Positions 1 to 64,000 of a stretch of 64,000 nucleotides of DNA are shown here, one piece after another. The notes beneath the pieces are model-generated. The model ran no database searches. It saw only the letters and a list, made by a program, of their open reading frames with translations, and had not been told where the DNA came from. A program made the position numbers and the translations under genes. Numbering within the stretch: the first letter of the stretch is position 1; each line of letters opens with the position of its first letter. The DNA lies in contig NC_009523.1 in assembly GCF_000016665.1 (NCBI RefSeq), positions 2,976,001 through 3,040,000 on the forward strand. Direction: 5' to 3'. The stretch is from Roseiflexus sp. RS-1 (GTDB taxonomy: Bacteria > Chloroflexota > Chloroflexia > Chloroflexales > Roseiflexaceae).

Positions 1-180
1 GAGACCGTCAACCAGCGTATCGCGTTCTTCGGCTGAGATGACGCCGACGCGGGCAAGTTGACGCGCCCAGGCAATACTGCCGCGAATGTCTTCGCGCCAC
101 ATACGCCGATCAAACGAAAACGAATTGTTGAACTGCGCCATGAGCGCGTCTACCTGTTCGTTAAAGCGACCGCCCCACAT
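1..180 (-). CDS. argH: Argininosuccinate lyase, N-terminal part (runs off the left edge)
   Basis: Sixty codons read on the minus strand from ATG at 178-180 to the window edge. The product begins MWGGRFNEQVDALMAQFNNS, the typical start of argininosuccinate lyase, which splits argininosuccinate into arginine and fumarate in the cytosol. An AAGGAG-like ribosome site lies just upstream (about 187-193). argF lies nearby on the other strand, so arginine genes cluster here, but they are transcribed apart and a Uma2 gene sits between them. Family assignment rests only on the N-terminus; the catalytic parts lie outside the window. Confidence 0.85.
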   Translation of the reverse strand, partial: MWGGRFNEQVDALMAQFNNSFSFDRRMWREDIRGSIAWARQLARVGVISAEERDTLVDGL

Positions 181-194
181 GCTGTGCTCCTTGC

Positions 195-257
195 TGAGAA
201 CCAGGAACCAGGAACCGAGAACCGGGAACCGGGAACCGGGAACTGAGAACCGGGAAC
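195..257. repeat. TGAGAAC-type heptamer array, 9 units
   Basis: Nine uninterrupted 7-bp units with consensus [TC][GA]RGAAC on the plus strand, ending 14 bases before the argH start codon. The same family recurs at 44977-45067, 45962-46010 and 50416-50506. The rest of 181-450 holds no gene that I can support. Confidence 0.9.
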
Positions 258-450
258 CATAGTACACGAAATAAAGATCAGGCGCACAGCAGGCGGTAAG
301 CGGCAAAAGGTGCGGTTTCCGGTGCATGTTATTCCGACGGCACAGACGCGCCCATCTTTTTGTAAGGTGTGCTTCACAGGATACATGGCTTGACAAAGCC
401 GCAAAACCCCTGATGTTCGACCCGTGCCCTCACCCCCGACTCTGGCTCTG

Positions 451-459
451 TGGTACAAT
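451..459 (+). promoter_or_regulatory. Extended -10 promoter for the Uma2 gene
   Basis: TGGTACAAT is an extended -10 element (TG-n-TACAAT) about 50 bases before the chosen start. No convincing -35 is visible. A start codon further upstream (424) would lie before this box, which argues for the 511 start. Confidence 0.5.
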
Positions 460-510
460 GCGTATATCATCGACAGGAGTAGTCGCATCCGCATTCGAGA
501 GTGCACGGTG

Positions 511-1128
511 ATGCTCGTTTCGCACCATTCAACGATCACCACTTCCCAGGAAGAACTCGACGCCCTGGTGTGCAGTGCTGCACCGCGCCAGGGCCAATGG
601 CGCGAGGAGGATTATCTGTGGTTGAGCGGTCATGCAAGCGCTCTGATCGAATTCACCGATGGATATATCGAAGTTCTACCGATGCCGACCGATCGTCATC
701 AATCGATCCTCCTCTTTCTCTACCGGCTGTTCTTCGCTGCAATTGAACGTCAGGGCGGTAAAGTGCTGGTTGCGCCATTGCGTCTCCGCATTCGTCCGGG
801 GAAGTACCGTGAACCTGATCTGCTGCTGGTGCGTTCAGCACGTGATACGCGCCGTCAGGAACAGTTCTGGACCGGCGCCGATCTCGTGCTGGAAGTCGTG
901 AGTCATGAGAAGCCTGAGCGCGATCTGGTCGAAAAACGCAGCGATTATGCCGAAGGCGGGATCCCTGAATACTGGATCGTCAATCCGCTCAACGAGACCA
1001 TCACAGTCTTACATCTGTCGGGTGATGTCTACAGCGAACACGGAACGTTTGCGCGCGGCGCGCAGGCGACATCGGCGTTGCTGGAGGGTTTCGCCGTCAG
1101 CGTTGACACTGTCTTTGATGCAGAATAG
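511..1128 (+). CDS. Uma2 family endonuclease-like protein (DUF820)
   Basis: A 205-residue protein of the Uma2/DUF820 family, whose fold is that of PD-(D/E)XK nucleases. Visible family signatures are IEFTDGYIEVLPMPTDRHQ, the EPDLLLV strand carrying the metal-binding Asp, and LVLEVVS carrying the second acidic residue, followed by the YAEGGIPEYWIV segment. Members are abundant in Chloroflexota and Cyanobacteria and their cellular role is mostly unknown. The start at 511 was preferred over 424 because the extended -10 at 451-459 lies between them. It ends 12 bases before argF, so the two may be cotranscribed without a functional link. Confidence 0.8.
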   Translation: MLVSHHSTITTSQEELDALVCSAAPRQGQWREEDYLWLSGHASALIEFTDGYIEVLPMPTDRHQSILLFLYRLFFAAIERQGGKVLVAPLRLRIRPGKYREPDLLLVRSARDTRRQEQFWTGADLVLEVVSHEKPERDLVEKRSDYAEGGIPEYWIVNPLNETITVLHLSGDVYSEHGTFARGAQATSALLEGFAVSVDTVFDAE

Positions 1129-1140
1129 ACGAGGAACGAC

Positions 1141-2082
1141 ATGGTCAGGCACTTTCTTTCCGCCGCCGATCTGACCCGTACCGAGGCAGAAGCGCTGCTG
1201 GATCGCGCACAGGCGCTCAAGGCGGAATGGCGGAACGGCGGGCACGCACGCGACGCAAACGGGGCGCTGCCGTTGCAGGGCAAGACGCTGGCGCTGGTGT
1301 TCGAGAAGCCCTCACTGCGCACACGTGTCGCCTTTGAAGCCGGCATGACCCAGCTCGGCGGGCACGGCAGTTATCTGTCGGCAAACGACATCGATATGGG
1401 CGGGCGCGAGAGCGTTCCTGACGTGGCGCGCAATCTGAGCCGCTGGGTGCATGCCATTGCAGCGCGGGTCTTCCGGCATGCGACAGTCGAAACCCTGGCA
1501 CGCTATGCAACTGTACCGGTCATTAATGCGCTCTCTGATCGTGAACATCCCTGCCAGGCGCTGGCGGACATGCTGACGCTGCGTGAACATTACGGGCGAC
1601 TTGCAGGACTGACGCTGGCGTATGTCGGCGATGGGAACAATGTTGCTCATTCCCTTATGCTGCTGGGCGCCACTCTGGGGATGAACATCCGGATCGGCTG
1701 CCCGCCTGACTATCGCCCTGATCCTGAGATTCTGACGCTCGCCGAACGGCTTGCTGCCGAACACAACGCTTCGATCTGGATCACACCCTCGCCGGTTGAA
1801 GCCGTCGAGGGCGCAGACGCGGTCTATACCGATGTATGGGCGTCGATGGGGCAGGAACACGAAGCAGCGCGACGACGACCAATCTTCCAACCCTACCAGG
1901 TCAATGCCTTGCTGATGACCCATGCTCGTTCGGGGGCGTTGTTTATGCATTGTCTTCCGGCGCACCGCGGCGAAGAAGTTACTGCTGATGTCATCGATGG
2001 TTCGCAATCGGTGGTGTTCGAGCAGGCGGAGAACCGGTTGCACGTTCAGAAGGCGCTGATTCTGACCCTGCTTGGCTTGTAG
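1141..2082 (+). CDS. argF: Ornithine carbamoyltransferase
   Basis: A 313-residue transcarbamylase that makes citrulline from ornithine and carbamoyl phosphate in arginine synthesis. The carbamoyl-phosphate loop reads FEKPSLRTRVAFE (SLRTR where many enzymes have STRTR). The HPCQALADM motif, the ornithine-type SMGQE loop and the FMHCLPAHRGEE motif with the catalytic Cys are all present. Length is normal. It begins 12 bases after the Uma2 gene and is followed after 9 bases by a TrkA-type gene. Confidence 0.95.
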   Translation: MVRHFLSAADLTRTEAEALLDRAQALKAEWRNGGHARDANGALPLQGKTLALVFEKPSLRTRVAFEAGMTQLGGHGSYLSANDIDMGGRESVPDVARNLSRWVHAIAARVFRHATVETLARYATVPVINALSDREHPCQALADMLTLREHYGRLAGLTLAYVGDGNNVAHSLMLLGATLGMNIRIGCPPDYRPDPEILTLAERLAAEHNASIWITPSPVEAVEGADAVYTDVWASMGQEHEAARRRPIFQPYQVNALLMTHARSGALFMHCLPAHRGEEVTADVIDGSQSVVFEQAENRLHVQKALILTLLGL

Positions 2083-2091
2083 AGGTGGCAT

Positions 2092-2736
2092 ATGCATCTG
2101 ATCGTCGTCGGATGCGGTCGCGTTGGATGTCTGCTGGCGCAGCAGATGGTCGCCGAAGGGCATTCAGTTTCGGTCATCGATAAGAATCCGCAAGCGTTCA
2201 AGCGCCTCGGGCGTGAGTTCCGCGGGCAAACCGTGCTGGGCGTCGGGTTCGATCGCGATACGCTGCGTGAGGCGGGCGTTGAGCGCGCTGATGCGCTTGC
2301 AGCCGTAACCAACGGCGACAATTCGAATTACATTACCGCAACCGTCGCCCGTGATGTCTTTCGTGTGCCGAATGTGGTAGCGCGCATTTACGATCCTCAG
2401 CGTGAGGCGATCTACCGCGAGCTGGGCATTCGCACCATCAGTTCGACAAGTTGGGCCGTCCATACGATCCGCCGGATCCTGCATGGTGATGAGACCGTGT
2501 CGTCGATCCAGTTTGGCAGCGGTGAGGTGGAGATCGCAGAGGTGACCATTACCGGACGGTTGGTAGGGCATTTTGTGCGCGATCTGTCGGTGCCGGGTGA
2601 AATGATGCCGGTTGCCATTGTGCGGCGCGGGCGTGCTTTTCTGCCTACGCCAGGAGTATTGCTCGAAGAAGGGGATGTCGTGCATATTGCAGTTCTGGCG
2701 ACAGCAACGAGCCTGCTCGAATCGATGATTCAGTGA
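2092..2736 (+). CDS. TrkA/KTN-RCK family protein (first of a tandem pair)
   Basis: A 214-residue protein with an N-terminal Rossmann fold opening with VVGCGRVGCLLAQ (GxGxxG) and a C-terminal TrkA-C-like domain from about residue 135. Such proteins bind NAD(H) or nucleotides on the cytosolic face and gate Trk/Ktr potassium transporters. The fold and length (one KTN plus one RCK-C unit) are clear; the partner channel is not in the window. It is the first of two related genes followed by corA, with spacings of 19 and 1 base, suggesting a cation-homeostasis operon. Confidence 0.88.
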   Translation: MHLIVVGCGRVGCLLAQQMVAEGHSVSVIDKNPQAFKRLGREFRGQTVLGVGFDRDTLREAGVERADALAAVTNGDNSNYITATVARDVFRVPNVVARIYDPQREAIYRELGIRTISSTSWAVHTIRRILHGDETVSSIQFGSGEVEIAEVTITGRLVGHFVRDLSVPGEMMPVAIVRRGRAFLPTPGVLLEEGDVVHIAVLATATSLLESMIQ

Positions 2737-2755
2737 TGTACGGAATACCAGCGAC

Positions 2756-3418
2756 ATGAATGTGATTATTGTCGGCGGCGGCAAAATCGGGCGCAACCTG
2801 GCAATGTTTCTGACGGCTGAAGGGCGTCACGCGATCACATTGGTCGAAAAACAGGAACAGGTGGCGCATTCGCTGATGCGCATGCTCCCCGATATCCGGG
2901 TGATCGAAGGGGATGGGTGTGATCCTTCGGTGCTGCGCGATGCGGGCGCGGAGTTTGCCGATGCAGTTGCAGCGGTCACCGGCGACGACGAGGATAATCT
3001 GGTCATCGCGGTGCTGTGCAAGCGCGAGTTCCGCGTGGGTCGCGTTGCAGCACGGATCAATAATCCAAAGAACGCCTGGCTGTTCACCCGCCGCATGGGG
3101 GTTGACCTGCCGATCGATACGGCGCAGACGATCGGACGCGGGCTGGAGGCGGATATCAATCTCGGGGCGATTGTTCAGTTGACCCGCCTGCGTGAGGGGC
3201 GAATCTCACTCATCGAGTTTACCGTTTCCGCTGAGTCGAGCGCGGTCGGAAAGAATGTTGCGTCGCTGCATTTGCCCCCCGATTGTCTGCTGACCGCGAT
3301 CCTGCGCGGTGACGACGTCATTCTGCCGTCAGGCGAAACCGTCATCCAGGCGGGGGATCAGGTGATTGCCCTGGCATATCGTGACCGCGAGGCGGCGCTG
3401 TCGGAGCGGTTCCAGTAA
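2756..3418 (+). CDS. TrkA/KTN-RCK family protein (second of the pair)
   Basis: A 220-residue paralogue of the gene just upstream. It begins with the Rossmann motif IIVGGGKIGRNLA and has an acidic residue at the end of strand 2 (VEKQ), as in NAD-binding TrkA domains, then GDGCDPSVL. The C-terminal half (from about residue 140) resembles a TrkA-C domain. Two separate half-length proteins may together do what a four-domain TrkA does in one chain; this is inference. Its TAA stop is one base before the corA start, so the two are probably translationally coupled. Confidence 0.88.
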   Translation: MNVIIVGGGKIGRNLAMFLTAEGRHAITLVEKQEQVAHSLMRMLPDIRVIEGDGCDPSVLRDAGAEFADAVAAVTGDDEDNLVIAVLCKREFRVGRVAARINNPKNAWLFTRRMGVDLPIDTAQTIGRGLEADINLGAIVQLTRLREGRISLIEFTVSAESSAVGKNVASLHLPPDCLLTAILRGDDVILPSGETVIQAGDQVIALAYRDREAALSERFQ

Positions 3419-3419
3419 T

Positions 3420-4439
3420 ATGGCGCGTCTGATTCGCAATACTCGACAGCAGGCTGCGCCACGCGCGGCTGTTCGCCATCTCATCGTCTGTCAGCATGAT
3501 GGGCGCTTCGACAGCACGGTTGAACCCGCAGCGATCAGCGATCTGATCCAGCAGAAGGATCAGATTGTCTGGGTCGATCTGCAGCATCCGCGCCCGGAGG
3601 ATCTGGCGCTGCTCTCTGAGGAGTTTGGCTTCCATCCGCTGGCGATTGAGGATGCAACCCACTTCCACGAGCGACCCAAGATCGACGCATATGACCGGTA
3701 CTATTTCCTGGTCTTCTACGCATTGCAGTATGATGTCGAACAACGGCGGGTGTCGTCTCAGCAGGTGAGTCTGTTCATTGGATCGAACTATCTGGTGTGC
3801 ATCCATCAAGAGCCAATCGCGGCCATCGATGAAACTATCCGCCGCTGGCAGCGGTATGAGCATGATTTTGGCGAGGACGTTTCTGAACTGCTCTACCACC
3901 TGCTCGATACCATCGTCGATGAGTATTTTCCGGTGCTGGACGAACTGATCGAGCGTGTGGAAGAAGTTGAGGCGCAGATCTTCGATCATTTCCGTCCCGA
4001 ATCGCTCCAGGAAATCTTTACACTCAAACGTGAACTGTTGCTGATGCGCAAGATTGTGGCGTCTGAACGCGATGTGCTCAATGTGCTGATCCGGCGCGAA
4101 GCGCCGATCTATCCGCGTGAAATGACTGCGTATTTTCAGGATGTCTACGATCACCTGATCCGGATAACAGACAGTATCGACACCTACCGTGATCTCCTGT
4201 CCAGCGCACTCGATGCGTTTCTGTCGATCCAGTCCAACCAACTCAACGAGGTGGTGAAAACGCTGACCATTGCGTCGATCATCCTGATGTCGGCGGCGCT
4301 CGTCGCCGGGATCTACGGCATGAACTTCGATGTTATGCCCGAGTTGCGCTGGCCCTGGGGCTATCCCTTCGCCCTTGGCTTGATGGCAGCGATCAGTCTG
4401 ATCCTGATCGCCATTTTCAAACGGCGAGGTTGGTTGTAA
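3420..4439 (+). CDS. corA: CorA family magnesium/divalent cation transporter
   Basis: A 339-residue CorA-type channel: long soluble N-terminal domain, extended helices around residues 150-280, then two C-terminal transmembrane segments. The first ends in the diagnostic YGMNF motif, followed by an MPEL-type loop. It would form a pentamer moving Mg2+ (or Co2+/Ni2+) across the cytoplasmic membrane. The open frame extends upstream to 3366, but ATG at 3420 gives one-base spacing to the preceding TrkA stop and is the likely start. The KRRGWL tail is typical of the family. Confidence 0.92.
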   Translation: MARLIRNTRQQAAPRAAVRHLIVCQHDGRFDSTVEPAAISDLIQQKDQIVWVDLQHPRPEDLALLSEEFGFHPLAIEDATHFHERPKIDAYDRYYFLVFYALQYDVEQRRVSSQQVSLFIGSNYLVCIHQEPIAAIDETIRRWQRYEHDFGEDVSELLYHLLDTIVDEYFPVLDELIERVEEVEAQIFDHFRPESLQEIFTLKRELLLMRKIVASERDVLNVLIRREAPIYPREMTAYFQDVYDHLIRITDSIDTYRDLLSSALDAFLSIQSNQLNEVVKTLTIASIILMSAALVAGIYGMNFDVMPELRWPWGYPFALGLMAAISLILIAIFKRRGWL

Positions 4440-4448
4440 CGACGGTCG

Positions 4449-4462
4449 GTTCTCAGTTCTCG
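4449..4462. repeat. Two-unit GAGAAC heptamer (inverted orientation)
   Basis: GTTCTCA GTTCTCG is two units of the heptamer family, here on the minus strand, in the 37-base gap between the corA stop and the next start. It may be a minimal seed of the larger arrays elsewhere in the window. Confidence 0.55.
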
Positions 4463-4476
4463 GTCGGAGGTGGAAC

Positions 4477-5331
4477 ATGGATATTCGTCCATCCCCAATC
4501 GCCGGGAGTTGGTACCCTTCAAATCCTGCGCACCTGCAACACGAGATTGATCGTTACCTGGCTCAGGCGGAACCGCCAGTGCTACCGGGAAAGGTATGGG
4601 GAGTGCTGGCGCCGCATGCCGGCGTGCGCTACTCAGGTCCGATCGCTGCGTGGGCTTTCGCCTGTGTACGCGGCAGAACACCGGAGATTATCGTCATCGC
4701 ATCACCCTGGCACCGCGGTGGACCAACGCCACTGATCACTACCGGACACACCGCCTACGAAACGCCGCTTGGCATCGTTCCTGTCGATAACAATGCCATT
4801 GCGCAACTCGACGAGGCGCTGCGACGACGGGCGGGGTTTGGTCTGACGCCGCGCCGCCACGATGATGAACACGCGGTCGAGATCGAACTGCCGTTTCTCC
4901 AGCGCGTGTTCGGTTCGTTTTGGTTGCTGCCGGTAATGCTGGCGGATCAGAGCGCCGTTACCTCGGCTGCGCTCGGCGCTGCGCTGGCGGAAACGCTGCG
5001 TGGGCGGGATGCGCTTCTCGTCGCCAGTTCCGATCTGTCGCACTATGAACCGGAACCGGTGGCGCGTCGCCTCGATGCCGGGTTGCTGCGGCGAGTTGAA
5101 GCCTTCGATCCGGATGCCGTCATTGCTGCTGAGGCGGAAGGGGTCGGATATGCGTGCGGCAGTGGCGCGATAGCGGCTGTCCTGTGGGCATGCCGCGAAC
5201 TGGGCGCGAACCGGGTGACTATCCTGCGCTACGGCACATCCGGCGATGTTGAACGCGCAGCGCCGTGGGTCGTCGGATATGGGGCGGCGGCTATCTGGCA
5301 GGCGGCATACAGCGAAGTGCAGAACAGGTGA
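4477..5331 (+). CDS. amrB: AmmeMemoRadiSam system protein B (MEMO1 family)
   Basis: A 284-residue MEMO1-like protein, related to nonheme-iron dioxygenase subunits. Hallmarks are LAPHAGVRYSG (His47), SPWHRGG (His79), the DDEHAVEIELPFLQ segment, SSDLSHY, and a late CGSGAI with the Cys that in MEMO1 joins two His residues at the metal site. Family knowledge: MEMO genes co-occur with AMMECR1 and a radical-SAM gene, function unresolved in bacteria. The matching radical-SAM gene lies 20 kb away at 25131-26228; no AMMECR1 gene is visible. GGAGGTGG precedes the ATG. Confidence 0.88.
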   Translation: MDIRPSPIAGSWYPSNPAHLQHEIDRYLAQAEPPVLPGKVWGVLAPHAGVRYSGPIAAWAFACVRGRTPEIIVIASPWHRGGPTPLITTGHTAYETPLGIVPVDNNAIAQLDEALRRRAGFGLTPRRHDDEHAVEIELPFLQRVFGSFWLLPVMLADQSAVTSAALGAALAETLRGRDALLVASSDLSHYEPEPVARRLDAGLLRRVEAFDPDAVIAAEAEGVGYACGSGAIAAVLWACRELGANRVTILRYGTSGDVERAAPWVVGYGAAAIWQAAYSEVQNR

Positions 5332-5377
5332 CCGCCGGGATCGCGTGCATCTTGCGCGCAGAACGCTCGCGCACCCT

Positions 5378-5585
5378 GGGGACGCCTGCGCACCCGGCAC
5401 ATGCGGGCGGGGACGCCCCTCACAGGGGCAGGTTTTTTGGGAAGCCGCTGCGTACCATTTCCCGTTGCAGGCATCAGGACGCCCAAATCCCCCCTTGAGA
5501 GCGGGGACGCCTGCGCCCCCGGCACATGCGGGCGGGGACGCCCGCGCGCCCTGGAGATGCCCGCGTGCCCGGCACGCGCACATGG
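5378..5585. repeat. Dispersed GC-rich intergenic repeat, copy 1
   Basis: The 509-base gap after the MEMO gene holds several copies of a GGGACGCC(T/C)GCGC..CCCGGCAC motif and a longer segment around 5427-5510 ending ATCAGGACGCCCAAATCCCCC. The longer segment recurs near 28504-28640 and 52819-52920. No convincing gene is seen in 5332-5840. Confidence 0.7.
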
Positions 5586-5770
5586 TTCAATTCAAATGCA
5601 AAAAGGGTATGTCACCGCAGCAGCGCAGTGTTCACAGAGGAAGATGCCAGAGCGAGTCGCTCTAACGCATCATGTTTCGCCGCGCATACATTTCGTTCTT
5701 GAAGTTCTCTGCGCGCCCGGCGTCTCGGCGGTGCGTTTTTGCAGTAAAGTCAATCATGAGAAGCGCGAAG

Positions 5771-5789
5771 CCCCGCATCGGCGGGGCCT
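5771..5789 (-). terminator. Hairpin downstream of hpf
   Basis: GCCCCGC and GCGGGGC form a 7-bp GC stem around a short loop, some 50 bases beyond the hpf stop codon. Read on the minus strand it is followed by a C/T-rich but not pure T run, so termination there is plausible rather than certain. Confidence 0.5.
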
Positions 5790-5840
5790 GCACGGAGGCG
5801 CGGCGCAATCGATCACGCCGCGCGGGTTATGTGCGTGCTA

Positions 5841-6422
5841 TCAACTGCTGACTTCTGGCACGATCAGACCATAATTGCCATCCTGGCGGCGGTAGAGCAC
5901 ATTCAGTTTGCCAGTGTCCGCATCCTGGAAGATGAAGAAGTTGTGGCCCAGCAGTTCCATCTGCTCTACCGCTTCGTCACTGTACATCGGTTTGACCTGG
6001 AACTCCTTCGTGCGGACGATGCGAGGTCGCTCCTCCTCTTCCTGGGTGTCGGCGAGCGAGGGAGCGGCCAGTTCGGGCAGCGCCTCGACAATCTGCCCGC
6101 CCTGACGGCGCAGTTTTCCTCGCCGCCAGTGTTTATCCTTGTAGCGCTCGATCTGACGCTGGAGCGTATCATACACCTCATCGATCGCGGCGTAGAGTTC
6201 CGGCGCCCGTCGCTCGGCGCGCACCAGAACGCCATGATCACCAACAACCGTCACCTGCACGCGATGGACATTCCCCTCGTTGCGCCGCATTTCTTCCATG
6301 TGCTCGACCGTCACCTGAGCGATCCGGTCGAGATACCGGTCGAGACGTGAGAGTTTTTGCTCAATGTGTTGACGCTGACGCTCCGAGATTTTGCCATTGC
6401 GGCTTTTCACGATCAGGTCCAT
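5841..6422 (-). CDS. hpf: Ribosome hibernation promoting factor, long form
   Basis: A 193-residue long-form HPF/YfiA protein. The N-terminal S30AE domain (about 1-100) contains MDLIVKSRNGKISERQRQHI and a VTVVGDHGVLVRAE strand. An acidic linker follows, then the C-terminal dimerisation domain with VRTKEFQVKPMYSDEAVEQM and the GHNFFIFQD signature. It binds 70S ribosomes and pairs them into inactive 100S particles in starved cells. ATG at 6422 was chosen because AGGAGG sits 5 bases upstream. Confidence 0.95.
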   Translation of the reverse strand: MDLIVKSRNGKISERQRQHIEQKLSRLDRYLDRIAQVTVEHMEEMRRNEGNVHRVQVTVVGDHGVLVRAERRAPELYAAIDEVYDTLQRQIERYKDKHWRRGKLRRQGGQIVEALPELAAPSLADTQEEEERPRIVRTKEFQVKPMYSDEAVEQMELLGHNFFIFQDADTGKLNVLYRRQDGNYGLIVPEVSS

Positions 6423-6500
6423 AACGGCCTCCTGCCTCACTGCCCGCATCAATGACGGGCGGACGACGATAAAGCGGCAACAATGCCACAAAGGATGCAG

Positions 6501-6537
6501 AAAGCCCCCAACCGCCGATCAGGCGGCTGAGGGCTTT
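6501..6537. promoter_or_regulatory. Strong hairpin in the hpf leader region
   Basis: AAAGCCC (6501-6507) pairs with GGGCTTT (6531-6537) and CCGCC pairs with GGCGG inside it. It lies about 80 bases upstream of the hpf start, between it and a candidate -10 at 6675-6680. It may be an attenuator in a long leader or a terminator from an earlier arrangement. No gene is seen in 6423-6776. Confidence 0.45.
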
Positions 6538-6674
6538 GTCTGTCATCAACGAACAACAACAGCGGTATGCGCGTCTCCGTAACCGTGTGGGCCACAAACG
6601 GTATGGATCACGTTTGTCGTCCTTTCCAGGCTACGAATATTCAGCAGAGGCAATAGACTCACAATTGTTATCCC

Positions 6675-6680
6675 ATTGTA
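6675..6680 (-). promoter_or_regulatory. Candidate -10 for hpf
   Basis: TACAAT on the minus strand, about 250 bases before hpf. If used, the hpf transcript would have a long leader carrying the hairpin at 6501-6537. No clear -35 was found. Confidence 0.3.
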
Positions 6681-6776
6681 CTACGCGAACAGGAGCAGTG
6701 CAAGTGCAATGTGTTAAGAGTCGCTAACCTGTGCCACCATTTCGCCTTCGTAACGGTGCGGGCAGCAGCCTGTGGC

Positions 6777-7598
6777 TCATCGTCGCATCACGAGTTGCAT
6801 GATCCTCCAGTACGACACCGGCGCAATGCGCACAAGCAGATCGATCAATCGAGCGTCGGCGCCGATCAGCACCCGCGCCTTTCGTTCTTCAATGCCCCGG
6901 ACGATAGTTTCACCCGCGATCTCCGGCGGGAGTTTCAACAATCTCCGCGCTCGCGCCATCCCCTGCGCGAATTCCTCGTCCGAAAGTGTTGCAGGGCGGC
7001 GCGCATGTCGGGAAATGGACGTCGCCACGCCAGCCGGAATAACGACGGTGACGCCAACCGACGTATGCGCCAGTTCGTGGCGCAGCGCCTCGGAGAAACC
7101 GCGCACTGCGAATTTGCTCGCTGCATACGCTGCCTGCCCCGCCGGAGCAACCAACCCATACACGCTCGATACATTGACCAGGCGAGCATCATCGCTCGCT
7201 TTCAGGAGCGGCAGAAACGCGCGTGTCATGCGCACCAGACCATGCACGTTAATACCGAACAGCCACTCGAAGTCGGCGGCGCTGACCTGCTCGAACGTTC
7301 CCCACACGGCGACGCCAGCGCTGTTGACCAGCACATCGACGCTGGCGTGGATGTGACATACCGCATCGGGAAGCGCTGCGACCGCTGCCGCATCAGCTAC
7401 ATCCAGGCGGTGACAACTGACGCGCACGCCGTGGGTCGCAACCAGCGCCGCAGTGTGCTCCAGTCCCGCCTGGTTGATATCTACCAGGGCAAGATGGCAA
7501 CGCCGCCGCGCCAGCGACACAGCGACGGCTCTCCCGATGCCGCTCGCTGCGCCAGTGACGACTGCTGTCCGATCCGCAAGACGCATTCGTTGCGCCAC
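6777..7598 (-). CDS. Short-chain dehydrogenase/reductase
   Basis: A 273-residue classical SDR using NAD(P)H. The cofactor loop is TGAASGIG, followed by NSAG, and the catalytic Ser, Tyr and Lys are in NVSSVYG and AAYAASKFAVRG. A GTG start at 7598 is proposed: its first base lies within TAGTG, overlapping the stop of the upstream monooxygenase, and GGAGG sits 7 bases before it. An ATG four codons later lacks such a site. Coupling to a Baeyer-Villiger-type enzyme suggests the pair oxidises an alcohol or ketone; the substrate is unknown. Confidence 0.9.
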   Translation of the reverse strand: MAQRMRLADRTAVVTGAASGIGRAVAVSLARRRCHLALVDINQAGLEHTAALVATHGVRVSCHRLDVADAAAVAALPDAVCHIHASVDVLVNSAGVAVWGTFEQVSAADFEWLFGINVHGLVRMTRAFLPLLKASDDARLVNVSSVYGLVAPAGQAAYAASKFAVRGFSEALRHELAHTSVGVTVVIPAGVATSISRHARRPATLSDEEFAQGMARARRLLKLPPEIAGETIVRGIEERKARVLIGADARLIDLLVRIAPVSYWRIMQLVMRR

Positions 7599-9100
7599 TA
7601 CCGTTCCTCCCGAACCATCTGCATGCGGGGATAGCCCGGTCGGACGAATTCCATCACTCCGTCGTGAAGCCGACCGAAACGCAGACACAGAACATCGCGG
7701 AGATAGTTCTGGTATGCCTTCCAGGGCGCACGTGCAGTCTGACGAGGGATGGTATCGATTGCGCGCTGAATGTAGCCAGACGTAAGCGTCACCGCCGGTT
7801 CCTTCGCCTGCGCGGGATCGGGCAGTCGCGGCGTGCACTGAACATACCCGTGACGTTCCATATGGTTCAACAGGCGGCAAACGAAGCGCGCTATCAGTTC
7901 GCACTTCAATGTCCAGGAGGCGTTGGTATAGCCGAATGCCAGCGCCAGGTTGGGTATATTGCTGAACATCGCGCCTTTGTACGTCACCGTTCTTCCCAGA
8001 TCGACCGGAACGCCATCGACGACGATCTGCGCCCCGCCCATCAGTTTCAGCGCAAGACCGGTAGCCGTCACAATAATGTCGGCACTGAGTCCGGCGCCGG
8101 AAGAGAGTCGAACCCCGGTTTCGGTAAACGTCTCGATCTGATCGGTGACAATCGATACCCTGCCAGACCTGATCGCCTGAAACAGGTCACCATCCGGCGC
8201 CACGCACAGCCGCTGATCCCACGGGTTGTAGCGCGGATTGAAGTGGGTTTCGACGTCGAAATCGGGTCCCAGGTGTGCCCGTATCTGTTTGAGAATGTTG
8301 CGCCGGGTGGCATCGGGCAGGCGGCGCGCCAGGGTGTAGAAGTAGATGCCAACCCCGATTGACCACCAGCGCGCCAGCGGATAAGCAATGTGCGCGGGGA
8401 AGGTCCGGTAGAGTCGTCGCATCACCGGGTCCTCCGCCGGTAATGCGACGACATAGGTCGGTGATCGCTGGAGAATGGTCACGTGTGCCGCGTGCTGCGC
8501 CAGCGCCGGCGCCAGCGTCACCGCTGTTGCACCGCTCCCAATCAGCACAATGCGCTTTCCGGCATAATCGAGGTTGTTGGGCCAGTGTTGGGGGTGAACG
8601 ATCCATCCCTGAAAACGTTCGACCCCCGGCCAGTCTGGCGTGTAGCCCTGATCATAGTTGTAGTAGCCGGTACACATAAAGAGGAAGGTGCAGGTGAACC
8701 GGACCGTCGTTCCATCCGACACACGCACAGCATCCACGCTCCAACGCGCATCGACGGACGACCAGGCAGCGCGGAGAACGCGATGCCCGAAATGGATCTT
8801 TCGATAGATCCCGTATTCACGCGCCGTCTCCTCAATGTAGCGCAGGATCGATGGACCGTCCGCCATCGACTTCAGCCCGCGCCAGGGACGAAAACTATAG
8901 CCAAGCGTATGCATATCCGAGTCCGAACGGACACCCGGATAGCGAAAGAGGTCCCACGTGCCGCCGATGGCGTCACGGCTCTCAAGGATGGTGAAGGTTC
9001 GTGACGGACAATACGTCTGGATGTAGTACGCAGCGCAAATGCCGGAGAGACCAGCCCCAACGATAATGACATCAACGTGAGTGGCGGATGGTACAGACAT
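7598..9100 (-). CDS. Flavin-containing Baeyer-Villiger-type monooxygenase
   Basis: A 500-residue class B flavin monooxygenase using FAD and NADPH. It has the FAD motif IVGAGLSG, GGTWDLFRYPGVRSDSDM as in EthA/MymA-type enzymes, the Baeyer-Villiger fingerprint FxGxxxHxxxW (FQGWIVHPQHW), and a second Rossmann motif LIGSGATAV. The start at 9100 was chosen for its AGGTGA site; the longer frame adds 25 residues of unlikely sequence. It overlaps the SDR by one base. The family inserts oxygen next to ketones; the natural substrate here cannot be read from sequence. Confidence 0.9.
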   Translation of the reverse strand: MSVPSATHVDVIIVGAGLSGICAAYYIQTYCPSRTFTILESRDAIGGTWDLFRYPGVRSDSDMHTLGYSFRPWRGLKSMADGPSILRYIEETAREYGIYRKIHFGHRVLRAAWSSVDARWSVDAVRVSDGTTVRFTCTFLFMCTGYYNYDQGYTPDWPGVERFQGWIVHPQHWPNNLDYAGKRIVLIGSGATAVTLAPALAQHAAHVTILQRSPTYVVALPAEDPVMRRLYRTFPAHIAYPLARWWSIGVGIYFYTLARRLPDATRRNILKQIRAHLGPDFDVETHFNPRYNPWDQRLCVAPDGDLFQAIRSGRVSIVTDQIETFTETGVRLSSGAGLSADIIVTATGLALKLMGGAQIVVDGVPVDLGRTVTYKGAMFSNIPNLALAFGYTNASWTLKCELIARFVCRLLNHMERHGYVQCTPRLPDPAQAKEPAVTLTSGYIQRAIDTIPRQTARAPWKAYQNYLRDVLCLRFGRLHDGVMEFVRPGYPRMQMVREER

Positions 9101-9237
9101 TGTTTCACCTGCTTCTGGCGAATGGGTGAAGAATTCACACCTGATGAGATACGACCGCTTCGCCGGTTGCGGCAAGTCGGCGGAGCGTCATAGCTGGAGC
9201 GCACTGTGTATACATCAGTGTACCAGAGTTTGCGCGG

Positions 9238-9264
9238 TTGACAACCATGCTCTTCCGGTATGAT
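9238..9264 (+). promoter_or_regulatory. Promoter upstream of the histidine kinase
   Basis: TTGACA (9238-9243) and TATGAT (9259-9264) are separated by 15 bases, slightly short. A second TATGAT overlaps downstream (9266-9271). The position argues against the ATG at 9274 as start. Confidence 0.4.
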
Positions 9265-9348
9265 GTATGATATATGGAGATGTGCGGCATTGACAGAGAA
9301 CATCCTATGCCGTACAGTACGAAACATGTTACCGCTGTGAGGTCCGCT

Positions 9349-10986
9349 ATGGCGCCACTGCTTGTTGATCAGCGTCAATTGCAAACCCTGGGGCAACTTA
9401 TTTCGGCGGGAGGACATCAGGACGTGCATGAATTGCTCCAGGCATCACTGGAGCGTCTCATCGCTCTCTGGCCCGCTCAGGGAGGTGCATTGCTCTATCA
9501 TGCCCCGCATGGCGAGGTCATCCGCCTGCAACACGGTATCATCGATGCTGAGGCTGGCGCCTTAATCGCAGAAGCGCGCGAAACCTTTGCCCGCCGCGAA
9601 GAGGGTCGTGAACCGACGATCGGATACTACACGCTCGATGACGAACGCAAACTGCTCGAACTTCCGCTATCGAGCGGTTCGCACACCGTCGGTCTGCTCC
9701 ACCTGGTCATTCTCGACACGGACACAGAACGTCCGTCGCCTGCACCGGACGACGACCTGGCCATGCTACTGGTGCGCGCCATTGGCGGAGAAGCCGACAA
9801 ACTGGCGCGTCTGCGTCGTGCCGAACAGGACCTGCGTGAACTCCACCTGCTCTACCAGGTCGGGCAGGCGCTGGCAAGCAACCTCGATCTCTCCAGCCTG
9901 CTGAATGACATTCGCAACCAGGTGCCGCAGGCGATGGGCGCCGAGCGCTGCTCGATCATGCTCCTCGACGAGCAAACGCGCGAACTGGTGCTCGAACTGC
10001 CTGATCCATATCATACTGGCGAACAACGTGAGTTTCGCATTCCGCTTGATCGTGGCATCGCCGGTTGGGTGGCGACGAACGGCATCGGTCAGATTGTTAA
10101 TGATGTCGAACAGGATCCGCGCTGGTTCGATGGAGTGGCGCGTGATGTCGATTTTGTGACGCGCCAGATCCTCTGCGCGCCGATGCGCATCGGCGACCGT
10201 GTCGTTGGGGTGATGCAGGTGCTCAACAAGCGCGATGGCACCCCTTTCGATGAACAGGACCTGCGCCTGCTGACAACGCTGGCCACCCAGGCTGCAATCG
10301 CGGTCGAAAATGCCCGTCTGGTGCGTCGCTTGAAAGAGGAACACGACCGATTGCTCGCCAAGGAAGCGGAGGTGCGGGCGGCGATCGCGCGCGATCTGCA
10401 CGACGGTCCGACCCAGAGCGTCGCTGCGATAGCGATGAATATCGAGTTCATCAAAAAATTGCTGCGCGCGATGCCGGAACGGGTCGAAAGCGAACTGAAC
10501 GTGCTTGCCGATCTGGTGCAGAAGACCGCATACGATATTCGCACCCTGCTCTTCGAACTTCGCCCGCTCGGTCTTGAAACCCAGGGATTGCTGGCGACAT
10601 TGCAACAGTATGTGGCGCGCTTTCGTGATCCTGCGGGCAAGATGAAACTCCGTCTCGAAGCGCCATCGAGCATTCCGCGCCTGCCGGTCGAAATCGAAGG
10701 TGCGATTTTCATCATCATCCAGGAGGCGGTGAACAATGCGCGCAAACATGCGCGCACCGATGAAGTGGTCATCTACCTCTACATGGAAGAAGGATATCTG
10801 GTTGCCAGCGTGCGTGATCGAGGGCGGGGCTTCAACCTTGCGGCAGTCGAATCGAGTTACAATACTCGTGGATCGCTCGGTTTGCTGAATATGCGCGAGC
10901 GCGCGCGTCTGATCGGCGGTGAGTGCCGGATCCGCTCGGCGGAAGGGGAAGGCACGACGGTCGAATTGCGTGTACCGCTTACCTGA
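9349..10986 (+). CDS. GAF-domain sensor histidine kinase (NarL/LiaS-type)
   Basis: A 545-residue soluble kinase. Domains in order: a degenerate GAF-like region (about 1-155), a clear GAF domain (about 170-330), HisKA_3 with the phosphorylated His in ARDLHDGPTQSVAA, and a HATPase with IIQEAVNNARKHA, VRDRGRGF and GLLNMRERARLIGG. No transmembrane segment is present, so it likely senses a cytosolic ligand or redox state and phosphorylates a NarL-type regulator. None is encoded next to it. In-frame ATGs at 9274 and 9307 are possible, but 9349 has GAGGT at good spacing. Confidence 0.88.
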   Translation: MAPLLVDQRQLQTLGQLISAGGHQDVHELLQASLERLIALWPAQGGALLYHAPHGEVIRLQHGIIDAEAGALIAEARETFARREEGREPTIGYYTLDDERKLLELPLSSGSHTVGLLHLVILDTDTERPSPAPDDDLAMLLVRAIGGEADKLARLRRAEQDLRELHLLYQVGQALASNLDLSSLLNDIRNQVPQAMGAERCSIMLLDEQTRELVLELPDPYHTGEQREFRIPLDRGIAGWVATNGIGQIVNDVEQDPRWFDGVARDVDFVTRQILCAPMRIGDRVVGVMQVLNKRDGTPFDEQDLRLLTTLATQAAIAVENARLVRRLKEEHDRLLAKEAEVRAAIARDLHDGPTQSVAAIAMNIEFIKKLLRAMPERVESELNVLADLVQKTAYDIRTLLFELRPLGLETQGLLATLQQYVARFRDPAGKMKLRLEAPSSIPRLPVEIEGAIFIIIQEAVNNARKHARTDEVVIYLYMEEGYLVASVRDRGRGFNLAAVESSYNTRGSLGLLNMRERARLIGGECRIRSAEGEGTTVELRVPLT

Positions 10987-10996
10987 TGAGACGGAA

Positions 10997-11002
10997 TATA
11001 AT
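10997..11002 (+). promoter_or_regulatory. -10 box before the E1 alpha gene
   Basis: A perfect TATAAT just after the kinase stop and 18 bases before the E1 alpha ATG, giving a very short leader if used. No strong -35 is visible within the kinase end. Confidence 0.4.
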
Positions 11003-11020
11003 ATATCTGGTGGTGAGGGT

Positions 11021-12025
11021 ATGGAAGAAGCGCATGATGTTCCCCCCCATATTCGTCTGGGACTGAGCCGCCAACGGTTGATCGCCGGTTTGCGCACCAT
11101 GATTGCGTCACGTGAAACCGATGACCGGCTCTGGTTGCTCAACCGTCAGGGACGCGCCCACTTCGTCGTGACCCCGGCAGGTCACGAAGCAACCCAACTG
11201 GGATGCGCATGGGCTATTCGCGTGGGTCACGATTATGTGGTGCCGTACTACCGCGATATGACATTGGTGATGGCGCTTGGTCAGTCGGTGCTGGACATTC
11301 TGTTGCACGCAATGGCGCGACGGGACGATCCATCGAGTGGCGGGCGACAGATGTTTGGGCATTTCAGCAGTCGTCGTCTCCGCATTGTCAGCGGATCCAG
11401 TTCGGTCGGAAGCCACCTGGTTCACGTGGCGGGTATTGCGCTGGCATTCCGCGTTAAGGGCGAGCAGGATATTGCGGTTATGGGGCTCTTTGGCGAGGGT
11501 GCAACAGCTGAAGGGGCATGGCACGAAGGGTTGACCGTCGCCGGGATCTATCAGTTGCCAGCGGTCTTTGTCTGTGAGAACAATCAGTACGCGATTTCGG
11601 TTCCGGTGAACAAGGAAGTTCCGGCGCCAACTGTCGCCGCAAAGGCGGCAGGGTATGGCATGCACGGGGTCGTTGTCGATGGCAATGATGTCTTTGCCGT
11701 GTACGAAGCTGCGCATCAGGCAATGGAACGGGCGCGCAGCGGCGGCGGTCCGACGTTGCTCGAATGCAAAACATACCGCTTTCGTCCCCATACCAGCGCC
11801 GATGATGATCGTCGCTACCGCAAACCAGAAGAGGTTGAAGCCTGGCGCGCGCGTGATCCGATCAAGCGCTTCGAACACTACCTGGTGGAACATGGGATCA
11901 TCACCCACGACGAGATCGAGGCGATGCGGCGTGAGGTGCGCGCTGAAGTCGATGCTGCCACCGATGCTGCACTTGCAGCGCCCTGGCCGCCGGTTGAAAG
12001 TATTGCCGATCATGTGTATGGATAA
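11021..12025 (+). CDS. 2-oxoacid dehydrogenase E1 component, alpha subunit
   Basis: A 334-residue thiamine-diphosphate-dependent E1 alpha subunit of the branched-chain/pyruvate dehydrogenase type. It shows GHEATQLG, the PYYRDM segment, and a ThDP/Mg2+ motif running from FGEGATAEG to NNQYAIS, then the phosphorylation-loop-like RFRPHTSADD. With the beta subunit it would decarboxylate a 2-oxoacid and transfer the acyl group to lipoyl E2. The true start is ATG 11021, preceded by GGTGAGGG; the open frame runs further back into the kinase. No E2 or E3 gene follows, so those must be elsewhere. Confidence 0.92.
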   Translation: MEEAHDVPPHIRLGLSRQRLIAGLRTMIASRETDDRLWLLNRQGRAHFVVTPAGHEATQLGCAWAIRVGHDYVVPYYRDMTLVMALGQSVLDILLHAMARRDDPSSGGRQMFGHFSSRRLRIVSGSSSVGSHLVHVAGIALAFRVKGEQDIAVMGLFGEGATAEGAWHEGLTVAGIYQLPAVFVCENNQYAISVPVNKEVPAPTVAAKAAGYGMHGVVVDGNDVFAVYEAAHQAMERARSGGGPTLLECKTYRFRPHTSADDDRRYRKPEEVEAWRARDPIKRFEHYLVEHGIITHDEIEAMRREVRAEVDAATDAALAAPWPPVESIADHVYG

Positions 12026-12056
12026 CGCCGTGCCCAGAGTGGTGTGAGTACCGCGT

Positions 12057-13040
12057 ATGCCTGTCATGACATTCATCGAAGCGATCCGATCGGCAATGCA
12101 CGATGCCATGGCAGCCGATGACCGGATCATTGTCCTTGGTGAGGATGTCGCCGTCAGAGGCGGCGTTTTTCTGGCGACTGAAGGGTTGCTGGCGCGTTTT
12201 GGCGAACGCCGTGTGATCGATATGCCGATTGCTGAGTGCGCTATTGTGGGGGTTGCAATCGGTGCAGCACTCCATGGTCTGCTGCCGATTGCCGAGATTC
12301 AGTTCGCCGACTATATTTACCCGGCAATCGATCAGATTCTCAATGAGGCGGCGCGCCTCCGGTACCGTTCAAACGGTGACTGGAGCTGCCCGATTGTCGT
12401 CCGTGCTCCGTTTGGCGCCGGCATTCACGGCGCGCTCTACCATTCGCAGAGCGTCGAGCGCCTGTTTACCAGCACGCCCGGCATCAAGGTCGTTATCCCG
12501 TCAACGCCTGCCGATGCCAAAGGCTTGCTGATCGCCGCGATTCATGACCCGGACCCGGTGATCTTCTTCGAGCACAAGCAACTCTACCGCTCGGTGCGCG
12601 GCGAGGCGCCGGAAGGAATCTACCACGAACCGATCGGCAAGGCGGTGGTGCGCCGGAGCGGCACCGATATGAGTGTGTTCAGTTACGGGTTGATGGTGCA
12701 CTATGCCCTGACTGCGGCGGAGCAACTTGCTGCTGAAGGGATCGATGCCGAAGTCATCGATCTGCGCACCCTGGCGCCGCTTGATCGCGCGGCGATTCTG
12801 GCGTCGGTTGAGAAGACGGGGCGGGCGTTGATTGTGCATGAGGACGTGCTGACCGGCGGTATCGGCGGGGAGATTGCGGCAATCATTGCTGAGCATGCGT
12901 TCGAATACCTGGACGCGCCGGTGCGGCGCCTTGCATCTCCCGATCTGTTCGCCACGCCATTCGCCGATCCGCTCGAGGATCATTTTATGCTGAACCCGCA
13001 GAAAATTGCGGCGGCAATGCGTGACCTGGCGCGCTACTGA
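12057..13040 (+). CDS. 2-oxoacid dehydrogenase E1 component, beta subunit
   Basis: A 327-residue partner of the preceding gene, 31 bases downstream. Visible features are IVLGEDVA near the N-terminus, PIAECAIVGVAIGAAL, IQFADYIYPAIDQI, and the acidic ThDP-contacting region. The C-terminal transketolase domain has EVIDLRTLAPLD and HEDVLTGGIGGEIAA, typical for BCKDH/PDH E1 beta. It forms a heterotetramer with E1 alpha. The substrate (pyruvate, branched-chain 2-oxoacids or acetoin) cannot be told from motifs alone. Confidence 0.92.
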   Translation: MPVMTFIEAIRSAMHDAMAADDRIIVLGEDVAVRGGVFLATEGLLARFGERRVIDMPIAECAIVGVAIGAALHGLLPIAEIQFADYIYPAIDQILNEAARLRYRSNGDWSCPIVVRAPFGAGIHGALYHSQSVERLFTSTPGIKVVIPSTPADAKGLLIAAIHDPDPVIFFEHKQLYRSVRGEAPEGIYHEPIGKAVVRRSGTDMSVFSYGLMVHYALTAAEQLAAEGIDAEVIDLRTLAPLDRAAILASVEKTGRALIVHEDVLTGGIGGEIAAIIAEHAFEYLDAPVRRLASPDLFATPFADPLEDHFMLNPQKIAAAMRDLARY

Positions 13041-13052
13041 ACGTATTCCGCG

Positions 13053-14090
13053 TTGCGGAGGTGTCTTATCAGTACGAAAACAGCGCAGCTTCGACGTACT
13101 CCCTGGGGCGCCATTATTGGGCTGCTCTTGCTGGCAGCCATCGTGGCAGTGGCGTACCTCAACCGCGAAGAGGTGATCAAAGCTTTTGTGCTCCTGCGCA
13201 ACGTGCGCCCGCACTACCTCCTGCTGGCGTTTGGCGCAGTGTTGACAGGCTTTGTGTGTGCGGGACAGATCTACGGGCGCGTGCTGGCGATGCTCGGTCA
13301 TCGCGCCAGGTTCTGGTGGTTGACCGCTGCTGCAATGGTGACCATCCTGATCAACCAGGCGATCCCTGCCGGGAGTGTGGGTGCATACGCATTTCTGGTC
13401 GCCAGTCTCCGTCGGCGCGGGTTTCCGGTCGGCAGCGTGGCTATGGTTGCGGGGATGGAGTTGTTGAGCTGGAACGGCGCCGTGCTGGTGGCGTTCAGTT
13501 ATGGGCTGCTCTATCTGCTGATTACGTCTGGGCTGAGCGGCGCATCGGTGAGTTATGGCGCGCTGGCAGTAGCGCTGGGAGTGATGAGTGGCGCCATCTA
13601 CGTGGCGTCACGCCCCGATGTGACACTTCAGCAGTGGGCGTTGCGTCTGAAACGCATCGTCAATCGCCTGTTCGGTCCGGTGCTGACCGCTGCCCAGGTG
13701 ACCCAGGCGGTCGATGAGATTCTTGCCAGCCGACGCCTTATTCTGGAGCAGCCTCGCCGCATTGTTGTGCTGGTCGGGTTGCAGTTGCTCATCTTTTGCT
13801 GCCACAGTCTGGCGTTGCTGGCGATTCTCCACAGCCTCGGCGCCGATCCGCCGGTTGCAGCGATGTTTGCAGCCTATGGTCTGACGCTGATCGTCAGCGT
13901 CTTCACCCTGTTGCCCGGCGGCGGCGGAACGGTTGAAGCTGCACTGACCGTCGCGCTCCATGCTCAGGGGGTGCCCCTCGAAGCCGCGCTGGGCGCTGCT
14001 ATTCTGTTCCGCCTGATCAGTTTCTGGATGATGCTCCCCGTCGGGATGATCTGTTACCGTTTGCTGACCCGTTCCTCCGGCGCTTCCTGA
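13053..14090 (+). CDS. UPF0104/LPG-synthase transmembrane-type flippase-like protein
   Basis: About 340 residues of polytopic membrane protein, beginning with a short positive leader and a first helix IIGLLLLAAIVAVAYL. The late PGGGGTVEAALT segment matches the UPF0104 (AglD/MprF membrane-domain) family, which handles lipids or lipid-linked sugars. The start is uncertain: TTG at 13053 has no ribosome site, while a perfect GGAGG (13056-13060) is placed ideally for an in-frame ATC at 13068. It follows E1 beta by 12 bases and its end overlaps the convergent ABC permease by 37 bases. Confidence 0.82.
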   Translation: MRRCLISTKTAQLRRTPWGAIIGLLLLAAIVAVAYLNREEVIKAFVLLRNVRPHYLLLAFGAVLTGFVCAGQIYGRVLAMLGHRARFWWLTAAAMVTILINQAIPAGSVGAYAFLVASLRRRGFPVGSVAMVAGMELLSWNGAVLVAFSYGLLYLLITSGLSGASVSYGALAVALGVMSGAIYVASRPDVTLQQWALRLKRIVNRLFGPVLTAAQVTQAVDEILASRRLILEQPRRIVVLVGLQLLIFCCHSLALLAILHSLGADPPVAAMFAAYGLTLIVSVFTLLPGGGGTVEAALTVALHAQGVPLEAALGAAILFRLISFWMMLPVGMICYRLLTRSSGAS

Positions 14091-14995
14091 CGGTCCTGTG
14101 AACGGGCGCGCCTGCGCCTGGCAGATTCCGGTTGCACCGGATGGATGAGTCGCACAGTCGCCACGACCAGGATCACCGTTGCGATCAGGGAAAGGATCGC
14201 ATACAGCAGCCAGGGACTGGGCACCACAACATTCGCTGCACCTGTCCGCACAACCTCGAAGAAAGGACTCTCGCCGCCTGAGAGTTGTGATGCCGTTGTT
14301 CCAAGCGCAATGAAGGGGTGCAGGGAGGCGAACAACCGGCTGATGTAGATGAACCAGGGCGAGTCCAGCAGACTCGAAGGCACACTGGATCCCAGGATCA
14401 GGGTGACGATGACGATCAGAAACGGGATGCCGAGCAGAATGACAATCACCGTGCCAATGGCGAAACTGGTCGCTCCCAGTGAGCCTTGCATCAGCGCCGA
14501 CCAGAAGAGCCCGATGGCGGCGTACAGGATGGCGGTCGTCACCAGGCCGACAATCGCAATGAGCACTTCGGTCAATCCAACCCCGCCAAACAGAAAAGCC
14601 AGACTCATCACCGGCACAACTGCAACGATCAGCAGCAGCGCGAATGCGAGCGACGATGCCAGTTTCCCCCACACGATCTGCCAGGGAGTGAGGAGCGAGG
14701 CAACAAGGAGGTCATAGGTCTGACGCTCCTTCTCACCGGCAATGCTGCCGGATGTCAGCACCGGCGTAATCAGGCAGACTTCGATCAGTGCTACCGTCGC
14801 AATCGTGAAAAACAGCGCGCGACCGATCTCGCGCCCGGCGTTGAGGTCACTGCCGACGCTTCCGGCAATTGCTGCATAGAGTAAGAGAGAGACGCCGGCA
14901 AGGATTGTCAGGTAGATCGTTAACAGAATGTAGGTGCGCGCACCCCGCATTCGGCTGCGGAGATCCTTGATCAGGATCGGGTTGAGTTCCGGCAT
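14054..14995 (-). CDS. ABC-2 type transporter permease
   Basis: A 313-residue permease with about six transmembrane helices. It has the ABC-2/NosY-like opening MPELNPILIKDLRSRMRGAR and the GEKERQTYDLLVASLL segment. It would form an exporter with the ATPase encoded just upstream. ATG 14995 lies 10 bases after that gene's stop and has a nearby AGGG; a TTG at 15013 overlapping the ATPase is less likely. The basic C-terminal tail (RRRRARSQDR) is cytosolic. Substrate unknown. Confidence 0.88.
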   Translation of the reverse strand: MPELNPILIKDLRSRMRGARTYILLTIYLTILAGVSLLLYAAIAGSVGSDLNAGREIGRALFFTIATVALIEVCLITPVLTSGSIAGEKERQTYDLLVASLLTPWQIVWGKLASSLAFALLLIVAVVPVMSLAFLFGGVGLTEVLIAIVGLVTTAILYAAIGLFWSALMQGSLGATSFAIGTVIVILLGIPFLIVIVTLILGSSVPSSLLDSPWFIYISRLFASLHPFIALGTTASQLSGGESPFFEVVRTGAANVVVPSPWLLYAILSLIATVILVVATVRLIHPVQPESARRRRARSQDRQEAPEERVSKR

Positions 14996-15005
14996 ATGCG
15001 TTACC

Positions 15006-15992
15006 CTAAACAATACCTCTGGTTACGTGCAGGAAAATGTCTTCCAGGTCGCCAGACTGTTCGGCGAAATGTGAGATGCGCACGCCAGCTGTCACCAGCG
15101 CTGCCAGCAACTCGCCGAGCGCATGTTCGTCACCGGCGAAATCTGCCAGGAGCGTATGGGGACCTGTTGCATCGTTGAGTGGCTCGGATTCGTTTTCTTC
15201 GGTGTCACGCGCTCCCTCGCGGCGCAACTCCAGCACATCGGGATGCGTGCGCAGCATCGCTTCGGCGTGCGCTGCACCGGAAACAATGCGTATCTCGACA
15301 ATGCGGTGCGGGCGCATCGAGCGCAGGATCTCCTGCACCTCGCCAGCGGCGAGCAACTTCCCGCGCTCGATAATCCCGATATGCGTGCACATTTCCGCCA
15401 GTTCGGTCAGGATGTGGGAACTGATCATGATCGTCTTTCCGAGCGCGCGCAACTCCTTGAGCAGTTCGCGCAACTCGATGCGCGCCCGCGGATCGAGACC
15501 GCTCGCCGGTTCATCGAGAATGAGCAGTTGTGGATCGTGCATCATCGCGCGCGCCAGGCTCAGACGTTGTTTCATGCCGCGCGATAGCGACATCACCGGG
15601 TCGTTGCGCTTGTGTCCCAGATCGACCAGTTCCAGCAGTTCTCCGATCAACTGCTGACGGCGCTGCGCCGGTATGCCGTAGGCGCGACCGAAGAAATCGA
15701 GATACTCCCACGATTTCATGTTGTCGTAGACGCCAAAGAAGTCAGGCATGAAGCCGACAAACCGCCGCACGGCGCGCGGGTCGCTCACGACCGATACGCC
15801 AGCGACGCGCGCTTCGCCAGCGCTTGGCGCCAGCAGCGTCGTCAGGATCCGCATCGTCGTGGTCTTGCCAGCGCCGTTTGGACCGATAAAGCCAAAGATG
15901 GCGCCCTCAGGAATGGTGAGGTTCAGATGGTCGAGCGCCAGATTCGATCCAAAGCGACGGGTCAGATCACGGGTTTCAACAATGGCTGTCAT
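15006..15992 (-). CDS. ABC transporter ATP-binding protein
   Basis: A 328-residue ATPase with Walker A GPNGAGKTT, a Q-loop region, signature LSRGMKQR (variant of LSGGQ) and Walker B LLILDEPASGLDP followed by the SSH switch His. The SRGM signature and a C-terminal extension after about residue 220 place it with CcmA/NatA-type exporters paired with ABC-2 permeases. It is the first gene of a two-gene operon. An extended -10 on the minus strand lies at 16029-16037. Confidence 0.93.
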   Translation of the reverse strand: MTAIVETRDLTRRFGSNLALDHLNLTIPEGAIFGFIGPNGAGKTTTMRILTTLLAPSAGEARVAGVSVVSDPRAVRRFVGFMPDFFGVYDNMKSWEYLDFFGRAYGIPAQRRQQLIGELLELVDLGHKRNDPVMSLSRGMKQRLSLARAMMHDPQLLILDEPASGLDPRARIELRELLKELRALGKTIMISSHILTELAEMCTHIGIIERGKLLAAGEVQEILRSMRPHRIVEIRIVSGAAHAEAMLRTHPDVLELRREGARDTEENESEPLNDATGPHTLLADFAGDEHALGELLAALVTAGVRISHFAEQSGDLEDIFLHVTRGIV

Positions 15993-16028
15993 CAATCCGC
16001 TTTCTCGATTCGTCTATGGTCTTCCATT

Positions 16029-16037
16029 ATGATACCA
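16029..16037 (-). promoter_or_regulatory. Extended -10 for the ABC exporter operon
   Basis: TGGTATCAT on the minus strand, about 37 bases before the ATPase start. It lies only about 20 bases from the divergent promoter at 16051-16059. Confidence 0.5.
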
Positions 16038-16050
16038 GTTTTTCCGCTTA

Positions 16051-16059
16051 TGCTACAAT
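16051..16059 (+). promoter_or_regulatory. Extended -10 with almost no leader
   Basis: TGCTACAAT ends 9 bases before the ATG at 16069. Transcription would start within a few bases of the start codon, giving an essentially leaderless mRNA. Confidence 0.5.
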
Positions 16060-16068
16060 GGTTCGCCT

Positions 16069-17151
16069 ATGAATGCGACGATCACGACGTTCCACGCGGA
16101 GCCGCAGCTTTTTTTCTTCTGCGAGTCGGGCGGCGCGGAACTGCTGCGGTTGCTTGATCGCGCAGAGGTGCTGCACCTGCTTGCAACGCACAACTATGGT
16201 GTTGCGCTGGCGTTGCCCGCCCTCGATGATGCCCACGCAACTGCGACGCGCCTGCTCAATGCGCATGGCGTTCCGGTTGTTGCCTGGTTGACATTGCCCG
16301 CCGACGAAGGTCTGGCGTTCAATCTCCAGAATTACCCGCGCGCTGCGGCGGCATATCAGGCGTTCCATGCGTGGGCGCGCGCGAACAACGTGCATTTTGC
16401 CGCCGTCGGCTTTGATATGGAGCCGCCACTGAGTGATACACTGTTCGTTGGTTGGAGCGGTGCGCGCGAGATTGCGCGGCGGATCTGGCTGGCGCGCGAT
16501 AATGCGCTCTTCCCGGCGGCGCGCGCAGCGTATCTCGAATTGATGGCAGCAGCGCGACGTGATGGCTACGAGGTGCATGCCTACCAGATTCCCCTGATCG
16601 CCGATGATCGGCGCGTCGGCACGACTCTCCTGCAACGCGCGCTCGACATCGTTGATCTTCCTGCCGATATTGAAGTGCTGATGTGTCTGAGCGAAACGGC
16701 GCCAGCATGGTTTGGCAGTGCGTTGATTGCGGTCTATGGTCCGTCCGCTGATGCGCTTGCCGTTGGAAGTTCGAGCAGCGACGATGCGATCATGAGTTGG
16801 GACGATCTGCGGCGCGACCTGCTTCTGGCGGCTGCCTGCACCGACATCGTGTATGTTGCGACGCTGGAACAGTGTGTCGCCGCCGGTTATCTGGAACGGA
16901 TCGCCGGTCTCGATTGGAACGAGACCGTGCGGGTTGCGCCCGCGCCCTACCTGGTGATGCAGGCGGCGCGAACTGTGATCCTGACGGGGTTGTTCATTGC
17001 GCGCTACGGCAAAACCGTACTTGCCTGGATGGGATGGCTGCTTGCGTTGATCCTCTGGTTACGCGGGAGGCGAACGCCGGCTCACCCAGCGCCCGACAAT
17101 CGCCAGCGAACCGACCAGCAGCGCAACCAGCCCAAACGCCAGAAGAGGTGA
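16069..17151 (+). CDS. Glycosidase-like protein with C-terminal membrane anchor, function unknown
   Basis: A 360-residue protein I cannot assign to a named family. The first 300 residues alternate strands and helices like a TIM barrel. They contain VGFDMEPP, reminiscent of an acidic strand-4 motif in glycoside hydrolases, and later strands HAYQIPLIADD and IEVLMCLSE. One hydrophobic helix near residues 325-342 and a very basic tail follow. No signal peptide is evident, so the catalytic part is probably cytosolic. The last 93 bases overlap the convergent TVP38 gene, and the tail may be an accident of that overlap. Confidence 0.7.
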   Translation: MNATITTFHAEPQLFFFCESGGAELLRLLDRAEVLHLLATHNYGVALALPALDDAHATATRLLNAHGVPVVAWLTLPADEGLAFNLQNYPRAAAAYQAFHAWARANNVHFAAVGFDMEPPLSDTLFVGWSGAREIARRIWLARDNALFPAARAAYLELMAAARRDGYEVHAYQIPLIADDRRVGTTLLQRALDIVDLPADIEVLMCLSETAPAWFGSALIAVYGPSADALAVGSSSSDDAIMSWDDLRRDLLLAAACTDIVYVATLEQCVAAGYLERIAGLDWNETVRVAPAPYLVMQAARTVILTGLFIARYGKTVLAWMGWLLALILWLRGRRTPAHPAPDNRQRTDQQRNQPKRQKR

Positions 17152-17736
17152 GCGCGTCACCAGGTCGCCGGCAAATGCCAGCAGCGCAAGCGCTGGCGCT
17201 ACCCCGGCGAGCGACGCCAGCGTATATGCACCAAACCCCAGCCGCGAATAGCCGGCAGCGAACGACACCAGCGGATACGCCGGACCCGGCAGCAGGCGCA
17301 GGATCATAACACTGCGCCAGGTCACGCGCTGCGCCAGACGTTCAACCTGTGCGCGCATCTCCGGCGACAATCGCGGATCAAGCAGCGCACGCCCCCACCG
17401 CCTGGCAAGCCAGAATCCGATACTCGCCCCAATTGCATCAGCGATCAACGTGTACAGAAACCCGATCAGCGGTCCGAATGCCAGTCCTGCGCCGATCTGC
17501 AACACTGCCGCAGGCGCGATCGGGGCGACCAGCAACAGTGCCAGTGCGCCGATCAGCGCCAGCGGACCAAGTGGACCAAGTGCGATGATGGTGGTGCGGA
17601 TGACGGAAGGATTGAGCAACTCGCCAGAGGTGCGGAACAGCCAGAAAACGGCGCCGACCAGCAGGATCGCCAGCGCGACGGAGATCAGACGGCGCGCACT
17701 CAAGCGAGGCAGCAGATGAGCAGGAAAACGTTCCAC
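17059..17736 (-). CDS. TVP38/TMEM64 (DedA-like) family membrane protein
   Basis: A 225-residue protein with about six hydrophobic segments. The central SNARE-associated/VTT domain shows LQIGAGLAFGPLIGFLYT, ASIGFWLARRWGR and the RLLPGPAYPLVSFAAGYS stretch typical of TVP38. Eukaryotic relatives (TMEM41B, VMP1) are lipid scramblases; bacterial roles are less clear. The stop lies inside the convergent gene (93-base overlap). A methyltransferase lies just upstream on the same strand, 3 bases away, suggesting an operon. Confidence 0.88.
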   Translation of the reverse strand: MERFPAHLLPRLSARRLISVALAILLVGAVFWLFRTSGELLNPSVIRTTIIALGPLGPLALIGALALLLVAPIAPAAVLQIGAGLAFGPLIGFLYTLIADAIGASIGFWLARRWGRALLDPRLSPEMRAQVERLAQRVTWRSVMILRLLPGPAYPLVSFAAGYSRLGFGAYTLASLAGVAPALALLAFAGDLVTRSPLLAFGLVALLVGSLAIVGRWVSRRSPPA

Positions 17737-17739
17737 GAT

Positions 17740-18405
17740 CTACTCCCCGACGCGACGGAACACAGGCGCTTCCGACTCAACGGCTTCCCATTGATCAAGA
17801 CGGTCTAACACATACACTGCCAGGTCGCAGATACCGCTCTTGATATGATAACTGCGGCGCAGCGAGAAGTACGGCTGCATCAATGCGCGATAGGCGTCGT
17901 CCTGACGAATGTAATCACCACGGTCGAGCCAGTGCATCAGGTGACCCAGCACATTCCACGGGCGCGGTGAAGGAATATCCTCCATCACGAGCAGCGCAGC
18001 GCCGGGACGCAGCACGCGGTGCAGGTCTGCAAGCGTGGTACGCACCAGATCATCAGGAAGATGGTGGAACACACCCAGGACTAGCGCGCCATCAAAACTG
18101 CCCGAAGCAAAGCCAAGCCCTGCGCCGCTCATCACTGCGTAGCGTCCAGGGCGACGGCGGCCTGCGTAGTGGATGTAATGCCGGGCAATATCGACGCCAG
18201 TGTACGACTCAGGAGGAAAACAGATCGAAAATTCGCCGGTACCGCAGCCAAAATCGAGAAATTGCCGCTTCCCGCGATCACGCCAGGGATCGAGTTCCCG
18301 TCGAATCACATCTTTTTCGGCATCGAACCCGTCTTCGACGACGCGCCGCAGGAAACCCCAGAGTCCAGGATGGGCGGAGAGTTTGTTGAGGAGTGTCTGG
18401 AACAT
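17740..18405 (-). CDS. Class I SAM-dependent methyltransferase
   Basis: A 221-residue enzyme with motif I FLDFGCGTGEFS, the acidic SAM-binding Asp in YTGVDIA, a GALVLGVFHHLPD motif and LRPGAALLVMED, all typical of small-molecule or lipid methyltransferases. The start at 18405 follows GGAGA by 5 bases; the longer frame to 18495 is poorly supported. It is followed after 3 bases by the TVP38 gene. The substrate is unknown. Confidence 0.85.
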   Translation of the reverse strand: MFQTLLNKLSAHPGLWGFLRRVVEDGFDAEKDVIRRELDPWRDRGKRQFLDFGCGTGEFSICFPPESYTGVDIARHYIHYAGRRRPGRYAVMSGAGLGFASGSFDGALVLGVFHHLPDDLVRTTLADLHRVLRPGAALLVMEDIPSPRPWNVLGHLMHWLDRGDYIRQDDAYRALMQPYFSLRRSYHIKSGICDLAVYVLDRLDQWEAVESEAPVFRRVGE

Positions 18406-18537
18406 AATGTCTCCGTCATTGTGGAGCGTGCGCATTCTGCACACGATCTGCATCAGGTTAGGGGTAGAGAAGCGAACCGAATTGTACGGACGCACATGTT
18501 AGCTGATATGTTCATCGAAAGCCAGCTCCCGTTGATT

Positions 18538-19302
18538 TCAGGCTGAGCACGCCGATGCCTGATCCTTCCGCGCGCGGCAGATGACGGAGAGACCCACCGG
18601 AAACGTACCGCCGCGTGCGATCCAGGCCGCCTCAGCGGCGAGGGGCCAGCGTAACGCTTCGTTCAGCAACGCTGGCGGCAGCTGAAGGTCTGATCCGTCG
18701 TCAGCAACGTCGGGCAGCAGACGCTCGATGAGTCGCTGGACGAGCGGAAATGGCAGCAGGAGTGTATTGACATAAGAAATGCGCTCAATGACAAACCCCT
18801 GGTTCCGCAGCAACGTCTGGACATCGCCTATCGTATAGCGCCGCCGACCATGGACGGCGCAATCGTGCCTGCCACGCAGCCACTCAAATGCAGGCAACCG
18901 CAGCAGGAGGCGTCCGCCGGGTCGAAGCACGCGCCACGTCTCGCGCAGCGCCGCTCCTTCGTCAGGAACGCCGCGATGGTACAGCACCTCGAAGGATGTG
19001 ACCAGATCGAAGCATGCATCAACGAACGGCAACGCCAGTACCGTCGCCCGCGCCAGTGCGCCACGCAATCGTTCACGCCCAAAGAGCGCCGCTTCCGGCG
19101 CCAGATCGACCGCCGCGACCGACCCGTAACGACGCAGGAAGACGACATTCCCTCCGGTGCCGCAACCGGCGTCGAGGATGCGCAGATCGCGTCGCCCGGC
19201 ATAGACCTCGTCGAGCAGCGCTGCCGCGATGGCGCGCATGCCGCCGTACCACCAGTGGCGGTCTTCAACCGCCGCCATGACCTCGTATTCGGTTCGCTCC
19301 AT
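18538..19302 (-). CDS. Class I SAM-dependent methyltransferase
   Basis: A 254-residue methyltransferase. RHWWYGGMRAI near the N-terminus resembles a group of glycan- or antibiotic-associated methyltransferases. Motif I is ILDAGCGTGGNVVFL, followed by VAAVDLAPEA and VLRPGGRLLLRLP. ATG 19302 was chosen because AGGAAG precedes it, while the upstream frame to 19434 covers the promoter region. It lies upstream of another methyltransferase on the same strand, with a 132-base gap. Substrate unknown. Confidence 0.85.
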   Translation of the reverse strand: MERTEYEVMAAVEDRHWWYGGMRAIAAALLDEVYAGRRDLRILDAGCGTGGNVVFLRRYGSVAAVDLAPEAALFGRERLRGALARATVLALPFVDACFDLVTSFEVLYHRGVPDEGAALRETWRVLRPGGRLLLRLPAFEWLRGRHDCAVHGRRRYTIGDVQTLLRNQGFVIERISYVNTLLLPFPLVQRLIERLLPDVADDGSDLQLPPALLNEALRWPLAAEAAWIARGGTFPVGLSVICRARKDQASACSA

Positions 19303-19335
19303 GCTTCCTGCCTGCCCATCAAGCAAGGTCTCCGC

Positions 19336-19344
19336 AGTGTACCA
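19336..19344 (-). promoter_or_regulatory. Extended -10 for the methyltransferase
   Basis: TGGTACACT on the minus strand, about 35 bases before the start at 19302. The identical element occurs on the plus strand at 19414-19422. Confidence 0.5.
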
Positions 19345-19413
19345 GAAGGGGGGCATGCGTGCAAGCGCCCAACCCGTCGGGATGCATCCGTTCCGCCGCC
19401 GGATGCGAAGACA

Positions 19414-19422
19414 TGGTACACT
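19414..19422 (+). promoter_or_regulatory. Extended -10 for msrB
   Basis: TGGTACACT about 36 bases upstream of the msrB ATG, identical to the divergent element at 19336-19344. Confidence 0.5.
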
Positions 19423-19457
19423 GACGGAGAACAATCGTTATCGGGAGGGAACTACCC

Positions 19458-19934
19458 ATGAAGCAATACACCAGACCATCGGACGAAGAACTGCGTAAGC
19501 GCCTGACGCCTGAACAGTACGCGGTGACGCAGCACGAAGCGACTGAGCCGCCGTTCCAGAATGCTTACTGGAACAATAAAGCGCATGGCATTTACGTCGA
19601 TGTCGTGTCCGGCGAGCCGCTCTTCAGTTCACTCGACAAGTACGACTCGGGAACCGGTTGGCCCAGTTTTACAAAGCCGCTCGAGCCGGACAATATCGTG
19701 ACACGCGAGGATCGCAAACTGTGGATGGTGCGCACCGAAGTCCGCTCGAAGCACGGCGACTCGCACCTTGGTCATGTGTTCGATGACGGTCCTGCGCCTA
19801 CGGGGTTGCGCTACTGCATGAATTCGGCTGCGCTGCGCTTCATTCCGGTTGAGAAACTGGAAGAGGAAGGGTACGGCGAATATCTGCCGTTGTTTGAAAG
19901 CGTGCTGAATAAGGAGCGTGAGTCGAAGCGCTAG
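19458..19934 (+). CDS. msrB: Peptide-methionine (R)-S-oxide reductase
   Basis: A 158-residue stand-alone MsrB that repairs methionine-R-sulfoxide in proteins. Signatures are [18 protein letters not shown] and the catalytic-Cys motif [11 protein letters not shown]. The two CxxC zinc pairs of many MsrB proteins are absent ([13 protein letters not shown] lies where the first would be), so this is a metal-free form. GGAGGG precedes the ATG. It stops one base from the convergent ruvB stop. Confidence 0.95.
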
Positions 19935-20978
19935 TCACGACCACAACCGCCCCTGATCCGCACCGTTATCGATGGTGCGCTCGACGTAGGGAACGCCCAG
20001 ATGTTCATACGCGCGCCGCGTGGCGATTCGACCGCGCGGCGTGCGCTGCAGAAAGCCCAGTTGCAGCAGGAACGGTTCATACACGTCTTCGATAGCATCG
20101 ACCTCTTCGGCAAGCGATGCCGCCAGCGTCGAAAGCCCGACCGGTCCCCCGTTGAACAACTCGATGATCGCGCGCAGCAGGCGCCGGTCATTGTCGTCAA
20201 GACCCAGGTGATCGACCTCCAGTTTCGCCAGTGCGTCGCGCGCCGTCTCCAGCGTAATGACGCCGTTGCCGACGACCTGGGCATAATCGCGGACCCGGCG
20301 CAACAGGCGATTGACGATGCGGGGTGTTCCGCGCGCTCGGGCTGCGATCTCGTGGGCGCCCTCCGGCGTGCAATCAACCCCCAGAATGCGCGCCGAGCGC
20401 ATCACGATCTGGTAAAGCGCATCGACCGAGTAAAACTCGAGGCGGTGCACCGAACCGAAACGGTCGCGGAGCGGCGACGTCAGCAGCGCCAGACGGGTCG
20501 TTGCGCCAATAACCGTGAACCGGGGCAGTTTCAGGCGCAAACTGCGCGCCCCTGGACCTTTCCCGACCATAATATCGAGCGCGAAGTCTTCCATCGCCGG
20601 GTAGAGCACTTCCTCGATAGCCCGGTTCAGGCGATGAATCTCATCAATGAAGAGAATGTCGTCCTTCTGCAGGTTGGTGAGTAGTGCGGCAAGGTCGCCA
20701 GCGCGCTCGATGGCAGGACCAGACGTCAACTTGATGTTGACCCCCATTTCGGCGGCAAGCACGCCTGCCAGACTCGTCTTTCCCAGACCGGGCGGTCCGT
20801 AGAGCAGTGTGTGATCCAGCGGTTCGCCACGCCCTTTCGCAGCCATGATCGCAATGCGCAACTGCTCGACGACCTTTTCCTGACCGATGAACTCGGCAAG
20901 ACGGCGTGGGCGCAGGCTTTTCTCAATCTGCTGATCTTCTTCGCCAGCTTTCGGCGTGACAACCCGTTCTCTGCTCAT
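19935..20978 (-). CDS. ruvB: Holliday junction branch migration ATPase RuvB
   Basis: A 347-residue AAA+ helicase that drives branch migration with RuvA. It has Walker [13 protein letters not shown], Walker [24 protein letters not shown] near the N-terminus, sensor segment [19 protein letters not shown], and the C-terminal winged helix with [15 protein letters not shown]. Length is normal. No ruvA or ruvC is adjacent. Confidence 0.97.
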
Positions 20979-21004
20979 AGACGCCTCCGCACACGTGTGC
21001 GGTC

Positions 21005-21013
21005 ATTATACCA
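21005..21013 (-). promoter_or_regulatory. Extended -10 for ruvB
   Basis: TGGTATAAT (perfect extended -10) on the minus strand, about 27 bases before the ruvB ATG. Confidence 0.6.
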
Positions 21014-21036
21014 TATCGCTTCTGGCACGACGCCTG

Positions 21037-21045
21037 TGGTATAAT
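21037..21045 (+). promoter_or_regulatory. Extended -10 for the amidohydrolase gene
   Basis: TGGTATAAT, identical to and divergent from the ruvB element 24 bases away. It predicts a leader of about 160 bases for the gene at 21212. Confidence 0.55.
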
Positions 21046-21156
21046 GCCCGGCGTCGCCCTGCGCCGGACGGATGCCGCCAGTATGCAACATGACCCGGCT
21101 ACGAGCCACGGGCGGTGCATTCCCTGACGCGCACAGGTTGTCGATGATATCATCTC

Positions 21157-21210
21157 GTTCTCCGCAGGCTCGAACCTGCGCACCGGTAAGCGCACAATCT
21201 GGAGGATAAC
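21157..21210 (+). promoter_or_regulatory. Candidate SD-sequestering leader structure
   Basis: GTTCTCC (21157-21163) can pair with GGAG (21201-21204) and AAC (21208-21210), masking the ribosome site of the downstream gene. A nested GCAGG/CCTGC hairpin lies at 21164-21179. I do not recognise a known riboswitch class in the 21046-21211 leader. Confidence 0.35.
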
Positions 21211-21211
21211 G

Positions 21212-22861
21212 ATGCCCACGCTGCGTGCCCGCGATCTCGCGCCCGATCTGATCCTGTTCAACGGTGCGATAACAACGTTCGATCCCGAGTTGCCGCGTTG
21301 CTCCGCCATTGCCTGCAAGGATGGGCAGGTTGTCGCAATCGGCGCCGACGCCGATGTTCGTGCGCTTGCCAGTCCACGAACCGAACAGATCGATCTCGGC
21401 GGTCGCACAGTTGTTCCCGGGTTCAACGACGCGCATAACCATATGCTCGAACTGGGGATCAAGTTCACCCGCCTGCAACTTGAGCATTGCACGTCAATTG
21501 CAGAGATGGTCGCAATGGTGCGCGATCAGGCGGCAAAAACCCCGCGCGGCGAATGGATCATCGGCGAGGGATGGAACGAGTCGCTCTTCGCGGAAGGGCG
21601 TTTGCCCAACCGTCTCGATCTCGATGCGGCAACGACCGATCATCCGGTGCTGTTGAAGCGTTTCTTCAATATGGATGTTGTGAACAGCCGCGCGCTCGAA
21701 CTGGCGGACGTGCATGCGACGACGCCCGATCCGCAGGGCGGCAGGATCGAGCGGTTTGCCGATGGTTCTCCGAACGGCATTCTGCGGGCATCCGCTAAAC
21801 TCTTCTGCCGACGCCTGATCGCCCGACCGACCCCTGAGCAGGCAGTCGCAGCGCTTGAAGCTGCCGGTCGCGCGTATCTGGCGGTTGGTATCACCAGTAT
21901 CCTTGATCCGGGGCTGCAACCATGGGAAATGCGCGCATATCTGGATGCTCGCCGCGCCGGACGATTGCCGGTGCGGGTCAACCTGATGCCCTCCTGGCAC
22001 GGCTTCCGTGAAGACGAGACCCGCGATCAACTCGATGCACGCGCTGCCGAACTGGGAGTGTACAGCGGTCTGGGGGATCGCTGGCTCAGTCTGGGCGGGC
22101 TGAAGATGGCGATTGACGGTGGGACGACAAGCCGCACCGCCTGGATGTTCCAGCCATTCGTTGGCGAAGAGAAGGTCTATGATTACAACCGGCTCGACCC
22201 GGAAGACCTGCGCGAATTCTTTGCCCGCGGTCACGCGCTGGGGTGGGACATCGGCATTCACGCAATTGGCGACCGGGCGCACCACGAAGCGGCGCGCGCC
22301 TTCGCTGAGGTCATCGAAGCCTCGCCGCGCAAGGATCACCGGCATAACCTGATCCACGCCTACTTCGCCACTGAAGAAAGCCTGCGGCATATGGCAACAT
22401 ATCAGATCGCCGCTGTTGTTCAGCCCACCTTCATCTACTACGAAGGGGATGATCTCTTCCGCGATGTGGGCGAGCGTCTGGCGCATCAGTACAAACCGGT
22501 GCGCACCTACCTCGACCGCGGCATTCCGGTTATCGCAACCAGCGATATTCCCAGCACAGTGCATTACAATCCCATGATCAGTCTCTACAGCCTGGTGACG
22601 CGCAAAACGTGGAAGGGAACGCTCATCGCGCCGCAGGAGGCGATCACCCGCGAAGAAGCCCTCTATGCCTGCACAGCAGCCGGCGCCTGGTTGACCCGTG
22701 AAGAGCACGTCAAAGGGCGATTGTCGCCCGGTTTTCTGGCAGACATGGTTGTGCTCGACCGTGATTATTTCACCTGCCCGGCGGAGGAGATCAGGGAGAT
22801 TCAGGTGGATATGACGGTGATCGATGGATGTGTGGCGTACTGGCGAAATGGATCACGCTGA
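21212..22861 (+). CDS. YtcJ-like amidohydrolase family protein
   Basis: A 549-residue metal-dependent hydrolase of the amidohydrolase superfamily. Metal-site signatures are VPGFNDAHNHM, the GIHAIGDRAHHEA segment and ATSDIPST near the C-terminal end of the barrel, then the composite beta-sandwich closing with GRLSPGFLADMVVLD. YtcJ/NfdA-like enzymes hydrolyse formamides or related amides; the substrate here is unknown. A strong GGAGG precedes the ATG, and the long leader may fold to hide it. It is followed after 9 bases by a GNAT gene. Confidence 0.9.
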   Translation: MPTLRARDLAPDLILFNGAITTFDPELPRCSAIACKDGQVVAIGADADVRALASPRTEQIDLGGRTVVPGFNDAHNHMLELGIKFTRLQLEHCTSIAEMVAMVRDQAAKTPRGEWIIGEGWNESLFAEGRLPNRLDLDAATTDHPVLLKRFFNMDVVNSRALELADVHATTPDPQGGRIERFADGSPNGILRASAKLFCRRLIARPTPEQAVAALEAAGRAYLAVGITSILDPGLQPWEMRAYLDARRAGRLPVRVNLMPSWHGFREDETRDQLDARAAELGVYSGLGDRWLSLGGLKMAIDGGTTSRTAWMFQPFVGEEKVYDYNRLDPEDLREFFARGHALGWDIGIHAIGDRAHHEAARAFAEVIEASPRKDHRHNLIHAYFATEESLRHMATYQIAAVVQPTFIYYEGDDLFRDVGERLAHQYKPVRTYLDRGIPVIATSDIPSTVHYNPMISLYSLVTRKTWKGTLIAPQEAITREEALYACTAAGAWLTREEHVKGRLSPGFLADMVVLDRDYFTCPAEEIREIQVDMTVIDGCVAYWRNGSR

Positions 22862-22870
22862 GAATAAGCC

Positions 22871-23749
22871 GTGTTGCACCCATCGCCTTCCTCCGAGTTG
22901 CTGACCACGCGCCCGGTGTCGCCCGACGACCTGGAGGTTGCATTGCGTCTGCTCGACGATGCTGACCGCTGGTTGATGAGCGTCAGCATCGATGAAGCAG
23001 CCGGATTGCTCGCCGGGGCGCCAGCGCTGTTGCTGCTCGCCGGCGACAGACCACGTGGTATCATTCTGTCCGACTGGCCCCACGAAACGGTGGCGTGGCT
23101 GCGGCTGCTGGCATTGAGTGGCGGGGTATCGACCACACGCGCCATCGATACGTTGCTGCCGCCGTTTCACCAGACACTGCGCGCCAGAGGCGTTGCACAT
23201 ATCTATACCGCCTGCGCTGATCCGGGCGACTCATGGGCGATGGCGGCGCTGCGCAATGCCGGTTACACCCATGACACCGACGTCATCGTCTATGAAAAAG
23301 TACGCATGAATGTTCCAACGCAGGGCAACCCGACGGTGCGGGTACGCGCAGCGACCGTCGGCGACATACCGGCGATCCTGGCGGTTGATACGCGCTGCTT
23401 CAGCGTCGAGTGGCGCAAGGACGACGTGCAGATCAGCCTGGCGTTGCACGAAACCCCGCGTTTCCTGGTCGTCGAAGAAAACCTGGAAGTGGTCGGTTAC
23501 GCCTTCGTGACGATCCACCATGAGGGGCGTCTGGTGCACCTGGTGCGGATTGCCGTGCTCCCCGACCGGCAGCATCGCGGGATTGGCGCGCGGTTACTGT
23601 ACGAAGTGGTGTCCTACGCCACCGCTATTGGAGCGCAGCGGCTCACGCTCAACACCCAGGCGTACAACCGCAACGCCCGACGCCTGTACGAATGGTTTGG
23701 GTTCCGGCGCACCGGTGATCGACAGATCATCCTACGCCGTGATCTTTGA
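22871..23749 (+). CDS. Tandem GNAT acetyltransferase
   Basis: A 292-residue protein with two GNAT-like halves. The N-terminal half (about 10-150) lacks a clear acetyl-CoA loop and looks degenerate. The C-terminal half (about 155-290) carries the pyrophosphate-binding RQHRGIGARLL and NRNARRLYEWFGFRRTG. It probably N-acetylates a protein, peptide or small amine. The start is GTG at 22871. Its end overlaps the convergent glutamine-amidotransferase-like gene by 18 bases. Confidence 0.85.
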   Translation: MLHPSPSSELLTTRPVSPDDLEVALRLLDDADRWLMSVSIDEAAGLLAGAPALLLLAGDRPRGIILSDWPHETVAWLRLLALSGGVSTTRAIDTLLPPFHQTLRARGVAHIYTACADPGDSWAMAALRNAGYTHDTDVIVYEKVRMNVPTQGNPTVRVRAATVGDIPAILAVDTRCFSVEWRKDDVQISLALHETPRFLVVEENLEVVGYAFVTIHHEGRLVHLVRIAVLPDRQHRGIGARLLYEVVSYATAIGAQRLTLNTQAYNRNARRLYEWFGFRRTGDRQIILRRDL

Positions 23750-24478
23750 CTGCACGCATGCCTCGATGAAGCGGCGGAACAGCGCGCGCCAGCGTGGATC
23801 GACCTCGCTCTGGAGCGCTTCGGGATGGCACTGGACGCCAATCAGAAAGTGACCATTCGTGCCCTCGATGGCTTCGATAACGCCGTCCGGCGCCCAACCG
23901 ACGGCAACCAGCCCGGGTGCAACCGTTTTGATCGACTGATGGTGCAACGAGTTGATCGGCAGTTCATCACTGCCAAGGATCCGTCGCAGGCGCGAATCGG
24001 GCGACAGGCGCAACGTATGCGCCAGATATGTCCAGTCCTGGCGGGCATACGAATCGGAGTGATTGAGCGATGTGTCGATCTGTGAAGGGATATCCTGGTA
24101 CAGGGCGCCGCCAAGTGCAACGTTGACCATCTGCGCGCCGCGGCAGATGCCGAGCACCGGTTTCCCTTCAGCGACTGCCCAGCGCACCAGAGGCAGTTCG
24201 GTGCGGTCGCGCAGCGCATCGACGACGCCAAGCGCGGGAAGCGGCGCTTCGCCGTAATGGTGCGGCTCGATGTCGCCGCCGCCTGCCAGCAACAACCCAT
24301 CGATCCGTTCGTACAATGCACGCAACGCCGATTCGTCGTCGATGGACGGGATAAGGAACGGCGCGCCGCCAGCGGCAACGACGGCGTCAATATAGGTCTT
24401 ACGGTGCCCGATCGAGGGCGGACACCAGTCGCGGTCGTAGAATGTTCCACACGTAATGCCGATGCACACTCTGCTCAT
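23732..24478 (-). CDS. Class I glutamine amidotransferase, peptidase C26 (PuuD-like)
   Basis: A 248-residue hydrolase of the gamma-glutamyl-gamma-aminobutyrate hydrolase type. The nucleophile Cys is in GICRGAQMVN, the catalytic His-Glu in GVQCHPEA, and the LLLAGGGDIEPHHY segment is characteristic. Such enzymes release glutamate from gamma-glutamyl compounds, for instance in polyamine breakdown. No other polyamine gene lies nearby, so the substrate is uncertain. A perfect extended -10 lies upstream on the minus strand. Confidence 0.9.
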   Translation of the reverse strand: MSRVCIGITCGTFYDRDWCPPSIGHRKTYIDAVVAAGGAPFLIPSIDDESALRALYERIDGLLLAGGGDIEPHHYGEAPLPALGVVDALRDRTELPLVRWAVAEGKPVLGICRGAQMVNVALGGALYQDIPSQIDTSLNHSDSYARQDWTYLAHTLRLSPDSRLRRILGSDELPINSLHHQSIKTVAPGLVAVGWAPDGVIEAIEGTNGHFLIGVQCHPEALQSEVDPRWRALFRRFIEACVQSKITA

Positions 24479-24531
24479 AACAACGCACCCTTCTGAAGCG
24501 CCGCTCGCGGCGCCAGGAAAATGTGGACGGC

Positions 24532-24540
24532 ATTATACCA
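24532..24540 (-). promoter_or_regulatory. Extended -10 for the C26 hydrolase gene
   Basis: TGGTATAAT on the minus strand, about 55 bases before the start at 24478. Confidence 0.55.
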
Positions 24541-24572
24541 TGTTCGTATCAGTGCAGCAGGAAGGAGAACAG

Positions 24573-25121
24573 ATGGCGCCCCAACCCTGGCGCACACGCG
24601 CCTCACGCGACATCTACCGCAATACGTGGGTGCGGTTGCGTGAAGACATCGCAGAACTGCCTGATGGTCGCACAACGATCTACAGCGTCCTCACGCCGGG
24701 CATTGGTCAATGCGTTGGCGTGCTCCCGTTTCTGCCCGATGGACGGGTCGTCATGATCCGACAGTATCGCTATGTTTACGGCGAAGGGCACCGTTGGGAG
24801 ATGCCGACTGGCGGGATGCACGAGGGAGAAACGCCGGAAGAAGCCGCACAGCGCGAGTTGCAGGAGGAGATCGGCTATCGCGCCGGACGTTTCGAGTGGA
24901 TCAGCAGTTATTACACCTCGAAGAGTGTTGTGGAAGAAACGGCGCACCTGTTTCTTGGCTTCGATCTGACGCCATCGAGCCTGCCGCCCGATGAGACCGA
25001 ATTTCTCGAAATCGAAGCCATGCCTTTTGAGCAGGTGCTGGACATGGTACTGCGCAGCGACATCCGCGACAGCATGACAGTCACGGCGGTGCTGCACGCT
25101 GCGCGACGGTTGGGTGTGTAG
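24573..25121 (+). CDS. NUDIX hydrolase (ADP-ribose pyrophosphatase-like)
   Basis: A 182-residue NUDIX protein. The full box GX5EX7REUXEEXGU is present as GGMHEGE followed by AAQRELQEEIGY. An upstream VMIRQYRYVYGEGHRWEMP segment is typical of ADP-ribose/nucleoside-sugar diphosphatases. It would cleave NDP-sugars to NMP and sugar phosphate. ATG 24573 was chosen over 24540 and 24456 because AAGGAG lies 5 bases upstream. It converges on the radical-SAM gene with a 9-base gap. Confidence 0.9.
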   Translation: MAPQPWRTRASRDIYRNTWVRLREDIAELPDGRTTIYSVLTPGIGQCVGVLPFLPDGRVVMIRQYRYVYGEGHRWEMPTGGMHEGETPEEAAQRELQEEIGYRAGRFEWISSYYTSKSVVEETAHLFLGFDLTPSSLPPDETEFLEIEAMPFEQVLDMVLRSDIRDSMTVTAVLHAARRLGV

Positions 25122-25130
25122 CGCAGGCGT

Positions 25131-26228
25131 TTATGCAGCAACAATGCGCACCGGCATGATACGTCCCTGCCAGCGTCCCGGCGCACCCTCGAAGCGCCCC
25201 GGAACCGGATAGCCGCAGCGAACACACCGACCGGATGCGTCGAGGCGCCAGCGTTTCAGGCGATACCAGTCACGTTCGATGACCCGCACGCCGCAGCTAG
25301 CGCAGATGGTCGATTGCCCTCTGGCATCGTCCACATTTCCGGTGTACACGTAGCGAATACCAGCGGCGAGCGCCTGCTCGCGAGCGCGTTTCAGCGTTGC
25401 AACCGGGGTTGGCGGCGTGTCGAGCATGCGATAATCAGGGTGAAACGCAGTGAAATGCAGTGGCACATCAGGTCCAAGTTCGCGCACGAACCAGTCGCAC
25501 AGGCGTGCAATATCATCGGGTGCGTCATTGGCGCCCGGAATGATCAGGTTGGTGACTTCCAGCCAGACTTTTGTTTCGTGACGCAACCAGCGCAACGTAT
25601 CGAGCACCGGCGCCAGCGAACCGAGGCATAACCGCCGGTAAAACTCCTCACTGAAACCCTTGAGGTCGATGTTCGCCGCATCGATATGCTCGAAGAAGGC
25701 GGGGCGCGCCTCAGGTGAAATGTAGCCCGCCGACACCGCTACCGTCGCCAGACCGCGTTCATGCGCGGCGCGGGCGCAGTCGATGGCATACTCGGCAAAA
25801 ATAACCGGATCATTGTAGGTGAATGCAACGCTCCGGCATCCGGTGGCAAGCGCCGCTTCGGCGACTTCCTCTGGAGTGGCGCTCGTATCGAGCAGCGCCA
25901 TCTCGCGCGCTTTGGAGATCGACCAGTTCTGACAGAAGCGGCACCCCAGGTTGCATCCAGCAGTGCCGAAGGAAAAGACGCCTGTACCGGGCAGGAAATG
26001 GAAGAGCGGCTTCTTCTCGATAGGATCGGCGCAGAAGCCCGATGCACGCCCATACGAGGTCAGCACAACCCCCTCTTCACGCGCCTCACGCACGAAGCAA
26101 AACCCGTGCTGGCCAGGGCGCATCGTGCAACCGCGCGGGCAGAGATCGCACTGCAAACGTCCGTCGGCGGTGCGATGCCACCAATCGCCTACAACGACGC
26201 CAGGCGCAAGGAATGTACGCTTGCTCAT
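25131..26228 (-). CDS. amrS: AmmeMemoRadiSam system radical SAM enzyme
   Basis: A 365-residue radical SAM protein. The cluster-binding motif is CNLGCRFCQNWS. Additional Cys pairs occur in an N-terminal zinc-like segment (CDLCPRGC) and a C-terminal ribbon (CASCG / CVRCG). The N-terminal PRGC arrangement and the KKPLFHFLPGTGVFSFGTAG segment match the AmrS family that co-occurs with MEMO and AMMECR1 genes. The C-terminal CxxC pair is an added zinc ribbon. The MEMO partner is 20 kb away (4477-5331). GAGGAGGT precedes the ATG. The product of the system is not known to me. Confidence 0.9.
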   Translation of the reverse strand: MSKRTFLAPGVVVGDWWHRTADGRLQCDLCPRGCTMRPGQHGFCFVREAREEGVVLTSYGRASGFCADPIEKKPLFHFLPGTGVFSFGTAGCNLGCRFCQNWSISKAREMALLDTSATPEEVAEAALATGCRSVAFTYNDPVIFAEYAIDCARAAHERGLATVAVSAGYISPEARPAFFEHIDAANIDLKGFSEEFYRRLCLGSLAPVLDTLRWLRHETKVWLEVTNLIIPGANDAPDDIARLCDWFVRELGPDVPLHFTAFHPDYRMLDTPPTPVATLKRAREQALAAGIRYVYTGNVDDARGQSTICASCGVRVIERDWYRLKRWRLDASGRCVRCGYPVPGRFEGAPGRWQGRIMPVRIVAA

Positions 26229-26522
26229 AGCGACCTCCTCGTGGTGAAATGCGCTCTCTCAGAGTCTACTCCTTTCTGAGAAAGAATCAAGAGCGGGCAG
26301 TGTGACTGTTCACAATCCGGTATGCCTGCCAGGAAGCGAGGACGTGCCGAAACACCGGTGCTGCGCAGGCAGATCGCCGGGCGTCCCCCGCCTGGAGCGA
26401 GGGCGGGACGCCCTCGCAGGTTGACCGGGGCAGGATGAAGATTGAGAATATATAGCAATTCCCATAGAGGTTAAACCAATTGGACGAGGTTGAACACTCC
26501 CAGAATCGCGCGCCCCACACGG

Positions 26523-26541
26523 CGACCGAAAATGAATTTCG
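26523..26541. repeat. Small perfect hairpin in intergenic region
   Basis: ACCGAAA-ATGAA-TTTCGGT, a 7-bp stem with a 5-base loop in the region between amrS and the 278-bp array. Otherwise 26229-26594 shows GC-rich palindromes but no gene. Confidence 0.5.
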
Positions 26542-26642
26542 GTCTACGCGAGAAGCAATCCGACATCATCCGTCGTCGGGCGTGATGCGGGCTAATGGAG
26601 ATTGAGAATTTAATCCGCTATGCCGAACTTGCCGTGGGGCTA

Positions 26643-28220
26643 ATGAAGATTGAGAATTTATTCCGCTATCCCGCGCTAGCCGTGGGGCTGAAGCCCTCGG
26701 CTATACGAGGCGAAGCCCGCCTGCGCGGGCTAGAGCGGAATAATTACTCAAAGACCATACGCCCTCAGCTATACAAGGCAAAGCCCGCCTGTGCGGGTTC
26801 GACCAACAGGCCGCGACAGCGGCCTTCGTCCTGCTAGCCGAGCCCTTCAGGGCGACGGCGCGCCGTGGGGCTGATGAACCGTGATTAAGCATTCCGGGAC
26901 TGACCTGCTCGTGCGGGCTGATGGAGATTGAGCATTAAATCCGCTATCCCGCGCTAGCCGTGGGGCTGAAGCCCTCGGCTATACGAGGCGAAGCCCGCCT
27001 GCGCGGGCTATACCGGAATAATTATTCAACGACTATAAGCCCTCGGCTATGCAAGGCGAAGCCCGCCTGTGCGGGTTCGACCAACAGGCCGCGACAGCGG
27101 CCTTCGTCCTGCTAGCCGAGCCCTTCAGGGCGACGGCGCGCCGTGGGGCTGATGAACCGTGATTAAGCATTCCGGGACTGACCTGCTCGTGCGGGCTGAT
27201 GGAGATTGAGCATTAAATCCGCTATCCCGCGCTAGCCGTGGGGCTGAAGCCCTCGGCTATACGAGGCGAAGCCCGCCTGCGCGGGCTATACCGGAATAAT
27301 TATTCAACGACTATAAGCCCTCGGCTATGCAAGGCGAAGCCCGCCTGTGCGGGTTCGACCAACAGGCCGCGACAGCGGCCTTCGTCCTGCTAGCCGAGCC
27401 CTTCAGGGCGACGGCGCGCCGTGGGGCTGATGAACCGTGATTAAGCATTCCGGGACTGACCTGCTCGTGCGGGCTGATGGAGATTGAGCATTAAATCCGC
27501 TATCCCGCGCTAGCCGTGGGGCTGAAGCCCTCGGCTAGGCGAGGCAAAGCCCGCCTGCGCGGGCTAGAGCGGAATAATTACTCAAAGACCATACGCCCTC
27601 AGCTATACAAGGCAAAGCCCGCCTGTGCGGGTTCGACCAACAGGCCGCGACAGCGGCCTTCGTCCTGCTAGCCGAGCCCTTCAGGGCGACGGCGCGCCGT
27701 GGGGCTGATGAACCGTGATTAAGCATTCCGGGACTGACCTGCTCGTGCGGGCTGATGGAGATTGAGCATTAAATCCGCTATCCCGCGCTAGCCGTGGGGC
27801 TGAAGCCCTCGGCTATACGAGGCGAAGCCCGCCTGCGCGGGCTATACCGGAATAATTATTCAACGACTATAAGCCCTCGGCTATGCAAGGCGAAGCCCGC
27901 CTGTGCGGGTTCGACCAACAGGCCGCGACAGCGGCCTTCGTCCTGCTAGCCGAGCCCTTCAGGGCGACGGCGCGCCGTGGGGCTGATGAACCGTGATTAA
28001 GCATTCCGGGACTGACCTGCTCGTGCGGGCTGATGGAGATTGAGCATTAAATCCGCTATCCCGCGCTAGCTGTCGGGCTGAAGCCCTCGGCTAGCCAAGG
28101 CGAAGCCCGCCTGCGCGGGCTAGAGCGGATTATTTCTTCAAAGACCATAAGCCCTCGGCTATACAAGGCAAAGCCCGCCTGCGCGGGCTAGAGCGGAATA
28201 ATTACTCAAAGACCATCAGT
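26643..28220. repeat. Tandem array with exact 278-bp period (five full units plus a partial one)
   Basis: The landmark ATG(G/A)AGATTGAG starts at 26643, 26921, 27199, 27477, 27755 and 28033, each 278 bases apart. Each unit contains several hairpins: GGGCTGAAGCCC, GCCCGCCTGCGCGGGC, AGGCCGC/GCGGCCT and GCCCTTCAGGGC. Units 1 and 4 share a TAGAGCGG..ACTCAAAGACC variant; units 2, 3 and 5 share TATACCGG..TTCAACGACT. The last unit is degenerate. Open frames within it (for example 26701-26892 and 27535-27726) are repeat artefacts. No transposase is seen. Confidence 0.92.
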
Positions 28221-28311
28221 GCTCACGCAATTGAGGGCGATAGGCGGATATATTCGGTTGTCGCGCCTCAGCATAACAATCAGCAAAGCTACGATGTAGT
28301 ACTATCGGCCA

Positions 28312-28346
28312 TCGCCTACCGCCTATCTCCTATCGCCTATCGCCTA
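28312..28346. repeat. TCGCCTA heptamer array, 5 units
   Basis: Five consecutive 7-bp units (TCGCCTA, CCGCCTA, TCTCCTA, TCGCCTA, TCGCCTA). It is a second, unrelated heptamer family in the same genome. Confidence 0.75.
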
Positions 28347-28503
28347 CGATCAGCCCCCGGCTATGCAGGGCGAAGCCCGCCTGCGCGGGCTATGGCGGAT
28401 GATGCATTCAAAGACCATCACCATCCGGTAGAGCAAGGGAACATTGGGGAAATGGCTTATCAGGGCGTCCAGACATCTCCTTCTTCCCGTGAGGGAGAGG
28501 GGT

Positions 28504-28676
28504 AGACTTTTTGGCAAGTCCCTGCGTGCCATCGCCCGTTTCAGTCATCAGGACGCCCAAACTCCCCCTTCTCCCCTTGTGGGAGAAGGGGGCGGGGGGG
28601 ATGAGGGGCAAAAGCGCCCAAACTCCCCCTTCTCCTCTTGTGGGAGAAGAGGGCAGGGGGGATGAGGGGCAACGGC
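28504..28676. repeat. Dispersed repeat copy 2 with two hairpin units
   Basis: TCATCAGGACGCCCAAACTCCCCC is followed by two nearly identical 60-base units, each with a CCCTTCTCC..GGAGAAGGG-type hairpin and a GGGGGGATGAGGGGCA tail. The same sequence family occurs at 5427-5510 and 52819-52920. Confidence 0.75.
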
Positions 28677-28716
28677 GCACGGGAATGCAGAACATCGCTC
28701 ATCTCTCCCAAAAACT

Positions 28717-29475
28717 CTACACGTGAGAGGAAGGATGCAGGGAGGATGAGGAAAGCGAACGCGCTACCGGCGCCTGTTCTTCAATCAGATGCCCTTCGAC
28801 GATCCGGAACAGGCGATCCGCCAGACCGACCACCTCAGGGCTGTGGGTGACCATCACGAGATTTTTCCCGGCGCGGCGGGTGAGGGTATCGAGCAGATCG
28901 AGCACCTGCTGACTGGTCTCGCTATCGAGGTTCCCGGTCGGCTCATCCGCCAGTACCAGCAGCGGATCGTGCACCAGCGCGCGCGCAACCGCCACCCGTT
29001 GCTGTTCTCCACCAGAAAGACGGTCGGGGTAAGCATTCCGGCGATCGGCAAGCCCAACCTGCGCCAGCAGATCGAGCGCAGCCGCGCGGTCGCGCGCCGT
29101 TACCCGACCGTTCAACTCGAGCGGCAGGAGCAGATTCTCCAGCACCGTCAATGTCGGCGTCAGGTTGTAGAACTGAAAGATGAAGCCTATCGAGCGGCGC
29201 CGGAACAGCGTTCGTTCACGTTCCGGCAGGCGAGTCAACGATTGACCATTCACAATGATCTCACCGGAGGTCGGCGTATCGATGCCACTGATCAGGTTCA
29301 GGAGCGTACTTTTGCCCGTTCCACTCTTGCCGACCAGCACCACGAACTCGCCGCGCGCGAACGAGGCGCTGACATCACGCAGCACGAAGCGCTCGCGTCC
29401 GGCTTCTTCATAACTCTTCGAGACGCGATCAAGAATTATCAGTGGTTCAGCGTGCATACACGAGGAAAACGACAT
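28717..29475 (-). CDS. ABC transporter ATP-binding protein (LolD/MacB type)
   Basis: A 252-residue ATPase. It has Walker [13 protein letters not shown], a Q-loop [19 protein letters not shown], signature [15 protein letters not shown], Walker [15 protein letters not shown] and the switch His in VTHSPEV. The ADEPTGNLD and FQxxNLxPxLTxLEN motifs place it in the LolD/MacB/FtsE-like group that works with FtsX-like permeases. None is encoded beside it, so it is an orphan or its partner lies elsewhere. The start is uncertain (29475 or 29457); neither has a good ribosome site. The Ser-rich tail is unusual. Confidence 0.88.
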
Positions 29476-29627
29476 AGGATCAACGACACTCTTCTCGTTT
29501 GATCGATCTATTACATAGCAGTACGGCTTATCGACAGATGCGGATGGCGCAGAACAGTGTGAGAGATCACAAAGGGAGCGCATCGCGCGCTCCCCCGGCA
29601 TTCATTGTCTTGAGTTGAGTCAGGTCG

Positions 29628-30233
29628 TCAGTTGAACTCAATCGAGCCGCTGGCCACGCCCAACATTGCGAAAATGGCGGCAAAGATTGCACCAATGATA
29701 AAGCCGATGAATAACTGCGCGATGAATGCCAGCACCAGCGTGATAATTGCCTTGCTCTGGTCAAGGTTCATGCTCGAACGCACGCCCAGATAGCCCAGAT
29801 AGATCTGGTAAATGCCCAGCGCAAGCGTCGCCGGCAGCGCCAGACAACCGATCAGGGGAATAGCGCTCACCGCGCCGGTAACCGCCTGAATAGGCGCAAC
29901 GAACAGCGCCATGGTGTAGAACACTTCGTCCTGCGTGCCGGTGCCGCCCTGCTGTTTCCCAATGAAATAGACCAGAAAGACGAAAATGTAGAAACCAGCC
30001 ACCGCAAGGATAAAGCCCAAAGCGGCGTTCAGCAACGCCGCCACGATACCGTTCAGAAGCCCGAAGACCAGCGCGGCTACGGCGCTGATCGCTGCCGCGA
30101 TCATGATGTAGATCGTCGCCTCGCGCTGACCGCCGTGCCGCTCGAAGCGCTCGAACGTCTCGACGCCCGGCTTTGTCAGGACCTGAATGCTCTGGTTGAG
30201 CATTTCGTTGATCGAAACTCCCTGTACCATCAT
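29628..30233 (-). CDS. Yip1-domain membrane protein
   Basis: A 201-residue protein with an N-terminal cytosolic segment (about 1-38) and five hydrophobic stretches. It resembles bacterial Yip1/YIF1-like proteins, with a Pro-containing VAPIQAVTGAVSAIPLIG loop and a YLGVRSSMNLDQSKAIITLV segment. The role in bacteria is unknown. AGGAGG lies 8 bases before the ATG. Confidence 0.82.
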   Translation of the reverse strand: MMVQGVSINEMLNQSIQVLTKPGVETFERFERHGGQREATIYIMIAAAISAVAALVFGLLNGIVAALLNAALGFILAVAGFYIFVFLVYFIGKQQGGTGTQDEVFYTMALFVAPIQAVTGAVSAIPLIGCLALPATLALGIYQIYLGYLGVRSSMNLDQSKAIITLVLAFIAQLFIGFIIGAIFAAIFAMLGVASGSIEFN

Positions 30234-30494
30234 CGTCGGTTCCTCCTCTCAATTGTGTGCTGTTGAATGACAGACCGACATAGGAAACCTGTTACCTGTA
30301 CCGGTGCGCCGGGCGACGTGTGCGCCGCGTCCCGATGAAGCGTTTCCCTGATACCTTATACGCCTTACGCTATGAAATGTTTCGGATAGGCAGACGTGCT
30401 TCTTTGCAAAGAATGCTCTACTGTGGGCGGAGATCTGGCGGACAGCGCCGTAGTCCGTTATCGAGTATATCACACGATGGCAGTTGTGCAACCA

Positions 30495-31988
30495 TCAGTT
30501 TCCGATGTCCGCCAGAATTGCGTCGACGCTTATGCCGCCGCCGCGCAATCCGGCGACCTGTTCCGCTGCGGTACGCGCCTCTGCGTAACGACGGGCGCGC
30601 AGGCAGGCGCCTGCCAGCATCAACCAGGCACGCTCGTCGCGTGGGTCGATCTTCAGCGCGCGCTGGCAGTGTTCAATGGCATCACCGTGCGCCCCGCGCC
30701 CGATTGCCAGCGCTGCCAGCGCGCGCCAGGCGGCGGCAAGCGAAGGGTTCTGCTGCACTGCAGCGAATAGTTCGCTTTCCGCCTGATGCATATCTCCAGC
30801 GTCACGCGCCAGGAGACCGCGACAGAGCGCCAGGAGCGCGGCGCTCTCGGGCAGCGGATTACCGAGGCGCGCAGCGGTTTCAATCGCTGTCAGCGCCTGG
30901 CGTAGCGCGTGAGCGCCGAGATCGAGCGGATCGGCAGATGCCAGTATCGCGCTGGCATACAGGGCGTGCGCTTCCGCCCGACCGGGCAAGGCTACGCACG
31001 CCCGGCGCAATGGTTCGAGCGCCTCACGCGGCAGTCCGGCGGCGATCAGTCCGCGTCCCTGCTGAAGCAGCGCTTCCGCCTGATCGGGCGAGAGCGTCGC
31101 GGTCGGATCGTCTTCGGTGCGCACTTCTTCGATCAATGCGCGCAATCCTTCGAGATGACCGTGATCGAAGCGTCCCTGGTGAAACGCCTGCCAGAAACCA
31201 TCGTACCGGCTGCGGAGCCGCTCGTTTCCAAGCACACGTCGGGCTATCTCAAGATCGCGAACGCGCGCCTCGCGCTCTGCAGGCGATAAACCCGGACGGA
31301 GGAGCGTTGCCTGCTGCAATGCGTAAGAAGCAGCATCGACCTCCTCCGGCGTCGGGGGACGCACGATCTCCGCCACACCGGTCTCCTCTGACGAATAAGG
31401 CATCACTGTGCGCGACATTCCTGTATCGCGCTTTATGAGATGCATAGGCGCAAGCCCCAGCATTGCGTAGAAGTCTAGCGGTTCGACAGCAGGCGGCCCG
31501 GCGAGCGGCGGGACAACTGGCGGCGCAGGCTGCGCTGGTCGCGGCGAACCACAGTACAGGCAACGCACTTCTTCTGAACGGAGCGGAGCGCCACAGGCGG
31601 AACAGCGCACCACATCCTTCTGGATGTGGGGATTGGCAGAGGTGCGCAGTTGATCGTAGAGAGCACGCAGCGCAGGATCGGTCAGGACGCGACCGGCAAC
31701 CTGGAGCAACTCAAACTTGCGGCGCGGTTCCGGCGCCAGCGATGATGGGTCATCGGGAAAGAGCGCCCGCAGTCGCCGGTACTGGCGGGCGATTGCAAGC
31801 GCTTCCGCCTGCTGATCAACGTCGAGCAGGCGGTAAAAATCAAGACCGTGCGCCACGGCTGCGGCAACCTGCGGCGCACCCAGGTCCAGCCCGCGAAAAA
31901 AGCCTCGTGACAGCGAACCGCACGACACGCAGATACCATCATCGCCCAGCGTTGCGCCACACGATGGACAGGCTCGATCAAGCGTCAT
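30495..31988 (-). CDS. Zinc-ribbon / J-like / TPR protein, function unknown
   Basis: A 497-residue cytosolic protein of unusual make-up. An N-terminal zinc ribbon (CPSCG..CVSCG) is followed by a J-domain-like helical segment (DFYRLLDV to RALYDQL). A second ribbon (CSACG..CLYCG) with a Pro-rich linker is followed by a second J-like segment (DFYAMLGLAP to RSRYDGF). The C-terminal half has TPR-like helices (for example CQRALKIDPRDERAWLMLAG). The HPD motif of true DnaJ proteins is missing from both J-like parts. It lies 45 bases downstream of a zinc-ribbon/FHA gene on the same strand. A scaffold or adaptor role is inference. Confidence 0.78.
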   Translation of the reverse strand: MTLDRACPSCGATLGDDGICVSCGSLSRGFFRGLDLGAPQVAAAVAHGLDFYRLLDVDQQAEALAIARQYRRLRALFPDDPSSLAPEPRRKFELLQVAGRVLTDPALRALYDQLRTSANPHIQKDVVRCSACGAPLRSEEVRCLYCGSPRPAQPAPPVVPPLAGPPAVEPLDFYAMLGLAPMHLIKRDTGMSRTVMPYSSEETGVAEIVRPPTPEEVDAASYALQQATLLRPGLSPAEREARVRDLEIARRVLGNERLRSRYDGFWQAFHQGRFDHGHLEGLRALIEEVRTEDDPTATLSPDQAEALLQQGRGLIAAGLPREALEPLRRACVALPGRAEAHALYASAILASADPLDLGAHALRQALTAIETAARLGNPLPESAALLALCRGLLARDAGDMHQAESELFAAVQQNPSLAAAWRALAALAIGRGAHGDAIEHCQRALKIDPRDERAWLMLAGACLRARRYAEARTAAEQVAGLRGGGISVDAILADIGN

Positions 31989-32033
31989 ACTGCAGACCTG
32001 TTCTTGCTCGCAATGTTGTGCAGCATTGTGTTG

Positions 32034-32888
32034 TCACGCCTTGAAGCGCAGCAGCATCCGTCCCAGGGTGATCTGGTCACCGTCAGCCAGTGCGCGTGAT
32101 TGAAAGGGAAGCACCCGTTGACCGTTGACCAGGGTGCCGTTGATACTATCGAGGTCTTCGATCAGCACCTGTCCGCCCTGCACGAAGATGCGCGCATGGC
32201 GTCGCCCGACGCCCTGATCGAGTGCGCCATACGGATTGAGATCGATATCAGGATAAAACTTGCTGACCGGGTCGCTTCGCCCGATGATCGCCTGCGGTGC
32301 TGCGGGCAGCGGCAGAGAAGCGCCGGCGCCGACGACAACCAGCACCGATGGAGCGAGAGATGTTCGTCCACTGACAGGCGCAGGTGTCGGAGGCGACACC
32401 GGCGGCGCGGCAGGCGGGGGAGACGCCGGCGGCGCCTGGTATGACGGCGGTGCGGCGGGCGCGGCAGGCGGGGGGGACGCCGGCGGCGCCTGGTATGACG
32501 GCGGTGCGGCGGGCGCGGCAGGCGGGGGGGACGCCGGTGGCGCGGTGGGCGCGGGAGACACCGGCGCAGTCGGAGGAATCGTGACCGGCGTCGGCGGTGG
32601 GTACACCGGTTGCGGCGGTGCAGCGCTGTGCGGCGGCGGTGCAACCGGAGCAACCGGACGCGATGGGGCGCTCAACGGCGCTCCACAGTTATCGCAGAAC
32701 GCCTCGCCGGGAATTGCAGCCTGACCGCATTGCGGGCAAACAGTTGGACCAATCGCCGGGACGGATGTTGCCGGAGCAGATGCTGGCGCTGTGGTTTGCG
32801 CCGGAACCGGTATCAACATCGCGCCGCACTGATCGCAGTAACGCGCACCTGCGGGATTATCAACGCCACATTGAGGACAGAAGGGCAT
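32034..32888 (-). CDS. Zinc-ribbon and FHA-domain protein
   Basis: A 284-residue protein with two N-terminal zinc ribbons (CPQCG..CDQCG and CPQCG..CDNCG), a long Pro/Ala linker with three near-identical YQAPPASPPPAAPAAPP units, and a C-terminal FHA domain. The FHA core shows IIGRSD, GRRHARI and INGTLVNG, the phosphothreonine-binding residues. ATG 32888 follows GAGGAG by 7 bases. It is the first gene of a probable operon with the zinc-ribbon/J-like/TPR gene. It would dock Thr-phosphorylated partners, though no Ser/Thr kinase is nearby. Confidence 0.88.
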   Translation of the reverse strand: MPFCPQCGVDNPAGARYCDQCGAMLIPVPAQTTAPASAPATSVPAIGPTVCPQCGQAAIPGEAFCDNCGAPLSAPSRPVAPVAPPPHSAAPPQPVYPPPTPVTIPPTAPVSPAPTAPPASPPPAAPAAPPSYQAPPASPPPAAPAAPPSYQAPPASPPPAAPPVSPPTPAPVSGRTSLAPSVLVVVGAGASLPLPAAPQAIIGRSDPVSKFYPDIDLNPYGALDQGVGRRHARIFVQGGQVLIEDLDSINGTLVNGQRVLPFQSRALADGDQITLGRMLLRFKA

Positions 32889-32930
32889 AACGACGCTCCT
32901 CTGAGGGATGCAATCCGCATGATTGCTACC

Positions 32931-32939
32931 AGTATACCA
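32931..32939 (-). promoter_or_regulatory. Extended -10 for the FHA/TPR operon
   Basis: TGGTATACT on the minus strand, about 43 bases before the FHA gene start. Confidence 0.5.
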
Positions 32940-32959
32940 TTTTTGACTCTCCTGCAAAA

Positions 32960-32992
32960 ACTCACCGCCGAGGCGCCGAGCGCGCAGAGGTT
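32960..32992. repeat. CTCTGCG-type short repeat
   Basis: On the minus strand this reads CTCTGCGC GCTCGGCG CCTCGGCG GTGA, a three-unit period-8 repeat. A diverged relative (CTCTGT..CCCTGTGG CTCTGTGA) lies at 36613-36641. The rest of 32958-33279 is the leader region of the next gene, with no other gene. Confidence 0.5.
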
Positions 32993-33279
32993 TCTATCAA
33001 TCGCTCACTGCGTCCGCTGTGCTGCAGTGGTGACATCCTTATTTGCAGGAGGCCCGTTTTTACCACTATGATGATCTGTACCATTGATGCGACGCTGCAC
33101 AACGGCAGAATGTTTCGCCTGACCCCAATCGCGCACTGATGCGCCTCTCAATGTGTCGATTGGAGCAGGAGCACGTAACTGTGAGCAATCTTCGTGTGTG
33201 TATACTGATCTTGCATCCGAACGGATTATACGAACCACGGCGTACCAGCATACAGGTTGAATAAAAAAGGAGACATTCC

Positions 33280-33768
33280 ATGGCGAACAACGACTGGCTG
33301 ACTCAGACCCAGGAATTGATGCAGACCTGGACGAAGGCGCAGCAAGCGCTGTGGGAGAACTGGCGCTCGCTGATGCCGACGATGAGCGCGCAGCCTGCCA
33401 GCGAGGAGTGGAAGCAGGCGGTATCGGCCTGGAAAGATGTCATGCAGCGCTCACTCAACGCCCAGGCTGACTTCGTCAAGTTCTGGTCGGAAAGCATGAC
33501 CGCTATGCCGCTCATGGGCAAGCAAATGGAGGAAATGTCCACCCTGATCGTCGAAACCACCCAGCGCTGGACGAATGTGCAGAACGAGATCTGGAGCAAC
33601 TGGCTGGATGCAGTTGCAAAGGCTGATGCCGCTGCTATGGCGCAGAACTGGGACGAGGGAACGCGCAAGGCGTTCGATGCATGGCGCGAGACGGTCAACA
33701 GCGCAATCGAAGCACAGCGCAAAATGATGGAAACATGGATGTCCAGCACGGGTGACAAGAAGGAGTAA
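33280..33768 (+). CDS. Phasin-like / PhaE-like small helical protein
   Basis: A 162-residue, almost wholly alpha-helical protein rich in Trp, Met, Gln and Ala (for example WTKAQQALWENWRSLMP and QRWTNVQNEIWSNWLDAVAK), with no Cys. Amphipathic helices with regular Trp recall phasins and the PhaE subunit of class III polyhydroxyalkanoate synthases. A role on PHA granules is inference; no pha synthase is in the window. AAGGAG precedes the ATG and a strong terminator follows, suggesting a single-gene, well-expressed unit. Confidence 0.65.
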   Translation: MANNDWLTQTQELMQTWTKAQQALWENWRSLMPTMSAQPASEEWKQAVSAWKDVMQRSLNAQADFVKFWSESMTAMPLMGKQMEEMSTLIVETTQRWTNVQNEIWSNWLDAVAKADAAAMAQNWDEGTRKAFDAWRETVNSAIEAQRKMMETWMSSTGDKKE

Positions 33769-33925
33769 TTCCTTCGAGCAATCCTCACTCCCGCCGCCGT
33801 GACTGCGTCTCCGCATATGCTGGCGCGGGCGGTGGAAAGCACGATGCAATGTTGCAACCATACCGTTCGAACCCTGGCGTCGTGGCGTGAGGGATGTGAG
33901 GAGTTGTGCGCCTTCACTCCTGCCT

Positions 33926-33964
33926 CTGACCCCTCTTCCGTAACACAGAAGAGGGGTCAGGTTT
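33926..33964 (+). terminator. Strong intrinsic terminator after the phasin-like gene
   Basis: CTGACCCCTCTTC and GAAGAGGGGTCAG form a perfect 13-bp stem with a 9-base loop, followed by GTTTT. It lies about 160 bases after the stop. Confidence 0.85.
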
Positions 33965-34006
33965 TGTGGACGCCGCGGGGCGCTGTGGCACAGCGCTCCT
34001 AAGGCT

Positions 34007-34060
34007 TCCACACGCTGCGCCGCAGCGCTCCCACGTCGTCCACACGCTGCGCCGCAGCGC
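34007..34060. repeat. 22-bp direct repeat, two copies
   Basis: TCCACACGCTGCGCCGCAGCGC occurs at 34007-34028 and 34039-34060. Each copy contains an internal GCTGCG/CGCAGC palindrome. It lies just beyond the recF stop, between two convergent genes. Confidence 0.75.
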
Positions 34061-34069
34061 CCGGACGCA

Positions 34070-35254
34070 TCAGGCAGAATAGAGACGACCGTCCTCGACG
34101 CGCCAGCGACGTGCGCGTTTGAGAAATTCAACGCTAAAGTCGTCGGTGCCGGTGGCGGTAACAATCGTTTGTTGACCGGGACGTTCAATAACATCCTGCA
34201 CATACGCTCGCCGTTCGGCATCCAGTTCCGAAAGCACGTCATCCAGCAGGAGCACCGGCGTATCGCCGGTGCGCGCCCGCATCAGTTCCGCCTCGCCAAG
34301 TTTGAGCGCCAGCGTCGCACTGCGTTGCTGTCCGCGCGAACCGTATGCGCCCATCGGGATGTTGCCGACAGTGATCAGCAGATCGTCACGGTGCGGACCG
34401 ATCAGCGTCTGTCCCCGACCGATCTCGTCGTCGCGCAGATGTACCAGGTGCGCCAGAAACGCCTGCTCGATCATTCGACTGTCGGACGCTGGATCGATGC
34501 CTGCCACGCTACTCTGGTAGGTCACAACGAGCGGCGTATCACTGCCGGACATCCGGCAGTAGAGCGGTCCCGCCAGCGCATTGAGATCAACAACTGCACG
34601 GAGCCGTTCACGCAGCAGATAGGCGCCCGCCATCGCCAGTTCCCGATCCCAGAAAGCCAGTTCGTCGCCAGCATACCGTAACGGACGGCGCCCGTCACGC
34701 CAGGCGCGCAACAGGCTGTTGCGCTGTTGAACCACTTTCTGGTAGTGCGCCAGGGTGCGGACGTAGCGCCCTTCGATCTGCGAGAGGGTCACATCGAGAT
34801 ACCGACGACGTTCGGCAGGTGCGCCGGTGACCAGCGCAATATCAGCTGGGGTGAAGAGCACCACACGCAGGTTGCCCACCAGGTCGAGCGCGCGCACGGT
34901 CTTACGGTCTACCCGCACGGTCTTGATCGTCGGGGAAATGCTGCCGGGTGACTCTTCGTCGGAGCGACGCTGCACCACCACTTCGAGACGCACGCGCCCG
35001 TCTGCGCGCACGACGTCACACACCAGTCGCGCAAAAGGGGGAACGCCAATGTCCCCCTGCGCCTCGAAACGCACCAGTTCGCGATCCGCTCCGGCGCGCG
35101 GCGAGCGAGTCGTCGCCAGGAAGTAAATCGCTTCGAGCACGGTCGTTTTACCGGCGGCATTCGGACCGTAGAGCAGAATCACACCCGGTTCGAGCGTCAG
35201 ATCGAGCCGTTCGTAGTTGCGGAAGTCGCGTAGACTGAGGTGTGACACATGCAT
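34070..35254 (-). CDS. recF: DNA replication and repair protein RecF
   Basis: A 394-residue SMC-like ATPase that loads RecA at gaps with RecO/RecR. It begins [19 protein letters not shown] and has Walker [11 protein letters not shown]. The later signature contains [22 protein letters not shown] and Walker [16 protein letters not shown]. Length is normal. The start is 35254 or an in-frame ATG four codons upstream (35266); longer readings overlap idi2. It lies 26 bases after idi2 on the same strand, far from dnaA/dnaN. Confidence 0.95.
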
Positions 35255-35280
35255 ACCAGCGACCATTGGACGTACAGCGC

Positions 35281-36318
35281 TCAGACCCGTTCGAGGCGCA
35301 ACCGCCGCAGCGCTGTCAGGTCGCCGCACCCGGTGCAAAACATTGCGATCCGCAGTTCGTCGATATAGGTCTGCAAACTTTCGATGACTGCCACCGCGCC
35401 ACGTTCATCGACCGCAGGAATGAGCGCGGGTCGCGCAGTGGCGGCAAGGTCGGCGCCAAGCGCAATCGCCTTTGCCACATCGACGCCGCTTCGCACACCG
35501 CCACTGCCGATGATCGTAATGTCGGGAAGCGCAGCGCGCACCTGACGGATCGCCTCGGTGGTGGGAATGCCCCATCCGGCAAAAGCGCCAGCCACCTGTG
35601 CACCGCGCCCGGTAGTATGGCGGTATCGCTCGACTTCGCTCCAGCTGGTGCCACCAGCGCCAGCGACATCGATAATTTTCACGCCGGCATCAACCAGACG
35701 TCGCGCCGTCGCTGCACCAATGCCGTTTCCCACTTCTTTGGCAATCACCGGCACATCGAGGCGCAGGCACACTTCTTCGATCCGCCGCAACAATCCTTTG
35801 AAGTTGGTGTTCCCTTCGGGTTGAACGGCTTCCTGCAACGCATTGAAGTGCAGCACCAGCGCGTCGGCTTCGATCATATCGACCGCGCGACGACATTCAT
35901 CCACGCCAAAACCGTAGTTGAGCTGTACGGCGCCGAGATTCGCCAGCAATGGGATCGTGGGCGCGACGTGGCGAACGCGATAGGTGTCCGCCAGGCGCGG
36001 ATCAACCAGTGCTGCGCGCTGCGAACCGACCCCCATCGCCAGTCCAAGCGCTTCGGCAGCTTCAGCGAGCGCCACATTGATCCGCGCCACATCACGCGCA
36101 CCGCCGGTCATTGAACTGATGAGAAGCGGCGCGCGCATTCGTTTTCCCAGAAACGTCACACTGGTATCGATTTCGGCAAGGTCGAGTTCAGGTGCAGCTT
36201 CGTGCGGCAGGCGGTAAGCGGCGAAACCGGTAGTGACCCCTTTGGCGGCAACATCTTCACCCAGCACAATGCGCACGTGATCGAGCTTGCGGCTGCTCGT
36301 CTGTTCAGATTCGCTCAT
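35281..36318 (-). CDS. fni: Type 2 isopentenyl-diphosphate delta-isomerase
   Basis: A 345-residue FMN-dependent isomerase interconverting IPP and DMAPP for carotenoid, chlorophyll and quinone side chains. Features are RKLDHVRI near the N-terminus, [47 protein letters not shown] and the FMN-phosphate loop [11 protein letters not shown] 36318 has GAGGA at good spacing. An extended -10 lies 29-37 bases upstream. It is likely cotranscribed with recF. Confidence 0.95.
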
Positions 36319-36346
36319 AGTTTTCCTCGTCGGATGCGTAACCGTC

Positions 36347-36355
36347 ATGATACCA
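36347..36355 (-). promoter_or_regulatory. Extended -10 for idi2-recF
   Basis: TGGTATCAT on the minus strand just upstream of the idi2 leader, identical to the element at 16029-16037. Confidence 0.5.
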
Positions 36356-36411
36356 GATTACTGGAAGCGCTGCGCATTGGATGTTCGATGGCGGAAGCGT
36401 CAGCATGATCG

Positions 36412-36417
36412 GCTATA
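36412..36417 (+). promoter_or_regulatory. Candidate -10 upstream of the cyclophilin gene
   Basis: TATAAT followed by about 275 bases of repeat-containing leader before the GTG at 36694. Whether it drives that gene is uncertain. Confidence 0.3.
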
Positions 36418-36431
36418 ATATCGGTTTGTCT

Positions 36432-36459
36432 GAGGCGCGAGGCGCGAGGGGCGAGGGGC
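36432..36459. repeat. GAGGCGC/GAGGGGC heptamer array, 4 units
   Basis: GAGGCGC twice, then GAGGGGC twice, with a 7-bp period. It is a third heptamer family, again between genes. The rest of 36349-36693 holds GC-rich repeats (including a CTCTG-type element near 36613) and no gene. Confidence 0.7.
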
Positions 36460-36693
36460 AGAGTGGTGGGACGACGTAGGCGCAGCGCCGCTGCGCCCGT
36501 ACCGGCAGCGGGGCAATGGTGGGGGCGCGAGGGGATGAGGCGCAAGAGGATTGAAAGTTACAGGGGGGGTTGCAGGGAGCAACGTTGCACCGCAACGTCA
36601 CTGCGCCGCTGCGCTCCTCTGTACCCCCTGTGGCTCTGTGATTTGAAATCACGATGATGCAACAGTGAACATACACCCATAAGGAGGAGATGT

Positions 36694-37446
36694 GTGAGTC
36701 AGACTTCCCGGAGCAAAAAAACGCATGAACCGGCGCCGCAGGGCGTCTCGCCAGCCGGGATTGTGGCTGCGGTCGCCATCATCGTCCTCTTCGTCGCGCT
36801 GGGGATTATGCTGGCGCAATCTGGCAGCAATGCCCGGCAACAGGTCGCTGAACCAACGCCAGCGCCATTTGCGGCTGCGCCACCGGCATCTGGCAGCATG
36901 CCTGGCAGGCTGCCAGCGGACGTTGCTGCGCGCAATGGGTTCTATACCGCGCCCCCGCCGATGACGATCAACCCGGCGCGGACCTACACTGCGACAATCA
37001 CTACGCCTCGCGGCGATATTGTTATCAGGCTGCGTCCTGATCTTGCGCCGGAAACGGTCAACAACTTTGTCTTTCTGGCGCGTGAAGGATTCTACGATGG
37101 CGTGACCTGGCATCGGGTGTTGCCCGGCTTTATGGCGCAGGGGGGCGATCCGACCGGAACCGGTACAGGAGGACCCGGATATACGATCAAGGATGAGTTC
37201 AGTCCGGACATGATCTTCGACCGACCTGGAATTGTGGCGATGGCGCGAACGCCCATGCCCAACAGCGCCGGATCGCAGTTCTTCATCACTACCGCACCGG
37301 CGCCCCACCTGAATGGTCAGTACACTATTTTCGGCGAGGTGATCCAGGGGCAGGAGATCGTCAACGGAATCCCGCTGCGTGACCCGGATGCCAATCCAAC
37401 TGAACCGGGAGAACAGATGCTCAAGGTGACGATCACCGAGCAATGA
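36694..37446 (+). CDS. Membrane-anchored cyclophilin-type peptidyl-prolyl isomerase
   Basis: A 250-residue protein: short basic N-terminus, one helix at about residues 20-41, an 80-residue Pro/Ala linker, then a cyclophilin domain from about residue 95. The domain shows GDIVIRL, VNNFVFLAREGFYDGVTWHR, GFMAQGGDPTGTGTGGPGY and GSQFFITT. It would assist protein folding outside the cytoplasmic membrane. The start is GTG at 36694 with AAGGAGG ahead. It ends two bases from the convergent MutL-like gene. Confidence 0.92.
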   Translation: MSQTSRSKKTHEPAPQGVSPAGIVAAVAIIVLFVALGIMLAQSGSNARQQVAEPTPAPFAAAPPASGSMPGRLPADVAARNGFYTAPPPMTINPARTYTATITTPRGDIVIRLRPDLAPETVNNFVFLAREGFYDGVTWHRVLPGFMAQGGDPTGTGTGGPGYTIKDEFSPDMIFDRPGIVAMARTPMPNSAGSQFFITTAPAPHLNGQYTIFGEVIQGQEIVNGIPLRDPDANPTEPGEQMLKVTITEQ

Positions 37447-37448
37447 TG

Positions 37449-39458
37449 CTACTTGCGGCGGAAGAATCCGCGTTTCTTCGGCTCTTCGACCGTCTGCCGC
37501 AGTTTTGCCAGGTCGCTCTCGATGCTGCCGCTCGCAACAGGCATTTCAGTTGTCGGACGGCTTTCACCGGGACGCAGCGGCGCCGGGATGACCGGCGCGG
37601 TCAGCACGGGGAGCGACGCCTCAACGACGCTATCGAGCGCAGGGTAGGGCAGAGGTTCGCGCTCGATGCCCAGCGCCATCAGCCACGACCAGAGCGCCTG
37701 CTGACGCGCCTGCGCGTCTTCCGGCAGGCGCAACGGTCTTCCGCGGGCATCGATGACCACACCGAGGGTGCTGCCATGGATGGCAGCCAGTTCTGAAGAC
37801 ACTTCCGCACCGGGCGCATTTCTGCCGATCCGCACGCCAGCAGCCGGGCGCAGCGTCAACGTGCCGTACCGACCAGGAGACAGGTTTAGACGCGCAATTT
37901 CGCCGTGAGCGACGCGCACCGTGTGCGTTGCGCCTCCTTCTACACGCAACTCGGCTTCAACAGCCAGTTCCCCTGCGTGACCTTCACCCAGCGTTGTTAC
38001 AACGGTCGCCAGCGGAGAGTTGTGCATCAGATCGCGTTCAAAAAGGGTCAATGCAGCATCAGGTTCGGAGAAAGCGAGCACACCACAGGCATTGATCAGA
38101 CCGAGCGCATCAAGATGGAGATCGAGCGCCATCATGTTCTCTTTCGATGTTGGTTGCAAGGCGTCGAGAACGGTCAGCGTCGTCAGTCCGGGATGCGGCG
38201 CATGCCGGAAGACCCCGCCGCCGATGAAGACACGGTCGTAAGCAGCGTCAGGGTGCTCGTCCAGCAGTTCTTCCAGCACGCACGACAGCGCCTCGCGCGC
38301 AACAGCATGCTCGATCAAAAGATCCTCACGGGTGAGCGGCGGAATGTGCGGACGCAGCATCTTGTTGAGCAGCCAGTGCACCAGATCACGCTCACTGATC
38401 GGGAATGGCAGCCAGCGTCGAATCGCTTCGACTCCCCGACGCGCCAGGACTGCACCGATCCCATACCCGATGCCGACGCCGCCCAACACCACCGGACTGT
38501 AACGCCCCTGGCTACACAGGTGCGCAGTTGTGCTCATTCCGCCGACATCCAGAGCAAGAACGCCGCTCCGGGTCTGCCCGGCGATAAAGCGCGTCATTAC
38601 GCCTGCTGCATCACATGAAGCGCGCGCTGGCACACGTGTCAATGCCGATATGCGTGCGAGCCGGGGCATCATCAAACGATCATACAGACGGACGATCTCA
38701 CGGCGCACCGGTTCGAGACACTCGACATCGAGCGTCGGTCGGATGTTGTCGGTAACGATCAGATCGGCGCGATCCGCAAGCGCAGCCGCAACCCTGTCAC
38801 GCGCCTGGCTGTTCCCGGCAAAAAGAACCGGTCGCCGTGCAACACTGCGCATTTGCTGACCCTGCGTATCGACCTGAATGTTCAACGACGCCAATCCGAT
38901 AATGTGCGCCAGGCGAACCAGCGCTTCCTGCGCACCCCCCTCGATCCCGCCGACGATCAACACTGCATCGGGGCGCACACCAAGGAGCGATTGCACCTGC
39001 CGCTCGATCCAGGTCAATCCAGAATCACCGATCACTCCGATCTGTTCCTGGCGTACCGCATCGTCGAGCGTGATCGTCTGGAGCACATGCGTGTATGTTG
39101 CACGTGCAGCACGCCGGGCGCTCCGCGCCGAAATGTCGCCAGCGATTGCGGCAATCACCAGACCCATCAAGCCAGCGGCGCTGCTGCACACGACCACACC
39201 ATCGATCCCCTGACCCTCTGCGTTCTTTGGCGTAACGAGTGTGCCATTGTCGATCAGGCGACGACCAGTTTGCTCCTCGATATGGCGGGCTGCTTCAAGA
39301 ATGGCAGACGCCGGATCATCAGCCGGTGCGAGACCGCCTGGCGCTTCGGATTGACCGATCAGGCGCGTTTCGCCATCAACAGCGTCAACCAGCCAGACAT
39401 GCGTCATCACGCTACCAATGTCGGCAACCAGAAGAGCGTGGAGTTTTGGCTCGGACAT
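37449..39458 (-). CDS. GlmL/MutL-family ASKHA ATPase-like protein
   Basis: A 669-residue protein of the glutamate mutase L family. The ASKHA nucleotide site is readable: phosphate-1 VADIGSVMTHVWLVD, phosphate-2 ALDVGGMSTTAHL and adenosine motif VFIGGGVFRHAP. Known members sit next to B12-dependent glutamate or ornithine mutases, but none is here. It is about 200 residues longer than the typical member, with a C-terminal beta-rich extension from about residue 490. It is the last gene of a five-gene operon of membrane proteins, 19 bases after the preceding stop. I infer an ATP-driven role in that complex. Confidence 0.82.
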   Translation of the reverse strand: MSEPKLHALLVADIGSVMTHVWLVDAVDGETRLIGQSEAPGGLAPADDPASAILEAARHIEEQTGRRLIDNGTLVTPKNAEGQGIDGVVVCSSAAGLMGLVIAAIAGDISARSARRAARATYTHVLQTITLDDAVRQEQIGVIGDSGLTWIERQVQSLLGVRPDAVLIVGGIEGGAQEALVRLAHIIGLASLNIQVDTQGQQMRSVARRPVLFAGNSQARDRVAAALADRADLIVTDNIRPTLDVECLEPVRREIVRLYDRLMMPRLARISALTRVPARASCDAAGVMTRFIAGQTRSGVLALDVGGMSTTAHLCSQGRYSPVVLGGVGIGYGIGAVLARRGVEAIRRWLPFPISERDLVHWLLNKMLRPHIPPLTREDLLIEHAVAREALSCVLEELLDEHPDAAYDRVFIGGGVFRHAPHPGLTTLTVLDALQPTSKENMMALDLHLDALGLINACGVLAFSEPDAALTLFERDLMHNSPLATVVTTLGEGHAGELAVEAELRVEGGATHTVRVAHGEIARLNLSPGRYGTLTLRPAAGVRIGRNAPGAEVSSELAAIHGSTLGVVIDARGRPLRLPEDAQARQQALWSWLMALGIEREPLPYPALDSVVEASLPVLTAPVIPAPLRPGESRPTTEMPVASGSIESDLAKLRQTVEEPKKRGFFRRK

Positions 39459-39477
39459 GCGATGCGATTTCCTGTTC

Positions 39478-40125
39478 TCAGGCGCCAAAGAAACTGCGAA
39501 CGACCGCCAGCACAAAGTTCAACCGTTCAACCAATGCACTCAGATAACTCTGCAACGCACCGGCAAAGAAAAAGCCGAACGCGACCATGATCAACCAGTG
39601 CCCGATCGTGGCTATTCCTCTGATCATGCGTCCGCTGCGGCTCTCCGGCGGCGTCGTGTAATAGAAGGACGCAAGCGTCAGAACAGTCCCGATGACCAGC
39701 ACTGTAACTCCAGCGATCGCACCGATGTCTCCAGAGGGTGCGCGTGCGGTATCACGGATCTGTGGCAGTAATGTGCCGATGATCGCGCCGCCGATCGCCA
39801 GCGCTCCTCCAACGCCGAAGACGAGCGCCAGCGGAATGTTCGCCAGCCACGACAGGCGCTGATCACCGGTGATACGAGGCAGCAGCAACACGCCGAGCGC
39901 CAGCGGCACGCCATAGAGCCAGATCATCGGCGGTTCAGCGCTCAACAGCGCCACCACTGCAGGACGGAGCGCCTGATGGTAGGCTACCACGAATGCCAGA
40001 CCGAGCGATACGCCAACGAACAGATACTGCGCGATACGAAACAATGGGTTGTCGCCTGCGATGCGGCTCAGAACCATCAGCGTCAGTACTGCTGCAACGA
40101 TATTGACGATGATGTCCTGAGTCAT
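39478..40125 (-). CDS. Polytopic membrane protein, operon member, function unknown
   Basis: A 215-residue protein with about six transmembrane helices and short loops. It starts MTQDIIVNIVAAVLTLMVLS, and a short loop of about 15 residues contains QIRDTARAPSG. I recognise no family. Its ATGA start overlaps the stop of the scaffold gene by 4 bases, a sign of translational coupling and probably of joint assembly. AGGAG lies 6 bases before the ATG. Confidence 0.8.
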   Translation of the reverse strand: MTQDIIVNIVAAVLTLMVLSRIAGDNPLFRIAQYLFVGVSLGLAFVVAYHQALRPAVVALLSAEPPMIWLYGVPLALGVLLLPRITGDQRLSWLANIPLALVFGVGGALAIGGAIIGTLLPQIRDTARAPSGDIGAIAGVTVLVIGTVLTLASFYYTTPPESRSGRMIRGIATIGHWLIMVAFGFFFAGALQSYLSALVERLNFVLAVVRSFFGA

Positions 40126-43100
40126 GATCGTCTCCTGCGCAGTGCAGCAACACCGACACCTGCCAGACCGAAGAGCAGAACAAGGGCGAACAGCAGAGTT
40201 GCCAGCCGCTGTTGTGCGATAGACCTGGCGATCATTGGATCGAATGAACCGGCATTCTGTCCAAGCGCAGCATACGCCAGTGCGCCACGGCGACCGGCAA
40301 GCGCCGTAACACCAGGCTGACGCATATACGGCTGCACAATCGGCGCCGCCTCTTCCGGCAGCAGGAAGACAAGTGACACCGGGCGGTCACCCGTCTGCGC
40401 CTGAGGATAGACCTGCTCCATCCATCCCTGGACGTCGGGTGTATCGTCTGCGAGAACAATGATGAGCGACAGATCATTCAGGCGCGCGATAGGATGACCG
40501 GTGTCGACGCCTGTGATCAGCACGCTGCCGGTGGCATCATCACCGCGGTAATCGCTGCGGAGCACAGTTTGAAAATCGCGCCCCACCATGCGTAGCGCCA
40601 TTTCGCCGCCGGGTTTGTAACCCAACAGGAGGTACCCTTCTCCTTGCTGGCGGTAACCCGCCTGGCGCAGGGTATCGAGAAGATCAAACTGTAACAATGT
40701 TCCCTGGGGATCAGTGCTCACCAATATCAGCTTGACATTCTGCGCTATCAACTGTCCGATCACCGCCTGTTCCAGGGGTCGCAATTCACCGACGCGCCGG
40801 GCATCCCACTCGTAGCCAATCAACACAACGTCGTTTGCGCCAAGTGCTGCGATTTGCTGGTATATCCCCGATGCGCCAGGGATAACCGGCGGCGTTTCAA
40901 GCGCCGGGACAAGCCCCGGAACCATGATGGCGACGATAACCAGGATGAGCAGAACCATCGAGATCATGCGCTCAAGACCAATGCGTTGAAGCGCGCCTAT
41001 CGGTTCAGGAAGCGGCAACGGCGTCGCAGCCGGGATTGGCTCGGCAGCCAGACGACTCAGAAGGTTGAGCGCTGCAACCTGTTCTTCAGTGCGTTTTGGC
41101 GCCGGAGGAGGAGGCAGTTTTGGCGTGGTGACCGTCACGCCGGTAATCGTCTCATCCTCTGCAATGCTGCCAAGACGTGTCAACCAGTCGAGATCGCGTC
41201 CGCTGAGCGGAGGTGGTTCCGGTTTTGGCTCCGGCTCGACACGCAACCATTCCGGCAGATCCATCCCGCTGAGCAGATCGCTGGATCCCCGCGGTGCAGC
41301 AGGTTCGGTTGTGTAGGACCGACCATCGTAGGCATCGGTTGCCGCAGGGACTTCAGCGCCGCGCAACCAGTCCGGCAATCCCGTCGCTCCTGGCGACGCA
41401 TCGGGCGCCTGAAGCCAGTCTGGCAGATCGGACGGTGTTGACGGGGGTGCGACAGGTTTCTCTTCCACCGAAGGAATGTCGGGAGTGGATAGTGCGCCGG
41501 TCAGCCAGTCGGGCAAGTCGCCAGCCGGCGGCGCGGTCTCCACTGGCGCAGCGGGAGGTGCAGGCGGCGCGGCGGCAATGTCGCGCAACCAGTCGGGCAG
41601 GTCGCCAGCCGGCGGCGTGGTTTCCGCGACCGGCGCCGATGGCGCAGCGGGAGGTGCAGGCGGTTGAGCGGCGATGTCGCGCAACCAGTCGGGCAGGTCG
41701 CCAGCCGGCGGCGCGGTCTCCGCGACCGGCGCAACCGGCGCGGCGGGAGGTGCAGGCGGTTGAGCGGCGATGTCACGCAACCAGTCGGGCAGGTCGCTGG
41801 CGGGCGGCGCGGTCTCCGCAACCGGCGCAGATGGCGCGGCAGGCGGTTGAGCGGCGATGTCGCGCAACCAGTCGGGCAGGTCGCTGGCGGGCGGCGCGGT
41901 CTCCGCAACCGGCGCAGATGGCGCGGCAGGCGGTTGAGCGGCGATGTCACGCAACCAGTCGGGCAGGTCGCTGGCGGGCGGCGCGGTCTCCGCAACCGGC
42001 GCAGATGGCGCGGCAGGCGGTTGAGCGGCGATGTCACGCAACCAGTCGGGCAGGTCGCTGGCGGGCGGCGCGGTCTCCGCAACCGGCGCAGATGGCGCGG
42101 CAGGCGGTTGAGCGGCGATGTCACGCAACCAGTCGGGCAGGTCGCCAGCCAGCGGCGCGGTCTCCGCAACCGGCGCAGATGGCGCGGCAGGCGGTTGAGC
42201 AGCGATGTCACGCAACCAGTCGGGCAGGTCGCTGGCGGGCGGTGCTGCGGGAGGCGCCGACGGCGTGGCGGCGATGTCGCGCAACCAGTCAGGCAGGTCG
42301 CCAGCGGGTGGTGCTGCGGGCATCGGCGCATCTGGCGCGGCGGGAGATGCAGGCGGTTGGGCGGCAATGTCACGCATCCAGTCGGGCAGGTCGCCAGCAG
42401 ATCGGGATTCTTCCGGTGATGCTTTCGTTGGTTCATCCTGGCGCAGCCAGGCAGGAAGTTCCTCCCCACGCGATGCGGTTTGCGGGGCAGGTGACGCCTG
42501 CGATGCGTTATCGACCGGCAATTCGCGCAACCACGCCGGGAGATCGACCGGTTCAATCGACTCATCAACAGCGCCAGACGCGGGGGGAAAGGTGCTACCG
42601 GCAGGTTGTTCCGGCGACTCATCAGATCCGTGGTCGAGTTGTTCGCCGATCAACCACGATGGCGCTTCGACGTCCTCGCCGCCGTCTGACCTGGTCGGTT
42701 GTTCGCCGATCAACCACGATGGCGCTTCGATGTCGCTGCCTGTCCCGGTCTGCGGAACATCCCCCGGCTCACCGGCGAATGTGAAGGGGGGCGGTTCAGT
42801 CCCGGCTTCCTCTTCGGGTGGTACGATAGTTGCACGCAGCGACTGAAGCCAGGAAGGTGGCGATACCTCTGGTGGCGCGGTCGTTTCAGTGGATGGGTGA
42901 ACCGTTTGATCGGGAACAGGCAACCAATCTGGCTCTGGATGCGACGGTTCGGGCGTCTGACTCAACCAGTCAGGAGTGGCAGACGGGGGTGCTTCGTCCT
43001 CATCGCGCAGCCACTCAGGCAAGCCAGCAAAAAGCGGGTCGCCGCTCGCCGGTTGATCAACATCCGGCGGCTTTGGCGGCAACGGCACATCTTGAAGCCA

Positions 43101-43136
43101 GGGCGGCAAATGAGGATTACGCTTCGACTGGCTCAC
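40122..43136 (-). CDS. Repeat-rich LPxWL-motif scaffold with C-terminal membrane domain
   Basis: A 1004-residue protein I cannot assign to a family. Residues 1 to about 700 are Pro/Ala/Asp-rich and disordered-looking, with more than twenty PxWL motifs. The core is about ten DLPDWLRDIAAQPPAAPS-type units, several in exact 87-bp (29-residue) tandem repeats at about 41848-42205. Then come a transmembrane helix (MISMVLLILVIVAIMVPGLV), a folded domain of about 270 residues with VVLIGYEWDARRVGELRPL, and a final helix with a basic RRRRS tail. The GTG start at 43136 has GGGAG upstream; ATG 43193 is an alternative. Confidence 0.8.
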   Translation of the reverse strand: MSQSKRNPHLPPWLQDVPLPPKPPDVDQPASGDPLFAGLPEWLRDEDEAPPSATPDWLSQTPEPSHPEPDWLPVPDQTVHPSTETTAPPEVSPPSWLQSLRATIVPPEEEAGTEPPPFTFAGEPGDVPQTGTGSDIEAPSWLIGEQPTRSDGGEDVEAPSWLIGEQLDHGSDESPEQPAGSTFPPASGAVDESIEPVDLPAWLRELPVDNASQASPAPQTASRGEELPAWLRQDEPTKASPEESRSAGDLPDWMRDIAAQPPASPAAPDAPMPAAPPAGDLPDWLRDIAATPSAPPAAPPASDLPDWLRDIAAQPPAAPSAPVAETAPLAGDLPDWLRDIAAQPPAAPSAPVAETAPPASDLPDWLRDIAAQPPAAPSAPVAETAPPASDLPDWLRDIAAQPPAAPSAPVAETAPPASDLPDWLRDIAAQPPAAPSAPVAETAPPASDLPDWLRDIAAQPPAPPAAPVAPVAETAPPAGDLPDWLRDIAAQPPAPPAAPSAPVAETTPPAGDLPDWLRDIAAAPPAPPAAPVETAPPAGDLPDWLTGALSTPDIPSVEEKPVAPPSTPSDLPDWLQAPDASPGATGLPDWLRGAEVPAATDAYDGRSYTTEPAAPRGSSDLLSGMDLPEWLRVEPEPKPEPPPLSGRDLDWLTRLGSIAEDETITGVTVTTPKLPPPPAPKRTEEQVAALNLLSRLAAEPIPAATPLPLPEPIGALQRIGLERMISMVLLILVIVAIMVPGLVPALETPPVIPGASGIYQQIAALGANDVVLIGYEWDARRVGELRPLEQAVIGQLIAQNVKLILVSTDPQGTLLQFDLLDTLRQAGYRQQGEGYLLLGYKPGGEMALRMVGRDFQTVLRSDYRGDDATGSVLITGVDTGHPIARLNDLSLIIVLADDTPDVQGWMEQVYPQAQTGDRPVSLVFLLPEEAAPIVQPYMRQPGVTALAGRRGALAYAALGQNAGSFDPMIARSIAQQRLATLLFALVLLFGLAGVGVAALRRRRS
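41848..42204. repeat. 87-bp coding tandem repeats within the scaffold gene
   Basis: The TGAGCGGCGATGTC landmark recurs every 87 bases (for example 41848, 41935, 42022), with nearly identical copies encoding a 29-residue DLPDWLRDIAAQ unit. Near-identity at DNA level implies recent expansion or homogenisation. Confidence 0.88.
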
Positions 43137-43196
43137 CACCCGCTCCCTGGACGCTGATATTTCTGAAGCGGCGAACCGCCTGGAAGCGTCCATTCA

Positions 43197-43868
43197 TCAA
43201 CGATCAAGGTACGGTTGATCGAACCCGAGCAACACCCGTACCCCTGCAACCAATGCGCCGATAGCAGCGCCGATCAGTAAGCCGCGTGCAGCGGCAAGCA
43301 CGACATAATCCGAAAACCAGCGCAGACCGTCACCGATCAATGGCGCCAGTTCCAGTTGCGGCAACGCCGTCGCAACGAGCACAGCCAGCGCCACCATAAT
43401 GATCACCAGCGCGTCGGCGGTACGGCGCCGCGCGGCACGCAGCGCGGCGCTCAGGCTAAAAAACGTCAGCAGCGCCAGCAGCGAACTTGCCAGCGGCGTG
43501 TAGACTGCGCTGAAAACAATGCGAACTGGTTGTTCGATCAGGCTCGACGGGAACGTGAGGCTGCCATCCGGGTTCTGCAATGGGTACAGTGTTCCCACAA
43601 CAATGACAACGACCATTGCTGCCAGGAGGATCAGGCTATACCCCCAATCCGTGTCACGCCGTGTAACGCGCCCGATATGATTGCCAGCGACATTCACCAG
43701 ACCGACCACCAGTGCCAGCGCAGCAATCAGAGCCGCCCAGTCGAGCACCGTTTGCGCCAGAAAACTGACGACCGGCAACGGACCGGTGAAATCAAGCAGC
43801 ACCAGCAGTCCAACGACACCGGCGACCAGAGTGGCGACCAGGCGTTTTGGATCGCGCAGAAAGGACAT
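43197..43868 (-). CDS. Polytopic membrane protein, operon member, function unknown
   Basis: A 223-residue protein with about six transmembrane helices, opening MSFLRDPKRLVATLVAGVVG and ending in a short hydrophilic GFDQPYLDR tail. No family is recognised. GGAG lies 7 bases before the ATG. It starts 14 bases after the DUF6754-like gene stop, and its stop is about 60 bases before the preferred GTG start of the scaffold gene (or 3 bases before the alternative ATG). Confidence 0.8.
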   Translation of the reverse strand: MSFLRDPKRLVATLVAGVVGLLVLLDFTGPLPVVSFLAQTVLDWAALIAALALVVGLVNVAGNHIGRVTRRDTDWGYSLILLAAMVVVIVVGTLYPLQNPDGSLTFPSSLIEQPVRIVFSAVYTPLASSLLALLTFFSLSAALRAARRRTADALVIIMVALAVLVATALPQLELAPLIGDGLRWFSDYVVLAAARGLLIGAAIGALVAGVRVLLGFDQPYLDR

Positions 43869-43882
43869 CGCATCACTCCGCG

Positions 43883-44656
43883 TTACGTCCCGATAAACGA
43901 TTGCGCCGCCTGCCAGAGCGCCAGCGTAACAATCGCAACAATTGCGACCGTGCGCAGCGCATCATGGGTCAGGAGACGTCCCTGCGCTTCCGGCGCGCGC
44001 GACAGATACGCTTCGGCAGCATACATATCTTCGCCGATCAGCACACCCTCACTGGTCAGATAAAGCAGGGGCAGAGCCGTCGATGTGGTAGCACCGGCTA
44101 CCTGCGGTATGCCCTGTTGCGCACCTGCCCCGCTTGCCAGCAGCACTTCATACCCGAAACTGCCGATCAACTGACTCGCTTCAAAACGCTGTCGCCCGTA
44201 CAGCATACTCACGCCGGACGCATATGCCATTGGATCCTGCTGCGCCAGCAACTGCACATTGCCAGGATTGTAATCCTGACCCAGACCAGCGCGCTGATAC
44301 GCCTGGCGCAGGGTTCCACGAAGCGCCAGATGCGCCACTGCGTCGCCGGAACTGGCAACCACCGGAATGCCGCTCAACGCAGCTTCGGTGGCAGTACGCT
44401 CAGCGGCAAGCAGCCCTGCAATCGTTTCCGCCGTCGTGGCGCGTGCACCAATCGTGCCGCTGCCCGGTGAAAGGTGAATGGCGCGCCCGGTTTCAGCACC
44501 GCCTCCCAACCCTTGCCGGAGTGCGTCGAGCGCAGGAAGCGGGCGACGACCGAAGGTGCGCCGTCGGTCGAGTGCACGGGCATGATAGAGGAGCGTCAGG
44601 ATGATGACAATGAAAACGATCAGAAGCAGAGCGAGCGTCTGCAGGGGGAGATCCAC
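43883..44656 (-). CDS. DUF6754-like membrane protein, first gene of the operon
   Basis: A 257-residue protein with an N-terminal helix (LQTLALLLIVFIVIILTLLY), a soluble domain and a C-terminal helix (VAIVAIVTLALWQ). The soluble domain carries GRAIHLSPGSGTIGARATTAETIAGL and AYQRAGLGQDYNPGNVQLLA. From memory these resemble the uncharacterised DUF6754 family; not verified. The GTG at 44656 is preferred to the GTG at 44671 because GGAGG is 6 bases before it. It leads a compact five-gene run of the same orientation ending at 37449. Confidence 0.75.
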   Translation of the reverse strand: MDLPLQTLALLLIVFIVIILTLLYHARALDRRRTFGRRPLPALDALRQGLGGGAETGRAIHLSPGSGTIGARATTAETIAGLLAAERTATEAALSGIPVVASSGDAVAHLALRGTLRQAYQRAGLGQDYNPGNVQLLAQQDPMAYASGVSMLYGRQRFEASQLIGSFGYEVLLASGAGAQQGIPQVAGATTSTALPLLYLTSEGVLIGEDMYAAEAYLSRAPEAQGRLLTHDALRTVAIVAIVTLALWQAAQSFIGT

Positions 44657-44731
44657 GAATCGCCTCCGCACAATTCTTTACACAGTCGTGCGCTGTGCTG
44701 GCTTTGAGTGTAATTCAAATCAAATCGTTTG

Positions 44732-44971
44732 TCAACAGTCGCGGTTCAGCAGATCGTGTAACATGCGCCAGCCGCGTGCATCGCAGAGCGCATCGATTGT
44801 GCATGTCCAGCGATTTCCGGGGATAAACGGACGCGCAAAAAGCGTCACCTGACTGGCGAGGAAGTCGAGCGGAGCGATAATGTCGAGCATGATCCGCGCC
44901 GGTGTCGTCAACCCGCGTTGTGCAATCGCTCTGGCAAGTTGCTCGATTGGTTCGGTGTGCGGTTCTTCCAT
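44732..44971 (-). CDS. Small conserved hypothetical protein (79 residues)
   Basis: A short protein, MEEPHTEPIEQLARAIAQRG at the N-terminus, then a segment rich in Pro and Phe (LDIIAPLDFLASQVTLFARP) and a C-terminal RGWRMLHDLLNRDC. It looks like a soluble or peripheral helical protein; I recall similar small Chloroflexota proteins but no function. The heptamer array begins a few bases upstream of its ATG, where a ribosome site would be expected, so none is visible. It is followed by the DUF6754-like operon. Confidence 0.6.
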   Translation of the reverse strand: MEEPHTEPIEQLARAIAQRGLTTPARIMLDIIAPLDFLASQVTLFARPFIPGNRWTCTIDALCDARGWRMLHDLLNRDC

Positions 44972-44976
44972 GTTTC

Positions 44977-45067
44977 TGAGAACTGAGAACTGAGAACCAA
45001 GAACCAAGAACTAAGAACTGAGAACCGAGAACCGAGAACCGAGAACCAAGAACTGAGAACTGAGAAC
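44977..45067. repeat. TGAGAAC heptamer array, 13 units
   Basis: Thirteen uninterrupted 7-bp units (91 bases) filling the gap between the dtd stop and the small gene start. A fourteenth degenerate unit (45068-45074) overlaps the dtd stop codon. Confidence 0.95.
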
Positions 45068-45072
45068 TGAGA

Positions 45073-45540
45073 TTAGTGTTGATTGCGCGGTTCGCGGAAG
45101 ATGGCGCTGTCGAGCAGAATGGTGACAGGACCATCGTTCACCAATGCGACACGCATCATCGCGCCGAAACGTCCGGTGCTGACCGCAACTCCCAAACGGC
45201 GTAATTCACCCGCGAAGACATCAACCAGCGGTGCGGCGATCTCCGGTGGTGCGGCATCGGAAAAACTGGGGCGCCGCCCACGCCGCGTGTCGGCGTAGAG
45301 CGTAAACTGCGATACGACCAGCGCCTCGCCGCCAATATCGAGCAAGGAGCGGTTGAACCGTCCCTCCTCATCGGCAAAAATGCGCAGGTTGGCGGTCTTT
45401 TCCGCCAGCAATCTCGCTTCTGCTTCGCTGTCGCCGACGCCGATCCCAAGCAGGATCAGCAATCCCTGCCCGATAGCGCCGACCACTTCATCGCCAACCG
45501 TCACCGAAGCCTGGCTGACCCGCTGCACAACTGCTCTCAT
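45073..45540 (-). CDS. dtd: D-aminoacyl-tRNA deacylase
   Basis: A 155-residue DTD that removes D-amino acids mischarged on tRNA. It opens [20 protein letters not shown] and has the SQFTLYAD and GRRPSF motifs plus the C-terminal Gly-cisPro motif in [15 protein letters not shown] 45540 is two bases after the thioesterase stop on the same strand, indicating an operon. Its stop codon is part of a degenerate heptamer unit. Confidence 0.95.
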
Positions 45541-45542
45541 GA

Positions 45543-45959
45543 TCACCGTTCCATCGCCTGCGCCAGATCGACCATAGCAATTGTGCAGCGCGAAATGCAG
45601 ATCAGGCGATCCTGCTCATCGACGATCCGCACATCCCATACCTGGGTCGATTTGCCAATGTGTAGCGGCGTACCGGTGGCAGTTACCCTGCCGTCACGCT
45701 TGGGGCGAAGATGATTGGCGTTGATCTCCAGACCAAACGACGCTTTTCCCGGCGGGCAATTGAAGAACGCGCCGATGCTGGCGACCGTCTCGGCGAGCGC
45801 GACTGATGCCCCGCCATGGAGATAACCAAGCGGTTGGTGATGATCCGGCGTGACGGGCATCGTCGCAACAATGCGCTGTGGTGATAGTTCCACAATCTCG
45901 ATGCCGAGCCGGGAAGCCAGACCGCCGCTGGTGAGTTGGGAAAGATCGAGGTGTGACAT
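45543..45959 (-). CDS. PaaI-like hotdog-fold thioesterase
   Basis: A 138-residue hotdog protein of the PaaI/YbgC-like thioesterase group: [17 protein letters not shown] with the catalytic-region HGG and ALAE, then [12 protein letters not shown] and [20 protein letters not shown]. It hydrolyses acyl-CoA or similar thioesters. ATG 45959 was chosen; the longer frame is heptamer repeat read as codons (SSQFLVLSSQF). The array ends 2 bases before the ATG, so no normal ribosome site is present. Confidence 0.88.
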
Positions 45960-45961
45960 GA

Positions 45962-46010
45962 TGAGAACCAGGAACTGAGAACTGAGAACCAGGAACTGAG
46001 AACTGAGAAC
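45962..46010. repeat. TGAGAAC/CAGGAAC heptamer array, 7 units
   Basis: Seven 7-bp units directly abutting the thioesterase start codon (cat 45957-45959). Confidence 0.92.
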
Positions 46011-46074
46011 TGACTTTCTGACCCTTATTATTGTAGCATGGATAACAATCTGCACTTGTCGTCTTTGCCGCTTT

Positions 46075-46083
46075 TGCTATACT
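46075..46083 (+). promoter_or_regulatory. Extended -10 for the CoxL-like gene
   Basis: TGCTATACT with a possible TTGTCG -35 (46056-46061, spacing 16). It lies 44 bases upstream of the ATG. Confidence 0.5.
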
Positions 46084-46127
46084 GTACATGAACGATCCGC
46101 TCTCCGAGTTCCAGAACTGAGGGGCTT

Positions 46128-48452
46128 ATGGCTTATGCATCGTTGATTGGCGCAGAGGTGCGCCGCAAGGAGGATCCGCGTCTGATTTCCGGCGCAGGGC
46201 GTTATGTCGGCGACATAACATTGCCCGGCATGCAGTACGTCGCTTTCGTCCGCAGTCCCTACCCGCATGCCCGTATCGGCGCCATTGACTCTTCGCAGGC
46301 GCTCCGCGTTTCCGGGGTGACGGCGGTTGTGACCGGTGAAGATCTGCGCGACGTATACACCGAGATGTTGTTCGAAGGCAGCGAAGGATCGGACGTATCC
46401 GGCGAAGCGCCGCCGCGCCACTCACACTATCCTGTCTCAATCGAGAAGGTGCGTCACGTGGGGGAAATCGTTGCAGCAGTCATTGCGACCACTCCTGCCG
46501 CCGCCGCCGATGGCGTTGCCGCAGTTATAGTGGACTGGCAGCCACTGCCGGCAGTCGCCGATATGGAACAGGCGCTCCGTCCTGATGCTCCGCTTTTGTT
46601 CGAGGGGACGCAGAACAATATCGACCATGTGTGGCAGCGCAAGCGTGGTGATGTCGAAGCGGCTTTCGCCGGCGCCCATCGGGTTGTGAAACTCCGCATG
46701 GTCAGTCAGCGTCTGTCGGGTGTGCCGATGGAGGGGCGCGCCGTGCTCACCGCACCCGATCCGACAACCGGTGGATTGACGGTCTGGACCAGCACCCAGG
46801 CGGCGCACTGGATCCGACGCGATCTGGCGAAGATGCTGGGGATGCCCGAAAATCAGATCCGCGTGATCGCCCCCGATGTCGGCGGCGGGTTCGGCGTCAA
46901 GATCGGCGTCTATCCCGAAGAAGCGGCGCTGGCGGCGCTGACGCGACGCCTTGGCATTCCGCTGCGCTGGGTCGAGACGCGCCTGGAACACATGCAGGCG
47001 ACCACGCACGGGCGCGCGCAAATTGCTGATTACGAGGCGGCAGTGACCGCCGACGGCATCGTAACGGCGTTGCGCGCCCGTGTGATCGCCGATCTCGGCG
47101 CGTATCCGGTATCGGCGGCTATTCCCGACCTGACCGGGATGATGGCCGTGGGGGTGTATCAGATTCCGGCTGTTGATTACGAGATCACGTGCGTCTACAC
47201 CAACACCACGCCGGTTGCCGCCTACCGCGGCGCGGGTCGCCCGGAAGCCGCCTATTATATCGAGCGTCTGATGGACACAATTGCGCTTGAACTGAACCTT
47301 GATCCGGTTGATGTGCGCCGGCGCAATTTCATTCCACCCGATGCCTTCCCCTACAAAACGCCGACCGGTCCGCTGTACGATAGCGGCGACTACGACAAGC
47401 CGTTGAGGAAAGCGCTCGAAGTCGGACGCTATACCGATCTGCGCGCTGAGCAGCAGCAACGCCTTGCAGCGCGCGCTGCGGGCGAGCGTGTGCCGTTGTT
47501 GGGCATCGGCATTGCCTGCTATGTCGAAATGTGCGGCTTTGGTCCCTTTGAAAGCGCGCACGTGCGTGTCGAACCGTCTGGAACAGTCACCGTTATGACC
47601 GGTATCTCGCCGCACGGTCAGGGGAATGCCACGACATTCGCCCAGATCGTCGCCGATCAACTGGGCGCCGATTTTGACAGCGTGGTGGTGATCAGCGGCG
47701 ATACGGCGATGACCCCGATGGGCAATGGCACGATGGGCAGCCGTAGCCTGGCGGTCGGCGGCGGTGCGCTGGTGCGCGCGCTTGCGCAGGTGCGCGAGAA
47801 AGCGCGCCGGATTGCCGCTCATATGCTCGAAGCCGCGATCGACGATGTCGTCTTTGAAGAGGGACGGTATCACGTCAAAGGTTCGCCCGACAGCGGTCTC
47901 ACCCTGGCGCAGATCGCCGAACGCGCCTACTCCGACGACCTGCCCGATGATGTCGATCCCGGACTGGAGGCGACCGATTTCTTCAAGCCGCCAGCATTGA
48001 TCTACCCCTTCGGCGCGCATCTGGCAGTCGTGGAGGTCGATCCCGACACCGGTATCGTCACCGTGCGCGACTATGTCAGCGTCGATGATTGCGGTCCACG
48101 CATCAGCCCGATCATTGTCGCCGGTCAGGTGCATGGCGGGCTGGCGCAGGGTATCGCGCAGGCGCTGTTCGAGGAAGTTGTGTACGACGAAAACGGACAG
48201 TTGCTCAGTGGGTCGCTTATGGATTATACTCTTCCTCGCGCCGATGATCTGCCCTCGTTCGTGGTTGAACAAACGATTACGCCGACGCCGCACAATCCGC
48301 TGGGCGCCAAAGGAATTGGTGAAGCAGCGACAATTGGCTCGACACCGGCGATCGTCAATGCAGTGGTGGATGCACTGAAGCATCTGGGCGTACGGCATAT
48401 CGATATGCCGCTGCGACCCGAGAAGGTCTGGCGCGCCTGCAATCAGGCGTAA
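46128..48452 (+). CDS. Molybdopterin-binding subunit of the xanthine oxidase family (form II CoxL-like)
   Basis: A 774-residue Mo-cofactor subunit. The active-site loop reads AYRGAGR, the form II signature, not the AYXCSFR of true CO dehydrogenase. Other signatures are YVAFVRSPYPHARI, GGGFGVKIGVYPEEA, GISPHGQGNATTF, and a C-terminal PLGAKGIGEAATIG with the conserved Glu. Medium (FAD) and small (2Fe-2S) subunits are not adjacent, so partners must be encoded elsewhere. The substrate may be an aldehyde, purine or other hydroxylatable compound. An extended -10 lies 44 bases upstream. Confidence 0.9.
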   Translation: MAYASLIGAEVRRKEDPRLISGAGRYVGDITLPGMQYVAFVRSPYPHARIGAIDSSQALRVSGVTAVVTGEDLRDVYTEMLFEGSEGSDVSGEAPPRHSHYPVSIEKVRHVGEIVAAVIATTPAAAADGVAAVIVDWQPLPAVADMEQALRPDAPLLFEGTQNNIDHVWQRKRGDVEAAFAGAHRVVKLRMVSQRLSGVPMEGRAVLTAPDPTTGGLTVWTSTQAAHWIRRDLAKMLGMPENQIRVIAPDVGGGFGVKIGVYPEEAALAALTRRLGIPLRWVETRLEHMQATTHGRAQIADYEAAVTADGIVTALRARVIADLGAYPVSAAIPDLTGMMAVGVYQIPAVDYEITCVYTNTTPVAAYRGAGRPEAAYYIERLMDTIALELNLDPVDVRRRNFIPPDAFPYKTPTGPLYDSGDYDKPLRKALEVGRYTDLRAEQQQRLAARAAGERVPLLGIGIACYVEMCGFGPFESAHVRVEPSGTVTVMTGISPHGQGNATTFAQIVADQLGADFDSVVVISGDTAMTPMGNGTMGSRSLAVGGGALVRALAQVREKARRIAAHMLEAAIDDVVFEEGRYHVKGSPDSGLTLAQIAERAYSDDLPDDVDPGLEATDFFKPPALIYPFGAHLAVVEVDPDTGIVTVRDYVSVDDCGPRISPIIVAGQVHGGLAQGIAQALFEEVVYDENGQLLSGSLMDYTLPRADDLPSFVVEQTITPTPHNPLGAKGIGEAATIGSTPAIVNAVVDALKHLGVRHIDMPLRPEKVWRACNQA

Positions 48453-48525
48453 AGCGGAACGCAGGCGTCATTTATCTCCAGTGCTGGCGCTTTGCAGCGT
48501 CGGCGCTCAAGAAAGGAGCGCCCTC

Positions 48526-49140
48526 ATGGGTCTCGGTCAATTGTTCGGCAAGGATAAGGAGAAGAAGGAAGAAGAGAAGTCGGATCAGCAGAAGATCGGC
48601 GAGACGATCAAGAACCTCAGCGACCGCATATACGAACTCCAGAAACAACTTCAACAGCGCAACTCCGAAATCGATCAGTTAACGATGCAACTGACCGAGG
48701 CGCAGCGACAGGCGGAAGCCGCCAGAGGCGCTGCGAGCGTAGAACAGTTGACGCTCTCGGCAACTCAAGATGCACTGCGCGACGCCAACGCACGCATGCG
48801 CGAACTCGAAGCGCAGATCGGGCAACTGGCGAAAGAAAAGGCTGCGATGGAAGAGCAGGCAAAGAGCGCAGGCGCCGCCATTGCCGAAATGGCGGGCGGC
48901 AAACCGGGTCTGGCGGTCGGTGCGACTGCCTGGGTGCAGAAGGCAGGCGGGAAGAACCTGCGTCGCCGCAGCGCACCCGGTCTCAATTCTGAGGTGCACG
49001 ATGGTCTGGCGCCAGGCACGCAACTGACCCTGCTCGAAGGTCCGGTCGCTGCCGATGGGTACCACTGGTGGCGGATCCGCGCCGCCGATGGACGAGAGGG
49101 ATGGGTCGCAGGCGAAGAACTGGTGACCGCTCCTGAGTAA
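48526..49140 (+). CDS. Coiled-coil protein with C-terminal SH3b domain
   Basis: A 204-residue protein: a short Lys/Glu-rich start (GKDKEKKEEEKSDQQK), a long coiled coil (about residues 25-120) and a bacterial SH3-like domain (about 125-200) with NLRRRSAPGLNSEVHDGL and GYHWWRIRAADGREGWV. There is no signal peptide, so it is probably cytosolic. SH3b modules bind peptides or cell-wall parts in other proteins; the role here is unknown. ATG 48526 has AAGGAG 7 bases upstream. Confidence 0.8.
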   Translation: MGLGQLFGKDKEKKEEEKSDQQKIGETIKNLSDRIYELQKQLQQRNSEIDQLTMQLTEAQRQAEAARGAASVEQLTLSATQDALRDANARMRELEAQIGQLAKEKAAMEEQAKSAGAAIAEMAGGKPGLAVGATAWVQKAGGKNLRRRSAPGLNSEVHDGLAPGTQLTLLEGPVAADGYHWWRIRAADGREGWVAGEELVTAPE

Positions 49141-49182
49141 CAGCCCTTGTAGAATAGTGTGGCATCCTGGTAGACCCCTGCG

Positions 49183-50418
49183 GTGCATCATCGTGTCATT
49201 CAAGCGGCATACGTGAGAGAAGACGTACAACCAGTCGCAACGCCGCAGGGGTCGGTTGCCGAAGTGCTGGCAGCATTTATTCGCCTGGGTTTGACCTCGT
49301 TCGGCGGACCGACCGCCCACCTGGGGTATTTTCGGGAAGAGTTCGTCGTTCGACGGCGCTGGCTGGATGATCAGACCTACGCCGATCTGGTGGCGCTCTG
49401 CCAGTTTCTGCCCGGTCCGGCAAGCAGTCAGACCGGCATTGCGCTCGGCGTCCTGCGCGCCGGTTTGCCGGGCGGCTTCGCGGCGTGGGTCGGGTTCACC
49501 ATTCCATCGGCGATTTTGATGATCGTAGCCGCATATGGCGTCGCGTCGCTTAGTGCAGACACAGCGGCGTTACACGGACTGAAAGTCGTCGCTGTGGCTG
49601 TCGTGGCTCAGGCGGTGTGGGGTATGGCGCGCACGCTCTGCCCCGACCGCGAGCGCGCGACAATGGCGATTCTTGCGGCTGTAGCATTGCTCGTCTGGAG
49701 CAATGCGCTGGCGCAGATCGCCATTATTGCTGCTGGCGGAATTGTCGGCTGGCGATTGTTGCGTAGCGGCGCGCCAGCGGCAGCGCCGTCGTCGCTGGCG
49801 GCGTTCGATCATCGCCTGGCTATCGGGTGCTGGATCGCGTTCTTCGGGTTGCTCATCGCGCTGCCGCTGGCGCGCACGGTCTTCCCGTTCCATGCACTCG
49901 AACTTTTCGACAGTTTCTACCGCGCTGGCGCACTGGTCTTCGGCGGCGGGCACGTCGTTCTGCCGCTGCTCCATACTGAAGTCGTGTCGCCTGGATGGAT
50001 CAGTGATGCGCAATTTATCGCCGGTTACGGCATGGCGCAGGCAGTGCCAGGACCACTTTTTACATTTGCGGCATATCTGGGAACAATTCAGACCACAACG
50101 CCCAACGGTTGGGCAGGAGGGATTCTGGCGTTGCTGGCGATCTTTCTGCCTGCCTGGCTGCTGGTGATTGGCGCGCTCCCGTTCTGGGACTGGTTGCGCG
50201 CCAGAACGGAGGTCCAGGCAGCGTTGCGCGGCATTAATGCCGCAGTCGTCGGCATTCTGCTTGCCACGCTGTACACGCCGGTGATGACCAGTGCTATCAT
50301 GATGCCGCTCGACGCAGCGCTTGCGCTTGCCTGCTTTGGCATGCTGACGTTGTGGAAACTGCCGCCCTGGCTGGTTGTCGTTGTTGCAGGGGGGATCGGT
50401 TGGGTGGTGCGTGTGTGA
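49183..50418 (+). CDS. chrA: Chromate transporter family protein (long ChrA type)
   Basis: A 411-residue protein with two homologous halves and about ten transmembrane helices. Each half opens with a ChrA signature: FGGPTAHLGYFREEFV, QFLPGPASSQTGIALG in the first, FGGGHVVLPLLHTEVV and GYGMAQAVPGPLFTFAAYLG in the second. The family exports chromate, possibly by proton exchange. The start is uncertain; GTG 49183 is the longest. Its stop TGA is the first three bases of a heptamer array. Confidence 0.9.
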   Translation: MHHRVIQAAYVREDVQPVATPQGSVAEVLAAFIRLGLTSFGGPTAHLGYFREEFVVRRRWLDDQTYADLVALCQFLPGPASSQTGIALGVLRAGLPGGFAAWVGFTIPSAILMIVAAYGVASLSADTAALHGLKVVAVAVVAQAVWGMARTLCPDRERATMAILAAVALLVWSNALAQIAIIAAGGIVGWRLLRSGAPAAAPSSLAAFDHRLAIGCWIAFFGLLIALPLARTVFPFHALELFDSFYRAGALVFGGGHVVLPLLHTEVVSPGWISDAQFIAGYGMAQAVPGPLFTFAAYLGTIQTTTPNGWAGGILALLAIFLPAWLLVIGALPFWDWLRARTEVQAALRGINAAVVGILLATLYTPVMTSAIMMPLDAALALACFGMLTLWKLPPWLVVVVAGGIGWVVRV

Positions 50419-50506
50419 GAACTGGGAACTGAGAACTGAGAACTAAGAACTGAGAACTGAGAAATGAGAACTAAGAACTGAGAACTGAGAACTGAGAACC
50501 GAGAAC
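50416..50506. repeat. TGAGAAC heptamer array, 13 units
   Basis: Thirteen 7-bp units. The first unit supplies the TGA stop codon of the chromate transporter gene. It fills most of the gap to the P-type ATPase gene. Confidence 0.95.
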
Positions 50507-50544
50507 CAACGTTGTGAGGTCTCACGACTACACGGAACAAGGAG

Positions 50545-52761
50545 ATGCAGACACGCAACTACATCTTCGCCATTCACGGCATCGACTGCGCGCATTGCGC
50601 GAACACCATCGAGGTGAGCGTCGCTCGTCTCGATGGCGTCGAGGCGTGCGAACTCAACGCGACGACCGGTCGGCTCCGTGTGCGCGGCGCCGTCGAACCT
50701 GATGCAATTATTACGTATGTGCGTTCGCTGGGGTATGAGGCGACGCTGCTGGAAAACGACGGTGTAACGCCGACGACCCCCGACGCATCGGTGTCGTTTG
50801 TTGAGTTCATGTGGCAACGCCTTGAAACGCGCCTGGCGCTGATCGGCGCAATAATGATCGTTCCAGGCGTTGTCCTGCATGAACTGCTCGGATGGCGCGC
50901 CTTCTGGATCGACGCCCTGGCATTTGCTGCGCTGATTGCCGCCGGTCTGCCGATCGCGCGCAGCGCCTGGCGTTCACTCGTCCGCAGTCGCACGATCTCG
51001 ATCAATGCGCTGATGACCATTGCCGCAATTGGGGCGGTGATCATTGGAGCGCATGTCGAAGCTGCCCTGGTTATGGTATTATTTGCCATTGGCGAGGCGA
51101 TCGAAGGGTTTACCGCTGCGCGCGCACGCGATGCCATTCGTTCGCTGATGACGCTTGTTCCTGAAACTGCTCTGCGCCTCCGCGACGGATATGAAACAAG
51201 GACGCCGGTCGCCGAACTGAAGGTTGGCGACGTCATCGTTGTGCGCCCTGGCGAGCGTGTGCCGATGGATGGCGTCGTGCGCAGCGGCGCGACGCATATC
51301 AACCAGGCGCCGATCACCGGCGAGAGTGTGCCGGTCGTCAAGACGCCGGGAGCGGAAGTGTATGCCGGGAGCATCAACGGCGAAGGCGTGATCGAGGTGA
51401 TTGTCACGCATCTGGCAAGCGACAACACGATCAGTCGCATGATCCGCCTGGTGCAGGAGGCGCAGGATCGCCGTGCGCCCGTGCAGCGCCTGATTGATCG
51501 CTTTGCAGGATGGTATACGCCGGCAGTGGTTGCCATTGCTGCGCTGATCGCCGTCATCCCGCCGCTGCTGTTCGGGCAACCGTTCTGGAACCCGTCGCCG
51601 GACGAATTCGGCTGGTTCTACCGTAGTCTGGCGCTTCTGGTCGTCGCCTGTCCCTGCGCGCTCGTCATCAGCACGCCGGTGAGCGTGGTCAGTGCGTTGA
51701 GCGCTGCAGCGCGCGCTGGCGTGCTGATCAAAGGCGGTGCGGCGCTGGAGGCGCTTGGCAAGGTGCGCGCTGTCGCATTCGATAAAACCGGCACCCTGAC
51801 CACGGGCAGACCGGTGCTCGTTGCAGTACGCTCGGTGGAATGCCGCGAGCCGGAACAGAACGAGGATGCACGTTGCGACGCATGCACAACGCTGCTCGAA
51901 CTTGCCTGCGCCGTCGAGCAACGCTCCGAACATCCCCTGGCGCACGCGATTGTCGATGCCGCCCGCGTGCGGGGAGTCATGCAGAACGCGCCACGCGCCA
52001 CATCCGTCACGGCGCTGCCGGGTCACGGGATTGTGGGGGATGTGAATGGGCGCACGGTCCTCATCGGCAGCCATCGTTACTTCGATGAAACAGCGCCTCA
52101 CCCGCTCGCCTTCTGTGATCGCGCGGAACGGGACGCTGGCGCCGGTCGCACGCCGCTGATGGTCAGCATCGATGGGACGTTCGCCGGTATGCTGAGCGTC
52201 GCCGACGCCATTCGCCCTGAAGCCCGCGAAGCGATTGCGCGCCTGAGACGAGCAGGGATTCAACACGCCGTCATGCTCACCGGCGACCGCCGTGAAACGG
52301 CGCAGGCCATCGCCGCCGACGCTGGCATCGATGATGTGCGTGCTGAAGTGCTCCCCGAATACAAAGCGCAGATGGTCGAAAACCTCCGCGCCACCTACGG
52401 CGCTGTGGCAATGGTCGGCGACGGCATCAACGATACTCCCGCCCTGGCATCGGCAACTGTCGGCATTGCCATCGGTGCGGCGCACGGCGGAACGAATCAG
52501 GCAATGGAAACCGCTGATGTCACTCTGATGAGCGATGACCTGCGCCGCCTGCCATTCGTGTTCGAGCTGGCGCGCGCCACACGCCGCACAATTATGGTCA
52601 ATGTCGCCTTTAGCATTGCCGTCAAGGCGGTGTTTCTGGTGATTGTTGCAGCAGGCTGGAGTACCATGTGGATGGCGGTGTTCGCCGATATGGGGACATC
52701 GCTGCTGGTAACGTTGAACGGTCTGCGGTTGCTGGGGATGCGCCACCAGGGAGAGGCGTGA
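50545..52761 (+). CDS. zntA: P1B-type heavy-metal ATPase, Zn/Cd/Pb class
   Basis: A 738-residue metal-exporting P-type ATPase. An N-terminal heavy-metal-associated domain has GIDCAHCANTIE (metal Cys pair). The core shows TGES, the membrane CPC (VVACPCALVIS), phosphorylation site DKTGTLTTG, SEHPLAHA and GDGINDTPAL. The last membrane helix contains FADMGTSLLVTLNGLRLL with the Asp typical of Zn2+/Cd2+/Pb2+ pumps rather than Cu+ pumps. AAGGAG is unusually close to the ATG. It follows chrA, so this may be a small metal-resistance unit. Confidence 0.93.
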   Translation: MQTRNYIFAIHGIDCAHCANTIEVSVARLDGVEACELNATTGRLRVRGAVEPDAIITYVRSLGYEATLLENDGVTPTTPDASVSFVEFMWQRLETRLALIGAIMIVPGVVLHELLGWRAFWIDALAFAALIAAGLPIARSAWRSLVRSRTISINALMTIAAIGAVIIGAHVEAALVMVLFAIGEAIEGFTAARARDAIRSLMTLVPETALRLRDGYETRTPVAELKVGDVIVVRPGERVPMDGVVRSGATHINQAPITGESVPVVKTPGAEVYAGSINGEGVIEVIVTHLASDNTISRMIRLVQEAQDRRAPVQRLIDRFAGWYTPAVVAIAALIAVIPPLLFGQPFWNPSPDEFGWFYRSLALLVVACPCALVISTPVSVVSALSAAARAGVLIKGGAALEALGKVRAVAFDKTGTLTTGRPVLVAVRSVECREPEQNEDARCDACTTLLELACAVEQRSEHPLAHAIVDAARVRGVMQNAPRATSVTALPGHGIVGDVNGRTVLIGSHRYFDETAPHPLAFCDRAERDAGAGRTPLMVSIDGTFAGMLSVADAIRPEAREAIARLRRAGIQHAVMLTGDRRETAQAIAADAGIDDVRAEVLPEYKAQMVENLRATYGAVAMVGDGINDTPALASATVGIAIGAAHGGTNQAMETADVTLMSDDLRRLPFVFELARATRRTIMVNVAFSIAVKAVFLVIVAAGWSTMWMAVFADMGTSLLVTLNGLRLLGMRHQGEA

Positions 52762-52818
52762 AAACCCTTTCAGAACACTCGCGTTGAGCGCGCATGCCGG
52801 GAGCGTATGCGCTTTCAG

Positions 52819-52920
52819 AGGCAGGTTCTTTGTTCTTTCTCCCGTTTCAGCCATCAGGACGCCCCAACTCCCCCTTCTTGTGGAAGAAGGGAGTCGGGGG
52901 GATGAGGGGCACATGAGCGG
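52819..52920. repeat. Dispersed repeat copy 3
   Basis: CAGCCATCAGGACGCCCCAACTCCCCC with a CCCTTCTT..AAGAAGGG hairpin and GGGGGGATGAGGGGCA tail, the same family as 28504-28676 and 5427-5510. A GGGACGCCCGCGCACCCGGCAC motif follows. No gene in 52762-52957. Confidence 0.75.
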
Positions 52921-52957
52921 GACGCCCGCGCACCCGGCACGCAGGCGGTTCTATGCT

Positions 52958-55900
52958 CTAGCGAACGGTCAGCGGCAGGAATACCCGGTACTGCCCGGCT
53001 GAAGAAGAGACCGTGAAATCCTGCCCGCTCAGATCGCCAGCGACCGTCACGGTGCGCGAGGCGGGCGCGAAGGCGTACCCGTCAAGCGAAGGGGTAAGCG
53101 TGTATGCGCCCGCCGGGACGCCGCTCAGCGCGTAGAAGCCCTGCGCATCGGTCGTGGCGCTGCGCGTGCCGTCAGAGATGGTCACCCCTGCCACGCCGTT
53201 CCCCGCGCCGTCGGTTACCCGCCCGCGAATCGCGTAGGTCACGAGGGTCGCCGTGAAATCCTGCCCGCTCAGGTCGCCGGTGACCGTCACAGTGCGCGAG
53301 GCGGGCGCAAAGGCGTACCCGTCGCGGGATGGAGTGAGCGTGTATGCGCCCGCTGGGACGCCGCTCAGCGCGTAGAAGCCCTGCGCATCGGTCGTGGCGC
53401 TGCGCGTGCCGTCAGAGATGGTCACCCCTGCCACGCCGTTCCCCGCGCCGTCGGTTACCCGCCCGCGAATCGCGTAGGTCACGAGGGTCGCCGTGAAATC
53501 CTGCCCGCTCACTTCGCCGGTGACCGTCACGGTGCGCGAGGCGGGCGCGAAAGCGTACCCGTCGCGGGATGGAGTGAGCGTGTATGCGCCCGCCGGGACG
53601 CCGCTCAGCGCGTAGAAGCCCTGCGCATCGGTCGTGGCGCTGCGCGTTCCATCGGAGATGGTCACGCCTGCGATGCCGTTTCCGGCGCTATCGGTCACCC
53701 GCCCGCGAATGACATAGGTCGCAAGGGTCGCCGTGAAATCCTGCCCGCTCAGATGGCGGTTGACTGTAATCCGGCGCCGCTCTGGATTGAACGTGTAGCC
53801 GTTGCGAGACGGCACGAGCCAATACTCGCCCGGCGGTACGTTCAAGGCATAGCGCCCCTGGGCATCGGTCGTGGCGCTGCGCGTCCCATTAGAGATGGTA
53901 ACGCCTGCGATGCCGTTTCCGGCGCTATCGGTCACCCGCCCGCTGATGGTGCAGGAGAGACAGGTTGCGACAAAATCCTGCCCGTTGAGATCGCCATTAA
54001 CCGTGATCCAGCGTTGAGTCGGATTGAACACATAGGTATTGTGGGATGGAGTGAGCCAATACCCGCCTTGCGGCACATTCGTCAGAGCATAGCGCCCCTG
54101 GGCATCAGTTGTGGCGCTGCGCGTTCCATCAGAGATGGTCACGCCTGCGATGCCGTTCCCTGTGCTATCGGTCACCCGCCCGCGAATGACATAGGTCACG
54201 AGGGTCGCCGTGAAATCCTGTCCGTTGAGATCGCCATTAACCGTGATCCAGCGTTGAGTCGGATTGAACACATAGGTATTGTGGGATGGAGTGAGCCAAT
54301 ACCCGCCTTGCGGCACATTCGTCAGAGCATAGCGCCCCTGGGCATCAGTTGTGGCGCTGCGCGTTCCATCAGAGATGGTCACGCCTGCGATGCCGTTCCC
54401 TGTGCTATCGGTCACCCGCCCGCGAATGACATAGGTCACGAGGGTCGCCGTGAAATCCTGTCCGTTGAGATCGCCATTAACCGTGATCCAGCGTTGAGTC
54501 GGATTGAACACATAGGTATTGTGGGATGGAGTGAGCCAATACCCGCCTTGCGGCACATTCGTCAGAGCATAGCGCCCCTGGGCATCGGTCGTGGCGCTGC
54601 GCGTTCCATCGGAGATGGTCACGCCTGCGATGCCGTTCCCTGCGCTATCGGTCACCCGCCCGCGAATGACATAGGTCGCAAGGGTCGCCGTGAAATCCTG
54701 CCCGCTCAGATGGCGGTTGACTGTAATCCGGCGCCGCTCTGGATTGAACGTGTAGCCGTTGCGAGACGGCACGAGCCAATACTCGCCCGGCGGTACGTTC
54801 AAGGCATAGCGCCCCTGGGCATCGGTCGTGGCGCTGCGCGTCCCATTAGAGATGGTAACGCCTGCGATGCCGTTTCCGGCGCCATCGGTCACCCGCCCGC
54901 TGATGGTGCAGGAGAGACAGGTTGCGACAAAATCCTGCCCGTTGAGATCGCCATTAACCGTGATCCAGCGTTGAGTCGGATTGAACACATAGGTATTGTG
55001 GGATGGAGTGAGCCAATACCCGCCTTGCGGCACATTCGTCAGAGCATAGCGCCCCTGGGCATCAGTTGTGGCGCTGCGCGTTCCATCAGAGATGGTCACG
55101 CCTGCGATGCCGTTCCCTGCGCCATCGGTCACCTGCCCGCTGACGGTGTAGGTTGGAAGGATCGCAAAGTCCTGCCGATTCAGATTTCTGCCCGCGTTGA
55201 TAGTCACCGTGCGGCTGGATGGAGAAAAGACGAGACTGCTGCGCGATGGAGTGAGGGTATATGTGCCCGGAGGAACATGCTTCACAACGTACATGCCATA
55301 CTGATCGGTGAATGCACTCCGGACGCCATCAGACACCACAACATTCGCTATGCCACTCCCCAGCGACGTTACCTGTCCCGAAATCGCGGACGTGCCCGGC
55401 GCCAGGCGATCATAGTACGCATAGTCGATCCGTCGACCGATACCCGACACCCCGTAGCCGATCCACATATATCCGCCTTCACCCCACATGCTGCCCCACG
55501 AGTTGCGCAGACGCCACGCGCCCCGACTGCCTCTGCTATCGTCCCATCCCACCAGCACCACTGCATGGTTGATGCCTCCGTTGCATGCGGCTGACTCATC
55601 GGTCTCGAAGACTCCTGATCGGTACCACATAAAGCGCGAACCCGCGCAGACATAGGCGGACACCGGACCGTGCTCATAGATGATGCGCTTGATGGTAGCG
55701 ATGTCGGCATTGAAGACCTGGTTCCACGCCAGGAGACGTTCGTGGTGGGGCAGTGCGCGGGTGAGCGGCACATCCTGACCAAGGTACGGAAGGTCGCTTT
55801 CATAGACGGCGCCCGCCTCTGTTTGATGCGCTGGAAGATCACCGATGAACAGGTCATATGCCGGTCCCCCTCCATTACACGTACCGTGTGTTCCCGCCGA

Positions 55901-56566
55901 GATCAGGTACTGCTCCGACAGATCGCGTTCGACGCCATCGATGCGCTTGAGCGCGGACTCGACCACCCCCGTCGTGGCGAATGCCCAGCAGGATCCGCAT
56001 ACCCCCTGATCTTTCACCGGCGTGCAGGCGCCCTGATCACACCAGTTGAAGGCTGCGGGCAAACCCTCCTGTGCCCCCATCACCACCGGTGGAGGTGTGG
56101 AACCGGATGACGGTTGCGCCGCAGGCGACAGGACGGTGAAGCGACCGAGGGTTTCGACCCGAATGCTGAAGGTGCGCTGAACAGCGCGATCCCACGGTCG
56201 GCGGTAGACCAGGGTGAGCGTCTCTTCCCCGGCGCGTACCGGCAGGAACGTCAACACCTGCAATGCCGGTGCGCCCGTTTCCCCTCCCGTCGGAGACGGC
56301 GCCTCGAATACCGGGTCGCCCAGCGGTTGCAATAACGACGACGATTGTTCACTATCCCAAACGTAGCCGGTTGCGGGATGTCCCTCCAGTTTGACGATCA
56401 GGCGTTGCCCATCGGTCAGGGTAATCCTGGTTCCATCATGATCCAGCGTGACGATGACATCGTGCGACGATGATTGCACCAGCGATGGAAGAACGAGTAG
56501 CGCGAGGGAGATGCTCAGGAAGGTGAGCATGCCTGCCAGTCTGCGGAAGTGAGCGACGACGAGCAT
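52958..56566 (-). CDS. Secreted papain-like protease with fused chagasin-like domain and ten repeats
   Basis: A 1202-residue exported protein. A signal peptide (about 1-32) is followed by a chagasin/I42-like inhibitor domain (about 35-125) with the three binding-loop motifs HPATGYVW, GGETGAP and YRRPWD. The C1A peptidase domain has the Gln and Cys in DQGVCGSCWAF (about 189-197), His in GGINHAVVLVGW and Asn in LRNSWGSMWGEGGY. Ten carboxypeptidase-regulatory-like beta domains of about 80 residues follow, ending QYRVFLPLTVR. ATG 56566 has AGGAGG 9 bases upstream. It would be an extracellular protease whose propeptide is a self-inhibitor; that is inference. Confidence 0.88.
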   Translation of the reverse strand: MLVVAHFRRLAGMLTFLSISLALLVLPSLVQSSSHDVIVTLDHDGTRITLTDGQRLIVKLEGHPATGYVWDSEQSSSLLQPLGDPVFEAPSPTGGETGAPALQVLTFLPVRAGEETLTLVYRRPWDRAVQRTFSIRVETLGRFTVLSPAAQPSSGSTPPPVVMGAQEGLPAAFNWCDQGACTPVKDQGVCGSCWAFATTGVVESALKRIDGVERDLSEQYLISAGTHGTCNGGGPAYDLFIGDLPAHQTEAGAVYESDLPYLGQDVPLTRALPHHERLLAWNQVFNADIATIKRIIYEHGPVSAYVCAGSRFMWYRSGVFETDESAACNGGINHAVVLVGWDDSRGSRGAWRLRNSWGSMWGEGGYMWIGYGVSGIGRRIDYAYYDRLAPGTSAISGQVTSLGSGIANVVVSDGVRSAFTDQYGMYVVKHVPPGTYTLTPSRSSLVFSPSSRTVTINAGRNLNRQDFAILPTYTVSGQVTDGAGNGIAGVTISDGTRSATTDAQGRYALTNVPQGGYWLTPSHNTYVFNPTQRWITVNGDLNGQDFVATCLSCTISGRVTDGAGNGIAGVTISNGTRSATTDAQGRYALNVPPGEYWLVPSRNGYTFNPERRRITVNRHLSGQDFTATLATYVIRGRVTDSAGNGIAGVTISDGTRSATTDAQGRYALTNVPQGGYWLTPSHNTYVFNPTQRWITVNGDLNGQDFTATLVTYVIRGRVTDSTGNGIAGVTISDGTRSATTDAQGRYALTNVPQGGYWLTPSHNTYVFNPTQRWITVNGDLNGQDFTATLVTYVIRGRVTDSTGNGIAGVTISDGTRSATTDAQGRYALTNVPQGGYWLTPSHNTYVFNPTQRWITVNGDLNGQDFVATCLSCTISGRVTDSAGNGIAGVTISNGTRSATTDAQGRYALNVPPGEYWLVPSRNGYTFNPERRRITVNRHLSGQDFTATLATYVIRGRVTDSAGNGIAGVTISDGTRSATTDAQGFYALSGVPAGAYTLTPSRDGYAFAPASRTVTVTGEVSGQDFTATLVTYAIRGRVTDGAGNGVAGVTISDGTRSATTDAQGFYALSGVPAGAYTLTPSRDGYAFAPASRTVTVTGDLSGQDFTATLVTYAIRGRVTDGAGNGVAGVTISDGTRSATTDAQGFYALSGVPAGAYTLTPSLDGYAFAPASRTVTVAGDLSGQDFTVSSSAGQYRVFLPLTVR
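52990..55390. repeat. 240-bp coding tandem repeats in the protease gene
   Basis: Ten units of about 240 bp. Units 2-4 and 6-8 share an ordered pattern (a unit ending in a VATCLSCT-type segment, then a unit with NGT and a HLSGQ segment), indicating a block duplication. The large plus-strand open frame over 53753-55594 is the antisense of these repeats. Confidence 0.85.
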
Positions 56567-56696
56567 AACGACGTTCCTCCTGGTAAGACGAAGCGGCAGT
56601 GTCGCATGCTGGCGGCGGAATGCCTTATTGTTCAAAAATGATTGTAGAGGGCTGTCAAGCGCCTTGGAACTGAGACGATGTTCCTATTTTTCCGGT

Positions 56697-56708
56697 AGTA
56701 CCGGTACT
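56697..56708. promoter_or_regulatory. 12-bp perfect palindrome, candidate operator
   Basis: AGTACCGGTACT lies between the divergent protease and amylase genes, 14 bases before the amylase -35. It could bind a repressor or activator; no regulator is encoded nearby. Confidence 0.4.
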
Positions 56709-56721
56709 GTTCACTTTCCTC

Positions 56722-56750
56722 TTGACCGGTTTAGTCGGTTGTGCTATACT
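56722..56750 (+). promoter_or_regulatory. Promoter of the amylase gene
   Basis: TTGACC (56722-56727), 17 bases, then TATACT (56745-56750) preceded by TGC, a strong extended promoter. The predicted leader is about 195 bases. Confidence 0.65.
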
Positions 56751-56950
56751 CGGCGCATCCAGGGACATCAATCGGTCGTCAACGCATATAGCGCATCTGC
56801 ACGCGATCCGTGACGTACGTTCGCAGGCAGGTTGCGGTAGAGGTGGTGCTGCGCTTTTTTAGCGCCACGCGCTCGATCATGTGCGTTGGATGGCGGCATG
56901 CTTCCTGGGGCGGTTGCCCCTTGTTATCCGCTCGAGCAAAGGAGCTACGA

Positions 56951-59900
56951 ATGAGCCACGATCGTCGCTACCGCTGGACTGCGCTGTTCGCCCTGTTTGG
57001 TCTGGTTATCGCTACCTTCGCTCTCCCCGGCGCACCACGTGTGGTGCGCGCCTCCGACACTCCCACACCCGCATCGGTCACAATTGCCGGCAGTTTTCAG
57101 AGTGAACTGGGTTGCCCCGGCGACTGGCAGCCTGAATGCACCGTCACCCGCCTGGTGTACGATGCAACTGATCAGGTCTGGCAGGCGACCTTTACAATTC
57201 CTGCTGGCTCATGGGAGTACAAGGCAGCGCTGAATGGATCATGGGACGAAAACTATGGCGCGAATGCGCAGCGCAATGGTTCCAACATTGCCCTGTCACT
57301 CAGTTCACCCGCCCCTGTCAGGTTCTACTACGACCACGAAACGCACTGGGTCACCAGCAACCGCAATACCCGCATCGTCACCGCGCCCGGCGACTACCAG
57401 AGCGAACTGGGTTGCCCTGGCGACTGGCAACCGGATTGTTTGCGCTCCTGGTTGCAGGACCCTGATGGCGATGGAACCTTCAGTGCGACGGTAACCGGTC
57501 TGCCCGCCGGTCATTACCAGTTCAAGATCGCCATCGATGAGAATTGGAGCGAAAACTACGGTGCTGGCAGCACTCCTGGCGGGGCGAATATTCCGTTCAG
57601 TGTGCCTGCACCTGGCTATCGGGTGACGTTCAGGTTCGTTTCGGCGACCAACACGCCGTCGGTGACGGTCGTCAGCTCCGGGGCGCAGCCGGATAACAAT
57701 GTCGAGTGGGATGGCGTGCGCCACGACTCGCGCGATCCGCTCTACCGCACGCCGGGTGGAGCGGTTCCAGCCGGGACGCCGGTCACCATCCGTCTGCGCA
57801 CCTTCCACAACGATGTGACGTCGGTTCGTCTGCGGGTGTACGACCTGAATGCCAGCGCGCAACGGTTTTACGATATGGCGCCTGCCGCAACCGACGTGGC
57901 GTGCTATCAGGAAGGTCTTGACGGTAAAACCTGTGACTTCTGGGAGGTGACACTCAACGAGGCGTCGCCGAATAATCTCTGGTATCGGTTCATTGTGACC
58001 GATGGCAGCGATACAGATTATTACGACGACAATACCCCTGCGCTCGATGGCGGTTTGGGCGGAATGACCGACGATCAGGAGGATCACAGTTGGGCGCTGA
58101 TGTTCTACGATCCGGCGTTTACCGTGCCGGAGTGGGCGAAGAACGCCGTGATCTACCAGATCTTCCCGGATCGCTTCCGCAATGGCGACCCGCGCAACGA
58201 CCCGCGCACCGGCGACAGCCGGTATGACGATCCGGTCATCGCGCTGCCGTGGGGGGAGTTGCCTGAGGGATACTGCCGCAACTACAGCGACGCCGCCACC
58301 AACTGCCCGTGGCGCTTCGACGACACGCCGCCGTCATGGAGTCCAACGAAGGAGAGTCCACGTGGACGCGACTACTATGGCGGTGATCTGCGCGGTGTGA
58401 TCGGCCGGCTCGATTACCTGAAGAATCTCGGCGTGACGGTGATCTATTTCAACCCGATCTTCCACGCGAAGTCGAACCACCGCTACGATACCTACGACTA
58501 CTTCCGCATCGATCCGGCGCTCGGCACACTCGCCGACTTCCGGCGTCTGGTGCGCGAGGCGGAACGGCGCGGCATCCGCGTGATCGTCGATAGCGTCTTC
58601 AACCACATGTCATCGGATAGTCCGCAGTTCGACCGCTACGGGTACTACGCCACCCTCGGCGCGTGTGAGTCGGCTGCATCGCCCTACCGCGACTGGTTCC
58701 GTTTCCGCCGACCCGGACCGGGCGAACCGTCACCCTGTGCGCCATCGACTCCAGGCGGCGACGATACCTACTACGTCGGCTGGTTTGGCTTCGACAGCAT
58801 TCCGGAGATACGGAAAGAAAATCCGGCGGTGCTGAACTATTTCGTGATCGGACCGAACAGCGTGTCGCGCTACTGGTTGCGCCAGGGAGCGAGCGGATGG
58901 CGCCTCGATGTGATGGGTGATTCGTCCTTCCCGCCGGACTACTGGACCACCTTCCGCACGGTGGTGCGCGAAACGCGCCACGATGCGCTGATCATCGGCG
59001 AGTTGTGGCAGAAAGATAGCACGCTGCTCCGACATCTGCGCGGCGATACTGCCGACACAACGATGAACTACCGTCTGCGCGATGCGATCATCGGCTTGCT
59101 GACGCCAGGACCTTTCGACTCGAAAGGGTTCGCCGACAGCGGACGCCAGATCACGCCGTCGGAGTTCGCCAACCGTATCAGTTCCATTCGTGAAGACTAC
59201 CCCGACGCTGCCTATCTGACGCTGATGAACCTGGTCGGCAGCCACGACACCGAGCGCATCCTGTGGACGTTGACGCCGGGCGCCGAGACCCGCGCCGATA
59301 AGGAGTTCAACGCCGCCAATCTGGCGAACGGCAAACAACGCCTGCGGATCGCTTCGCTCATTCAGTTCACCATGCCCGGCGCTCCGACGATCTACTACGG
59401 CGATGAGGTTGGCGTCACCGGCGATGACGATCCCGATGACCGGCGCACCTATCCGTGGGTGGAGACCGGCGGGAATCCCGATCGATCGCTGCTGCGTCAC
59501 TACAGCGACCTGGCGCGCATCCGCCATCACTACCGCTCGCTGCACGCCGGCAATCTCCGCTTCCTGATGGCAGACGATGCTGCCGGAACGGTTGCCTATG
59601 CGCGCATCAGCGGCGATGACGCGGCAATTGTGGCGATCAATCGCAGTTCGCAATCGCGCACGGTTGATATTCCGGTCGCTGGCGTTGTTCCCGACGGTAC
59701 GGCTTTCTTCCCTTCGTACTGCGTTGCCAATGACCAGTTGAAGGACTGGCTGAATGTTCAGAACGGCACAGTGCGGGTGACGCTCAACCCGATGAGCGCC
59801 GTGCTGCTGACCAGTTACCTTGCCGATCTGACGCCGCCGCCGGTTCCGACCAGCCTGCGGGTGACGGGTGAGGGCGACGGGCAGGTAAGCCTGGCGTGGA

Positions 59901-61156
59901 ACAGCGTCCCCGGTGCAGCCGGATACAACCTCTACCGCAGTCCGTTGAGCGGCGGCGGTTTCGTGAAGGTCAACAATGCGCCGCTGAGCGCAACCGCCTA
60001 CACCGACGCCGGGCTGCGCAATGCGCGCGACTACTTCTACGTCGTCACATCCCTGGACGAGAAAGGGAACGAAAGCGCATTCTCGAACGAAGTCCAGGCG
60101 ATGCCTCGCCTCCAGATCGGATGGGCGAACCTGCAATGGCCCCCATCGATTACCCACACCATCAGCGCAATCAACCGCACCCCGCTGATCTTCGGTCAGG
60201 TCTGGATCGATGGCGTTACCAACCGTCCGGGAGCGACGGAAGGATTGCGCGCGCAACTCGGGTATGGTCCACGCGACAGCGACCCGGCAGGCAACCCCGC
60301 ATGGATCTGGATCGAGGCTGAGTTCAACGTCGATGCTGGCAACAACGACGAGTTCAAAGCCAGTCTGCTGCCTGATCAAACCGGAGATTTCGACTACGCT
60401 TATCGCTACAGCACGACCAATGGACGCGAATGGACCTATGCCGACCTGGACGGCATCGGCAACGGCTACAGCCCATCACAGGCGGGCAAACTCACGGTCG
60501 TCGCCAGCAGCGACACCACGCCGCCAGCGACGCCAACCGGTCTGACTGTCGTCACCGCTTCGCCAGCAGGCATTACCCTGCGCTGGAACGCGGTGACTGG
60601 CGATCCGACCCTCTACGGCTACGAAGTGCGTCGCAGCAGCGTGGCAGGCGGACCGTACACCACGATTGCGACGGTCACCGGCGTCGAGTACACCGACACG
60701 TCCATCACCCAGGGCGCAACCTACTACTACGTCGTTCGCGCGGTGGATACGTCGTTCAACCGCTCCGCCAATTCCGCCGAAGTCGCGGCGACCGCCGAAC
60801 TGCGGACGGTGAGCGTCACATTTACCGTGACTATACCACCCACGACCCCGGCAGGCAGTACAGTCTACATCGCCGGGTTCCTCGACCGTCTCGACGGCAA
60901 CCTGCCGCAGTGGAATCCCGGCGGCGTGGCGCTGACCCAGACCGGTCCGAACCAGTGGTCGATCACACTCACCGGTAAGGAGACAACCCAGATCGAGTAC
61001 AAGTACACCCTTGGTTCGTGGGATTACGTCGAGAAGGGTGCGGCGTGCGACGAGATCGCCAACCGCCAGTTGACTCTCACCTATGGTGTGAGCGGTGTGC
61101 AGATCGTGAACGATAGCGTACCAAACTGGCGCAATGTTGCGCCGTGCGGCAACTGA
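56951..61156 (+). CDS. Secreted multidomain GH13 alpha-amylase/pullulanase
   Basis: A 1401-residue exported starch-degrading enzyme. A signal peptide (about 1-33) is followed by two X25-type pullulanase domains (ELGCPGDWQP in each), a neopullulanase-like N-domain, and a GH13 barrel. The barrel regions are DSVFNH (I, about 547), GWRLDVMGD (II, nucleophile Asp, about 650), IIGELW (III, acid Glu, about 681) and LVGSHDTE (IV, about 761). Two FN3 domains and a C-terminal CBM20-like domain (SVTFTVTIPPTTPAGSTVYI) end the chain. ATG 56951 follows AAGGAG. It attacks alpha-1,4 and perhaps alpha-1,6 glucan bonds outside the cell. Confidence 0.93.
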   Translation: MSHDRRYRWTALFALFGLVIATFALPGAPRVVRASDTPTPASVTIAGSFQSELGCPGDWQPECTVTRLVYDATDQVWQATFTIPAGSWEYKAALNGSWDENYGANAQRNGSNIALSLSSPAPVRFYYDHETHWVTSNRNTRIVTAPGDYQSELGCPGDWQPDCLRSWLQDPDGDGTFSATVTGLPAGHYQFKIAIDENWSENYGAGSTPGGANIPFSVPAPGYRVTFRFVSATNTPSVTVVSSGAQPDNNVEWDGVRHDSRDPLYRTPGGAVPAGTPVTIRLRTFHNDVTSVRLRVYDLNASAQRFYDMAPAATDVACYQEGLDGKTCDFWEVTLNEASPNNLWYRFIVTDGSDTDYYDDNTPALDGGLGGMTDDQEDHSWALMFYDPAFTVPEWAKNAVIYQIFPDRFRNGDPRNDPRTGDSRYDDPVIALPWGELPEGYCRNYSDAATNCPWRFDDTPPSWSPTKESPRGRDYYGGDLRGVIGRLDYLKNLGVTVIYFNPIFHAKSNHRYDTYDYFRIDPALGTLADFRRLVREAERRGIRVIVDSVFNHMSSDSPQFDRYGYYATLGACESAASPYRDWFRFRRPGPGEPSPCAPSTPGGDDTYYVGWFGFDSIPEIRKENPAVLNYFVIGPNSVSRYWLRQGASGWRLDVMGDSSFPPDYWTTFRTVVRETRHDALIIGELWQKDSTLLRHLRGDTADTTMNYRLRDAIIGLLTPGPFDSKGFADSGRQITPSEFANRISSIREDYPDAAYLTLMNLVGSHDTERILWTLTPGAETRADKEFNAANLANGKQRLRIASLIQFTMPGAPTIYYGDEVGVTGDDDPDDRRTYPWVETGGNPDRSLLRHYSDLARIRHHYRSLHAGNLRFLMADDAAGTVAYARISGDDAAIVAINRSSQSRTVDIPVAGVVPDGTAFFPSYCVANDQLKDWLNVQNGTVRVTLNPMSAVLLTSYLADLTPPPVPTSLRVTGEGDGQVSLAWNSVPGAAGYNLYRSPLSGGGFVKVNNAPLSATAYTDAGLRNARDYFYVVTSLDEKGNESAFSNEVQAMPRLQIGWANLQWPPSITHTISAINRTPLIFGQVWIDGVTNRPGATEGLRAQLGYGPRDSDPAGNPAWIWIEAEFNVDAGNNDEFKASLLPDQTGDFDYAYRYSTTNGREWTYADLDGIGNGYSPSQAGKLTVVASSDTTPPATPTGLTVVTASPAGITLRWNAVTGDPTLYGYEVRRSSVAGGPYTTIATVTGVEYTDTSITQGATYYYVVRAVDTSFNRSANSAEVAATAELRTVSVTFTVTIPPTTPAGSTVYIAGFLDRLDGNLPQWNPGGVALTQTGPNQWSITLTGKETTQIEYKYTLGSWDYVEKGAACDEIANRQLTLTYGVSGVQIVNDSVPNWRNVAPCGN

Positions 61157-61185
61157 AAACCAATCCGGGGGCGATCCATCGGCGT

Positions 61186-61221
61186 GGCGGAGGCGGTGCA
61201 CTGAACCGCCTCCGCCGCATT
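61186..61221 (+). terminator. Intrinsic terminator after the amylase gene
   Basis: GGCGGAGGCGGT and ACCGCCTCCGCC form a perfect 12-bp stem with a 7-base loop, followed by GCATTTT, 30 bases after the stop. Confidence 0.88.
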
Positions 61222-61290
61222 TTGAGCGGATATAGTATTCCTGACAGATGGAGCGTTTTCTGGCGCCTCCTGGTCCCGGCGGAAATCTCT

Positions 61291-61318
61291 TTGCACCGCG
61301 TATGCGCTGTGATACAAT
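61291..61318 (+). promoter_or_regulatory. Promoter of the MntA-like gene
   Basis: TTGCAC, 16 bases, then TGA-TACAAT (extended -10 at 61310-61318). It lies about 50 bases before the ATG. Confidence 0.5.
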
Positions 61319-61370
61319 TCTCTCTCATAACGGACTGCGCATCCGGTGCCCCTGACACGGAGATCAAGCT

Positions 61371-61673
61371 ATGAAAAACATCCATCTCTCTCCTGAATGT
61401 ATTGCAGCATTCTGCCGGAAGCACGGCATCCGGCAGCTGGCGGTCTTCGGTTCAGCGTTACGGGACGACTTCAGGCCGGATAGTGATGTGGATATTCTGG
61501 TCGAGTTCGAGCCAGACCGCATTCCTACCCTCTTTGATATTGCTGGCATGGAACAGGAACTCTCAATGCTGTTGGGAGGACGAACGGTTGACCTGCGCAC
61601 GCCGGAGGATCTCAGTCCGTATTTCCGAAGTCAAGTCATCGCTGAAGCAGAAGTACAGTATGCAGCCGGATGA
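61371..61673 (+). CDS. MntA-like nucleotidyltransferase antitoxin
   Basis: A 100-residue minimal nucleotidyltransferase with the signature [18 protein letters not shown], in which GS and the two Asp of DVD bind nucleotide and metal. Known MntA antitoxins AMPylate the HepT toxin and so neutralise it. The frame is intact with all key residues. GGAG precedes the ATG. It overlaps the following HepT-like gene by 14 bases, the normal arrangement for such pairs. Confidence 0.88.
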
Positions 61674-61936
61674 TCTGATCCGACTTCAGCACATGCTGGA
61701 TGCCGCTCGCGAGGCCGTAGGATTTATTCGCCACCGTAACCGGGGTGATCTGGATCACGATCGCCAGCTTACGTGGGCATTGGTCAAAGCTGATGTGCTG
61801 GTCTATTCCGAGGCGGAATGCCAGCGACGCAGCCGGACGCAGGGCGCTGCGCTGTACCGGACGCGCAAGGAAGAAAGACTCCTCTATGAATCTGCATTTT
61901 GAAGAGGTCTGGCGGTCGCTGCGCCTGGTAGCCCCT
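61660..61936 (+). pseudogene. HepT-like toxin, frameshifted and truncated
   Basis: The frame starting at ATG 61660 reads [20 protein letters not shown] and LTWALVKAD, clear HepT-type helices, but ends after 80 residues at 61902 where intact HepT proteins have about 110-120. The RX4-6H RNase motif expected near the C-terminus is absent. A segment in another frame (61866-61936) reads MNLHFEEVWRSL, like the end of HepT. I infer a frameshift plus decay, so the toxin is probably dead. A short functional form cannot be excluded. Confidence 0.7.
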
Positions 61937-61964
61937 TGACATTGATCACGTGTTGATATATAGT
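61936..61964 (+). promoter_or_regulatory. Consensus-like promoter of the PD-(D/E)XK gene
   Basis: TTGACA (61936-61941), 17 bases, then TATAGT (61959-61964). This is the most canonical promoter in the window and lacks the extended TG of the local type, as expected for an acquired gene. Confidence 0.7.
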
Positions 61965-62012
61965 CTTATATGACAACAGGTTGCGCAACAAAACAGGAAG
62001 TGAGCGACTGCT

Positions 62013-63497
62013 ATGAGCAATGAGCAAAATCAGTTTCTTGAATCAATCCTGCAGGAACTCAAAAACATAACGGCGGAGCTGCAACTTTTGAGAAGTGAGT
62101 TGAGATTATCGCCTTATGCAAGATCTGAAAAGACTGTTTTATCCAGTTCACCCAGACAAGTGGTGGACTCCCTCGAAAAGACTGAAGGAGAAAGGTCTGA
62201 TGAGACTGTTTTAGCTGGTTCACCCGGACAGGTTGTGGATTCCCCTGACGAGACTGAAGAAGAAAAGGCTTTAGCTGTCTATGATTGGCTCACCGCCAGG
62301 GGAATTACTGTCAAAAATTACCGCGAACAAAGTGCGGTGGATGCGGTATTTGATCAGCTAGCGATGTTCCTGGGGGAAAGATTCAAAAATCTGTCACGCA
62401 TCTATGAATCCATCAAGCGCAGTCTATCACAGGGTGGCAGTGTTACACTAAATTTATCCTCTAGCAGTCAATCAGAGATAGCAGACTCTACCCAGTTTTG
62501 CACAATGCTGTATTCATACGCATTTTTGTCATCCTACCACTATAACAAGCCTACAAAGACGATATACGCAGCTCCACAAAGAGTCGGAAAAGTCATTAAT
62601 TTCTTCACTGGAGGATGGTTCGAGCGATATATCTACCTGAAGATCTTCTCCTTTCTCGTCCAAAACAGACTGGAGTTTACCTGCCTGCTCAATCCACAAA
62701 TCACCTTCCCAAATGGTGACGATTTTGAGCTTGACGTGCTTTTTTTAGTGAATAACCAGCCTTTATGGCTGGAGTGTAAGACCGGAGAATATCAGACTCA
62801 CGTAGCCAAGTACTCAAATGCGAGAAAGGTGTTAGGAATACCAAAGCAAAGAGCAGTTCTTGTTGTTCTAGACATTTCTGAAGATATCAGTGAAAACCTC
62901 ACCAGTTTGTACGATATAACCGTAGCGAACGAGAACAACTTCACCAAGGCAGTACTCGCGGCTGTCGGACTTTCGCAAGATCAAGAATCCGTTGCGCCAT
63001 CTTATCCCACCATTACCGCAACTCCAGGCGGTCTTTCTACACTGCTTAACAAAGCCAGTCTGCGTCCTGTTCCAGAATATCGACAGCAAGTAATAAATGA
63101 GTTGATTACACTGGTAAGTTCACTTAATCAACCTGTCTCAATAACTGAAGTAAAATCTGTTCTGGCTGAAAAGGTACAGGCATCAAAAAGTCAATTGCAG
63201 GACATACTCAACGCAATAGTACGAGGTGGATGCTTATTGGACGATAATGGACTGACAGTCTCGTCCTTCACTTCTCCCTTCTCAAAACTGGTATCTCATG
63301 ACCCGGCGGTCATAGAGAGCAAGTGCATCGAAAGCTATGTTCGAGCAGTGTTACTCACTGAACCAACCTACTTCGAGAACCCAAGCAACATCGATGAATT
63401 TCAACGAGTCGTTGGTGGCACGGCGCCAGATATGACGACGATCAGCAAATTGAGAGAACAGCTATTTAGACCAGACGCTGCACCCGATCATAGTTAG
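62013..63497 (+). CDS. Card1/DUF1887-like PD-(D/E)XK nuclease-like protein
   Basis: A 494-residue protein with a short N-terminal coiled coil (1-35) and a linker holding two copies of a 24-residue unit (ETVLxxSPxQVVDS, about 39-82). A nuclease-like core follows: GGWFERYIYLKI (Glu204), FELDVLFLVNNQP (Asp241) and LWLECKTGEY (Glu254, Lys256). This order matches the Card1/Can2/DUF1887 nuclease domain. The C-terminal third is helical with a winged-helix-like segment (SITEVKSVLAEKVQ). No CRISPR array or cas gene is in the window. The gene is clearly more AT-rich than its neighbours, which suggests transfer. Confidence 0.75.
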   Translation: MSNEQNQFLESILQELKNITAELQLLRSELRLSPYARSEKTVLSSSPRQVVDSLEKTEGERSDETVLAGSPGQVVDSPDETEEEKALAVYDWLTARGITVKNYREQSAVDAVFDQLAMFLGERFKNLSRIYESIKRSLSQGGSVTLNLSSSSQSEIADSTQFCTMLYSYAFLSSYHYNKPTKTIYAAPQRVGKVINFFTGGWFERYIYLKIFSFLVQNRLEFTCLLNPQITFPNGDDFELDVLFLVNNQPLWLECKTGEYQTHVAKYSNARKVLGIPKQRAVLVVLDISEDISENLTSLYDITVANENNFTKAVLAAVGLSQDQESVAPSYPTITATPGGLSTLLNKASLRPVPEYRQQVINELITLVSSLNQPVSITEVKSVLAEKVQASKSQLQDILNAIVRGGCLLDDNGLTVSSFTSPFSKLVSHDPAVIESKCIESYVRAVLLTEPTYFENPSNIDEFQRVVGGTAPDMTTISKLREQLFRPDAAPDHS

Positions 63498-63830
63498 AGG
63501 AATGCCCGGCCTGCTGTCCACTCGATGCACGGTTGAAGTCAGCTTCAACGCCCCTGACCGACTGACAGCGCAGCACAACTATATCAAGCCCATGATCCCG
63601 TTTGCGCCTGTTCTCATCCTTCATCAAGACTGCTAGCCTGCATTGTCTGGAAATGGTGCTACTTGCACTCATCCCATAACGCAGACATATACCCAGGCGC
63701 AATTCTTGTGCTGCCATCAAGAGCGAGGAAAGCGCAACAAGTAGATTTGATTCATCAGCACGCGCAACCTTCCGCCGCATGCACTCGTCACACATTGCAG
63801 GAACAGAAGAACGGAAAGGAAGGTTCCTCA
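63498..63830. other. Intergenic region without a supported gene
   Basis: The 333 bases between the nuclease and pspC show no convincing gene. A 143-codon minus frame (63466-63897) crosses both neighbours and has no ribosome site or recognisable product. Confidence 0.6.
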
Positions 63831-64000
63831 ATGAGCGGACAATTGGCGCGCAGCAAAAGTGATCGGATGATCGCTGGCGTATGTGGCGGGCTGGCAAACT
63901 ACTTCAATATCGATCCGGTGATCGTGCGGCTGGTGTTTGTGGTAGCAGTGCTCTTCGGTGGAATCAGCCCGCTGGTCTACATCATTCTGTGGATCGTCAT
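63831..64000 (+). CDS. PspC-domain protein, N-terminal part (runs off the right edge)
   Basis: Begins MSGQLARSKSDRMIAGVCGG and continues LANYFNIDPVIVRLVFVVAV, then a transmembrane helix LVYIILWIV at the window edge. This is the standard PspC domain (phage-shock-protein C type), a small membrane protein involved in envelope stress. AAGGAAGG precedes the ATG. The rest of the protein is beyond the window. Confidence 0.9.
   Translation, partial: MSGQLARSKSDRMIAGVCGGLANYFNIDPVIVRLVFVVAVLFGGISPLVYIILWIV

Follow-up and report, generated by a model that had tools for sequence, protein, structure and literature searches.

The gene cluster described here apparently encodes a whole membrane machine that has gone undescribed and whose gene order is fixed over many families of Chloroflexota. 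The cluster is more than a chance assembly, as the same order recurs from family to family. It is situated in a 64-kb window, by which the whole stretch of DNA analysed is meant (G000:C1:2976001-3040000). The host genome consists of one contig of 5,801,598 bases (5.80 Mb). Roseiflexus MAGs are the nearest relatives that turned up, which places it in the Roseiflexus group of Chloroflexota. No tRNA genes are found within the 64-kb window. The cluster is composed of the following parts, given in window coordinates:

44732..44971, minus strand: small conserved protein of 79 aa, the first gene of the cluster, recognized by its profile homologues
43883..44656, minus strand: DUF6754 protein of 257 aa (Pfam PF20539), start codon GTG with GGAGG before it
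43197..43868, minus strand: first six-TM protein, 223 aa, from hydropathy
40122..43136, minus strand: scaffold of 1004 aa with a disordered LPxWL tail and two TMs, best start GTG 43136
41505..42342, minus strand: LPDWL units of the scaffold, coded by tandem repeats of 87 bp and 69 bp, from Tandem Repeats Finder
40125..41024, minus strand: C-terminal 300 aa of the scaffold, with TM1, a Rossmann-like domain (AlphaFold2 model; predicted extracytoplasmic), TM2 and a basic tail
39478..40125, minus strand: second six-TM protein, 215 aa, with homologues in 59 of the 251 genomes sampled
37449..39458, minus strand: long MutL-family ASKHA protein of 669 aa (the ATPase), start ATG 39458, Pfam MutL
37539..38012, minus strand: C-terminal domain that carries the DARGRPL motif, at about residues 483-640 of the ATPase

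The initial annotation had claimed five genes on the minus strand, and their coordinates, their gaps and a 4-base ATGA overlap were all re-found; the sixth gene, that of the 79-residue protein (44971-44732), had been overlooked. The DUF6754 gene is followed after 14 bases by the gene of the first six-TM protein, and this one after 60 bases by the scaffold gene if the best start is used. An alternative in-frame ATG at 43193 would give a scaffold of 1023 residues and a gap of 3 bases. The scaffold gene and the second six-TM gene share the ATGA overlap, and 19 bases separate the latter from the ATPase gene.

The sample for the genome counts comprises 251 Chloroflexota genomes. DUF6754 is present in 55 of these, and MutL-family matches over the cut-off are present in 103. 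The MutL gene lies on the same contig and strand as DUF6754 in 43 of the 55 genomes, always downstream and 2.2-6.3 kb off, and on a separate contig in 11. In several of these split cases the break lies close to the scaffold gene with its many repeats, which short-read assembly would probably explain. The remaining genome, G105, is absent from the MutL list, and in it a MutL fragment adjoins the module at the end of a contig. The second six-TM protein has a MutL gene directly downstream in 58 of its 59 genomes (56 from the lists, and G105 and G136 upon inspection). The prospect of a conserved synteny, raised at the outset, is thus borne out by 43 of 43 contiguous cases for DUF6754 and MutL and by these 58 for the second six-TM protein.

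The order of the genes is equally constant. In 32 of 32 linked loci (L017-L048), each from a separate genome, the five families follow one another in identical order on one strand; these loci were picked for the closeness of DUF6754 to MutL, and the genome tallies (43/55 and 58/59) are the unbiased figures. The two six-TM proteins are always paired in the loci compared. A profile made from the 79-residue protein, which belongs to no Pfam or NCBIfam family, finds 36 frames, which immediately precede DUF6754 in almost all loci that have the module, with no homologue seen in L042 and L063. In the taxonomic order of the window 22 of 24 genomes carry the module; it is not universal there, because G142 and G222 are without it. 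A single candidate module without MutL was encountered, in G184 (locus L097, G184:C11), where the contig ends inside the scaffold gene; downstream of the second six-TM gene come those for a STAND-type NTPase that contains a Trans_reg_C domain and for a PspA/IM30 protein. No relatives of the second six-TM protein were found in viral contigs or plasmids, and none of the ATPase in plasmids.

The DUF6754 protein had been recognized as DUF6754-like from the beginning, and with 117.6 bits against a cut-off of 27 it is a clear member of PF20539, a domain of unknown function. It has a single TM at each end and an Arg-rich stretch behind TM1, so that its central domain is predicted by the positive-inside rule to be cytosolic. 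A structure model from 3 sequences (pLDDT 40) is not usable. Neither of the six-TM proteins matches a Pfam family over the cut-off, and 26 homologues of the first one are also devoid of Pfam families, except for one weak stray match. Searches of PDB sequences with the profiles of DUF6754, the scaffold and both six-TM proteins gave nothing usable.

The scaffold proves to be the LPxWL protein that it was first taken for, with 1004 residues from GTG 43136 and 23 P-x-W-[LMI] motifs. In its gene a unit of 87 bp is repeated in tandem 8.3 times (41505-42242, Tandem Repeats Finder). The sole Pfam match, BRK, reaches 44.1 bits (cut-off 23) in the repeat region with no single stretch passing. The scaffold gene holds 14 of the 29 LP[DE]WL-coding sites of the host genome, the others being scattered, and clusters of such sites occur nowhere else. 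The tail of the homologues often opens with a Cys4 zinc ribbon, and the number of P-x-W-L copies per homologue varies from 0 to 63. In the taxonomic order of the window 469 of the 554 tail Trp residues fall in P-x-W-[LMI]. Some scaffold members carry 0-2 motifs.

Between its two TMs the scaffold has a domain of about 200 residues, for which the AlphaFold2 model (pLDDT 62.7, pTM 0.60, from 6 sequences) indicates, with moderate confidence, a Rossmann-like fold. With this model of pLDDT 63 as the query, Foldseek finds nothing at E < 0.001, and VIA gives Z up to 9.6 for generic Rossmann folds; RCK/TrkA nucleotide-binding domains are among its matches, with generic scores. The W and Q of a WxEQ motif in the C-terminal 300 residues of the scaffold are invariant in 35 homologues. 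That the tail and the C-terminus of the scaffold are cytosolic, with the Rossmann-like domain outside, is suggested by the zinc ribbon and by the basic C-terminal tail.

The ATPase had been called GlmL/MutL-like, of which the second name holds and the first does not. It matches the Pfam MutL family (PF13941) with 191.3 bits, the gathering cut-off being 27, and its score against the NCBIfam GlmL equivalog NF040745 is 57.6 bits, below the curated cut-off of 475. Two positive controls from the same phylum, the GlmL proteins of L071 and L072, score 600 and 567 bits, and their genes adjoin GlmS and GlmE. That the ATPase is GlmL is ruled out by its low score and by the absence of glutamate mutase from the host genome. 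GlmL proteins (NF040745, TIGR01319) have the MutL-family ASKHA fold and the phosphate motifs in common with it. However, they are about 460-480 residues long, whereas the long MutL proteins examined here have about 580-730 residues and carry the DARGRPL C-terminal domain, which is absent from the short GlmL. Their neighbours also differ, as GlmL is accompanied by GlmS/GlmE and long MutL by the membrane genes or by a gene for a barrel-sandwich/KOW protein. In a quick tree, the deep branches of which are poorly supported, the short GlmL proteins fall together and the window protein is grouped with Roseiflexus relatives.

The phosphate and adenosine motifs claimed for this ASKHA protein are present: the window ATPase keeps Phosphate-1 (DIGS..T), Phosphate-2 (DVGG..T) and the GGG adenosine motif, and most nucleotide motifs are kept in the membrane-operon group. 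One adenosine Gly is lost in most of 61 long MutL members. The Asp and Arg of DARGRPL are invariant in all 61, whereas the Asp of Phosphate-2 is lost in 14, 4 of them in membrane operons. Judging from this pattern of residues, the extra C-terminal domain seems to be more strongly constrained than the ATPase site, and hydrolysis would not be required everywhere.

These observations make it possible to propose how the machine might be built. The products most likely form a physical complex, which would be located in the inner membrane and consist of DUF6754 with its two TMs and cytosolic domain, the two six-TM proteins, the two-TM scaffold and the small protein. The scaffold would expose its Rossmann-like domain outside and extend its long zinc-ribbon/LPxWL tail inside. 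The MutL-family ASKHA protein would be the dedicated cytosolic subunit, untied to a B12 mutase. A dedicated nucleotide-binding subunit is the best reading because of the near-absolute linkage, the lack of a mutase partner and the motifs retained in the membrane-operon group. Upon binding nucleotide, the ASKHA protein might act on the membrane complex as a conformational switch or as an assembly factor. It would be docked by the DARGRPL domain and, where present, by the multivalent LPxWL tail.

Such docking is modelled on PilM-PilN or FtsA-FtsN. PilM is an actin-fold protein located on the cytosolic side of a membrane scaffold, the cytosolic segment of which it binds. The likeness of the PilM-PilN-PilO system to the present one would lie in the position of the actin-fold protein at the cytosolic side, and a weak profile match of the ATPase to PilM (E 0.007) speaks for it; the differences are that the membrane proteins showed no relation in sequence and that six-TM proteins take their place here. 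FtsA is an actin homologue that meets the bitopic membrane protein FtsN (PMC7613929), a similar combination, although in the host genome FtsA is a separate gene. The full mechanism, with its membrane complex, dedicated ASKHA subunit, docking and switch, stands about evenly between being right and wrong.

The docking of the ATPase on LPxWL is plausible, but falls somewhat short of an even chance. It is weakened because family f15, in which the scaffolds of about 290 residues have no LPxWL tail, keeps the ATPase together with the membrane core, and because of the scaffold members with 0-2 motifs. It is conceivable that the ATPase, though part of the complex, has its docking site on DUF6754 or the six-TM proteins, and that the optional tail recruits another partner, such as a soluble enzyme or a protein of the cytoskeleton. 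The wide range of LPxWL copies and the tail-less scaffolds of f15 would agree with such an arrangement. However, a zinc-ribbon/LPxWL protein adjoins the ATPase even in families without membrane genes, and the neighbourhood contains no other recurrent partner gene that could explain the motif; this alternative arrangement is rather unlikely. In families f23, f39, f42 and f16 this protein is soluble and its gene precedes the long MutL gene; in families without membrane genes it sometimes ends in a basic, amphipathic-looking helix.

The constant pairing of the six-TM proteins and the putative Rossmann-like outer domain of the scaffold might also point to a transporter or channel formed by the six-TM pair, with DUF6754 and the scaffold domain binding the substrate and the ASKHA protein gating or energizing the transport. 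The RCK/TrkA domains in the VIA list would fit this, at their generic scores. However, no transporter family is matched recurrently in Pfam or PDB sequences, and no ASKHA protein is known to serve as a transport motor, so that a transporter is unlikely. A bolder extension of the dedicated-subunit reading is that long MutL is a cytoskeleton-like subunit, which assembles in a nucleotide-dependent manner along LPxWL arrays, with up to 60 or more motifs each, so that scaffold tails and ATPase together form a cluster or filament that is bound to the membrane and particular to Chloroflexota; this is decidedly unlikely.

The known relatives of the ATPase are presumed repair proteins of vitamin-B12 enzymes. 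The absence of a B12 mutase from the operon had been part of the initial annotation, and is upheld: glutamate mutase exceeds the cut-off in 4 of 251 genomes, the host not among them, and the ATPase homologues are not always beside a mutase. The ATPase might nevertheless reactivate a B12 enzyme encoded elsewhere, such as methylmalonyl-CoA mutase, while the membrane genes are merely co-transcribed. Methylmalonyl-CoA mutase is indeed present in 49 of 50 operon-bearing genomes including the host, where it lies far from the operon, and a few Anaerolineae-type genomes have a B12-binding gene divergently upstream of DUF6754. However, G072 possesses the operon (locus L036) and neither of the two mutases, and the divergent gene, as in G064 and G120, is a local occurrence confined to few genera. 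The near-absolute linkage of the ATPase to the membrane genes and the loss of the Phosphate-2 Asp in some members also disagree with such a role. A B12-mutase partner was rejected as a general explanation; reactivation of a distant enzyme is very improbable, and the ATPase very probably has no B12 role. In L033, L035 and L041 the divergent B12-binding gene upstream of DUF6754 is of the methylmalonyl-CoA mutase type and is followed by a gene of a likely MeaB-type GTPase.

That the cluster is a pilus or division apparatus, in which the ATPase would derive from PilM or FtsA by divergence and the remaining genes from PilN/PilO or divisome parts, is scarcely credible, since the weak best PDB profile match of the ATPase, to PilM (E 0.007), and the shared general architecture of an ASKHA protein with a membrane scaffold are opposed by its strong MutL match, by the host's own FtsA (G000:C1:4744683-4745192, 130.6 bits against 31.8) and by the lack of any Pfam match (E up to 1) of the five products to PilM_2, PilN or PilO, on which grounds a replacement of FtsA or PilM was rejected.

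The proposed dedicated subunit of the membrane complex has a second association. A protein of about 350 residues, with an RnfC_N-like barrel-sandwich domain (sub-threshold) and a Spt5/NusG-like KOW domain, occurs in 150 of the 251 genomes and is the most persistent neighbour of long MutL across the phylum, ahead of the membrane genes, which weighs against the proposed complex. Its gene directly follows long MutL both in genomes of the Anaerolineae type and in many families without membrane genes. The proposal that the ATPase serves a membrane complex is supported as far as the conserved, mutase-free operon goes, but is too narrow for these many families, which have the ATPase and no membrane module. 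In the taxonomic order of the window the barrel-sandwich/KOW gene is unlinked to long MutL; the host copy (G000:C1:654972-656099; L077:7967-9241) adjoins two genes for response regulators and others for subunits of ATP synthase, and the surroundings are similar in the relatives L079 and L081. Long MutL and the barrel-sandwich/KOW protein may thus be the older pair, to which the membrane module was added in certain lineages. Genomes of the Anaerolineae type also encode, downstream of the barrel-sandwich/KOW gene, a conserved protein of about 190 residues with an acidic N-terminus and TM segments (L029:3438-4007; similar in L035, L039, L040, L046 and L047).

We know of no described system with such a set of parts. 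In the open-access papers searched none names DUF6754, and none deals with GlmL together with Chloroflexi and ATPase. The six-TM pair, the scaffold (its repeats aside) and the small protein are without a Pfam family. The newness lies in the composition of the parts, and relatives beyond Chloroflexota could alter this judgement. The assigned role of the MutL/GlmL ATPase family rests largely on analogy, and a member set apart from a B12 mutase bears on the role of the whole family. The cluster also offers a testable case of an actin-fold ATPase placed opposite a multivalent short-motif scaffold.

Several other features of the window were observed. Heptamer repeats of the GAACTGA type are located between genes at 44976-45072, 45972-46013, 50416-50506 and 198-258. 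Two long tandem repeats are present, one of about 278 bp in 5.6 copies (26633-28187) and one of about 240 bp in 8.4 copies (53139-55140). The G+C content goes down to 0.529 at 60001-64000, where a 494-residue ORF is located at 62013-63497, and this part of the window is possibly acquired DNA.
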